From contig NZ_JALN02000005.1 of NCBI RefSeq assembly GCF_000559085.1, forward strand, positions 1-39,493: a stretch of DNA of 39,493 nt. Reading direction: 5' to 3'. Under the pieces are notes generated by a model. The model was not told where the DNA came from, made no database searches, and saw only the letters and a list, made by a program, of their open reading frames with translations. The position numbers and the translations under genes were made by a program. This DNA comes from Mycolicibacterium aromaticivorans JS19b1 = JCM 16368 (GTDB lineage Bacteria > Actinomycetota > Actinomycetes > Mycobacteriales > Mycobacteriaceae). The stretch's first letter is position 1; each line of letters starts with the position of its first letter. Positions 1 to 39,493 of this stretch are shown here, one piece after another.

Positions 1-858
1 TGCGGGACGTGAGCCGAAAAGTGTTGCGCAGCAGATGAATGATGCACGTCTGCACGATCGCCTGCGGCCACACATTGCCCACCACCTCGGGCAGTCCCTT
101 GAGCCCGTCGCAGACGACGAAGAAGGTGTCCTTGATGCCGCGGTTGCGTAGGTCGGTGAGCACGCTCATCCAGAACTTGGCGCCCTCCCCGCCGGTGCCG
201 GCCCACAAGCCGAGGATGTCGCGTTCCCCGGCCAGGGGACCCCGATGGCAGCGTAGAACGGCCGGTTGGCGACTTGGCCGTCGCGGACCTTGACCACGAT
301 CGCGTCGATGAAGATCGCGGCGTAGGTTTCATCCAGCGGTCGCACCGACCAGTCGTTCATCTCCTCAAGCACCTTGTCGGTGATGCGGCTGATCGTCTCT
401 TTGGATACCGACGCCCCGTAGATCTCGGCGAAGTGCGCCGAGATCTCACCGGTGGTCAAGCCCTTCGCGTACAGCGACAGCACGACCTCGTCCACGCCGT
501 TCAGGCGACGTTGGCGTTTCTTGACGATCTGAGGCTCGAAGGTCGATGCCCGATCGCGCGGCACGTCAAGTTCGACCGGGCCGGTGGTGTCGGTCAGCAC
601 CGTCTTGGTGCGGGTGCCGTTGCGGATGTTGCCCGACCCCGTCTCGGGCGGGTCGTGTTTCTCATAGCCGAGGTGCTCGGTCATCTCCTCATTGAGCGCG
701 GTCTCGAGGACCGTCTTGGTCAACTGCTTGAGCAGCCCGTCGGGCCCGGTCAGCGACAAGCCCTGCTCCTGGGCCAATCGGACCAGTTCGACCGCAGCCT
801 TCTGGCCTTCGGACTGCTCAGCCGCCTTCTTCTTCGCCACATCGTCCAGTGTCGTCAT
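1..858 (-). pseudogene. IS256-family transposase, partial and frameshifted (copy 1)
   Basis: N-terminal two thirds of the transposase that is complete at 28013-29293. The frame is lost near 237, where this copy lacks the T present in the two other copies of the gene. The end of the gene lies outside the window. The break sits at the extreme contig end and is probably a consensus error, so the real gene should be intact. Confidence 0.85.
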
Positions 859-927
859 CACGGCACCTTTCTCGCCGAGCATCACTCAGCGTGTCAGTGC
901 CGGAAACACCGTTAGATCCACAGTCCC
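1..927 (-). mobile_element. IS256-family element, 5' part (cut by window edge)
   Basis: This is the same insertion as the complete element at 27976-29362, seen in the first overlap copy and truncated by the start of the window. Its outer terminus ends at 927. The next 8 bases, CGCCCAAC (928-935), match the target duplication found on both sides of the complete copy. Confidence 0.9.
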
Positions 928-956
928 CGCCCAACTTGTGCAAATGTGCCAGACAT

Positions 957-978
957 CCTACTAGGCGATTGGAGTAGG
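957..978. other. Candidate oriT inverted repeat (copy 1)
   Basis: Perfect 6-bp arms CCTACT and AGTAGG with a 10-bp spacer, beside the IS insertion in the traA-rep intergenic region. It is the same site as 29392-29413, where the reasoning is given. Confidence 0.3.
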
Positions 979-1083
979 TATTCTGGTGGCAGTGAACCCC
1001 GGGGGGTGGCGAGTAAGTGATTTGATGGGTGGCGGCGCATGGGGCGGTGGAGATCGGTAGAAGCAGCGGTGTTGGACGAGCTG

Positions 1084-2393
1084 TTATGTCTGCTGGAGGA
1101 GCGTGAGGACACCGTCGGCCTCGACGCGTTGATGAGCTATCTCGTGGACGGCGTCAGCGTTCCCGCCTACCGACCACCGGGCCAGTTGTGGGACATCGCC
1201 ACCGTCGGGCCGGAGGCACCGCCCACTGTCCTCTGAGGTGTCGAGAGACGTCTCCGGAACGTCCCACGGTGGGTGGGCAGGACGAGCGCGCAGTATGCGG
1301 CGGATCTCGTGCTGGGCGGCGGCGATGCGTGCGTGTTGGGCGGCGGTCAACGGCACCGGGTGCGGCGTCTTCTGGTCGATGCGGTCGGCGGCGCAGCCGC
1401 CGACCTTTGTCGGGGGCTGCGCGGTGGTCCAGGTGAGTCGTCGGAGTCGGCTGGACAGGAACGCGCCGGGGTTGGTGATGTGGTCGGGCCAGGTCGCGCC
1501 GCGGGCGCGCATGTCGGCGTTCAGCGCGTCGGTGATGTCCTGTGCTGTCCATACCAGCGGGTCGATACCGGCTGCGGTGAGCGCATCGCAGATGGTGCCG
1601 ATGTGGACGCGGTCGAGGCCGTGGGCCGCAGCGACGAGGCCGCGGCGAGGCGTTGGGTGGCCAGTGGTCGCGGTGTGGTCCGCCGGGGCGGGCACACTGC
1701 ACGGGTTTTGAATCCCTTTCGTGAATCTTCATGAGCGGGCGCGCTGGCGCGCCCGCTTGGTGAGTTTCTCCCTACGGGAGTTAAAAGACTAAGACCGCCT
1801 GACGGCGGTAGGTGGAAATCCTGCACAGGGTCATGCACAGGACGAGGCGATGCCGGGCGGGCTTCGCGGCGCGGCACCAGGTGGTACACCGAGGGTCTAC
1901 GGCCGACGCTGGGGGTGCCCGGTGAGCCGTGTCCGCGTTGGGCCTCCACGGCCCATTGGGAGGCCCGTAGGACCCGCCAGGCGGCCGTAATGGTGCGTAC
2001 GTCACAGCCCACCCGGGCGGCGATGGTGGCACGGGTTACGGCGACGTGGCGGCCGGTGGCGTGATCGGCGTGCTCGGCCATCACCCCGGCGATCGACAAC
2101 AGCGTCGTCGCGGTGATCGACACCCGCTGCTCCGTGCACAGCTGGCCCAGGGCCGGCGACTGCGCCCAACGCTGGAGCCCGTCGAGCCAACTGCTGCGGC
2201 TGGTCCACATCGGCGCCCGCGGCCCACACGCGCCGGCGCGCTCGACCCAGCCGCGGCGGCGCTCATTGTTCAGCGCTCGGGCGACGTGCGGTGTGGGCGC
2301 GATAGCGGCGCCCAGCGGCGCCGGCCACGCACTGCTCACCCGAGCTGATCGGGCGGTGAGGAAGTCACGATTTGCGCACTGATTGCGCGCCAT
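1084..2393 (-). pseudogene. Rep-like HTH protein, copy 1 (frameshifted)
   Basis: First-copy version of the gene intact at 29520-30830. A G run near 1640 has two G here and three in copy 2, which splits the reading frame into an N-terminal HTH part and a C-terminal part. The break lies in the low-quality start of the contig and is most likely an assembly artefact. Confidence 0.8.
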
Positions 2394-2431
2394 TTCTGGA
2401 ACGTCAGACAGGCGTGCGCTACCGTGAGAGC

Positions 2432-2540
2432 TGTCGGTCAAGACAGTCCCTTCGGGGAAATGGGTACGGAAGACCCGGAACCGAGTTCGCAGCTCGGTTT
2501 GAACCTCCAGACGTGGCCCGCCTAAGGCGGGGCCTTCGTC
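2432..2540 (+). ncRNA. Structured RNA antisense to rep leader (copy 1)
   Basis: First-copy version of the candidate RNA at 30869-30978. The promoter is at 2397-2425. One C of the terminator stem is missing near 2518 relative to copy 2, which restores a perfect stem. Confidence 0.45.
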
Positions 2541-2627
2541 ATTCAGCGGGGGTTCCGCACACCAGCTATTCAGATGTCACGTTTGGCCTTACGGCTAAGT
2601 CCAGCCAGCAGCCGCGGCGCATACCGG

Positions 2628-2830
2628 TCACATCGCCAGCGGCAGCTCCTCCCTTGACTTGTGAAGTGCAAGGACAAGCTCGGGATGGCCGACGTGCTCG
2701 GCTAGCAGGTCTGCGACGTACTGCCCCATCGGGATACCGAGCTCGGCCGCCCTCTGTTTGACGATGTCGTAGACCACCCGAGGGGGCGCGTCATGATCTG
2801 GGCGCGGTCACCTTTATGCGGTTGAGCCAT
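2628..2830 (-). pseudogene. Small RHH-like plasmid protein, copy 1 (frameshifted)
   Basis: First-copy version of the 67-residue gene at 31066-31269. The G run at 2782-2786 has five G here and six in copy 2. The loss shifts the frame after the first third of the gene and is most likely a contig-end error. Confidence 0.6.
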
Positions 2831-2956
2831 GAGCAGGACTCTGCCAGCCGGAACAAGCTGTAACTGATAGCGACACGCGGTTTGTGTGGACCTGTGTGAC
2901 GCGTGTGGTTCACGCGGCCGGGTGGCCTCTCCCCTGCTGTGCGCCCGTCATCGCGG

Positions 2957-3160
2957 TCATGGTCGTCTGGTGAGAATCGCGATGGCGGCTTGAATGACGA
3001 CGCCCAGGATGGCGCCGATGACGCGTCCGGTATCTCCGATGGTGAGCTTGGATTCCGGGTTGCGGGCGTGGATGCGATCAGCGAGGACGCAGACCGTCAC
3101 GACGGTAGCCACGACTCCGAGGATGGCGACGATCCACACGGCCAGGTCAGTTCCGCTCAT
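2957..3160 (-). CDS. Small two-helix membrane protein (67 aa)
   Basis: Unrecognised small protein. From the ATG at 3160 it starts MSGTDLAVW and has a hydrophobic segment at about residues 5-26, a short charged linker containing KLTIGDTGR, and a second hydrophobic segment at about residues 47-62 ending in LTRRP. This predicts a hairpin of two membrane helices. A purine-rich GAG lies about 8 bases before the ATG. Longer upstream starts would add a basic, low-complexity leader that does not look coding. It lies between the RHH-like gene and parA and is identical in both overlap copies. A holin-like or toxin-like role is possible from size and topology alone, but nothing in the sequence proves it. 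Confidence 0.6.
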   Translation of the reverse strand: MSGTDLAVWIVAILGVVATVVTVCVLADRIHARNPESKLTIGDTGRVIGAILGVVIQAAIAILTRRP

Positions 3161-3544
3161 AGTTGATGCTCTTTCTCTGGTTGGTCGGGAAAGCGGCTCC
3201 CGGAGCGGGGCGTGAGAGCTCCGCTCTTTTCTTCTGGGCGGAACTGGGCTGTTTTCCACGGCACTGCCGCACCTTTCTCGTCGTGGCAACTCGGTCATTG
3301 GTGAAGTACCGGGGCGAGAGCTGTTTTCCGTCGTGCGGTGCGGCAGGTAGTTCTCTGGCACTCATCGGGAGGTATATGCCGGTGGGGTGCAGCGGCGGGG
3401 TCGCGAGGTACGGGCCATGAAAGAAGGGGTGCTTGGGGTGTAGCTTTCACGCCCTCTAATGACCTGCTGGAGGCCGATTTGCCGACAAGACGGGTGGTGA
3501 CAATTTGGTAACGACTCGCAGAAATACCGGGTCTACGTCGATAG
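3161..3544. other. Gene-poor region upstream of parA
   Basis: No confident gene. On the plus strand a strong GGGAGG stands just before ATG 3376, which opens a 14-codon frame whose stop overlaps (ATGA) the ATG of a second mini-ORF at 3417. That second frame is open for 31 residues only in copy 2 (31856-31951), because copy 1 lacks one G near 3436. The rest lacks recognisable signals apart from the repeats starting at 3545. Confidence 0.5.
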
Positions 3545-3600
3545 ACGTAACGACGTAATAGCGTGTTGACGTATATGCGTCATTGCGCTGTGACGTAAGG
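3545..3600. repeat. 8-bp phased RCGT repeat array 1 (putative centromere and parA operator)
   Basis: Seven consecutive octamers, each with an RCG(T) core in the same register: ACGTAACG, ACGTAATA, GCGTGTTG, ACGTATAT, GCGTCATT, GCGCTGTG, ACGTAAGG. The array ends 7 bases before the parA ATG and therefore covers its promoter region. Short helically phased repeats of this type are typical binding sites of ribbon-helix-helix partition proteins, which also repress their own operon. Confidence 0.7.
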
Positions 3601-3607
3601 TTTGGCC

Positions 3608-4183
3608 ATGCCTACGGTTTCTTTGGTCCACACCAAGGGCGGCGTTGCGAAGACGACGTCGGCGGTGTATCTCGCGACTGCTGCCCATCGCCGCGGTCGC
3701 GATGTCGTACTTGTTGATGCCGACCCGCAGGGCTCGGCGCTGGAATGGGCGGCGGCCGCCCAGGATGACCCCTTGCCGTTTCCGGTGGTGCCGGCACGCC
3801 GACCCCTGGACGTCAGTGGCCGCCAGGAGTTGACGATCGTGGACACTCCCCCGGGTACGGCGCAGGTTATTCAGGAAGCGATCGAGCTGGCCGATTTGGT
3901 CGTGGTGCCCACGGGGGCTTCACCGCTGGATGTCCGCCGGGTATGGCCGACTTTGGAGATCACCGCACACCGCCCCACGGCGGTGCTGCTGACCGGCGTC
4001 GATCTACGAACCCGACTAGCCGACGAGGTGAAGACCCTGCTGGAGGACGAGGGCGTGCCGGTGATCGAAACGCGGATTGTCCGCCGTGAGGGCATCCGCC
4101 GGGCGTTCGGGTCTACACCGAATCACCTGTACGGCTACGACGACGTGTTCGACGAGCTGATGGGGGCATTGGTTCATGTCTGA
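3608..4183 (+). CDS. parA: ParA-family partition ATPase
   Basis: Deviant Walker-type ATPase of the small ParA class (191 aa), expected to drive segregation of plasmid copies over the nucleoid. The P-loop KGGVAKTT is at residues 10-17 with the signature lysine, followed by VDADPQGSA (switch I, near residues 37-45) and VDTPPGT (Walker B region, near residue 79). There is no N-terminal HTH, so it probably does not bind a specific site; that role falls to the overlapping RHH gene downstream. ATG 3608 is preferred over the in-frame TTG 3602 because AAGG stands 7 bases upstream of it. It overlaps the next gene by 8 bases, implying coupled translation, and repeat array 1 sits directly upstream, implying autoregulation. 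Confidence 0.9.
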   Translation: MPTVSLVHTKGGVAKTTSAVYLATAAHRRGRDVVLVDADPQGSALEWAAAAQDDPLPFPVVPARRPLDVSGRQELTIVDTPPGTAQVIQEAIELADLVVVPTGASPLDVRRVWPTLEITAHRPTAVLLTGVDLRTRLADEVKTLLEDEGVPVIETRIVRREGIRRAFGSTPNHLYGYDDVFDELMGALVHV

Positions 4184-4403
4184 CTTGACTTCGAAGATGG
4201 CCGCACGAGTGAAGACAGAACCCGCCAAGCGGGCGGCTGAGGCGTTCCGCTCCCCCACTGACGATATGCAGCGCGCCACCGTTTATCTGCCACGCGCGAC
4301 GGTGCGCGGACTGAAGCAGGCTGCACTGGACCGGGACACGAGCATGAGCAAAATCCTCACCGACCTGGCCGATCGGTGGTTAGCCCAGAACGCAAAGACG
4401 TAA
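4176..4403 (+). CDS. Ribbon-helix-helix partition protein (ParB/Omega-type partner of ParA)
   Basis: A 75-residue protein whose C-terminal half has the RHH pattern: a short strand RATVYLP at about residues 33-39, then a helix RGLKQAALDRD, a turn, and a helix SKILTDLADRWL. The basic N-terminal tail (KMAARVKTEPAKRAAE) is typical of partners that stimulate ParA ATPases. It starts inside the end of parA (ATGTCTGA overlap). The likely targets are the four 8-bp repeat arrays, one of which begins within the last codons of this gene. The family is inferred from the fold pattern and position, as sequences of such proteins diverge strongly. Confidence 0.75.
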   Translation: MSDLTSKMAARVKTEPAKRAAEAFRSPTDDMQRATVYLPRATVRGLKQAALDRDTSMSKILTDLADRWLAQNAKT

Positions 4404-4437
4404 GAACGTAAATGCGTCATTACGTCCTTACGTTAAC
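4398..4437. repeat. 8-bp phased RCGT repeat array 2
   Basis: Five octamers in register (ACGTAAGA, ACGTAAAT, GCGTCATT, ACGTCCTT, ACGTTAAC) that together form an imperfect palindrome. The array overlaps the last codons and stop of the RHH gene and lies upstream of the NYN gene. Confidence 0.7.
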
Positions 4438-4505
4438 AACTTCATGCCCCCAGCCGGGATCGTCCTGGCGGGCGATTGCGTGCCCGCCAGTTAGCGTCTG
4501 TTTCT

Positions 4506-5237
4506 ATGCGAGTGGGTGTGTACATCGATGGTTTCAACCTGTACTACGGCGGCAAGTTCATCTGCGGATCTGGCACGGCCGGCTGGCGATGGCTTGACCT
4601 GCGCGCCTTGGCGACGCGGCTGATGGCCAACCAATCGGCTTGGAGCGGTGCGACCGTTGAACGCATCGTGTACTGCACTGCGCGTATCTCAGGAGCTGAC
4701 AACCGCGTCGGCAGTCGAGAACAGGACGCCTACCTCGCCGCTTTGACCCGCGCCGCTGTCGTGGATCACATCGAAGAGGGCAACTACGTCAACCGCGTCA
4801 CCTCCGCGCCCCTGGCCACCAAAGACCGACGCGGGCGTCCGGTTCTCACCACCCCAGCTTGGCCGGTAACCATTAAAGATGGTGCCGGGCAGAATGCCCC
4901 CGACGCGCGGTTCTTCGTTTCTGTTGCCCGGCGCGAGGAGAAGGGCTCCGATGTAAATGTGGCCGCCCACCTGCTGCTGGACATCCTCGAAAACCGCATC
5001 GACGCCGCGCTGGTGATCAGCAACGACAGCGACCTGAAATTTCCTGTCCAGGCCGCACGTGACCGCGTCCCGGTCGGCACCATCAACCCGACCAAAAACC
5101 AGACCGCAGGAAAGCTGCGGGGGCGACCGTCGGACGGGGTAGGCAACCACTGGTGGTACCAGCTGGTCGCCGCAGATTTCCAGTCCTGCCAACTCCCGGA
5201 CCCCGCTGGCGGGGTGTCTAAGCCGCCGCCCTGGTGA
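4506..5237 (+). CDS. NYN-domain (PIN-like) nuclease
   Basis: A 243-residue protein of the NYN/PIN-like superfamily, which cuts RNA with a metal-dependent acidic centre. The first motif, [13 protein letters not shown], begins at about residue 3 and carries the first conserved aspartate and asparagine. A second acidic cluster, [12 protein letters not shown], lies near residue 145, and the third, VISNDSDL, near residue 170. Those give the D...D...D pattern of active members. ATG 4506 is chosen because the family motif starts immediately after it; an in-frame TTG at 4476 would add ten unrelated residues, and no good Shine-Dalgarno is seen for either. It follows the partition pair, is flanked by arrays 2 and 3, and is closed by a strong terminator. 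A role in plasmid RNA turnover or stability is inference. Confidence 0.85.
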
Positions 5238-5300
5238 CCTGCCCGACAGGGGAGGGGAATTGCGTGGACGCAACGCGCGTTGCATAATTGCGGAATACCA

Positions 5301-5329
5301 CCCGTCCCCGGCAGGGGACGGGTTTTTTC
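5301..5329 (+). terminator. Rho-independent terminator after the NYN gene
   Basis: Stem CCCGTCCCC / GGGGACGGG with a GCA loop, followed by TTTTTT. A closely related terminator, including about 20 bases of preceding sequence (TAATTGCG...AATACCA), recurs at 6476-6502. Confidence 0.85.
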
Positions 5330-5336
5330 TTGCCCA

Positions 5337-5384
5337 ACGTAAGGACGTAATGACGTATATGCGTCGTTACGTCCTTACGTCATG
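5337..5384. repeat. 8-bp phased RCGT repeat array 3
   Basis: Six octamers (ACGTAAGG, ACGTAATG, ACGTATAT, GCGTCGTT, ACGTCCTT, ACGTCATG) forming a nearly perfect 44-bp palindrome between the convergent NYN gene and the following minus-strand gene, whose stop codon it includes. Confidence 0.75.
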
Positions 5385-5943
5385 ATTGCGTATTGAAGCG
5401 CTTTTCCCAGGCTGGGTAGCTGCCGAGGCTACGAAGAAGGGGAGCGGTGAGTGCTGCCACGACCTGGTCGGGGTTTTCGTCGAGGTCGGCTAGTGAGGCT
5501 TCGGTTGCTCTCTCGTAGATGTTTTCTGTGTAGACGGGTCCTTTGTCGCCGAAGTTCTGGTCGGCGATGATCCATGACGTCGAGTCGCGTAGGCCATTCA
5601 TGGAGAGGGCGAACCGCCAACTTCCGGTGTAGCCCCAGCGGTGCGACACTGCAGCGGCCAGGCGGGCAAGCAAGCTGACGTGCCCGATGATCAGTCTTTC
5701 GAAGACCAGCGTGAGGTCGGGTGGGGGAGGGGACACGTTGCTGAATGAGCGGGTGGTCACGGCGCGCTCCGATGCCAACACGAGTCGGCCGGACTCATAG
5801 AGCACGATCTCGGCGGCGGAGTCCTTGCCGGCGAAGCGTTGCCCGTCGTACATGCCGGTGGTCAACGCGAGGCCAGACGAGCATGTCTTCTCGCGCGCCG
5901 ACCGGGTCGGCCAGCACGACGAGCAGAGGAGCAGCGTCACCAA
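5380..5943 (-). CDS. Conserved protein, C-terminal part (possible frameshift with 5795-6148)
   Basis: Conserved-looking actinobacterial sequence of unknown function. The part from about residue 25 on (GLALTTGMYDGQRF... to ...GSYPAWEKRF) has the composition of a folded domain, with a long helix LIIGHVSLLARLAAAVSHRWGY. My recollection is that such sequences form the C-terminus of AlbA_2-type DNA-binding proteins, but I cannot confirm it. The first 24 residues look like read-through of another frame, because the overlapping frame at 5795-6148 carries a credible N-terminus. The two frames would join by a +1 shift around 5860-5890, identical in both overlap copies. Either this is one broken gene or the two genes overlap. 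Confidence 0.55.
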   Translation of the reverse strand: MVTLLLCSSCWPTRSAREKTCSSGLALTTGMYDGQRFAGKDSAAEIVLYESGRLVLASERAVTTRSFSNVSPPPPDLTLVFERLIIGHVSLLARLAAAVSHRWGYTGSWRFALSMNGLRDSTSWIIADQNFGDKGPVYTENIYERATEASLADLDENPDQVVAALTAPLLRSLGSYPAWEKRFNTQS

Positions 5944-6148
5944 CGAGTTCGGTACGGATCGAGCGGGCTTCAGCTCGTAGATCGCGGCGGTCCGCCAGGC
6001 GCCGGTCTAGGAGGCGTACGACCTCGGGGTTGGGCACCCCCATCGGGGCCAGGCAACCCCTCACCGTCGTCGGCCGTCTCGTCCGTGCTCGTCGTGATTG
6101 CCACCCGGTGTGGTCCTCCTCGTGCAAGCGGTCCATACCAAGACTCAT
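5795..6148 (-). CDS. Probable N-terminal part of the same gene (frame-shifted relative to 5380-5943)
   Basis: From ATG 6148 this frame gives MSLGMDRLHEEDH and then a charged helical region with PEVVRLLDRRLADRRDL and LLVVLADPVGAREDM. After about residue 90 it turns into arginine-rich sequence that looks like out-of-frame translation, just where the other frame becomes protein-like. An internal ATG at 6043 (MGVPNPEV) is an alternative start. The N-terminal region is coding-like, but its independence as a gene is doubtful. Confidence 0.4.
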   Translation of the reverse strand: MSLGMDRLHEEDHTGWQSRRARTRRPTTVRGCLAPMGVPNPEVVRLLDRRLADRRDLRAEARSIRTELVGDAAPLLVVLADPVGAREDMLVWPRVDHRHVRRATLRRQGLRRRDRAL

Positions 6149-6183
6149 ATGCAGCGCAACTCGGTAATTCCCCAACACCCTAA

Positions 6184-6199
6184 TGTGATTTAGATCACG
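6184..6199. promoter_or_regulatory. CRP/FNR-family-like operator
   Basis: TGTGATTTAGATCACG fits the TGTGA-N6-TCAC(A) dyad of CRP-type regulators, including the mycobacterial CRP. It lies between two divergent genes (starts at 6148 minus and 6282 plus), where such a site could control either. Confidence 0.45.
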
Positions 6200-6281
6200 C
6201 ATTTGACCTGGGGAAACGTGCCTGCGGCCTGCATAAGAGCTTACAGAAACAACCGATTCGCGAACCCCTTTAGGAGGTGTC

Positions 6282-6440
6282 ATGATCACCCTGATCGCGC
6301 TCACGGTGACGATGTTCTTCATCGCGGCCACCGCCGTCACCATCGCGCTGCGCTGGCCAGCCACCATCACCTGGGTCCACGTCACCGTGGCCGTGGTCGC
6401 TCCCATCGCCGCCGAAACGATCAACCTGTTCGTCCGCTGA
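6282..6440 (+). CDS. Small two-helix membrane protein (52 aa)
   Basis: Unrecognised small protein. An excellent Shine-Dalgarno (AGGAGG, 5-6 bases before ATG 6282) fixes the start. The product begins MITLIALTVTMFF and has two hydrophobic stretches, about residues 2-23 and 29-49, separated by RWPATITW, with a short NLFVR end. This predicts two membrane helices and almost no soluble part. The gene follows the CRP-like site and ends 35 bases before a terminator. The same small two-helix layout is seen at 2957-3160, though the sequences are not alike. Function is unknown. Confidence 0.7.
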   Translation: MITLIALTVTMFFIAATAVTIALRWPATITWVHVTVAVVAPIAAETINLFVR

Positions 6441-6475
6441 ACTGGCCAAACAGACGGCATAATTGCGCAATACCA

Positions 6476-6502
6476 CCCGTCCCCGGCAGGGGCGGGTTTT
6501 TC
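6476..6502 (+). terminator. Rho-independent terminator after the 52-aa membrane protein
   Basis: Stem CCCGTCCCC / GGGGCGGG followed by TTTTT. It is a near copy of the terminator at 5301-5329. Confidence 0.8.
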
Positions 6503-6542
6503 TTTGCCTTCATGGGCCGCCCCCAGCTCACCGCGGCCTGTG

Positions 6543-6582
6543 GCGTCGTGACGTAATCACGTACTTACGTTATTACGTCACG
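6543..6582. repeat. 8-bp phased RCGT repeat array 4
   Basis: Five octamers (GCGTCGTG, ACGTAATC, ACGTACTT, ACGTTATT, ACGTCACG) forming a 40-bp imperfect palindrome downstream of the terminator. It repeats the terminator-then-array order found at 5301-5384. Confidence 0.7.
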
Positions 6583-6895
6583 ACGCACCACTTCATCCAA
6601 CCTGGGATGCAACGACAGATCAGAAGGTTAGGGGTCGGGCCGTGTCCCGATAACGAAGGTTTTCGGGACGCCGAAGAGCCACCGTCCCGCCTTAGCCTTG
6701 GACCATCCTCAGACTGTCAATCGGACGGTTCCTGGTCGCGTGATCTTTCGTGGCACGCCCCATGCTGCCTCTAGAGCCGTACGCGACCTCTCTCAACGCG
6801 TCCCTCAAGTCAAGAATGGTCCTGAACAAAGGGCCGCAACCGTGGTCACAAGACACCCGATGAATAAAGGTGAGCTGTCTCGGTCGAGAACACGC
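6583..6895. other. Intergenic region between backbone and metal-transport operon
   Basis: No credible gene. It holds a 7-bp perfect inverted repeat GTCCCGA / TCGGGAC at 6646-6671 that could be a weak terminator for either side. Nothing else is recognised. Confidence 0.4.
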
Positions 6896-7054
6896 TTAGC
6901 GGCCCCGTCGGCCCCACAGGATCAGCAGTGTCACCGTCGCGATCACCGCGATCGTCACTAGCAGGATCGTGGAGCCGATGATCACCGCGTGGTGGCTGTA
7001 CTGCGGTAGCGGGGTCGATGCCACGGCCAGCGAGCCACCGAGTGCGGTGCTCAC
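6896..7054 (-). CDS. Small single-helix membrane protein (52 aa) downstream of the transporter
   Basis: Unrecognised small protein. From GTG 7054 it reads VSTALGGSLAVAS, has a short polar stretch with YSHHAV, and then a strong hydrophobic helix at about residues 24-46 (IIGSTILLVTIAVIATVTLL), ending in the positively charged tail WGRRGR. That predicts one transmembrane helix with a cytoplasmic C-terminus. A second in-frame GTG at 7072 is a possible start. It begins 40 bases after the transporter stop on the same strand, so it is probably the last gene of the operon. A small accessory subunit of the transporter is a reasonable guess only. Confidence 0.6.
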   Translation of the reverse strand: MSTALGGSLAVASTPLPQYSHHAVIIGSTILLVTIAVIATVTLLILWGRRGR

Positions 7055-7094
7055 ATCCGCCGGTCCCTGCACCGGCGCGCGGTGCGGCGCATGG

Positions 7095-8840
7095 TCATCC
7101 GCCGCCGAGTTGGACGGCTTTGACGATGAGCAGGATCGCGCCGACGACCAGGTAGCCGCGTAGGGCGAGCATGCCGAGTTTGGTTCCGGCCGACCAGGTG
7201 ACGGGTTCCAGCAAGGCCAGGGGCGGCATGCGCCACGACATCTTCTCAGGCCCGTCGATCACGGTCACTGGGGCCGGGGCCCTGGGGTTTCGGCGTTGCA
7301 ACCACTTCAGCACCCCGACCGCGAGGATGGCCAGGATGACGATGCCTGCGGCGAGGTACGCGGTGACGGTCACGACGTCCAAGTCGGGAAATAGGGTGGT
7401 GGCCATCAGGATCCCCGACAGCAACAGCAGCACCGCGACGATGAACACCGCGACGACGTTGAGCCAGCGCCGGTTCACCCACGGGCCCAACACCTCCCGG
7501 TCGTTGCACAACAACAGCAGGAACACACTCGCACTCGGCAGCAGCAGACCCGCCAGTGCCTGCACCGCAGTGGTGATCAGACCCAACGGCGCACCCGGGA
7601 TCAGCACGATCCCAGCGGCGGCGGCGACCATCGCGATGTAGGAGACGTAGAACGGTTTGGCGTCGGCAAACCCGCGGTGCAGGGAGTGTTTCAGGCCGAA
7701 CACGTCGCCGAAGGCGTAGCTGGTGGCCAAGGTCACCGCTGCCGCACCCACGATGGAGGCATCCAGCAGCACGATCGCGAAGACCGGACCCAGCACACTG
7801 CTATGCGCCGACAGCAGACGGGCGATGTCTCCGGCGTCGCCGAAGTTGCCCTCACTGCCGGTGGAGCGGGCCGCCCAGTCCGCGGTCATCACCAACGCAG
7901 CCGCACCGATGACCACCACGAACGCGCCTATGGTGGTGTCGGCGCGCTCGTAACTGATGAAGCGCGGGGTGATGCGCTTGTCGACGATGTTGGACTGCTG
8001 AAAGAACAGCTGCCACGGCGCAACGGTGGTGCCCACGATCGCAATGATCAGCAGCACCGCATCCGAGCTGAGCCCACCCTTGATGCCCGGCACGACGAAG
8101 GCCTGTGCGGCCGCCCCCCACTGGGGGTGCGACAGCAGCAGCATCGGGATCTGCAGCAGGGTGATCGCGATGAACACGAACATGGCGCGTTCCCAGCGAC
8201 GGAAACTGCCCGAGGCCATGATCGCCACCAACGCCACCGCGGCCGTCGGGACGACGATGTACTTCGAGACACCGAAATAGGCGGCGGCCAACGAGACGCC
8301 GATGAACTCGGTGACGATGGTCAGGAAGTTCAGCAGGAACAGATCCCCCACGGAGAACCAGCCCCACCCGCGGCCGAAGCGTTCGTTGATCAGCCGGGCA
8401 TGGCCCACCCCGGTGACCGCTCCGAGGCGGACCACCATCTCCTGGTTGACGATCAGCACCGGGATCAGCAACAGCAGCACCCAGAGAAGGCTGTAGCCGT
8501 AGTTTTGGCCGGCCTGGGCGTAGGTGGCGACACCGCCGGCGTCGTTGTCGCCGACCATCACGATGATCCCGGGCCCGAGGATCGCCAACAGTGTCAGCAG
8601 CCGGGTCTTGAGCGTGCGGCCCTGATCGCTGTCGCCGACGCTGACCCGGCCGAACGCGCCTTCGATGTCACCGAGATGGGCGCTGTCCAACACCGCCGAC
8701 GCCTGAGGCGCTGCAGGGGCTGGAGTCGGCTCGGGTCCCGGCGCGCTGGTGGACGCGGCCTGTGGGGTGACATCAGCAGCGGGAGCCTGATCCGGTGCCG
8801 TGGGGTCGGTGGTGCCTACCGGCGGGTGGGAGTCAGCCAT
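7095..8840 (-). CDS. NRAMP-family divalent metal transporter, NRMT-like (probably Mg2+)
   Basis: A 581-residue membrane transporter with a disordered proline/alanine-rich N-terminus (1-50), a short linker, and about 11-12 membrane helices from residue 82. The NRAMP fold is clear: GPG at 89-91, then VGDNDAGGVAT at helix 1, and VGTTVAPWQLFFQQS at helix 6 (269-283). In classical Mn2+/Fe2+ NRAMPs these metal sites read DPGN and MPH. Here they read DAGG (100-103) and APW (274-276), so the Asn and the metal-selecting Met are replaced while Asp100 is kept. As I recall, this pattern marks the NRAMP-related magnesium transporters. The start ATG overlaps the stop of the MgtE_N/CBS gene by 8 bases (ATGGCTGA), implying coupling. 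Mg2+ uptake is the favoured role, Mn2+ the alternative. Confidence 0.85.
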   Translation of the reverse strand: MADSHPPVGTTDPTAPDQAPAADVTPQAASTSAPGPEPTPAPAAPQASAVLDSAHLGDIEGAFGRVSVGDSDQGRTLKTRLLTLLAILGPGIIVMVGDNDAGGVATYAQAGQNYGYSLLWVLLLLIPVLIVNQEMVVRLGAVTGVGHARLINERFGRGWGWFSVGDLFLLNFLTIVTEFIGVSLAAAYFGVSKYIVVPTAAVALVAIMASGSFRRWERAMFVFIAITLLQIPMLLLSHPQWGAAAQAFVVPGIKGGLSSDAVLLIIAIVGTTVAPWQLFFQQSNIVDKRITPRFISYERADTTIGAFVVVIGAAALVMTADWAARSTGSEGNFGDAGDIARLLSAHSSVLGPVFAIVLLDASIVGAAAVTLATSYAFGDVFGLKHSLHRGFADAKPFYVSYIAMVAAAAGIVLIPGAPLGLITTAVQALAGLLLPSASVFLLLLCNDREVLGPWVNRRWLNVVAVFIVAVLLLLSGILMATTLFPDLDVVTVTAYLAAGIVILAILAVGVLKWLQRRNPRAPAPVTVIDGPEKMSWRMPPLALLEPVTWSAGTKLGMLALRGYLVVGAILLIVKAVQLGGG

Positions 8841-10152
8841 GACCGGCCCCGTCCTGGGCACCGACGACGTCGCGGATCGGGCGCGGCGCGGGTTCGCGGC
8901 GCCGCCAGTCCTCGGGGATGGTGGCCTCCAGGACGTCATCGAAGGTCACCACACCGACCACCCGGTCGCCCTCGTCGACGACGGGGATGGCGACCAGGTT
9001 GTAGTCGGCCATCAGCAGGGCGACGTCGGTCAGGTCGGCTTCCGGGGTGACTCGGATCGGGTCGACGTCGAGCAGCTCGGTGATCGGGGTGTGGGGGTCG
9101 GATTGCAGCAGCCGGATCACCGAGACCACCCCGACCAGTTCGCCGGCCTCGTTGACCCCGTGCATCTTGAGCAACGCCTCGGGTTGCATCGCCCGGGCGG
9201 CAGCGATGATCGAAAGAGCTTGCGCGGCAGTGGCATCCGTCGAACACGACGCCACGTCGACGCTCATCAACCCGCCCGCGGTCGAGGGGTTGAACCCCAT
9301 CAGCGTGATGACCTTGGTGCGCTGCCCCGCCGGCAGCAGCTCCAGCACCCGGCGACGGCGGGACTGGCGCAGATCGGCGATCGCGTCCGCCGCGTCGTCG
9401 GCCCGCATCCGGGCCAATACCCCGGCGACCTCGGTATCAGTCATGTCGCCCAGGATCTTGGTGGCCTTGTCGGGGTCGAGTTCCTCGAAGACGTCGGCCT
9501 CCAACTCCGGGTCGGAGTGGAGGCGGTCGAGGATTTCTCCACCCTCGTCTTTGTCGGCGTCCTCCAGCAGGTCCGCGATCTGGGCCGGCTTCAGCTTCGA
9601 CATCCGCCCGCCCGCGCGCTCCAACACGCTCGCCGTGTGCCCGATGAGCGGTTCGAAGGACTTCCAGTCCCGGCTGGCATGCCCCCCACCGGATTTGATC
9701 AACCCGAACAGCCGCGCCGGCCGGCGGGTATCCAGCCGTGCCAGCACCCAGCCCGCCCCGGTGTCCTCGAGCTCGATGTCGTAGGCATGCACCAACTCCG
9801 CGGCCGCGACGTCGATGAGCCGGTGATCGAGGACGTCGGTGCGCAACAGAACCTCGCCGTCACGGCGTTCGAACTCGCGCAGATCCACCTTGTTCTTCGA
9901 CAGATCGACGTGTTCCTGGGTCAGGTCGGTGATCTGCCCGGACGACACGTACACCCGACGGCCGCCGATCCCTACCACCAGGCCGGTGACCGGCGGATAC
10001 CCCTCGGCACCGCGCAGGCTGACGATGACGTCCTCGACCCGGCCCACCGCGTCACCGGCCTTCGCGACGACCGGACGACCCAGGAGATCGGACAGATGGA
10101 TCACCGGCCGTGACGCCGTGGGCGCTCCACCATCAGGCGGGACTTCATGCAT
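8833..10152 (-). CDS. PRC-barrel / MgtE N-terminal / CBS-pair regulatory protein
   Basis: A soluble 439-residue protein with the cytoplasmic sensor parts of MgtE-type Mg2+ channels but no membrane domain. A PRC-barrel-like region at about residues 15-75 (VIHLSDLLGR...GRVEDVIVSL) is followed by an MgtE_N helical domain near 195-300 (IADLLEDAD, LDPDKATKIL, MRADDAADAI) and two CBS motifs near 310-430 (MSVDVAS..., VDPIRVTPEADL..., AIPVVDEGDRVVGVV). ATG 10152 has GAAGGAAGAG just upstream. It overlaps the NRAMP-like gene, so the two probably form one transporter whose gating responds to cytoplasmic Mg2+, as in MgtE. Chromosomal actinobacterial proteins that join these domains in one chain support this, from memory. 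Confidence 0.85.
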   Translation of the reverse strand: MHEVPPDGGAPTASRPVIHLSDLLGRPVVAKAGDAVGRVEDVIVSLRGAEGYPPVTGLVVGIGGRRVYVSSGQITDLTQEHVDLSKNKVDLREFERRDGEVLLRTDVLDHRLIDVAAAELVHAYDIELEDTGAGWVLARLDTRRPARLFGLIKSGGGHASRDWKSFEPLIGHTASVLERAGGRMSKLKPAQIADLLEDADKDEGGEILDRLHSDPELEADVFEELDPDKATKILGDMTDTEVAGVLARMRADDAADAIADLRQSRRRRVLELLPAGQRTKVITLMGFNPSTAGGLMSVDVASCSTDATAAQALSIIAAARAMQPEALLKMHGVNEAGELVGVVSVIRLLQSDPHTPITELLDVDPIRVTPEADLTDVALLMADYNLVAIPVVDEGDRVVGVVTFDDVLEATIPEDWRRREPAPRPIRDVVGAQDGAGHG

Positions 10153-10308
10153 AGTGACTCTTCCTTCTCGATGAGACGATCGCGGCCGTGCCCGAATGTC
10201 GCGGTTCCATATGCGCACGACCACGTGAACACTGGGCGACACCGATCTCGACCACCGTCGGTAGACACCCAAACCTGGGACATGTGGATGGATCGTCCAC
10301 AGAGGTCG

Positions 10309-11256
10309 TTAGTCACCGGGCCCTCGATCACGACCCTTACGCCGGGCCGCGTACCGAGGGCTGTAGCCAGTGCGAGATCCCGTAGGGGTCGCGCATCTGG
10401 CTACCACGTAGACGGCAAGGAGAAGTGCTGGCCCGATCACGCTGGCCAGTAACCCCAACCCGGCGAGGTGCCCGATCAGCGCGATCAGGCCAATGACGAT
10501 GTTCGCCAGCGCGGCGACCTCCATGATCAGCACGGCGATCACGACCCGGCGCCGCCGCCTCACGTCGTCAACGGTGGTCTGGCGCTGCTGATCGAGGTCA
10601 GTTTCATCGGCGACTTCCGCGCGAAGCAACTCAAGCAGGGCGACCGGGACGTCGGTCGCCACGCTGACATCCCCGACGTCGTCGCCGCGGCGCAGCATCA
10701 GCGCCGCCAACCGGACCCGCACGCTGGCGTGGCGATCGTCATCGGCCTCCGGCAGTGGGGCCGTTGATCGCTTGGGAGTCATTCCCAGGTCACCGAGGAA
10801 CGCCGGGTTCGATCCGGCGGACGCCGCCCGCGGGGGAGTGCGCCGCGTGCGGGACCGTCGTTTCTTGGGCATGTCCTCAGTATGACCAGGTCGGACGGGT
10901 CGCAACATCGAGCCATTCCTGTCAATCTCCTGTCGCCACAGGTGCCTATCGGCGGGTACACCTGCTAGACGCGCGGCGGGCCGCCCACCACATCGTCCGG
11001 AGGTCCTGGGTTGGGAATTTGGACGGGTAGGGGTGTCGGCCATGTCGGCCATCACCTCGACCAACGCTTGCGGGACGCGGGTTGTGGTGGCGACCACCGC
11101 CGGGTCACCACCGTGCCGCAGCATCGCCCGGGCGGTGAGCATCCGGATGGTGGCGGTCAGCGTTCCGTCGGCCCGCTGGCCTGACACCCCTTGCGGCGCA
11201 GTTATTTTGGCGGGTTTATCGATCGCGTCGTGCGTCTGATCGTCGTGGGAGTCCAT
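10309..11256 (-). CDS. Unknown protein with internal repeat and C-terminal membrane helices
   Basis: Not recognised. ATG 11256 has AGGAGG 7 bases upstream. Two similar stretches of about 40 residues occur at 36-74 (MLTARAMLRHGGDPAVV...TRVPQALVEVM) and 178-218 (RLAALMLRRGDDVGDVS...TDVPVALLELL), each helix-turn-helix-like. The C-terminal part has a basic stretch (DDVRRRRRV) and two hydrophobic helices near 235-290. Residues 80-128 look like translated spacer, and Met129 (10872) has its own GAGG, so this may really be two genes (about 80 and 187 residues) that happen to be in frame. The two overlap copies disagree in sequence near 10978. It precedes the MgtE_N gene in the same direction. Confidence 0.55.
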   Translation of the reverse strand: MDSHDDQTHDAIDKPAKITAPQGVSGQRADGTLTATIRMLTARAMLRHGGDPAVVATTTRVPQALVEVMADMADTPTRPNSQPRTSGRCGGRPAARLAGVPADRHLWRQEIDRNGSMLRPVRPGHTEDMPKKRRSRTRRTPPRAASAGSNPAFLGDLGMTPKRSTAPLPEADDDRHASVRVRLAALMLRRGDDVGDVSVATDVPVALLELLRAEVADETDLDQQRQTTVDDVRRRRRVVIAVLIMEVAALANIVIGLIALIGHLAGLGLLASVIGPALLLAVYVVARCATPTGSRTGYSPRYAARRKGRDRGPGD

Positions 11257-11325
11257 CGGTGGGCCTCCTCGCGCGGCGGCGGGCCGGGGCGGGCCGGGGT
11301 CGTGATGCACCCCAGCCCGAACCGG

Positions 11326-11529
11326 TCAGCCGACGTGCCCACCCAGTGACGCCGTGATCAGCGCGGGCGGGGTGTAGGACGCCAACAGGTACGCCCGCTC
11401 CTGCGGGGTCAAATTGCGCCGGACCCACACCCGTCGACACGCCCTGCGGCCCCAGGTGAACCATCCGTGTGCGGCACGGGACGCCATCGACACCACGGGT
11501 ATGCGAAGACGAGACAGAACAACAACCAT
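11326..11529 (-). CDS. Small basic protein of unknown function (67 aa)
   Basis: From ATG 11529, with AAGGAG 7 bases upstream, the product begins MVVVLSRLRI and is rich in Arg and Trp (HGWFTWGRRACRRVWVRR), followed by a helix LTPQERAYLLASY. A longer frame upstream is not needed. It is the first gene of the minus-strand run leading into the metal-transport genes. It has no family that I recognise. The Shine-Dalgarno and conserved-looking C-terminus support a real gene. Confidence 0.55.
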   Translation of the reverse strand: MVVVLSRLRIPVVSMASRAAHGWFTWGRRACRRVWVRRNLTPQERAYLLASYTPPALITASLGGHVG

Positions 11530-12099
11530 GACAAAACTCCTTGACGCAAAGAGAAATTGGGGTGTCGTGGCATCTTTGAGTGTCACGCGGACCTCAAGCA
11601 GGCAGCAGCGCCGTAGGGGTGCACCGTCGGAACAATGGTGCACTCGAACAATCAACGACGAGAAGGGCTTTAGGCCTCGATCGACTCAAGCTGGCCACGC
11701 AGCGGGAACAACTCCGAACCCGCAGACGGCGGTTTATCGCTGGTACTCAACGGTGTTCCTCACCTCCTCGCAGCCAGGACGCACGCGGGCGTCACATCGA
11801 AAGCACACGTGGGGAGGACGTGCGGCACAGTGACCACACCTACACCCCTCTCGTCAGAGCTTCGGCACTGCACGGCGTATCGGGCCACCAGAAAACACTC
11901 GGTGCTCGAAGCCACTTGGGCTCAACCCTTAATCCGGGAGGAGCTGTCCTGACCCGGGGCGTCTTTCGACGTTCGGGGTCAGTGGCCTTTATCCGCGCAG
12001 ACGCCTCACCTAGCGAGGTGCTTGCACCGATCAGTGTGGACCTCCAGACCACAACCCGTCAAGACGAACCAGACGACGCGCGCGTTGACCCCTCGTCCC
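11530..12099. other. Gene-less stretch between small protein and resolvase
   Basis: No convincing gene on either strand. It contains a long near-perfect hairpin at 11949-11982, with CTGACCC and GGGTCAG as outer arms and a G.U-tolerant inner stem. This hairpin could terminate transcription running out of the resolvase gene. Confidence 0.5.
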
Positions 12100-12672
12100 T
12101 CACACCATCGGCTCTGCCGACAAGTAGCGATAGGCGGTCGCCCGTCCAATACCGAAGGCCTTGGCCAGTTCTCGTACGGGTTCGCCAGTAGCAGCGAGTC
12201 GGCGGAGTTGTTCTTGCCGTTCTGGGCTAAGCCGTGGTGGCTTGGTAGCAGGCAGGCACCGGGTTCGGCGTGATGCGCGTGATGCAGCTCGGCGTTCACG
12301 GCCGAGCTCAAGCTCGAGTTCGGCGAGGGTCGCCATGATCGCCGCTACTGCGCGCCCGGTCGGTGTGGCTGTATCTACGCCTTCACGCAAGGCGCGCAAC
12401 AGGATTCGTCGCTCTCCGAATTCGGCGATGGTGCGGGTGACTTCGGCGACCGAGCGGCCGAGTCGATCGATGGCGGTGACGACGACGGTGTCACCGGGCC
12501 GGGCGTAGGCGAGCAGAGCCGCCAGTCCCGGCCGGTCCGTCTTCGCCGACCCCGAGAGCTTGTCGGTGAACACCCGATCCGGCTCGACGCTGGCGGCGGC
12601 GAGCGCAGCGAGTTGGGCGTCGAGGTCTTGGCCTGTGGTGCTGACGCGGGCGTAGCCGAGGATCGTCGTCAT
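12100..12672 (-). CDS. Serine recombinase (resolvase/invertase family)
   Basis: A 190-residue small serine recombinase. The catalytic region starts GYARVST with Arg9 and the nucleophile Ser11, followed by DRVFTDKLSGSAKTDRPGL and the AIDRLGRS motif carrying Arg70 and Arg73. A long E helix (IMATLAELELELGRERR) leads to a C-terminal HTH (SPERQEQLRRLAATGEPVRELAKAFGIGRATAYRYL, positions 148-187, quoted in parts). ATG 12672 precedes the family motif directly; upstream in-frame codons are not typical. The candidate res site lies just upstream at 12678-12811. The likely job on a plasmid is resolving multimers or cointegrates, which also fits the presence of IS elements. Confidence 0.9.
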   Translation of the reverse strand: MTTILGYARVSTTGQDLDAQLAALAAASVEPDRVFTDKLSGSAKTDRPGLAALLAYARPGDTVVVTAIDRLGRSVAEVTRTIAEFGERRILLRALREGVDTATPTGRAVAAIMATLAELELELGRERRAASRASRRTRCLPATKPPRLSPERQEQLRRLAATGEPVRELAKAFGIGRATAYRYLSAEPMV

Positions 12673-12677
12673 GCCAA

Positions 12678-12811
12678 TGACTGTCTCACCACCCTGGACA
12701 GCAAAGATGTGAGACACGCGGTGTGAGACAAGAAACGAGACAGCGCGACCTGGGATTACACGGTGGGGGAGTAGCTCTCTGAGGGGTGTCTCTTTTCTCT
12801 ACAAAAGAGAC
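12678..12811. promoter_or_regulatory. Candidate res site upstream of the resolvase
   Basis: A GAGACA/TGTCTC motif occurs six times in 134 bases (near 12681, 12711, 12725, 12737, 12788 and 12806). The last two form a perfect dyad, GTCTCTTTT at 12788-12796 and AAAAGAGAC at 12803-12811 with a 6-base centre, as expected for a crossover site. The copies nearer the gene would be accessory sites. Confidence 0.55.
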
Positions 12812-13348
12812 GTGCATGAGTATTCGGACGGCGGGTAGAGGATTGCCATGAATGGCCGCGGATTGCATCACCACGCACCTGTAACTCCTGATGAGGTTCT
12901 CGCCGAGACGCTTCGACTGCGCCCCGGCAAAGCGAATACTGTTACAGGACAACGGCGTTGGCGTTCTGACCGGCGGCGTGCCGCCAGGGTTACCATCTCA
13001 CCGACTGGGGCTTGCAAGGCGAGCACCCTGATCGCGGCCGCCTTCAAGGTGTCTGCGTGCGGTGAATCCTCGTCCCGGCCGATGACGTCTCCGCCACCCC
13101 CGGCCATCACGACGGGGGCCGAGGTGCCAATTTTCCCGGATGTGGATGTGGGTTAGCGGTGTTTGTGGGTAGTTCCCCAGACAGGGGGAGTGGTGGTCGC
13201 GACACTGAGACTCCCTCTTAGTCCTTGGTGGTTCAGCCCGTGTGCCATCAAGGACGCTTCTCCTGGGCTGGCACGCTAGGGCTGGCGTACTTGACCGCAA
13301 TCTTTGAGACATGTTGCAAAACAGGCTGTTTAGGTCGACACGTCACCG
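12812..13348. other. Gene-less stretch between res and GAF-ANTAR gene
   Basis: Open frames occur on both strands (for example 12848-13156 plus and 12868-13110 minus) but none has a recognisable domain, and none stands out over the other strand. I see no confident RNA or repeat. Confidence 0.4.
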
Positions 13349-13999
13349 TTAGATGACGGTGGCGATGAGGTGTTGGGCAATGTCGAGCAGGGGGGTGTTG
13401 GATTCTTGAGAAAGCTGACGCAGCAGCGCGAAGGCGGCATCGGCGGTGATGCTGAAGCGTTCCATCAGGATGCCTTTGGCTTGACCGATGTCATCGCGGG
13501 AGCTCAGGGCGCGGCGTAGCTGCTCTTCGCGCACCACCGCACTCCAGGCCCCAGCGGCCAGCGCCGCCAGATCGGCGGCATCCGCGAGGACGGTGGCATC
13601 GAAAGCCTCAGGTCGTTCAGCAGCCAGAATCAGTACCCCCAGCACGAACCGGTCGTAATGCATCGGCAGCGCTGCGATACTGCGCACCGAAGTCACCCGA
13701 GCGGCTTCGCGGGTGAACTGCGGCCAGCGCCCCTCGACGGTGAGGTCAGCGACGAGGACGGTGTCCTGGCTGCTGGCGGCGTCCCGAGCCGGACCTGCCC
13801 CACCATGGCGCTCAGCGTCGTGCAGCATCGCGATGACAGGGTGTTCGGTGATGACCGCTGCGGGCGTGCGCTCCACGCGCCGAGCTGGCACCGCTATGCC
13901 GGCGTAGTTAACGACCGGAATCTGCTGCTCGATCAGATTCACCAAATCAGCCAGGGCGACCGGCACGGTGCTCAACTCCGCGTGGCGGATCGCGCCCAT
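13349..13999 (-). CDS. GAF-ANTAR transcription antitermination regulator
   Basis: A 216-residue two-domain regulator. Residues about 15-150 form a GAF-like sensor (VNLIEQQIPVVNYAGIAV..., ALPMHYDRFVLGVLILAA). Residues 160-216 are an ANTAR domain, with a coiled-coil lead-in (VVREEQLRRALSSRDDIGQAKGIL, in part) and the helices AFALLRQLSQESN and LDIAQHLIATVI. ANTAR proteins bind paired hairpins in nascent RNA and prevent termination. ATG 13999 is chosen because residues upstream are arginine/glycine-rich and unlike GAF proteins; a GTG just before it is possible, and no strong Shine-Dalgarno is seen. It lies downstream of a DUF3846-like gene, a pairing repeated at 20806-22201. Confidence 0.85.
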   Translation of the reverse strand: MGAIRHAELSTVPVALADLVNLIEQQIPVVNYAGIAVPARRVERTPAAVITEHPVIAMLHDAERHGGAGPARDAASSQDTVLVADLTVEGRWPQFTREAARVTSVRSIAALPMHYDRFVLGVLILAAERPEAFDATVLADAADLAALAAGAWSAVVREEQLRRALSSRDDIGQAKGILMERFSITADAAFALLRQLSQESNTPLLDIAQHLIATVI

Positions 14000-14413
14000 C
14001 ACCGCGACCAGCGAGCTCAGCAGTGGCCCGTCGGCAGGCACCCTCCCCGCCCCTCTGGGCCCCCACGCTACCCCGTCCACGCGTGAAGGGGCCCACAACC
14101 ACACCGACGGGAGAGCGAGCGAAGAACCATTCCGCCCCGAGCACCGGCCACCCCCGGAGGGCGACCGAGCCGAAACCAAACGGGAACGCTCGCAGCCCGC
14201 TCACGGTCAAAACGGGAAAGGTCACAACGACATCGACGCGGCGATGCTAGATCAGCGCTGCACTTCTCAACACCTGACCCGCGTGGGGGCCACTCCAGCA
14301 AGCAGCACAGGCGCAACCAGCCCTGCCACGCCCGACTGTAATGGCCAAACTGTCACCCGGCCAAAACCTTCACCCATATCCTGTTCACCTGACAGGTGAA
14401 CAGCTCACCGGTG
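14000..14413. other. Gene-less stretch upstream of the GAF-ANTAR gene
   Basis: GC-rich leader without a credible gene. It may carry the promoter and leader of the GAF-ANTAR gene; no clear paired hexaloop hairpins of the ANTAR-target type were found by eye. Confidence 0.4.
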
Positions 14414-14440
14414 CCGGGCGCGTCAGTCTGACGCACCCGG
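14414..14440 (-). terminator. Hairpin terminator after the DUF3846-like gene
   Basis: Arms of 13 bases (14414-14426 and 14428-14440) pair with one G.U and a single-base centre, 8 bases past the stop of the minus-strand gene. No U-run follows, as is usual for mycobacterial hairpin terminators. Confidence 0.55.
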
Positions 14441-14447
14441 ACTTGCG

Positions 14448-14864
14448 CTAGTGCTCGACGTGGTGTCGATCGAAAGACGGCGGCGCCCAGCCGCGGGCGT
14501 GGCGGAACCGCCGGTGCAACCACATCCGCCGAAGCCGTCCCGGGTCCCGCAGCCCCCGACGGTCCTGGGTGGTCAGTCCCAGTAGCCGGCCGTCGCTGCT
14601 CTTTGAACAGACGATGACACTGCCGTACAACAACGGCACGGTGCGCACCGAGAAGGTGGTGACCGATAGCAGCAGGCCGGTGGCCTGCTGATTCGGCCGA
14701 TACCGGCCCGCCACCGCCGAGCGGAACCAAAAATCGATCACCCCATCGTTGCTGGTCAAGCAATCCACACACGAGTCACGAAGGATCGCGTTGATGGCAC
14801 TCGGGGAGTACACCGTGATCTCCTGCACATCCCCAGCTGGAGTGATCAGCAACGCCGTGTACAC
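14448..14864 (-). CDS. DUF3846-like protein, paralogue A
   Basis: A 138-residue protein from GTG 14864, with GGAAGGGGG about 6 bases upstream. It begins VYTALLITPAGDVQEITVY and contains VDCLTSNDGVIDFWF, NQQATGLLLS and LLYGSVIVCSKSSDGRLLGL. This layout of short strand, helix, N..AT segment and final G-x-V-V-V..G strand resembles DUF3846, though I hold that only moderately. The gene at 20806-21249 is a clear paralogue, with the same motifs in the same order. Each paralogue sits beside an ANTAR regulator. An in-frame upstream ATG (14936) would add a basic leader not found in the paralogue. Function unknown. Confidence 0.7.
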   Translation of the reverse strand: MYTALLITPAGDVQEITVYSPSAINAILRDSCVDCLTSNDGVIDFWFRSAVAGRYRPNQQATGLLLSVTTFSVRTVPLLYGSVIVCSKSSDGRLLGLTTQDRRGLRDPGRLRRMWLHRRFRHARGWAPPSFDRHHVEH

Positions 14865-15314
14865 GGCAACCCCCTTCCACAACCTCGGCAGGCAGTCCCG
14901 GCGCCACTTGAACCTTGAACCCCTCAGCACCATCATGCGCTCCGCGCACCGGCTTCGACGGGTGGGTTCACGTCCAGCGTGTTCGACCGTGTTAGTCAGC
15001 GTTGCCGCTCACGCTGCCACCTGAAACCCCACGTCGCAGGTGTGAGCTCTAATGGGCAGGAGCACGGCCAGGTCGGGGCAGACCACCAGAACACCCTGGC
15101 CCCACTGGACTTACCACATCCAAGACAGAATCCGAGACGTCTCCTTTCCCTAGATACGAGACACCGCTTCCTCCGAGGCCACGCCAATGGACGAAGATCG
15201 GAGCATAAGCCGCCGGTACAGCCGCCAGCTGCACCGCCGGGTTCGGCAAATGAGCCGCCAGCATGGATCATCCGCCGGTCCTTCAACCGGTGCCCCGGGA
15301 AGCGCGCCGACGCA
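14865..15314. other. Gene-less stretch upstream of the DUF3846-like gene
   Basis: A minus-strand frame at 15049-15264 (71 codons) has mildly protein-like sequence but no Shine-Dalgarno or family and may be noise. GAGAC motifs at about 15149-15172 recall those of the res region. Confidence 0.35.
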
Positions 15315-17009
15315 TTAGATCCGGCGCTCCAAGCGCGCTGAAACCGCCGCTTCCTGCAGGTCCAGCCGGTCAAGCATCGCCCGCACCGCTTCCTCGTCGA
15401 CTGCACCGAGGTCGCGCTGTTCGATGAGCGACGCCCGTTGGGCTCGTAGCACCTCCCGGTATAGCGCCGCGAACACTTCAGCGCGCAGGGTGTGACTTTC
15501 TGGGCTGGGCATTTCATCAGCGTCCTGAGACTGGCGCGCTACCAAATGACGAATCTCGTCGAGCACCTTTGGGTCAATCCCGTCTGGTGGGTGCGCGCGA
15601 AAGTGGGCGAAGACTTCGACTGCAGCCTCGTGAACGACGCGTTCGGCCTTGAGCGTTTCCTCTCGGTCTTCGCCCGTATCGCCCTCACTGAAGGCTAATT
15701 TCAACCGTCGGATCAGCAGCGGTAACGTCGCGCCCTGCAGTAACACCGTGCCGACAGTGACCGCGAATGCGATCGCCTGAATCGTCGCTCGGTGGGGGAA
15801 CGGTTCGCCGCTGGCTGTGGTCACCGGAACCGCGGCGGCCGCGGCCAAAGTCACCACACCGCGCATTCCCGCCCACGACACCACAACGTTGTCTTGCCAG
15901 GACAAGGGGCGGCGGTCGATTGCCGACCACCATTTGCCCGATCGAGGTGAGCGAGTGTCTGTAGTTGCGCAGGCGCTCCTGCCGCTCAGCGGCGGCGCTA
16001 GGGGCGTCGCCTTGCGGTCACGGTACTGAGACAACAGCCAGGGTCCGAACATCACGAACACCGACAGCGGTCGGATCAGCACCACGACGGCGAGCACAAT
16101 CGTCGACGCCAGCCCTACGCTGGTCAACGATTCGTGCGCCTCGTTCAGGTCGTCGAGAACGAAACGCAGATGCAGTCCGATGTAGGCGAATACGAATGCC
16201 TCCAACAACACATCGAGTGAATTCCACACATAGCGTTCCTGCAGGCGCGTCTGGTAGCCGGCGACGAGGGTGCCCGAGCCGACGACGAATCCAGCGGCGA
16301 CCACCGCCAGCACGCCGGAAGCGTGTACGTTCTCTGCGAGCAGGAAGGCCGCAAACGGCGCCACGAGTCCTTGGACTGTCTCTAGTGCCGGGTTGTTGAG
16401 ACTTCTCCTGATCCATAGCGTGGCGTAGCCCAGCACCGCACCCACAGCCGAACCGAGCAGTGCGGTGTAGCCGAACAGCAGAGCCGGGTTGGTGATGAAC
16501 GTATGACTGCCGGTGACCTGCGCGACGGCAACGGAGAACAACACCAGTGCCGCGGCATCGTTGATCAGGCTCTCACCGGTCAGGACAGCCATGACTTTCT
16601 TTGGCAGCCCGAGCCTTCGGCCGACGGCGACGGCGGTGACCGCATCCGGTGGCGCGACGATCGCACCCAACACCAGCGCACCGCCAAAGGTCAGCGGAAC
16701 GACTACAAGCCACGCCGAGATGGCAGCAACGGCGAAGGCGGTCACCATCACCAACGCGACACCCAAGCCCAGAATTGGACGGATATTGCGGATGAAGGTG
16801 GGGAAGGAGAAGTTCACCGCAGCCGAAAAGAGTAAGGGCGGGAGGATGACGGCGAGCAGGACGTGCGAATCGAGTTCCGGTGTGCGGAAACCCGGCAAAA
16901 ACGACGCCGCGATGCCGGTCACCACAATAATCAACGCGGGCTGCAGTCCCCATCGATCAGCGAGAGCAGTGACGATGATGGCGCCGACGACGACCAGTAA
17001 CAGTTCCAC
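15315..17009 (-). CDS. CPA1-family Na+/H+ antiporter
   Basis: A 564-residue cation/proton antiporter of the CPA1 (NhaP/YjcE-like) group, acting in the cytoplasmic membrane in pH and Na+ homeostasis. About 12 hydrophobic segments span residues 1-410. The ion-site motif GESLINDAAAL carries Asn150 and Asp151, and the preceding APPDAVTAVAVGRRLGLP is the family hallmark. Near residue 360 SWAGMRGVVTLAAA marks the conserved late helices. A hydrophilic tail of about 140 residues (from GDTGEDREETLKAERVV) contains helices and is probably regulatory. The start is GTG 17009 with AGGA 8 bases before it. It stands alone on the minus strand between regulator modules, and fits a stress-tolerance cargo. Confidence 0.92.
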   Translation of the reverse strand: MELLLVVVGAIIVTALADRWGLQPALIIVVTGIAASFLPGFRTPELDSHVLLAVILPPLLFSAAVNFSFPTFIRNIRPILGLGVALVMVTAFAVAAISAWLVVVPLTFGGALVLGAIVAPPDAVTAVAVGRRLGLPKKVMAVLTGESLINDAAALVLFSVAVAQVTGSHTFITNPALLFGYTALLGSAVGAVLGYATLWIRRSLNNPALETVQGLVAPFAAFLLAENVHASGVLAVVAAGFVVGSGTLVAGYQTRLQERYVWNSLDVLLEAFVFAYIGLHLRFVLDDLNEAHESLTSVGLASTIVLAVVVLIRPLSVFVMFGPWLLSQYRDRKATPLAPPLSGRSACATTDTRSPRSGKWWSAIDRRPLSWQDNVVVSWAGMRGVVTLAAAAAVPVTTASGEPFPHRATIQAIAFAVTVGTVLLQGATLPLLIRRLKLAFSEGDTGEDREETLKAERVVHEAAVEVFAHFRAHPPDGIDPKVLDEIRHLVARQSQDADEMPSPESHTLRAEVFAALYREVLRAQRASLIEQRDLGAVDEEAVRAMLDRLDLQEAAVSARLERRI

Positions 17010-17581
17010 GCGACGATTCCTGTCTTATCCGGCAACAATTTTATTCAGGTGCGCCCAACTGGAAATGTGACTTTTCGCCATGGTGTGTTTCACCGCAGAG
17101 TCACCTCGTGTCGCCGGGCGCGTTCACTACTCGCAGAACATGTGAGCCGGAAGACGCACTGCAGCAACGGATTACGCCGTCCTACCTGCACACTCCAGCG
17201 GTCACGGAAGCCTCTCGACGGTCTCGCGTCTACCGACTATGGCAGCGGAGCCATGAGATGAGGGAATGAGCAACCCGAACTCGTGAGAGACCAACCGGCC
17301 AGCTTAGAGAACCCCGCAGGTGCATGAAACCCAGGGAGGCTTCACGAGACACCCGTCCGGCCAAGCAATGAATAGCAGCCGGTGGGGCCGGGCCCGACAT
17401 TCGTGAGAAACAACGGCCTAGGTGGGGCCCAAGTCAGATGACCACACTCAGTACTCAGTACTCACTCAGTATGGAGAGGGTCGACGCGTGCGATGTTCCC
17501 CATCATGCAGCCATGCTCATTATCAGCTAATATCTGATGGTGATCTGCACAGTGTAGGCCTGCGAAAATGAGGTAGTTGCG
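17010..17581. other. Gene-less stretch with short repeats
   Basis: No credible gene. It contains three ACTCAGT repeats (17446, 17453, 17464). It also contains three related motifs, TCGTGAGAGACCAACCGGCC (17281), TCACGAGACACCCGTCCGG (17341) and TCGTGAGAAACAACGGCC (17401), about 60 bases apart. Confidence 0.5.
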
Positions 17582-18028
17582 GTGCAATATCAAATTATCG
17601 CCCGGTGCTCGTCGCCAACCGCCAGTACGGATTACCGGGACATCACTGCGGTCAGGTATCGAGTCGATGGCGCTACGGGCAGCTGTAGTCGTGAGCAGAT
17701 GATCACCCTGTTGGAACAGGGCCACACCGCCTTCGTCACAGATCGTCACGGCTATTCCGACGTTGGGATCTTCGACTTAAACAAGGTCAAATATTTGCGC
17801 ACGTACTGGGGTGACTTCTGGGATGACAGGCTGATCTCGCTGCCGACGTTCGATTTCGACGTATCCCGGCATGATCCGGCTGTCGGTTCGGATGCTCAGT
17901 CCCGCCGCCGGGACGTGGGCACCTTTGTTGAGAGCGTTCATCTCGCGGCGTCACGGCTGATCGCTGTCACGCCACGGCGGCGCCACCGCCGGGAGAGCCA
18001 CGAGCGCCCTGCCCTGGCCCGGATCTAG
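17582..18028 (+). CDS. DUF3892 domain protein
   Basis: A 148-residue protein whose first 80 residues fit DUF3892, a short domain of unknown function common in actinobacteria. The features are RDITAVRYRVDG at about 20-31, SREQMITLLEQGHTAFVTDRHG at about 36-57 (in parts), and a GIFDLNKVKYLRTYWGDFW end. The latter part (from about residue 95) is polar and arginine-rich, with a helix VGTFVESVHLAASRLIAV. The start is GTG 17582 with GAGGT 8 bases upstream. It is the only plus-strand gene in this part. No operon partner is obvious apart from a short frame at 18161. Confidence 0.75.
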   Translation: MQYQIIARCSSPTASTDYRDITAVRYRVDGATGSCSREQMITLLEQGHTAFVTDRHGYSDVGIFDLNKVKYLRTYWGDFWDDRLISLPTFDFDVSRHDPAVGSDAQSRRRDVGTFVESVHLAASRLIAVTPRRRHRRESHERPALARI

Positions 18029-18160
18029 AGGGTTGCACGAAACGTGCTGGGATCGCCGCCGACTCCGCGCTGTGCATACGGCAACCCGCAACGGCGGCAA
18101 CCACATCCATCTCCCTGCATCAGGGTGCGGGGAAATGTTGGTGCACGAGGGGAGTAGGGG

Positions 18161-18283
18161 GTGAACCAACGTGCTGGCTATGACGGCGACGCTTGGTACC
18201 TACCTTATGACGGGCCGCCGGGGCCGGCGGCCCAGGACGATGCTGGCGCGAGTTCTGCTGGCCTTTCCCGTGCACTAAGGTAA
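18161..18283 (+). CDS. Possible 40-residue protein
   Basis: A GTG start (18161) with GGAG nearby opens a frame reading VNQRAGYDGDAWYLPYDGPPG and ending SRALR. Its acidic, aromatic composition is unlike the arginine-rich translations of the other frames here, which is the only support. No family recognised. Confidence 0.3.
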   Translation: MNQRAGYDGDAWYLPYDGPPGPAAQDDAGASSAGLSRALR

Positions 18284-18401
18284 CGCCATGGCGCTCCCAA
18301 CGAGGTCGCCTAAGCGGCCCAGGGGTGTGGCCCGGTTCGAGAGGACGCGGCCCAGGGCGCTACGCCCAGGGCTGCGCCCGCAGGCGATAAGCTGGCCCTG
18401 A

Positions 18402-18566
18402 TTAGAGCGGTACTGGGTCCAGTTCGATCACGTGGGGATATGCGTCATCGGGCAACGAGACGGACTCCTGCTGTTGTGCCCAGTCCCAGGGGGCGACGTC
18501 GAGGGGCATCGGCTGTCCTGGCGTGCTCCGGCGCCGGTGATCGGTGGCGGGGGTAAAGATAGCCAT
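18402..18566 (-). CDS. Possible 54-residue protein downstream of hsp20 A
   Basis: From ATG 18566, with AAGGACC about 11 bases upstream, the product begins MAIFTPATDHRRR and ends SLPDDAYPHVIELDPVPL. The acidic C-terminus looks coding, unlike the low-complexity translation upstream of the ATG. It is the last minus-strand frame in the hsp20 A direction. Function unknown. Confidence 0.4.
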   Translation of the reverse strand: MAIFTPATDHRRRSTPGQPMPLDVAPWDWAQQQESVSLPDDAYPHVIELDPVPL

Positions 18567-18816
18567 CACGTTTCGGTCCTTCCCGGTCCTTCTTTTCTTC
18601 TCTGCAAGCAAGTCGGCGGGTTGCTCCGTTAGGTAGTCACCTGCGATCCCTAGCCCTGGTGCCTTCTCCACCCGCAGGCGGGCCAGCCCACCCACCGGGA
18701 TGTGCCTGGGGTGGGCCTGCGCCGTCTGGCCACTCTGGACGAGGGGGCCAGGGTGGGCCGTAAAACGCCGGTGTGTGCCTGGTGGCGGGCTGGCCTGCGG
18801 ATGCTCTGTGATGTCA

Positions 18817-19170
18817 TCACCTCCTTGGTGTTCTGCGCTGGATCCGGGCTGCGTGCGGAGGGCTGCGTGAGACTGCCCGTGCCGCAGGGTGCGGGCGAGA
18901 CCCTCGTCGCAGGAACCGTGCCGATGCCCGGGCCGCGGACACCGGCCACCCGAACCTGAAATGGGCACATCCGGTTACCCGGGGCGCCGGCGGTGGGCAC
19001 CGCGGAATCAACGGTAACGGGGCTGCCGCGGCGCATAGGATGGCGTCGACCTCGGCGAACAGCACGATCACCGCCGCAGACAACACCTGATCGAGATCCT
19101 CCGCGGGGTGATCACAGTCCATTAGCGCCGTCGTGGCGGCTAACGGCACGGATCGATCGACGGGGAGCAT
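18817..19170 (-). CDS. Possible small protein following hsp20 A
   Basis: This frame starts at ATG 19170 (or the GTG just before it), 11 bases after the hsp20 A stop. The first 55 residues (MLPVDRSVPLAATTALMDC, AEDLDQVLSAAVIVLFAEVDAIL) look like coding sequence with one helix; the remainder is Arg/Pro/Ala-rich and may be read-through of spacer. If real it is co-transcribed with hsp20 A. Confidence 0.35.
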   Translation of the reverse strand: MLPVDRSVPLAATTALMDCDHPAEDLDQVLSAAVIVLFAEVDAILCAAAAPLPLIPRCPPPAPRVTGCAHFRFGWPVSAARASARFLRRGSRPHPAARAVSRSPPHAARIQRRTPRR

Positions 19171-19181
19171 CACCGGCCGTC

Positions 19182-19625
19182 CTATCCCGCGTCGATGACC
19201 TGGCCCGGGTCGATGGCCTGCTGCTGACGATCCCCCTGGTTGACGGTGATCTTGCGGGGTTTGGCCTTTTCAGCCACCGGGATCTGCAACCGCAGCACAC
19301 CGCCGCGGTAGGAGGCTGTGATCCGCTCGGTGTCGAGGTTGTCGCCGAGTACCAGCTGGCGGCTGAACACCCCCCGGGGCCGTTCCGTGGCCAGCATGTT
19401 CCGGCTGGGATCGACCTCGGGGCGCTGCGCGCGCACGGTCACCACATTGCGCTCGACATCGAGGTCCAACGACTGCTCCTCGATGCCGGGCAGATCGAAC
19501 TCGACAACCAAATCGTCGCCTTCCCGCCAGGCATCCATGGGCATCACTGCCGGACGAGCCGCGGTGCCCGACACCTGCTGGGCAAAGCGGTCTAACTCCC
19601 GGAACGGGTCACTGCGTACCAACAT
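19182..19625 (-). CDS. Hsp20 small heat-shock protein A
   Basis: A 147-residue alpha-crystallin-type chaperone that holds unfolding proteins in the cytoplasm without ATP. A short N-terminal arm ([18 protein letters not shown]) is followed by the alpha-crystallin domain from about residue 30 ([19 protein letters not shown]) to about 128, with the conserved GVLRLQIPV strand near 110-118 and a short basic KPRKI tail. ATG 19625 has GGAGGTG 8 bases upstream. It is divergent from the MerR/HspR-like gene at 19782, and the 156-bp gap holds two inverted repeats suited to that regulator. It is clearly related to hsp20 B at 22198 but not a recent copy. Confidence 0.95.
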
Positions 19626-19664
19626 GATTTGCCACCTCCCACATCGTCAGAGCTGTGACTGAAG

Positions 19665-19726
19665 GTGATCTATGCCAGATCACATATGTTTTATATAACC
19701 CAGATAGACTCTTTGAGCAACATATG
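19665..19726. promoter_or_regulatory. Divergent operator region hsp20 A / hspR-like
   Basis: Two perfect inverted repeats lie between the divergent genes: GTGATCT-N5-AGATCAC (19665-19683), and CATATGTT (19683-19690) with AACATATG (19719-19726). The region between is AT-rich (TTATATAA). No exact HAIR element (CTTGAGT-N7-ACTCAAG) was found, so HspR binding here is an inference from position. Confidence 0.5.
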
Positions 19727-19781
19727 AGCCCCCAAAAAAATCTTTCCCAACCCTGTGTCGACGAACGGGAGCCCCCGATCC

Positions 19782-20081
19782 ATGACCACACCACACCACA
19801 GCGCCAGGCCGGCCCCCGACCAGGCGGTCTATGCGATCTCCGTGGCCGCCGAGTTGACCGGAGCGCCGATTCAATCCATCCGCTTATGGGAACGACACGG
19901 TTTGCTCACCCCGCACCGCACTCCCGGGGGAACCCGCCGCTACAGCGCCAACGACCTGGCCCGCATCACCCGCATCACCGCCCTGGCCGGCGCCGGGATC
20001 AACATCACGGGGATCGGCCGCATCCTGGACCTCGAAGACACCAACACTGCCCTCCGTGCCCGCTACGGCGACGGTGGGTAG
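19782..20081 (+). CDS. MerR-family regulator, HspR-like
   Basis: A 99-residue MerR/HspR-type DNA-binding protein. The winged HTH runs from about residue 18 (YAISVAAELTGAPIQSIRLWERHGLL, in parts) through GGTRRYSANDLARITRI, the hallmark wing and second helix, into a short helix INITGIGRILDLEDTN. HspR represses chaperone genes by binding DNA together with DnaK, and is released on heat shock. ATG 19782 is placed nearest the conserved domain; an in-frame GTG at 19755 would add nine residues. Its position divergent from hsp20 A makes it the probable regulator of that gene and perhaps of hsp20 B. The usual hydrophobic C-terminal tail of HspR is short here. Confidence 0.85.
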   Translation: MTTPHHSARPAPDQAVYAISVAAELTGAPIQSIRLWERHGLLTPHRTPGGTRRYSANDLARITRITALAGAGINITGIGRILDLEDTNTALRARYGDGG

Positions 20082-20136
20082 TGAGTCCAGTGCTATATCA
20101 CCGCTCTGCTGGACTAAATCCCGGGGGAACGGGCTT

Positions 20137-20160
20137 AGGCGGCTTTCGCCTCACGTTTTT
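20137..20160 (+). terminator. Terminator after the hspR-like gene
   Basis: Stem AGGCG / CGCCT with a short loop, followed by CACGTTTTT, 56 bases past the stop. Confidence 0.6.
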
Positions 20161-20191
20161 GTCGGCGCTATATAGAGGACGCACTGGCGTG

Positions 20192-20365
20192 ATGACAACT
20201 GAAATCCCGCCGATCACCCCGGTGGGCCGGTGCGCTCAGCTGAACGCAGCGAAAGCGATGCAACGGTCCGCAGCAGACCATAACCGTCTTGCCATCCTGA
20301 GCAACATCCTTGCTACCCACCAGCGCCACCCGATGTCCACCTGGAAGGGCCCCGCCATCGGGTGA
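20192..20365 (+). CDS. Possible 57-residue protein
   Basis: ATG 20192 opens a frame starting MTTEIPPITPVGRCAQL, with a helical middle (AAKAMQRSAADHNRLAILSNIL) and a short tail. The amphipathic helix looks coding, but the Shine-Dalgarno (AGAGGA, 12 bases away) is poorly placed and no family is recognised. It follows the hspR-like terminator, so it would need its own promoter. Confidence 0.35.
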   Translation: MTTEIPPITPVGRCAQLNAAKAMQRSAADHNRLAILSNILATHQRHPMSTWKGPAIG

Positions 20366-20805
20366 TGTCCGCTGATGACCGCAGTTTGGCAAGGACTTTC
20401 TTGCGGCTTGGCCGCTGGCCGCCCATAATCATGTATTCCACCTTCGACAGCGAGCTGATGTCCAAATGCGGCGCAGTCCGCGACCAATTCGGAGAAAGGG
20501 TGTGCGACGTGCGAGCGGTCAGCCGCCGTCAGTTGGAACGATCCGCACGAACATAGCCACGACGGGCTAGCCGCCGCATTCGACGCACTTGGGCCGTGAG
20601 GGAACTATCTCTACCTCGCTCAACGCCACCGCCAAGCCAATCAGCATCCCGAGCCAGACATACGGCGCAACGATTACGCGGCTTTCGCAGATGGGAACGA
20701 CTGATTATCTCTACGGGCGAGCACTCGGCCACGACAAATGTCAGGCACGTTCAACTGACGTACTGTTCAACTGACGTACTGCCTGTATAGCCGCCCCGCC
20801 CCCCA
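20366..20805. other. Gene-less stretch with a 16-bp tandem repeat
   Basis: No confident gene. GTTCAACTGACGTACT is repeated exactly at 20749-20764 and 20765-20780, just past the end of the minus-strand DUF3846-like gene B. Other short frames here show no domain. Confidence 0.5.
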
Positions 20806-21249
20806 TCACCCCAACCAGGAGTCTCTGTCTGAGGGGTCCAATCCGACCCAGGCCCGGCGGTCGATGGGGTGGGCGAACCGTCGTCGCAGCCACCATCGGC
20901 TCAGCCAGCCCGGGGGGTGTAATTGCTCACGATACTCACTGGTCAACCCCAACAACCGGCCCTCGCTACTGCGGGAACACACCAGAACACTGCCATACAG
21001 CAACGGCGCCGTGCCGGCGCTAAAAACGGTCGTGGTCACCAGCAATCCGGTGGCCCGCCGATTCGGGGCGCCCTGGGGGGAGGCAGCAGATGATCCGAAC
21101 CAAAAATCGAGCATCCCGTCGCTGCTGGTCAAACAGTCCACCCAGCGATCACCCACGATGTCAGCCACGGCATCCATGGAGTACACGGTGAGCTCCTGTA
21201 TGTCCCCCGCCGCAGTAACCAAAAGCGCCGAATACATTCCGCCAGACAT
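20806..21249 (-). CDS. DUF3846-like protein, paralogue B
   Basis: A 147-residue paralogue of the protein at 14448-14864. It shares, in order, YSALLVTAAGDIQELTVYS, WVDCLTSSDGMLDFWF, NRRATGLLVTTT, LLYGSVLVCSRSSEGRLLGL and a tryptophan/arginine-rich end (WLSRWWLRRRF). The first ATG (21249) directly abuts a GGAGGG and is too close to use it. ATG 21237, which opens MYSALLV exactly where the paralogue starts, is an equally likely start. It lies downstream of the PAS-ANTAR gene, with a large hairpin between them. Function unknown; the repeated ANTAR neighbourhood suggests a shared regulatory or sensory role. Confidence 0.72.
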   Translation of the reverse strand: MSGGMYSALLVTAAGDIQELTVYSMDAVADIVGDRWVDCLTSSDGMLDFWFGSSAASPQGAPNRRATGLLVTTTVFSAGTAPLLYGSVLVCSRSSEGRLLGLTSEYREQLHPPGWLSRWWLRRRFAHPIDRRAWVGLDPSDRDSWLG

Positions 21250-21317
21250 CCCTCCCGACTCCTATCTCAATGTTCTTCTTTTTCCTCGAGGAGCCCCGAC
21301 GCACCTCTGACAGGCGC

Positions 21318-21348
21318 GCCTGGCGTTCGCTGACAGCGAACGCCAGGC
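21318..21348 (-). terminator. Perfect 31-base hairpin between PAS-ANTAR and DUF3846-like genes
   Basis: GCCTGGCGTTCGCTG and CAGCGAACGCCAGGC, 15-base arms with one central base. It lies between two minus-strand genes, so it can terminate or attenuate transcription into the DUF3846-like gene. Its position next to an ANTAR gene makes a conditional terminator conceivable. Confidence 0.65.
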
Positions 21349-21421
21349 TCAAACCCCATGCGGGCACCGCGTTGCGGGGCCGATGACCGGCAAGGGCGGC
21401 GGCTCCGGCGCGGGTTTGCTT

Positions 21422-22201
21422 TCACGATTCGTGAGGTTGCGCTAACCGGGTAGGACCGGAGCGGAAGGTTTCTTCGGTGATCGGCGGCGCAGCCCGCAGG
21501 TGGATGGTGCGCAGGAGCTCGGTGTAGGCGTGGGGGTCGGCCAGCGCGGCGTCGGTGTGGGGCAGGGCCCGAAAGTCGGTGACGATCTGGCGGGCAAGTA
21601 TGCGCAGTTTGATGTTGCCGTGTTGGGAAAGTTCCCGCAGGACGGCGAATGCCTGGTCGGCATCGAGGCGGTAGATCAGCATCAGCATGCCTTTGGCTTG
21701 CTCGATCGTGGCCCGATCCCGGATCACATCGCTTAGCGCGGGCGTCGGGTGTGCGGCGCTCACCCGATCGAGGTACACCCCGACGGCGTCGATCAGCTGC
21801 CCGGTGGGGTCATGTCGGACAGTGGCGGCGGCGGTGATGTGATGGACCACCCCGTCGGCGTCGATGAGCCGAAACCGTGTGCGTAACGGCTCGCTGGTGC
21901 CGCGAACCCGCCCGACAAATAGCGGTGGGCGCGCGGCGTCAGCGGGATGAAGGAGGGCGCGCAGGGCGGCAGTGGTCCCCGTCAGCGGCGGGGCAGCCTC
22001 GGCACGCTCTGGTTGCGCCGAGGCTGGTGTGCACCGCCAGATCCCGGTGGGTCCATCGAGCTGGAACCACCCCACGGTGACGTCCTGGCCCGGCGAGCTC
22101 AGCGGCGGGCAACCCAGTACCGGGGTGGGGGTAGCGGTGGGCGCACCCGGGCAACCTTCCCGGTGAGCGCCCACCCCATCACCGGTAATGTGGTCGCTCA
22201 C
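21422..22201 (-). CDS. PAS-ANTAR transcription antitermination regulator
   Basis: A 259-residue regulator. After a proline-rich leader, residues 42-145 look like a PAS fold ([57 protein letters not shown]). Residues about 155-212 form an ANTAR domain ([44 protein letters not shown], quoted in parts: [28 protein letters not shown]). The GTG start (22201) overlaps the hsp20 B stop by four bases (GTGA), so expression is coupled to the chaperone. A 47-residue C-terminal extension is polar and unassigned. It probably senses a small ligand or redox state and acts on a nascent RNA, possibly at the hairpin downstream. Confidence 0.85.
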
Positions 22202-22623
22202 CCCTGATCAAGGGCGTGTTGGGGGGCCGGTGAACCGATTGCGATCTTGCGCGGTTTAGCGGTTTCGGCCACCGGGATCCGCACCCGCAACACCCCACTG
22301 TGGTAGTCGGCCTCGATGTGCTCGGTATCCAGGTGCTGGCCCAGCGACAGCTGCCGGCGAAACACTCCGTGTGGGCGCTCGGCAATTACCCACTGCCCGT
22401 TCTGGTCGCTGACCTCGGGCCGCTCGGCAGTGACGGTCAGCACATCATGGTCGACCTGCACATCCAGAGCATCGGGGGCGATGCCGGGCACATCAAACTC
22501 GACCACGAAACCATCGCCGTCTCGCCAGGCATCCACTGGCAGACCGCTCGGGCGGGCCGCAGTGCCCAACACCTGTTCGGTGAACCGTCCCAGATCGCGG
22601 AACGGATCAAACATCATCCCCAT
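22198..22623 (-). CDS. Hsp20 small heat-shock protein B
   Basis: A 141-residue alpha-crystallin chaperone, similar in layout to hsp20 [21 protein letters not shown] arm, domain from [28 protein letters not shown] near the end, then KPRKI. The start at ATG 22623 is fixed by GGAGGTG 6 bases upstream; the in-frame ATG 22638 lies within that Shine-Dalgarno and is unlikely. Its stop overlaps the GTG of the PAS-ANTAR gene, an unusual coupling of a chaperone with an antitermination regulator. A 317-bp divergent intergenic region upstream is AT-rich for this plasmid and should hold a stress-responsive promoter. Confidence 0.94.
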
Positions 22624-22940
22624 CGGTGTCACCTCCATTTCTGGTTCGGTAGGTCACCGACCTACCGGACTGAACTGAACCTTGGCACCCATAAAACCTT
22701 TGCTGGATGAGATATATTTCCTAATCCGTGCGGAGCCTCGACCCCTGTGCGCCCGGCCGCTTCCGGCTTGCTCGAATCGAGTGCTCAGCGTCTCAAAGCC
22801 ACTACGCCGCAGGCTGGCGAACCAGGAAATATAATTCCGATATAGATGGTTTTCTGTGCCAGAAGTAAGCGATTACCTACAGAACATGTCATGGAACACT
22901 CCCGGCCCGCCGCCGGGCCGAGCACCCGAGGAGGTGACAC
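22624..22940. promoter_or_regulatory. Divergent promoter region, hsp20 B / mini-ANTAR gene
   Basis: AT-rich intergenic region with two similar segments in opposite directions: GAGATATATTTCCTAATCCG (about 22708) and GGAAATATAATTCC (22826-22840), the latter a near-palindrome followed by GATATAGATGG. They are plausible paired operators or promoters of the divergent genes. Confidence 0.45.
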
Positions 22941-23249
22941 GTGAGCACCGCTGGCTATGACCACCCCGACCCGCGCCGAGCCGCAGATCGCATGCTCGAC
23001 ACCGCCGAAGGGGTCCTCGTCGCGCTGCGGCGCTTCCGTCTCAACGACGCCTTCCGCGACCTGATGACCACCGCGCGCCACCACAACGTCAACCCCCTCA
23101 GCCTGGCCGACGCACTGGTCGCCCTCGCCGAAAACCACGGCGTCAACGCTCTCGACACCAACGTCGTGGCCATCGCCCGTCACACCTGGGGCCCCCTACT
23201 CGACCAGCCCCGCAACCACCCCACACCCCAAGACGATGACCACCCCTGA
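22941..23249 (+). CDS. Short ANTAR-like protein
   Basis: A 102-residue protein from GTG 22941 with GAGGAGGTG 5 bases upstream. Residues 14-70 (ADRMLDTAEGVLVALRRFRL, DAFRDLMTTARHHNV, LSLADALVALAENHG) align by eye with the three-helix ANTAR pattern, where the position of AKGILM reads AEGVLV. No sensor domain is present. Single-domain ANTAR proteins exist but are less common. It is divergent from hsp20 B and overlaps the next gene. Loss of RNA binding is possible because the usual AKG is altered. Confidence 0.6.
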   Translation: MSTAGYDHPDPRRAADRMLDTAEGVLVALRRFRLNDAFRDLMTTARHHNVNPLSLADALVALAENHGVNALDTNVVAIARHTWGPLLDQPRNHPTPQDDDHP

Positions 23250-23481
23250 TCCACCCCCCACCAGCAGCAACGGCCCTCAGTCGACGCCACCAGACCACCC
23301 CGACCGCGACACCCCGCATACCGTCGTAGCCCTGCTGCGCCAGCTGGGCCTCACCCACGCCTCGGCCCAACACCAAATCGACGTACTGCGCGTCTGGCTC
23401 GCCCGCAATCCCCCCAGTCCCGCCCTGCGGATGAGCCTCCACGCCAATGGCTACGGCCTCCTCCTGCGCCAGCGGCAATAG
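23236..23481 (+). CDS. Small protein of unknown function ending at the IS target
   Basis: An 81-residue protein starting at ATG 23236, inside the end of the ANTAR-like gene (14-base overlap), so probably co-translated. A proline-rich first third is followed by a helical region HTVVALLRQLGLTHASAQHQ and RVWLARNPPSPALRMSL. Its TAG stop lies within the 8-bp target duplication CAATAGGT of the adjacent IS, so the insertion preserved the full frame. Function unknown. Confidence 0.55.
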   Translation: MTTPDPPPTSSNGPQSTPPDHPDRDTPHTVVALLRQLGLTHASAQHQIDVLRVWLARNPPSPALRMSLHANGYGLLLRQRQ

Positions 23482-23483
23482 GT

Positions 23484-24870
23484 GGGACTGTGGATCTAAC
23501 GGTGTTTCCGGCACTGACACGCTGAGTGATGCTCGGCGAGAAAGGTGCCGTGATGACGACACTGGACGATGTGGCGAAGAAGAAGGCGGCTGAGCAGTCC
23601 GAAGGCCAGAAGGCTGCGGTCGAACTGGTCCGATTGGCCCAGGAGCAGGGCTTGTCGCTGACCGGGCCCGACGGGCTGCTCAAGCAGTTGACCAAGACGG
23701 TCCTCGAGACCGCGCTCAATGAGGAGATGACCGAGCACCTCGGCTATGAGAAACACGACCCGCCCGAGACGGGGTCGGGCAACATCCGCAACGGCACCCG
23801 CACCAAGACGGTGCTGACCGACACCACCGGCCCGGTCGAACTTGACGTGCCGCGCGATCGGGCATCGACCTTCGAGCCTCAGATCGTCAAGAAACGCCAA
23901 CGTCGCCTGAACGGCGTGGACGAGGTCGTGCTGTCGCTGTACGCGAAGGGCTTGACCACCGGTGAGATCTCGGCGCACTTCGCCGAGATCTACGGGGCGT
24001 CGGTATCCAAAGAGACGATCAGCCGCATCACCGACAAGGTGCTTGAGGAGATGAACGACTGGTCGGTGCGACCGCTGGATGAAACCTACGCCGCGATCTT
24101 CATCGACGCGATCGTGGTCAAGGTCCGCGACGGCCAAGTCGCCAACCGGCCGTTCTACGCTGCCATCGGGGTCACCCTGGCCGGGGAACGCGACATCCTC
24201 GGCTTGTGGGCCGGCACCGGCGGGGAGGGCGCCAAGTTCTGGATGAGCGTGCTCACCGACCTACGCAACCGCGGCATCAAGGACACCTTCTTCGTCGTCT
24301 GCGACGGGCTCAAGGGACTGCCCGAGGTGGTGGGCAATGTGTGGCCGCAGGCGATCGTGCAGACGTGCATCATTCATCTGCTGCGCAACACTTTTCGGCT
24401 CACGTCCCGCAAGTACTGGGACGAGATCAAGGGCGACGTCAAGCCGATCTACACTGCGGTCAACGCGACCGCGGCTCGGGCGGCGTTCGACGAGCTGGCC
24501 GAGAAATGGGGGCAGCGCTACCCGGCAGTGATCCGGCTCTGGGACAACGCCTGGGCGGAGTTCATTCCGTTCCTGGACTACGACGTGGAGATCCGGCGAG
24601 TGATCTGCTCGACGAACGCGATCGAGTCGCTCAACGCCCGCTACCGCCGCGCGATCAAGGCCCGCGGACACTTCCCCTCCGAGCAGGCGGCGCTCAAGTG
24701 CCTGTATCTGGTGACCCGATCACTGGACCCGACCGGTGTCGGCAGGGCACGATGGACGATGCGGTGGAAACCTGCCCTCAATGCGTTCGCGATCACCTTC
24801 GCCGACCGATTCCCGGCAGCCGAAACCTACTGATGAAAAACGCCGGAAACACCGTTAGCGAGATAGACCC
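23484..24870 (+). mobile_element. IS256-family element, complete copy 1 (1387 bp)
   Basis: Terminal inverted repeats share CTAACGGTGTTTCCGGC and begin GGGACTGTGG (left) and, reverse-complemented, GGGTCTATCT (right). An exact 8-bp target duplication, CAATAGGT, flanks it at 23476-23483 and 24871-24878. It encodes one transposase. A second, identical-looking copy lies inverted at 27976-29362. Confidence 0.93.
23553..24833 (+). CDS. IS256-family transposase
   Basis: A DDE transposase of 426 residues, the usual length for IS256/Mutator-type elements. The catalytic residues are visible as Asp185 (AIFIDAIVVK), Asp251 (FFVVCDGLKGL) and Glu358 (STNAIESLNARYRRA), with the C-x-x-H motif QTCIIHLLRN between them. 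The N-terminal part carries the DNA-binding region. ATG 23553 is preferred over ATG 23526 because AAAGG stands 8 bases before it. The protein is identical to that of the inverted copy, so both insertions are recent. Confidence 0.93.
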   Translation: MTTLDDVAKKKAAEQSEGQKAAVELVRLAQEQGLSLTGPDGLLKQLTKTVLETALNEEMTEHLGYEKHDPPETGSGNIRNGTRTKTVLTDTTGPVELDVPRDRASTFEPQIVKKRQRRLNGVDEVVLSLYAKGLTTGEISAHFAEIYGASVSKETISRITDKVLEEMNDWSVRPLDETYAAIFIDAIVVKVRDGQVANRPFYAAIGVTLAGERDILGLWAGTGGEGAKFWMSVLTDLRNRGIKDTFFVVCDGLKGLPEVVGNVWPQAIVQTCIIHLLRNTFRLTSRKYWDEIKGDVKPIYTAVNATAARAAFDELAEKWGQRYPAVIRLWDNAWAEFIPFLDYDVEIRRVICSTNAIESLNARYRRAIKARGHFPSEQAALKCLYLVTRSLDPTGVGRARWTMRWKPALNAFAITFADRFPAAETY

Positions 24871-24938
24871 CAATAGGTGGGCGTGCTAACTCGCGCCCAC
24901 AGTTGGGGAGTTAAGGCATGGCAGTGCACTGAGAATTT

Positions 24939-24968
24939 CCGGAGAACACCGGTAACGAGATAAGCCCC
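24939..24968 (+). mobile_element. Relic right end of a related IS256-type element
   Basis: The bases CCGGAGAACACCGG / TAACGAGATAAGCCCC (contiguous here) match the right end of the intact IS (CCGGAAACACCGTTAGCGAG...) with a one-base gap and a few substitutions. It lies 4 bases from the traA stop codon. No transposase remains in front of it. It is the footprint of an older, diverged insertion. Confidence 0.55.
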
Positions 24969-24971
24969 TGT

Positions 24972-27884
24972 TTAGAGGCTGAGGTCATAGCCGGAATCTT
25001 GTTCGCGGTGTTGGCTGCGGTCCAGGTCGAGGTGCCGGTCAAGTGCCTGATCTTGTTGTGCGCGTTGGGTTTTCTGGTAGGTACTGCGGCGTCGGGTGAC
25101 CGCCTGGTGGTGTTCGGCGACCAGGGAAGCGACCTGCTCGGGCAGGTATTGGGTAGGGGTGTCGGCGGCGATCTGGTGCGCGGTGTGGGCGGGTTCGTCG
25201 CGGCCGATGATCTGCCGTAGCGCGTGGGCGGCCTGGGTGGTGGTGCCGCGCTGGACGAGGTGCACCCCCTCACCGGGGGCGCTGTGTTGATGGTCAGCTT
25301 CGGTGGGGTCGCGGTGGTAGAGGTAGGCGCGGTTGGATGCCCGGCCACGGGTAAGGGCGACGTAGGCCAGGTTGCGGCTGGCAGTGTCAGCGAGCACGGT
25401 ATGGGTGGTGTCGGCGGTGACGCCCTGGGCGGCGTGCACGGTGACCGCGTGCCCGAGCTGCACCTGCTCGCGCAGGTAATCGCGGTCGAAGACGGCCCAC
25501 GCGCCGTCGCTGATGCGGCGGGCGGCGATGCGAGGGTGCTCGCGGTTGTCGTCGACTTTGACCACGCGCCAGCGTTGCCCGTTGCGCACCGGCGCCTCAG
25601 CCAGGATTTGGGTGCGGTTGTCGGCTTGGTAGACGGTGATGGTCGGGTCGTTACGCCGGCTGATGACCACATCCCCGGTGGTGATGTGGTGCCCGCGGGC
25701 TGCGGTCACCGTGGTGGTGTCGCGCCCTGCGGCGGTGCGCTCGGTGACGGTCTGATCGTGGACACGACGATTCAACGCATCACACATCTCCACCGTGTCG
25801 GCCAGCAGCAGGGCGTCTTTACCGGCCGCGAGATCGGTCTGGTGGGCGGCCAGCGCGTCGGCGGCCATGGTGACCTGATCCCCCGTGTGGAGTCGGTCGT
25901 GGTTGCGGTACCAGTTGATCGCGCGGCGCACCGGCGCCGGCCCGCCCTCCCGCAGCGCTAGCGACGCCGCGCGTTCGGCCGGATCGTGCTGGCGCCACAC
26001 CTCCGTCAGGCGCTGCGCCCAGGGCAACTCGTCACACAGTTGGGCGAACATTCCCCCCCGGGCTTGGACAGGCTCGAGCTGATGAGCATCGCCGACCAGG
26101 ACGGTTTTGGTTCCCGCCGTCGTGGTGGCTGACAGGAGTTGGCGCCAGTGGTCGGTGCCGACCATGCCGGCTTCATCAACCACGACCACATCAAAGGGAC
26201 CCAACTGCAGCCGGCCATCGGCGAGGCGGGCCAGGGCGCTGTGCATGGTGTAGCCCTCGCTGGCCGCCCCTTCGGCGACGGCGACGTCGACGGCTTTTCC
26301 GGTGGGGGCGATCACGATCATCCGCGCTTTATGGCGTTTTTCGATGATGGTGCGCAACGCGCGCATGGAGGTGGTCTTCCCCGCCCCGGCCGGCGCGCTC
26401 AACGGCACCACCAACTGCGGGGTGGAGGCGATCGCGGTCACCACCTGATGCTGCTGATCCGACACGCCCAGCGCGGCTGCGGTGTGCTCGGGGTGCACCC
26501 ACGCCATCGCCCGCACCGCGTGAGCGTCGACGAGGTCGAACACGCGGCGCTCCTCCGCCAAAATCAGGTCAACCGTATAGCGCTGCGAGCCTTCACGTTG
26601 ATGCGCCAACCGCGGCGCGGTCAACCGCATCCCCACCGCGTCCACCGCGGCCTCGATGAGCTGGCGCGGCATCCCCGCGCCAGCTCCGCCACCGCTGGCG
26701 GGGTCGGCGTCGTCGACGAGTAGCGGCAGTTGGGCGCCGATGATTTCGACCAGATCCGCCCGCGTCAACGCCGCCTTATCCCCCCGGGCCGCCATTGCCG
26801 CCACCGCCCGCCGATCCACCACCACACCGCCACGACGCGACACGCGTGCCGCGGCGGTGCGCGCGGCTTCCTCGCGCGCGGCGCGGGCCTCACGCTGCGC
26901 CGCACGCGACAGCACCAGACCACGCGTGTCGGCGCGCCATCCCGCACGCAGTTCAGCCCAGGACATCGACTCGGGTTTACGCGGCCGGGTGGCCTTCTGC
27001 GCGACCGCCAACTGCCCCTGCGACAACCCCGCACCCCCCTCAACGAGGGTCAGATTTGAGGCCGCCCACTGCCGCAATTGCGTCGACCGTTGTGACCATG
27101 CGGCGATATTTTTCGGGTCGATTCCGGCGACCTCCGCCATCCCCGTGGAGGGGTCGATCGGCCCCCACTCGATACCGGTCAGCCGATGCAGTTCATAGCG
27201 CAGGGTGGCCTGATAAATGATCCCCGCCGCCCGGGCTTCATGGAACAAACTGGTGCCGTCAATCGACACCAGCCGGCCATCAGCGCGGGCTTGGCGGTTG
27301 GGCACCAACACGTGGGTGTGCAGGTGCGGATCACCCGCCCGTGAGGTCTCATGCTGGTAGGCCGCCGCCACCAAACCGGGCAGTTTGTGGAGGTCCTTTA
27401 GCCCGGTGACGGGGTTGTGCATCCGGGTGTAGCCGGCATGGTCGGCCAGGTATTCGAGAGCCTCGGCGAGCGCCGTCTGGTGCGCCGCGGACACTGCTTT
27501 GTCGATCACGTCATCCCCGAACGCGCGCACCAACGACACGGACTTCGGAGCGCAAAACGTCAAATCAAACCCGTGCACACCCGTCGTGCCGTGCGCACGT
27601 CCACACTCCCCACTGGGGGCCACACCCTCATCCAGCCAGCGCGCCACCACCTCCGGATCAGCATCCCCACCGCCGCGTTCACTGCCACTCAACCCGACCA
27701 AATCCGCCGCCGCACGAGCATCCCCCGCGCACGCCCACACCGGGGTGCGAGTGTCGCGTTCGGCGTAATACTCCGCCAACCCACCATTAGCCCGCTGACG
27801 GTCTTTCACCGCATCACCCACCGCCCGCGCGGTGTCGTTGTAATAGTTCACCGACCACAACGACAACTTCGCCACCGTCAACAA
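24972..27884 (-). CDS. traA: MobF-family conjugative relaxase-helicase (TraA/TrwC-like)
   Basis: A 970-residue relaxase that nicks one strand at oriT and unwinds it for transfer. The N-terminal relaxase domain (1-300) has the tyrosine pair in SVNYYND (Tyr14, Tyr15) and the metal-binding histidines HETSRAGDPHLHTHV (187, 189, 191). A RecD-like helicase follows, with Walker A PAGAGKTT (497-504), VVVVDEAGM (near 560) and a late superfamily-1 motif GHAVTVHAAQGVT. The start is TTG 27884, after a GAGGGGGG about 12 bases upstream; the LTVAKLS beginning is typical of actinobacterial members. It is complete, but boxed in by two inverted IS copies. No type IV secretion or coupling-protein gene is in the window, so the plasmid is probably only mobilizable. 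Confidence 0.93.
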   Translation of the reverse strand: MLTVAKLSLWSVNYYNDTARAVGDAVKDRQRANGGLAEYYAERDTRTPVWACAGDARAAADLVGLSGSERGGGDADPEVVARWLDEGVAPSGECGRAHGTTGVHGFDLTFCAPKSVSLVRAFGDDVIDKAVSAAHQTALAEALEYLADHAGYTRMHNPVTGLKDLHKLPGLVAAAYQHETSRAGDPHLHTHVLVPNRQARADGRLVSIDGTSLFHEARAAGIIYQATLRYELHRLTGIEWGPIDPSTGMAEVAGIDPKNIAAWSQRSTQLRQWAASNLTLVEGGAGLSQGQLAVAQKATRPRKPESMSWAELRAGWRADTRGLVLSRAAQREARAAREEAARTAAARVSRRGGVVVDRRAVAAMAARGDKAALTRADLVEIIGAQLPLLVDDADPASGGGAGAGMPRQLIEAAVDAVGMRLTAPRLAHQREGSQRYTVDLILAEERRVFDLVDAHAVRAMAWVHPEHTAAALGVSDQQHQVVTAIASTPQLVVPLSAPAGAGKTTSMRALRTIIEKRHKARMIVIAPTGKAVDVAVAEGAASEGYTMHSALARLADGRLQLGPFDVVVVDEAGMVGTDHWRQLLSATTTAGTKTVLVGDAHQLEPVQARGGMFAQLCDELPWAQRLTEVWRQHDPAERAASLALREGGPAPVRRAINWYRNHDRLHTGDQVTMAADALAAHQTDLAAGKDALLLADTVEMCDALNRRVHDQTVTERTAAGRDTTTVTAARGHHITTGDVVISRRNDPTITVYQADNRTQILAEAPVRNGQRWRVVKVDDNREHPRIAARRISDGAWAVFDRDYLREQVQLGHAVTVHAAQGVTADTTHTVLADTASRNLAYVALTRGRASNRAYLYHRDPTEADHQHSAPGEGVHLVQRGTTTQAAHALRQIIGRDEPAHTAHQIAADTPTQYLPEQVASLVAEHHQAVTRRRSTYQKTQRAQQDQALDRHLDLDRSQHREQDSGYDLSL

Positions 27885-27975
27885 CCCGCACCACCCCCCT
27901 CAGACCTCGCCGGGGCCGCCCGCCGCAACGGCTAGGGCGACGCTACGACGGACGGCACCACCAGCCTCGCCCAAC

Positions 27976-29362
27976 GGGTCTATCTCGCTAACGGTGTTTC
28001 CGGCGTTTTTCATCAGTAGGTTTCGGCTGCCGGGAATCGGTCGGCGAAGGTGATCGCGAACGCATTGAGGGCAGGTTTCCACCGCATCGTCCATCGTGCC
28101 CTGCCGACACCGGTCGGGTCCAGTGATCGGGTCACCAGATACAGGCACTTGAGCGCCGCCTGCTCGGAGGGGAAGTGTCCGCGGGCCTTGATCGCGCGGC
28201 GGTAGCGGGCGTTGAGCGACTCGATCGCGTTCGTCGAGCAGATCACTCGCCGGATCTCCACGTCGTAGTCCAGGAACGGAATGAACTCCGCCCAGGCGTT
28301 GTCCCAGAGCCGGATCACTGCCGGGTAGCGCTGCCCCCATTTCTCGGCCAGCTCGTCGAACGCCGCCCGAGCCGCGGTCGCGTTGACCGCAGTGTAGATC
28401 GGCTTGACGTCGCCCTTGATCTCGTCCCAGTACTTGCGGGACGTGAGCCGAAAAGTGTTGCGCAGCAGATGAATGATGCACGTCTGCACGATCGCCTGCG
28501 GCCACACATTGCCCACCACCTCGGGCAGTCCCTTGAGCCCGTCGCAGACGACGAAGAAGGTGTCCTTGATGCCGCGGTTGCGTAGGTCGGTGAGCACGCT
28601 CATCCAGAACTTGGCGCCCTCCCCGCCGGTGCCGGCCCACAAGCCGAGGATGTCGCGTTCCCCGGCCAGGGTGACCCCGATGGCAGCGTAGAACGGCCGG
28701 TTGGCGACTTGGCCGTCGCGGACCTTGACCACGATCGCGTCGATGAAGATCGCGGCGTAGGTTTCATCCAGCGGTCGCACCGACCAGTCGTTCATCTCCT
28801 CAAGCACCTTGTCGGTGATGCGGCTGATCGTCTCTTTGGATACCGACGCCCCGTAGATCTCGGCGAAGTGCGCCGAGATCTCACCGGTGGTCAAGCCCTT
28901 CGCGTACAGCGACAGCACGACCTCGTCCACGCCGTTCAGGCGACGTTGGCGTTTCTTGACGATCTGAGGCTCGAAGGTCGATGCCCGATCGCGCGGCACG
29001 TCAAGTTCGACCGGGCCGGTGGTGTCGGTCAGCACCGTCTTGGTGCGGGTGCCGTTGCGGATGTTGCCCGACCCCGTCTCGGGCGGGTCGTGTTTCTCAT
29101 AGCCGAGGTGCTCGGTCATCTCCTCATTGAGCGCGGTCTCGAGGACCGTCTTGGTCAACTGCTTGAGCAGCCCGTCGGGCCCGGTCAGCGACAAGCCCTG
29201 CTCCTGGGCCAATCGGACCAGTTCGACCGCAGCCTTCTGGCCTTCGGACTGCTCAGCCGCCTTCTTCTTCGCCACATCGTCCAGTGTCGTCATCACGGCA
29301 CCTTTCTCGCCGAGCATCACTCAGCGTGTCAGTGCCGGAAACACCGTTAGATCCACAGTCCC
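27976..29362 (-). mobile_element. IS256-family element, complete copy 2 (1387 bp, inverted)
   Basis: Same length and termini as 23484-24870, in opposite orientation. It is flanked by its own exact 8-bp target duplication CGCCCAAC (27968-27975 and 29363-29370), so it arrived by a separate transposition. It sits between traA and rep, separating traA from its natural upstream region. The outer part is seen again at 1-927. Confidence 0.93.
28013..29293 (-). CDS. IS256-family transposase (inverted copy)
   Basis: Identical in protein sequence to the 426-residue transposase at 23553-24833, with the same catalytic Asp185, Asp251 and Glu358. The start is ATG 29293 with AAAGG upstream. This is the intact version of the partial gene at 1-858. 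Confidence 0.93.
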   Translation of the reverse strand: MTTLDDVAKKKAAEQSEGQKAAVELVRLAQEQGLSLTGPDGLLKQLTKTVLETALNEEMTEHLGYEKHDPPETGSGNIRNGTRTKTVLTDTTGPVELDVPRDRASTFEPQIVKKRQRRLNGVDEVVLSLYAKGLTTGEISAHFAEIYGASVSKETISRITDKVLEEMNDWSVRPLDETYAAIFIDAIVVKVRDGQVANRPFYAAIGVTLAGERDILGLWAGTGGEGAKFWMSVLTDLRNRGIKDTFFVVCDGLKGLPEVVGNVWPQAIVQTCIIHLLRNTFRLTSRKYWDEIKGDVKPIYTAVNATAARAAFDELAEKWGQRYPAVIRLWDNAWAEFIPFLDYDVEIRRVICSTNAIESLNARYRRAIKARGHFPSEQAALKCLYLVTRSLDPTGVGRARWTMRWKPALNAFAITFADRFPAAETY

Positions 29363-29391
29363 CGCCCAACTTGTGCAAATGTGCCAGACAT

Positions 29392-29413
29392 CCTACTAGG
29401 CGATTGGAGTAGG
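29392..29413. other. Candidate oriT inverted repeat
   Basis: Perfect arms CCTACT / AGTAGG with a 10-base spacer, followed by TATTCTGG. It lies in the traA-rep intergenic region, where MobF plasmids often carry oriT, now on the far side of the IS insertion from traA. Position and the inverted repeat are the only support. Confidence 0.3.
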
Positions 29414-29519
29414 TATTCTGGTGGCAGTGAACCCCCGGGGGGTGGCGAGTAAGTGATTTGATGGGTGGCGGCGCATGGGGCGGTGGAGATCGGTAGAAGC
29501 AGCGGTGTTGGACGAGCTG

Positions 29520-30830
29520 TTATGTCTGCTGGAGGAGCGTGAGGACACCGTCGGCCTCGACGCGTTGATGAGCTATCTCGTGGACGGCGTCAGCGTTCCC
29601 GCCTACCGACCACCGGGCCAGTTGTGGGACATCGCCACCGTCGGGCCGGAGGCACCGCCCACTGTCCTCTGAGGTGTCGAGAGACGTCTCCGGAACGTCC
29701 CACGGTGGGTGGGCAGGACGAGCGCGCAGTATGCGGCGGATCTCGTGCTGGGCGGCGGCGATGCGTGCGTGTTGGGCGGCGGTCAACGGCACCGGGTGCG
29801 GCGTCTTCTGGTCGATGCGGTCGGCGGCGCAGCCGCCGACCTTTGTCGGGGGCTGCGCGGTGGTCCAGGTGAGTCGTCGGAGTCGGCTGGACAGGAACGC
29901 GCCGGGGTTGGTGATGTGGTCGGGCCAGGTCGCGCCGCGGGCGCGCATGTCGGCGTTCAGCGCGTCGGTGATGTCCTGTGCTGTCCATACCAGCGGGTCG
30001 ATACCGGCTGCGGTGAGCGCATCGCAGATGGTGCCGATGTGGACGCGGTCGAGGCCGTGGGCCGCAGCGACGAGGGCCGCGGCGAGGCGTTGGGTGGCCA
30101 GTGGTCGCGGTGTGGTCCGCCGGGGCGGGCACACTGCACGGGTTTTGAATCCCTTTCGTGAATCTTCATGAGCGGGCGCGCTGGCGCGCCCGCTTGGTGA
30201 GTTTCTCCCTACGGGAGTTAAAAGACTAAGACCGCCTGACGGCGGTAGGTGGAAATCCTGCACAGGGTCATGCACAGGACGAGGCGATGCCGGGCGGGCT
30301 TCGCGGCGCGGCACCAGGTGGTACACCGAGGGTCTACGGCCGACGCTGGGGGTGCCCGGTGAGCCGTGTCCGCGTTGGGCCTCCACGGCCCATTGGGAGG
30401 CCCGTAGGACCCGCCAGGCGGCCGTAATGGTGCGTACGTCACAGCCCACCCGGGCGGCGATGGTGGCACGGGTTACGGCGACGTGGCGGCCGGTGGCGTG
30501 ATCGGCGTGCTCGGCCATCACCCCGGCGATCGACAACAGCGTCGTCGCGGTGATCGACACCCGCTGCTCCGTGCACAGCTGGCCCAGGGCCGGCGACTGC
30601 GCCCAACGCTGGAGCCCGTCGAGCCAACTGCTGCGGCTGGTCCACATCGGCGCCCGCGGCCCACACGCGCCGGCGCGCTCGACCCAGCCGCGGCGGCGCT
30701 CATTGTTCAGCGCTCGGGCGACGTGCGGTGTGGGCGCGATAGCGGCGCCCAGCGGCGCCGGCCACGCACTGCTCACCCGAGCTGATCGGGCGGTGAGGAA
30801 GTCACGATTTGCGCACTGATTGCGCGCCAT
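29520..30830 (-). CDS. Two-domain HTH plasmid replication protein (Rep-like)
   Basis: Intact copy, 436 residues from ATG 30830 (MARNQCANRDF); an in-frame TTG at 30878 would add 16. The first half contains a winged-HTH-like region at about 105-190 (TATTLLSIAGVMAEHAD, TRATIAARVGCDVRTITAAW, RRPSVYHLVPRR). A proline/arginine-rich linker with NSPSGRASAP follows. The second half carries HGLDRVHIGTICDALTAAGID and ITNPGAFLSSRLRRL, motifs I recall from mycobacterial plasmid replication proteins. Its place beside traA and oriT, with an antisense RNA over its leader, supports a replication role. The linker region of the DNA has three consecutive hairpins, including perfect 10-base arms at 30171-30194. 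Replication function is inferred. Confidence 0.65.
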   Translation of the reverse strand: MARNQCANRDFLTARSARVSSAWPAPLGAAIAPTPHVARALNNERRRGWVERAGACGPRAPMWTSRSSWLDGLQRWAQSPALGQLCTEQRVSITATTLLSIAGVMAEHADHATGRHVAVTRATIAARVGCDVRTITAAWRVLRASQWAVEAQRGHGSPGTPSVGRRPSVYHLVPRREARPASPRPVHDPVQDFHLPPSGGLSLLTPVGRNSPSGRASAPAHEDSRKGFKTRAVCPPRRTTPRPLATQRLAAALVAAAHGLDRVHIGTICDALTAAGIDPLVWTAQDITDALNADMRARGATWPDHITNPGAFLSSRLRRLTWTTAQPPTKVGGCAADRIDQKTPHPVPLTAAQHARIAAAQHEIRRILRARPAHPPWDVPETSLDTSEDSGRCLRPDGGDVPQLARWSVGGNADAVHEIAHQRVEADGVLTLLQQT

Positions 30831-30868
30831 TTCTGGAACGTCAGACAGGCGTGCGCTACCGTGAGAGC

Positions 30869-30978
30869 TGTCGGTCAAGACAGTCCCTTCGGGGAAATGG
30901 GTACGGAAGACCCGGAACCGAGTTCGCAGCTCGGTTTGAACCTCCAGACGTGGCCCCGCCTAAGGCGGGGCCTTCGTC
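30869..30978 (+). ncRNA. Structured RNA antisense to the rep leader (candidate copy-number RNA)
   Basis: A promoter with -35 TGGAAC (30834-30839), a 17-base spacer and -10 TACCGT (30857-30862) points away from rep. The predicted transcript has hairpins CTGTC/GACAG, TCCC-TTCG-GGGA (a UUCG tetraloop), AACCGAG/CTCGGTT with a 7-base loop, and a terminator GGCCCCGCC-TAA-GGCGGGGCC (30952-30972). It has no protein-like frame. Because rep starts at 30830 on the other strand, this RNA would be complementary to the rep 5' leader, the arrangement of countertranscribed copy-number RNAs. In copy 1 (2432-2540) the terminator lacks one base. Confidence 0.55.
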
Positions 30979-31065
30979 ATTCAGCGGGGGTTCCGCACAC
31001 CAGCTATTCAGATGTCACGTTTGGCCTTACGGCTAAGTCCAGCCAGCAGCCGCGGCGCATACCGG

Positions 31066-31269
31066 TCACATCGCCAGCGGCAGCTCCTCCCTTGACTTGT
31101 GAAGTGCAAGGACAAGCTCGGGATGGCCGACGTGCTCGGCTAGCAGGTCTGCGACGTACTGCCCCATCGGGATACCGAGCTCGGCCGCCCTCTGTTTGAC
31201 GATGTCGTAGACCACCCGAGGGGGGCGCGTCATGATCTGGGCGCGGTCACCTTTATGCGGTTGAGCCAT
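31066..31269 (-). CDS. Small RHH-like plasmid protein (67 aa)
   Basis: A 67-residue protein beginning MAQPHKGDRAQIMTRPP, with helices VVYDIVKQRAAELGIP and MGQYVADLLAEHVGHPEL and a polar end. The strand-helix-helix order and size recall small ribbon-helix-helix or antitoxin-like proteins widespread in mycobacterial plasmids and genomes. No toxin partner is adjacent. It lies upstream of rep in the same direction, with the antisense RNA in between, so it may join rep control. No clear Shine-Dalgarno is seen. This is the intact version of 2628-2830. Confidence 0.6.
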   Translation of the reverse strand: MAQPHKGDRAQIMTRPPRVVYDIVKQRAAELGIPMGQYVADLLAEHVGHPELVLALHKSREELPLAM

Positions 31270-31395
31270 GAGCAGGACTCTGCCAGCCGGAACAAGCTGT
31301 AACTGATAGCGACACGCGGTTTGTGTGGACCTGTGTGACGCGTGTGGTTCACGCGGCCGGGTGGCCTCTCCCCTGCTGTGCGCCCGTCATCGCGG

Positions 31396-31599
31396 TCATG
31401 GTCGTCTGGTGAGAATCGCGATGGCGGCTTGAATGACGACGCCCAGGATGGCGCCGATGACGCGTCCGGTATCTCCGATGGTGAGCTTGGATTCCGGGTT
31501 GCGGGCGTGGATGCGATCAGCGAGGACGCAGACCGTCACGACGGTAGCCACGACTCCGAGGATGGCGACGATCCACACGGCCAGGTCAGTTCCGCTCAT
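31396..31599 (-). CDS. Small two-helix membrane protein (67 aa), overlap copy
   Basis: Identical to 2957-3160: two hydrophobic helices around a KLTIGDTGR linker. Described there. Confidence 0.6.
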   Translation of the reverse strand: MSGTDLAVWIVAILGVVATVVTVCVLADRIHARNPESKLTIGDTGRVIGAILGVVIQAAIAILTRRP

Positions 31600-31855
31600 A
31601 GTTGATGCTCTTTCTCTGGTTGGTCGGGAAAGCGGCTCCCGGAGCGGGGCGTGAGAGCTCCGCTCTTTTCTTCTGGGCGGAACTGGGCTGTTTTCCACGG
31701 CACTGCCGCACCTTTCTCGTCGTGGCAACTCGGTCATTGGTGAAGTACCGGGGCGAGAGCTGTTTTCCGTCGTGCGGTGCGGCAGGTAGTTCTCTGGCAC
31801 TCATCGGGAGGTATATGCCGGTGGGGTGCAGCGGCGGGGTCGCGAGGTACGGGCC

Positions 31856-31951
31856 ATGAAAGAAGGGGTGCTTGGGGGTGTAGCTTTCACGCCCTCTAAT
31901 GACCTGCTGGAGGCCGATTTGCCGACAAGACGGGTGGTGACAATTTGGTAA
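31856..31951 (+). CDS. Possible 31-residue leader-coupled mini-protein
   Basis: ATG 31856 overlaps (ATGA) the stop of a 14-codon frame that starts at 31815 with GGGAGG 4 bases upstream. The product starts MKEGVLGGVAF and ends RRVVTIW, before the parA operator. The coupling is suggestive, but short frames like this arise by chance. Confidence 0.25.
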   Translation: MKEGVLGGVAFTPSNDLLEADLPTRRVVTIW

Positions 31952-31984
31952 CGACTCGCAGAAATACCGGGTCTACGTCGATAG

Positions 31985-32040
31985 ACGTAACGACGTAATA
32001 GCGTGTTGACGTATATGCGTCATTGCGCTGTGACGTAAGG
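31985..32040. repeat. 8-bp phased repeat array 1, overlap copy
   Basis: Same seven octamers as 3545-3600, directly upstream of parA. Confidence 0.7.
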
Positions 32041-32047
32041 TTTGGCC

Positions 32048-32623
32048 ATGCCTACGGTTTCTTTGGTCCACACCAAGGGCGGCGTTGCGAAGACGACGTC
32101 GGCGGTGTATCTCGCGACTGCTGCCCATCGCCGCGGTCGCGATGTCGTACTTGTTGATGCCGACCCGCAGGGCTCGGCGCTGGAATGGGCGGCGGCCGCC
32201 CAGGATGACCCCTTGCCGTTTCCGGTGGTGCCGGCACGCCGACCCCTGGACGTCAGTGGCCGCCAGGAGTTGACGATCGTGGACACTCCCCCGGGTACGG
32301 CGCAGGTTATTCAGGAAGCGATCGAGCTGGCCGATTTGGTCGTGGTGCCCACGGGGGCTTCACCGCTGGATGTCCGCCGGGTATGGCCGACTTTGGAGAT
32401 CACCGCACACCGCCCCACGGCGGTGCTGCTGACCGGCGTCGATCTACGAACCCGACTAGCCGACGAGGTGAAGACCCTGCTGGAGGACGAGGGCGTGCCG
32501 GTGATCGAAACGCGGATTGTCCGCCGTGAGGGCATCCGCCGGGCGTTCGGGTCTACACCGAATCACCTGTACGGCTACGACGACGTGTTCGACGAGCTGA
32601 TGGGGGCATTGGTTCATGTCTGA
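32048..32623 (+). CDS. parA: ParA-family partition ATPase, overlap copy
   Basis: Identical to 3608-4183 (KGGVAKTT P-loop, 191 residues). It is the same gene on the circular plasmid, not a second locus. Confidence 0.9.
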   Translation: MPTVSLVHTKGGVAKTTSAVYLATAAHRRGRDVVLVDADPQGSALEWAAAAQDDPLPFPVVPARRPLDVSGRQELTIVDTPPGTAQVIQEAIELADLVVVPTGASPLDVRRVWPTLEITAHRPTAVLLTGVDLRTRLADEVKTLLEDEGVPVIETRIVRREGIRRAFGSTPNHLYGYDDVFDELMGALVHV

Positions 32624-32843
32624 CTTGACTTCGAAGATGGCCGCACGAGTGAAGACAGAACCCGCCAAGCGGGCGGCTGAGGCGTTCCGCTCCCCCACTG
32701 ACGATATGCAGCGCGCCACCGTTTATCTGCCACGCGCGACGGTGCGCGGACTGAAGCAGGCTGCACTGGACCGGGACACGAGCATGAGCAAAATCCTCAC
32801 CGACCTGGCCGATCGGTGGTTAGCCCAGAACGCAAAGACGTAA
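32616..32843 (+). CDS. Ribbon-helix-helix partition protein, overlap copy
   Basis: Identical to 4176-4403, overlapping parA by 8 bases. Confidence 0.75.
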   Translation: MSDLTSKMAARVKTEPAKRAAEAFRSPTDDMQRATVYLPRATVRGLKQAALDRDTSMSKILTDLADRWLAQNAKT

Positions 32844-32877
32844 GAACGTAAATGCGTCATTACGTCCTTACGTTAAC
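32838..32877. repeat. 8-bp phased repeat array 2, overlap copy
   Basis: Same five octamers as 4398-4437. Confidence 0.7.
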
Positions 32878-32945
32878 AACTTCATGCCCCCAGCCGGGAT
32901 CGTCCTGGCGGGCGATTGCGTGCCCGCCAGTTAGCGTCTGTTTCT

Positions 32946-33677
32946 ATGCGAGTGGGTGTGTACATCGATGGTTTCAACCTGTACTACGGCGGCAAGTTCA
33001 TCTGCGGATCTGGCACGGCCGGCTGGCGATGGCTTGACCTGCGCGCCTTGGCGACGCGGCTGATGGCCAACCAATCGGCTTGGAGCGGTGCGACCGTTGA
33101 ACGCATCGTGTACTGCACTGCGCGTATCTCAGGAGCTGACAACCGCGTCGGCAGTCGAGAACAGGACGCCTACCTCGCCGCTTTGACCCGCGCCGCTGTC
33201 GTGGATCACATCGAAGAGGGCAACTACGTCAACCGCGTCACCTCCGCGCCCCTGGCCACCAAAGACCGACGCGGGCGTCCGGTTCTCACCACCCCAGCTT
33301 GGCCGGTAACCATTAAAGATGGTGCCGGGCAGAATGCCCCCGACGCGCGGTTCTTCGTTTCTGTTGCCCGGCGCGAGGAGAAGGGCTCCGATGTAAATGT
33401 GGCCGCCCACCTGCTGCTGGACATCCTCGAAAACCGCATCGACGCCGCGCTGGTGATCAGCAACGACAGCGACCTGAAATTTCCTGTCCAGGCCGCACGT
33501 GACCGCGTCCCGGTCGGCACCATCAACCCGACCAAAAACCAGACCGCAGGAAAGCTGCGGGGGCGACCGTCGGACGGGGTAGGCAACCACTGGTGGTACC
33601 AGCTGGTCGCCGCAGATTTCCAGTCCTGCCAACTCCCGGACCCCGCTGGCGGGGTGTCTAAGCCGCCGCCCTGGTGA
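32946..33677 (+). CDS. NYN-domain nuclease, overlap copy
   Basis: Identical to 4506-5237, including the IDGFN, KGSDVN and SNDSDL acidic motifs. Confidence 0.85.
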
Positions 33678-33740
33678 CCTGCCCGACAGGGGAGGGGAAT
33701 TGCGTGGACGCAACGCGCGTTGCATAATTGCGGAATACCA

Positions 33741-33769
33741 CCCGTCCCCGGCAGGGGACGGGTTTTTTC
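33741..33769 (+). terminator. Terminator after the NYN gene, overlap copy
   Basis: Same stem and T-run as 5301-5329. Confidence 0.85.
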
Positions 33770-33776
33770 TTGCCCA

Positions 33777-33824
33777 ACGTAAGGACGTAATGACGTATAT
33801 GCGTCGTTACGTCCTTACGTCATG
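33777..33824. repeat. 8-bp phased repeat array 3, overlap copy
   Basis: Same six octamers as 5337-5384. Confidence 0.75.
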
Positions 33825-34383
33825 ATTGCGTATTGAAGCGCTTTTCCCAGGCTGGGTAGCTGCCGAGGCTACGAAGAAGGGGAGCGGTGAGTGCTGCCAC
33901 GACCTGGTCGGGGTTTTCGTCGAGGTCGGCTAGTGAGGCTTCGGTTGCTCTCTCGTAGATGTTTTCTGTGTAGACGGGTCCTTTGTCGCCGAAGTTCTGG
34001 TCGGCGATGATCCATGACGTCGAGTCGCGTAGGCCATTCATGGAGAGGGCGAACCGCCAACTTCCGGTGTAGCCCCAGCGGTGCGACACTGCAGCGGCCA
34101 GGCGGGCAAGCAAGCTGACGTGCCCGATGATCAGTCTTTCGAAGACCAGCGTGAGGTCGGGTGGGGGAGGGGACACGTTGCTGAATGAGCGGGTGGTCAC
34201 GGCGCGCTCCGATGCCAACACGAGTCGGCCGGACTCATAGAGCACGATCTCGGCGGCGGAGTCCTTGCCGGCGAAGCGTTGCCCGTCGTACATGCCGGTG
34301 GTCAACGCGAGGCCAGACGAGCATGTCTTCTCGCGCGCCGACCGGGTCGGCCAGCACGACGAGCAGAGGAGCAGCGTCACCAA
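33820..34383 (-). CDS. Conserved protein C-terminal part, overlap copy
   Basis: Identical to 5380-5943, with the same frame conflict against the overlapping N-terminal frame. Confidence 0.55.
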   Translation of the reverse strand: MVTLLLCSSCWPTRSAREKTCSSGLALTTGMYDGQRFAGKDSAAEIVLYESGRLVLASERAVTTRSFSNVSPPPPDLTLVFERLIIGHVSLLARLAAAVSHRWGYTGSWRFALSMNGLRDSTSWIIADQNFGDKGPVYTENIYERATEASLADLDENPDQVVAALTAPLLRSLGSYPAWEKRFNTQS

Positions 34384-34588
34384 CGAGTTCGGTACGGATC
34401 GAGCGGGCTTCAGCTCGTAGATCGCGGCGGTCCGCCAGGCGCCGGTCTAGGAGGCGTACGACCTCGGGGTTGGGCACCCCCATCGGGGCCAGGCAACCCC
34501 TCACCGTCGTCGGCCGTCTCGTCCGTGCTCGTCGTGATTGCCACCCGGTGTGGTCCTCCTCGTGCAAGCGGTCCATACCAAGACTCAT
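34235..34588 (-). CDS. Probable N-terminal part of the same gene, overlap copy
   Basis: Identical to 5795-6148. The apparent frameshift is present in both copies. Confidence 0.4.
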   Translation of the reverse strand: MSLGMDRLHEEDHTGWQSRRARTRRPTTVRGCLAPMGVPNPEVVRLLDRRLADRRDLRAEARSIRTELVGDAAPLLVVLADPVGAREDMLVWPRVDHRHVRRATLRRQGLRRRDRAL

Positions 34589-34623
34589 ATGCAGCGCAAC
34601 TCGGTAATTCCCCAACACCCTAA

Positions 34624-34639
34624 TGTGATTTAGATCACG
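34624..34639. promoter_or_regulatory. CRP/FNR-family-like operator, overlap copy
   Basis: Same TGTGA-N6-TCACG site as 6184-6199. Confidence 0.45.
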
Positions 34640-34721
34640 CATTTGACCTGGGGAAACGTGCCTGCGGCCTGCATAAGAGCTTACAGAAACAACCGATTCG
34701 CGAACCCCTTTAGGAGGTGTC

Positions 34722-34880
34722 ATGATCACCCTGATCGCGCTCACGGTGACGATGTTCTTCATCGCGGCCACCGCCGTCACCATCGCGCTGCGCTGGCCAG
34801 CCACCATCACCTGGGTCCACGTCACCGTGGCCGTGGTCGCTCCCATCGCCGCCGAAACGATCAACCTGTTCGTCCGCTGA
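34722..34880 (+). CDS. Small two-helix membrane protein (52 aa), overlap copy
   Basis: Identical to 6282-6440, with AGGAGG upstream. Confidence 0.7.
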   Translation: MITLIALTVTMFFIAATAVTIALRWPATITWVHVTVAVVAPIAAETINLFVR

Positions 34881-34915
34881 ACTGGCCAAACAGACGGCAT
34901 AATTGCGCAATACCA

Positions 34916-34942
34916 CCCGTCCCCGGCAGGGGCGGGTTTTTC
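34916..34942 (+). terminator. Terminator after the 52-aa membrane protein, overlap copy
   Basis: Same as 6476-6502. Confidence 0.8.
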
Positions 34943-34981
34943 TTTGCCTTCATGGGCCGCCCCAGCTCACCGCGGCCTGTG

Positions 34982-35021
34982 GCGTCGTGACGTAATCACG
35001 TACTTACGTTATTACGTCACG
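34982..35021. repeat. 8-bp phased repeat array 4, overlap copy
   Basis: Same five octamers as 6543-6582. Confidence 0.7.
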
Positions 35022-35334
35022 ACGCACCACTTCATCCAACCTGGGATGCAACGACAGATCAGAAGGTTAGGGGTCGGGCCGTGTCCCGATAACGAAGGTT
35101 TTCGGGACGCCGAAGAGCCACCGTCCCGCCTTAGCCTTGGACCATCCTCAGACTGTCAATCGGACGGTTCCTGGTCGCGTGATCTTTCGTGGCACGCCCC
35201 ATGCTGCCTCTAGAGCCGTACGCGACCTCTCTCAACGCGTCCCTCAAGTCAAGAATGGTCCTGAACAAAGGGCCGCAACCGTGGTCACAAGACACCCGAT
35301 GAATAAAGGTGAGCTGTCTCGGTCGAGAACACGC

Positions 35335-35493
35335 TTAGCGGCCCCGTCGGCCCCACAGGATCAGCAGTGTCACCGTCGCGATCACCGCGATCGTCACTAG
35401 CAGGATCGTGGAGCCGATGATCACCGCGTGGTGGCTGTACTGCGGTAGCGGGGTCGATGCCACGGCCAGCGAGCCACCGAGTGCGGTGCTCAC
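35335..35493 (-). CDS. Small single-helix membrane protein (52 aa), overlap copy
   Basis: Identical to 6896-7054. Confidence 0.6.
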   Translation of the reverse strand: MSTALGGSLAVASTPLPQYSHHAVIIGSTILLVTIAVIATVTLLILWGRRGR

Positions 35494-35533
35494 ATCCGCC
35501 GGTCCCTGCACCGGCGCGCGGTGCGGCGCATGG

Positions 35534-37276
35534 TCATCCGCCGCCGAGTTGGACGGCTTTGACGATGAGCAGGATCGCGCCGACGACCAGGTAGCCGCGT
35601 AGGGCGAGCATGCCGAGTTTGGTTCCGGCCGACCAGGTGACGGGTTCCAGCAAGGCCAGGGGCGGCATGCGCCACGACATCTTCTCAGGCCCGTCGATCA
35701 CGGTCACTGGGGCCGGGGCCCTGGGGTTTCGGCGTTGCAACCACTTCAGCACCCCGACCGCGAGGATGGCCAGGATGACGATGCCTGCGGCGAGGTACGC
35801 GGTGACGGTCACGACGTCCAAGTCGGGAAATAGGGTGGTGGCCATCAGGATCCCCGACAGCAACAGCAGCACCGCGACGATGAACACCGCGACGACGTTG
35901 AGCCAGCGCCGGTTCACCCACGGGCCCAACACCTCCCGGTCGTTGCACAACAACAGCAGGAACACACTCGCACTCGGCAGCAGCAGACCCGCCAGTGCCT
36001 GCACCGCAGTGGTGATCAGACCCAACGGCGCACCCGGATCAGCACGATCCCAGCGGCGGCGGCGACCATCGCGATGTAGGAGACGTAGAACGGTTTGGCG
36101 TCGGCAAACCCGCGGTGCAGGGAGTGTTTCAGGCCGAACACGTCGCCGAAGGCGTAGCTGGTGGCCAAGGTCACCGCTGCCGCACCCACGATGGAGGCAT
36201 CCAGCAGCACGATCGCGAAGACCGGACCCAGCACACTGCTATGCGCCGACAGCAGACGGGCGATGTCTCCGGCGTCGCCGAAGTTGCCCTCACTGCCGGT
36301 GGAGCGGGCCGCCCAGTCCGCGGTCATCACCAACGCAGCCGCACCGATGACCACCACGAACGCGCCTATGGTGGTGTCGGCGCGCTCGTAACTGATGAAG
36401 CGCGGGTGATGCGCTTGTCGACGATGTTGGACTGCTGAAAGAACAGCTGCCACGGCGCAACGGTGGTGCCCACGATCGCAATGATCAGCAGCACCGCATC
36501 CGAGCTGAGCCCACCCTTGATGCCCGGCACGACGAAGGCCTGTGCGGCCGCCCCCACTGGGGGTGCGACAGCAGCAGCATCGGGATCTGCAGCAGGGTGA
36601 TCGCGATGAACACGAACATGGCGCGTTCCCAGCGACGGAAACTGCCCGAGGCCATGATCGCCACCAACGCCACCGCGGCCGTCGGGACGACGATGTACTT
36701 CGAGACACCGAAATAGGCGGCGGCCAACGAGACGCCGATGAACTCGGTGACGATGGTCAGGAAGTTCAGCAGGAACAGATCCCCCACGGAGAACCAGCCC
36801 CACCCGCGGCCGAAGCGTTCGTTGATCAGCCGGGCATGGCCCACCCCGGTGACCGCTCCGAGGCGGACCACCATCTCCTGGTTGACGATCAGCACCGGGA
36901 TCAGCAACAGCAGCACCCAGAGAAGGCTGTAGCCGTAGTTTTGGCCGGCCTGGGCGTAGGTGGCGACACCGCCGGCGTCGTTGTCGCCGACCATCACGAT
37001 GATCCCGGGCCCGAGGATCGCCAACAGTGTCAGCAGCCGGGTCTTGAGCGTGCGGCCCTGATCGCTGTCGCCGACGCTGACCCGGCCGAACGCGCCTTCG
37101 ATGTCACCGAGATGGGCGCTGTCCAACACCGCCGACGCCTGAGGCGCTGCAGGGGCTGGAGTCGGCTCGGGTCCCGGCGCGCTGGTGGACGCGGCCTGTG
37201 GGGTGACATCAGCAGCGGGAGCCTGATCCGGTGCCGTGGGGTCGGTGGTGCCTACCGGCGGGTGGGAGTCAGCCAT
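35534..37276 (-). pseudogene. NRAMP-like transporter, overlap copy (three frameshifts)
   Basis: Second reading of 7095-8840. One base is missing near 36036, 36404 and 36555, which breaks the frame three times. Copy 1 is intact and should be used. The breaks cluster toward the contig end and are probably errors. Confidence 0.85.
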
Positions 37277-38586
37277 GACCGGCCCGTCCTGGGCACCGAC
37301 GACGTCGCGGATCGGGCGCGGCGCGGGTTCGCGGCGCCGCCAGTCCTCGGGGATGGTGGCCTCCAGGACGTCATCGAAGGTCACCACACCGACCACCCGG
37401 TCGCCCTCGTCGACGACGGGGATGGCGACCAGGTTGTAGTCGGCCATCAGCAGGGCGACGTCGGTCAGGTCGGCTTCCGGGGTGACTCGGATCGGGTCGA
37501 CGTCGAGCAGCTCGGTGATCGGGGTGTGGGGGTCGGATTGCAGCAGCCGGATCACCGAGACCACCCCGACCAGTTCGCCGGCCTCGTTGACCCCGTGCAT
37601 CTTGAGCAACGCCTCGGGTTGCATCGCCCGGGCGGCAGCGATGATCGAAAGAGCTTGCGCGGCAGTGGCATCCGTCGAACACGACGCCACGTCGACGCTC
37701 ATCAACCCGCCCGCGGTCGAGGGGTTGAACCCCATCAGCGTGATGACCTTGGTGCGCTGCCCCGCCGGCAGCAGCTCCAGCACCCGGCGACGGCGGGACT
37801 GGCGCAGATCGGCGATCGCGTCCGCCGCGTCGTCGGCCCGCATCCGGGCCAATACCCCGGCGACCTCGGTATCAGTCATGTCGCCCAGGATCTTGGTGGC
37901 CTTGTCGGGGTCGAGTTCCTCGAAGACGTCGGCCTCCAACTCCGGGTCGGAGTGGAGGCGGTCGAGGATTTCTCCACCCTCGTCTTTGTCGGCGTCCTCC
38001 AGCAGGTCCGCGATCTGGGCCGGCTTCAGCTTCGACATCCGCCCGCCCGCGCGCTCCAACACGCTCGCCGTGTGCCCGATGAGCGGTTCGAAGGACTTCC
38101 AGTCCCGGCTGGCATGCCCCCCACCGGATTTGATCAACCCGAACAGCCGCGCCGGCCGGCGGGTATCCAGCCGTGCCAGCACCCAGCCCGCCCCGGTGTC
38201 CTCGAGCTCGATGTCGTAGGCATGCACCAACTCCGCGGCCGCGACGTCGATGAGCCGGTGATCGAGGACGTCGGTGCGCAACAGAACCTCGCCGTCACGG
38301 CGTTCGAACTCGCGCAGATCCACCTTGTTCTTCGACAGATCGACGTGTTCCTGGGTCAGGTCGGTGATCTGCCCGGACGACACGTACACCCGACGGCCGC
38401 CGATCCCTACCACCAGGCCGGTGACCGGCGGATACCCCTCGGCACCGCGCAGGCTGACGATGACGTCCTCGACCCGGCCCACCGCGTCACCGGCCTTCGC
38501 GACGACCGGACGACCCAGGAGATCGGACAGATGGATCACCGGCCGTGACGCCGTGGCGCTCCACCATCAGGCGGGACTTCATGCAT
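37269..38586 (-). pseudogene. PRC/MgtE_N/CBS protein, overlap copy (frameshifted and apparently fused)
   Basis: Second reading of 8833-10152. A G lost near 38555 shifts the first codons. A C lost near 37284 removes the stop and joins this gene in frame to the NRAMP-like gene. The resulting long frame (36485-38539) is probably an artefact, since copy 1 keeps two overlapping genes. Confidence 0.8.
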
Positions 38587-38740
38587 AGTGACTCTTCCTT
38601 CTCGATGAGACGATCGCGGCCGTGCCGAATGTCGCGGTTCCATATGCGCACGACCACGTGAACACTGGCGACACCGATCTCGACCACCGTCGGTAGACAC
38701 CCAAACCTGGGACATGTGGATGGATCGTCCACAGAGGTCG

Positions 38741-39493
38741 TTAGTCACCGGGCCCTCGATCACGACCCTTACGCCGGGCCGCGTACCGAGGGCTGTAGCC
38801 AGTGCGAGATCCCGTAGGGTCGCGCATCTGGCTACCACGTAGACGGCAAGGAGAAGTGCTGGCCCGATCACGCTGGCCAGTAACCCCAACCCGGCGAGGT
38901 GCCCGATCAGCGCGATCAGGCCAATGACGATGTTCGCCAGCGCGGCGACCTCCATGATCAGCACGGCGATCACGACCCGGCGCCGCCGCCTCACGTCGTC
39001 AACGGTGGTCTGGCGCTGCTGATCGAGGTCAGTTTCATCGGCGACTTCCGCGCGAAGCAACTCAAGCAGGGCGACCGGGACGTCGGTCGCCACGCTGACA
39101 TCCCCGACGTCGTCGCCGCGGCGCAGCATCAGCGCCGCCAACCCGGACCCGCACGCTGGCGTGGCGATCGTCATCGGCCTCCGGCAGTGGGGCCGTTGAT
39201 CGCTTGGGAGTCATTCCCAGGTCACCGAGGAACGCCGGGTTCGATCCGGCGGACGCCGCCCGCGGGGGAGTGCGCCGCGTGCGGGACCGTCGTTTCTTGG
39301 GCATGTCCTCAGTATGACCAGGTCGGACGGGTCGCAACATCGAGCCATTCCTGTCAATCTCCTGTCGCCACAGGTGCCTATCGGCGGGTACACCTGCTAG
39401 ACGCGCGGCGGGCCGCCACCCACATCGTCCGGAGGTCCTGGGTTGGGAATTTGGACGGGTAGGGGTGTCGGCCATGTCGGCCATCACCTCGAC
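38741..39493 (-). pseudogene. Internal-repeat membrane protein, overlap copy (frameshifted, cut by window end)
   Basis: Second reading of the gene at 10309-11256. It lacks a G near 38818, has an extra C near 39143 and a changed run near 39415, and runs off the window. Copy 1 should be used. Confidence 0.8.

Follow-up and report, generated by a model that had tools for sequence, protein, structure and literature searches.

The four arrays of 8-bp repeats in this DNA very probably serve as parS sites for a plasmid-borne partition locus of the ParA-RHH type. Together they would form a dispersed centromere, with array 1 probably serving as an operator too. The window, by which we mean the whole stretch of 39,493 nucleotides analyzed, runs 1.39 times around a circular plasmid of about 28.4 kb, as positions 28435-39493 are a repeat of positions 1-11061 (99.84% identity). 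The four arrays noted in a preliminary description of this DNA are confirmed; their second assembled copy had been missed. Arrays 1-4 recur letter for letter at 31985, 32830, 33777 and 34982, and this recurrence is an assembly artefact.

Array 1, 3545-3600: seven octamers; parS-L-like, probable operator.
parA, 3608-4183, plus strand: small ParA-type ATPase of 191 aa with the motif KGGVAKTT.
parB-like RHH gene, 4176-4403, plus strand: 75 aa, 8-bp overlap with parA.
Array 2, 4390-4437: six octamers reaching over the final codons and stop of the RHH gene; parS-R-like.
NYN-domain gene, 4506-5237, plus strand: between arrays 2 and 3; Pfam NYN 8.7e-07, read from the second codon.
Terminator-like hairpin before array 3, 5300-5330, plus strand: stem 5300-5323, T-rich tail.
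Array 3, 5337-5384: six octamers, near-palindromic spacers.
Terminator-like hairpin before array 4, 6475-6505, plus strand: stem 6475-6497, T-rich tail.
Array 4, 6543-6590: six octamers, borderline palindromic.
Second assembled copy of arrays 1-4, 31985-35029: assembly redundancy, no second locus.

Every one of the four arrays comprises at least five strict RCGT cores. The cores of array 1 are, in order, ACGT, ACGT, GCGT, ACGT, GCGT, GCGC and ACGT; the sixth is not RCGT, which leaves five consecutive strict cores. The coordinates and the 8-bp register first given for the arrays hold, but not the presence of RCGT in every octamer. Array 2 has five strict cores at 4398-4437; including an ACGC that lies within the RHH frame gives six octamers from 4390. 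Array 4 likewise has five strict cores at 6543-6582, and six to 6586 counting ACGC. A gap of 7 bp separates array 1 from the parA ATG, and 68 bp lie between the end of array 2 and the NYN start codon. Array 3 is flanked by the NYN gene and a terminator-like hairpin on one side and, on the other, by an ORF on the minus strand (5380-5943, no known family) with its 3' end towards the array. The hairpin before array 4 is part of a 53-bp module that is 92% identical to the module before array 3. RCGT occurs 288 times in 28,434 bp, from which 3e-6 runs of at least five are expected, against four observed. The longest run among 300 third-order Markov simulations of the plasmid was three, none reaching five, and these two results rule out a chance origin of the arrays. 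No RCGT run of at least three was present in the window at periods 6, 7, 9, 10, 11 or 12. The scan bears out the earlier statement that the unit is 8 bp and not the 7 bp of Omega, and rules out Omega-like heptads.

The parA product matches Pfam CbiA (7.6e-14), phrog_164 (ParA-like, 1.1e-36) and NCBIfam ParA_partition (1.9e-37, under the cut-off of that model). Its best match among solved chains is ParF of the TP228 ParF-ParG-parH system (2.1e-14), with another ParA, 5u1g, almost equal at 2.3e-14. The RHH protein matches phrog_2639 (Arc-like repressor, 2.1e-16), and Pfam RHH_1 at 0.0041, short of the cut-off. Its AlphaFold single-chain model (pLDDT 67.6) contains two RHH helices and no β-strand. 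ParG of TP228 came third in the fold search (E 0.77), whereas the RHH protein has no match to the Pfam ParG family (PF09274) and matched RHH_1 weakly. The core of the TP228 parH repeats is ACTC. In the available text of two reports, parH lies upstream of the genes, unlike the spread arrays of the window, and ParG also represses its own operon (PMC7308502, PMC5389482).

Among known systems, the parABS of mycobacteriophage RedRock is the nearest by sequence; the original paper on it reportedly appeared in Mol Microbiol in 2016. Omega heptads had been proposed as the nearest parallel; the 8-bp parS-L and parS-R of RedRock are closer and occupy the same two places around parAB. RedRock ParA is 52.9% identical to the window ParA over 191 aa. 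RedRock ParB shares 46% identity with the window RHH protein over 67 aligned columns, both belong to phrog_2639, and parB overlaps parA by 8 bp in RedRock as in the window. The RedRock arrays also consist of octamers, each a palindromic 4-bp core plus a 4-bp spacer, with one array reaching the parA start and one lying across the parB stop, as do arrays 1 and 2. According to the available text of one report, RedRock ParB recognizes the 8-bp arrays, which are described as directly repeated, the RedRock parABS cassette stabilizes plasmids, and a further parS locus is present in some cluster A mycobacteriophages (PMC7157519). In the same text, the maintenance effect of phage parABS is mixed with copy-number changes, and the Miko cassette does not fully promote maintenance (PMC7157519). 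The window type differs from RedRock in its core (RCGT versus TCGA) and in polarity, array types 1-3 converging where the RedRock repeats run in the same direction. In addition, most of the compared loci contain a third array, at least two plasmids contain a fourth, and the carriers are plasmids typed as MobF-mobilizable or non-mobilizable, whereas the RedRock type is carried by phages. The locus is thus most probably a plasmid variant of the phage-known partition type, with more arrays and a different core word.

Arrays of the window type keep their places in related loci. Array 1 lies just 5' of parA in 23 of 23 loci and array 2 over the RHH stop in 22, the remaining locus having no array 2. 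Array 3 is found in 17 of the 22 loci with enough sequence, including loci without a detected NYN homologue, and is missing from its usual place in five. An array 4 homologue was recognized in pMARIA, the sole record compared for this array. Identity is 0.88 in the cores against 0.60 in the spacers (17 in-register rows of 20 distinct). Row L079 was left out of alignment A1. By tblastn, an NYN homologue occupies this position in 7 of 22 loci, and an eighth (L137) carries one elsewhere; the NYN gene is no constant part of the locus. RHH antitoxins are commonly paired with nuclease toxins, and the NYN gene does lie downstream of the RHH gene. An RHH antitoxin and NYN nuclease controlled through RHH-bound operators is nevertheless extremely improbable, given the persistence of the arrays where the NYN homologue is missing and the 8-bp overlap of the RHH frame with parA.

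ACGT is itself a palindrome, so array symmetry was judged on the spacers alone, against shuffles. The preliminary description regarded arrays 2-4 as palindromic overall. This applies to array 3 (symmetry 0.90, p 0.017), is borderline for array 4 (0.80, p 0.05) and does not apply to array 2 (0.62, p 0.45); array 1 did not exceed the shuffles either (0.60, p 0.15). When the distinct arrays of 23 loci were pooled, spacer symmetry was significant for type 3 (p 0.0013, 10 arrays) and not for type 2 (p 0.064, 12 arrays) or type 1 (p 0.24, 17 arrays). A separate pooled test detected converging polarity, that is, AANN spacers before NNTT, for types 1, 2 and 3 (p 0.002, 0.0002 and 0.0008, respectively).

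In the proposed mechanism, RHH (ParB) dimers would bind successive RCGT cores, one dimer per 8 bp, and so coat each array. ParA on the nucleoid would then pull or position the set of arrays as a dispersed centromere. Array 1, 7 bp before parA, probably lets ParB repress parAB, and arrays 2 and 3, with array 4 where present, may be mainly additional ParB-loading sites. No sigma-70-like promoter was detected in 3300-6700, where 0.6 were expected, so an operator role of the arrays rests on position and analogy. For array 1 the double role of centromere and operator is plausible, for array 2 it is possible, and for arrays 3 and 4 it is unsupported because both sit behind terminator-like hairpins and not at an obvious promoter. 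As a whole, the combined reading first suggested for this locus is well supported by homology and strict co-occurrence, with binding as the inferred step, and its operator part applies unevenly. The RHH protein could also autorepress the locus or control copy number through the arrays, with no direct part of these in segregation. The distances of arrays 1 and 2 to the following start codons and the repressor name of the RHH protein's PHROG agree with this, as may, by analogy, the fall in copy number on parAB loss given for a Corynebacterium pCG1-family vector in the available text of PMC13088423. We consider this unlikely, since array 3, preceded by a terminator-like hairpin and, in the window, flanked by two convergent 3' ends, is nevertheless kept in most loci, and since the homologous RedRock cassette is reported to stabilize plasmids.

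The partition reading is also consistent with the distribution of the arrays in the genus. Among 396 genomes, 25 carry an RHH gene with 79% or more identity to that of the window and 371 do not. Arrays with varied spacers occur in 22 genomes, always on the contig of the RHH gene: in 22 of the 25 genomes with the gene versus none of the 371 without it (Fisher p 3e-33). A search of other mycobacterial plasmids for RCGT octamer arrays beside small parA genes had been proposed, and this survey of the genus is of that kind. In the three other RHH genomes (L073, L074 and L075), the corresponding places hold shorter or broken arrays. A reversed control pattern matched nine of the 396 genomes, none among the 22. 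Simple tandem repeats were considered and rejected: sorted by eye, near-fixed octamers account for 8 of 30 pattern-positive genomes, none with the RHH gene. Identical repeats without the par pair had been named as contrary evidence; they were not found in the 371 genomes of the genus without the gene, but varied-spacer stretches without a nearby ParA-like motif do exist in IMG/VR. Among the matches listed there, of which 120 were taken, 33 of 36 varied-spacer stretches lack a ParA-like Walker motif in the available DNA up to 2.5 kb away, and their spacers differ from those of the window. A search by sequence for RHH relatives in viral contigs found no locus. Two mycobacterial plasmid records (L020 and L026), whose RHH protein is 80% identical, have only broken arrays, with no strict four-core run anywhere in the record.

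The points counted against the partition reading were the converging polarity, the RHH score below the Pfam cut-off, the model without β-strand, the loci missing array 2 or array 3, the broken arrays of L020 and L026, the viral arrays without a ParA-like motif, and the mixed maintenance results for the phage cassettes.

No description of plasmid arrays of this kind was found in titles and abstracts, most subscription journals being outside the literature searched. Contiguous 8-bp met boxes with an ACGT center are bound by RHH dimers of MetJ, which by description resembles the window but is a metabolic repressor that uses S-adenosylmethionine and has no ParA. The par locus of pCGR2 is said to be treated in a 2013 paper. 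Compared by description, from the available text of two reports, pSM19035 shares with the window an RHH ParB, a small ParA and several contiguous short-repeat arrays between genes, with repeats in direct or inverted order; it differs in its 7-bp WATCACW units and in sites that overlap promoters of separately transcribed genes (PMC9499535, PMC5016525). The spread of four arrays over 3 kb between genes stands, but not as a contrast to pSM19035, whose δ-ω system is already known to have six parS sites in spread arrays and requires four contiguous repeats for ParA activation, in the available text of PMC9499535.

The period of 8 recurs, with differing cores, in other ParA-partner loci. This was seen in a period test of 21 loci chosen by ParA or RHH similarity, which are related and not independent samples; nine loci other than the window had been inspected by eye beforehand and 11 had not. 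Several partners are annotated only as hypothetical and no partner is annotated in L114 or L115; for L089 and L103, the frame of the match supplied the stop. This recurrence bears on replication iterons, a common identity of short repeats close to plasmid maintenance genes. Arrays bound by a plasmid Rep protein as part of the origin are very unlikely here, as the array positions track parA and the RHH stop, the arrays accompany the RHH gene across plasmids of differing gene content, and the period returns in ParA-partner loci with other cores.

A second contig of the same strain, C6, carries a par locus with the core ATCCAT, versus RCGT on the window contig, C5. We tentatively suggest that ParA-RHH loci might have a fixed 8-bp frame, with arrays before parA and at the parB stop, and a lineage-swapped core word of 4-6 bp that would act as a segregation address and let related plasmids such as these two share a cell. 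Within the mycobacterial plasmid clade, this address would be spread over three or four separate arrays with converging arms. A simple core-to-residue code was rejected: R33, T35 and Y37 of the RHH protein, presumably the DNA-touching β-strand positions by analogy with Arc, are near-constant while cores vary, and RedRock and EagleEye differ at two of these three positions. If the partition reading is true, the family of plasmids marked by this RHH gene, which 25 of the 396 genomes sampled in the genus carry, would have a centromere readable from sequence, and plasmid and phage partition systems would be linked. It would also become testable whether the core word sets plasmid incompatibility at a fixed 8-bp frame, for which the C5 and C6 par loci, with different words in one strain, would be a natural test pair.

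The plasmid carries four rows of octamers, each octamer with a 4-bp RCGT core and a 4-bp spacer. The preliminary description had reported such arrays in strict 8-bp register, and four runs were confirmed, with five consecutive strict cores from 3545, five from 4398, six from 5337 and five from 6543. RCGT occurs 288 times in the plasmid, the chance expectation for runs of five is 3e-6, and none was found among 300 simulated plasmids. RCGT runs of three or more at periods 6, 7 and 9-12 are absent from the window, and the five-core pattern is absent from all other contigs of the genome. The four arrays very probably serve as parS sites in a ParA-RHH partition locus, and array 1 is likely also an operator. 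The locus is laid out as follows.

From 3545: array 1, ending 7 bp upstream of parA
3608-4183: parA, 191 codons (phrog_164, ParA-like)
4176-4403: RHH gene, encoding a 75-residue parB-like protein and overlapping parA by 8 bp (phrog_2639, Arc-like repressor)
From 4398: array 2, spanning the last codons and the stop of the RHH gene
4506-5237: NYN-domain gene, after array 2, followed by a terminator-like hairpin and then by array 3 (from 5337)
From 6543: array 4, behind a near copy of the terminator-like hairpin that precedes array 3

A 53-bp terminator module precedes both array 3 (5282-5334) and array 4 (6457-6508) with 92% identity, as if terminator and array had been duplicated together. The RHH protein falls below the Pfam cut-off, and AlphaFold models it with modest confidence (pLDDT 67.6) and without a strand. 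The leading hits of a fold search were mostly RHH proteins (StnY, ParG, yiiF, CopG, Arc), none of them significant (best E-value 0.26).

The genome comprises 6.30 Mb in six contigs, of which the window is one (C5). Because 28435-39493 repeats 1-11061 at 99.84% identity, we interpret the window as a circular plasmid of some 28.4 kb whose assembly includes 11 kb of redundant sequence; arrays 1-4 have exactly the same letters in the two assembled copies. Contig C6 of the same genome has a similar look, with RHH matches 23,960 bp apart. Near the contig overlap, 1,387 bp recur exactly in inverted orientation (23484-24870 and 27976-29362), probably as a copy of an insertion sequence.

We compared the window with 22 named genome loci, some of them near-identical (20 distinct array-2 stretches), allowing one gap and ACGC when scoring arrays. 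Array 1 is in its place in 23/23 loci and array 2 in 22/23 (missing from L140). Array 3 could be scored in the 22 loci whose downstream sequence is long enough, and 17 have it. In 7 of the 22 named loci an NYN homologue separates arrays 2 and 3, and array 3 is therefore not tied to the NYN gene. Pairwise identity in array 2 averages 0.88 for cores versus 0.60 for spacers (17 in-register rows, leaving out L137, L139 and L140). Arrays 2-4 had been described as palindromic overall; on the spacers this stands for array 3, is borderline for array 4 and fails for array 2, as it does for array 1, and among the homologous array types pooled over loci type 3 alone passes. This test is weaker than that of spacer polarity, in which AANN spacers precede NNTT spacers (p 0.002, 0.0002 and 0.0008 for types 1, 2 and 3).

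A tblastn search of the plasmid collection with the RHH protein returned 32 records, namely 23 mycobacterial plasmids (80-97% identity) and nine below 60%. A four-core scan of 13 whole plasmid records matched seven. RCGT arrays on other mycobacterial plasmids, which the preliminary description had proposed to look for, were found in six of the eight records among these 13 whose RHH protein is at least 80% identical; the other two (L020 and L026, 80%) have no four-core match and merely broken arrays in the same places. All but three of the matches are no more than about 2 kb from the RHH gene. Of these three, pMARIA has an array about 8 kb away that matches window array 4 (83.5% over 200 bp), pGP01 has a second array pair adjoining a second RHH copy that is broken, and the 16-bp repeat matched on pCGR2 is unrelated. 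The five-core pattern was found in 30 of 396 genomes of the genus, as varied-spacer arrays in 22 and as near-fixed octamers in eight. In all 22 the array shares its contig with an RHH gene of 79% identity or more, whereas none of the eight has such a gene. Varied-spacer arrays are thus present in 22/25 genomes with the RHH gene versus 0/371 without it (p 3e-33), so that such arrays without the par pair, named beforehand as contrary evidence, were not found in these 371 genomes. The remaining three RHH-gene genomes (L073-L075) have shorter or broken arrays in the same places, and two more, whose RHH matches are weak (41% and 35% identity), have no RCGT run.

Self-identity was scored at lags 5-26 for 21 par loci with related ParA, taking the sequence upstream of parA and that around the partner stop (42 regions in all). 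Mean z was 2.68 at lag 8, 1.79 at 16, 1.31 at 24 and no higher than 0.71 at other lags; with a second null model, lag-8 z exceeded 2 in 27/42 regions versus 3/210 control windows. In the first test it was not clearly above 2 on either side of L025, L096 and L108, nor on one side of L023, L079, L103, L112, L114, L115, L116 and L117. Cores vary between loci, with CATAC types in Corynebacterium glutamicum and Tsukamurella and TAGC in L090. A second par locus of the same genome, on C6 (L105, 875-1920), has arrays of ATCCAT cores set in an 8-bp frame, a ParA 54% identical to that of the window and a partner of 147 aa whose C-terminal part is RHH-like; within the genome, ATCCATNNATCCAT is confined to C6 and five-core RCGT runs to C5. 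The 8-bp frame may reach beyond actinobacteria, because a plasmid of the cyanobacterium Allocoleopsis (L119, 1985-2045) has AATGTYTA octamers in this frame at the stop of a Pfam ParG gene.

Similar arrays were observed in viral contigs. IMGVR_UViG_2974529886_000001 carries ACGT octamers upstream of parA and over the partner stop (L175, 2163-3141) and a third array (L145, 6333); its ParA is 53% identical to that of the window, and its partner gene has no match to the window RHH protein. At least 120 viral stretches have the five-core pattern; among the 120 listed, spacers are varied in 36, and for 33 of the 36 the available sequence shows no ParA-like motif within 2.5 kb. The RCGT pattern alone therefore does not define the system. 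In a metagenomic contig (L215, 1207-1330), octamers ACGTAATG/ACGTAAAG, similar in their letters, form a long direct repeat that is nearly perfect; none of the ORFs listed in its surroundings is a par gene.

The closest known system is that of mycobacteriophage RedRock. Its ParA is 52.9% identical to that of the window, its ParB shares phrog_2639 with the RHH protein, and its TCGANNNN octamers (lag-8 z 9.1 and 8.2) reach the parA start and span the parB stop, like window arrays 1 and 2. The phage parABS study describes recognition of such repeats by ParB, stabilisation of shuttle plasmids by the RedRock par cassette, one more parS locus in phages Miko and Rachaly, incomplete promotion of maintenance by the Miko cassette, and maintenance data confounded by copy-number changes (PMC7157519). 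For pSM19035, published work shows that one centromere can consist of several separate arrays (PMC9499535, PMC5016525) and that ParA activation requires at least four contiguous repeats (PMC9499535). Such partition loci are already known from mycobacteriophages; what is new is a variant in a plasmid clade, with core RCGT, converging polarity and arrays 3 and 4.
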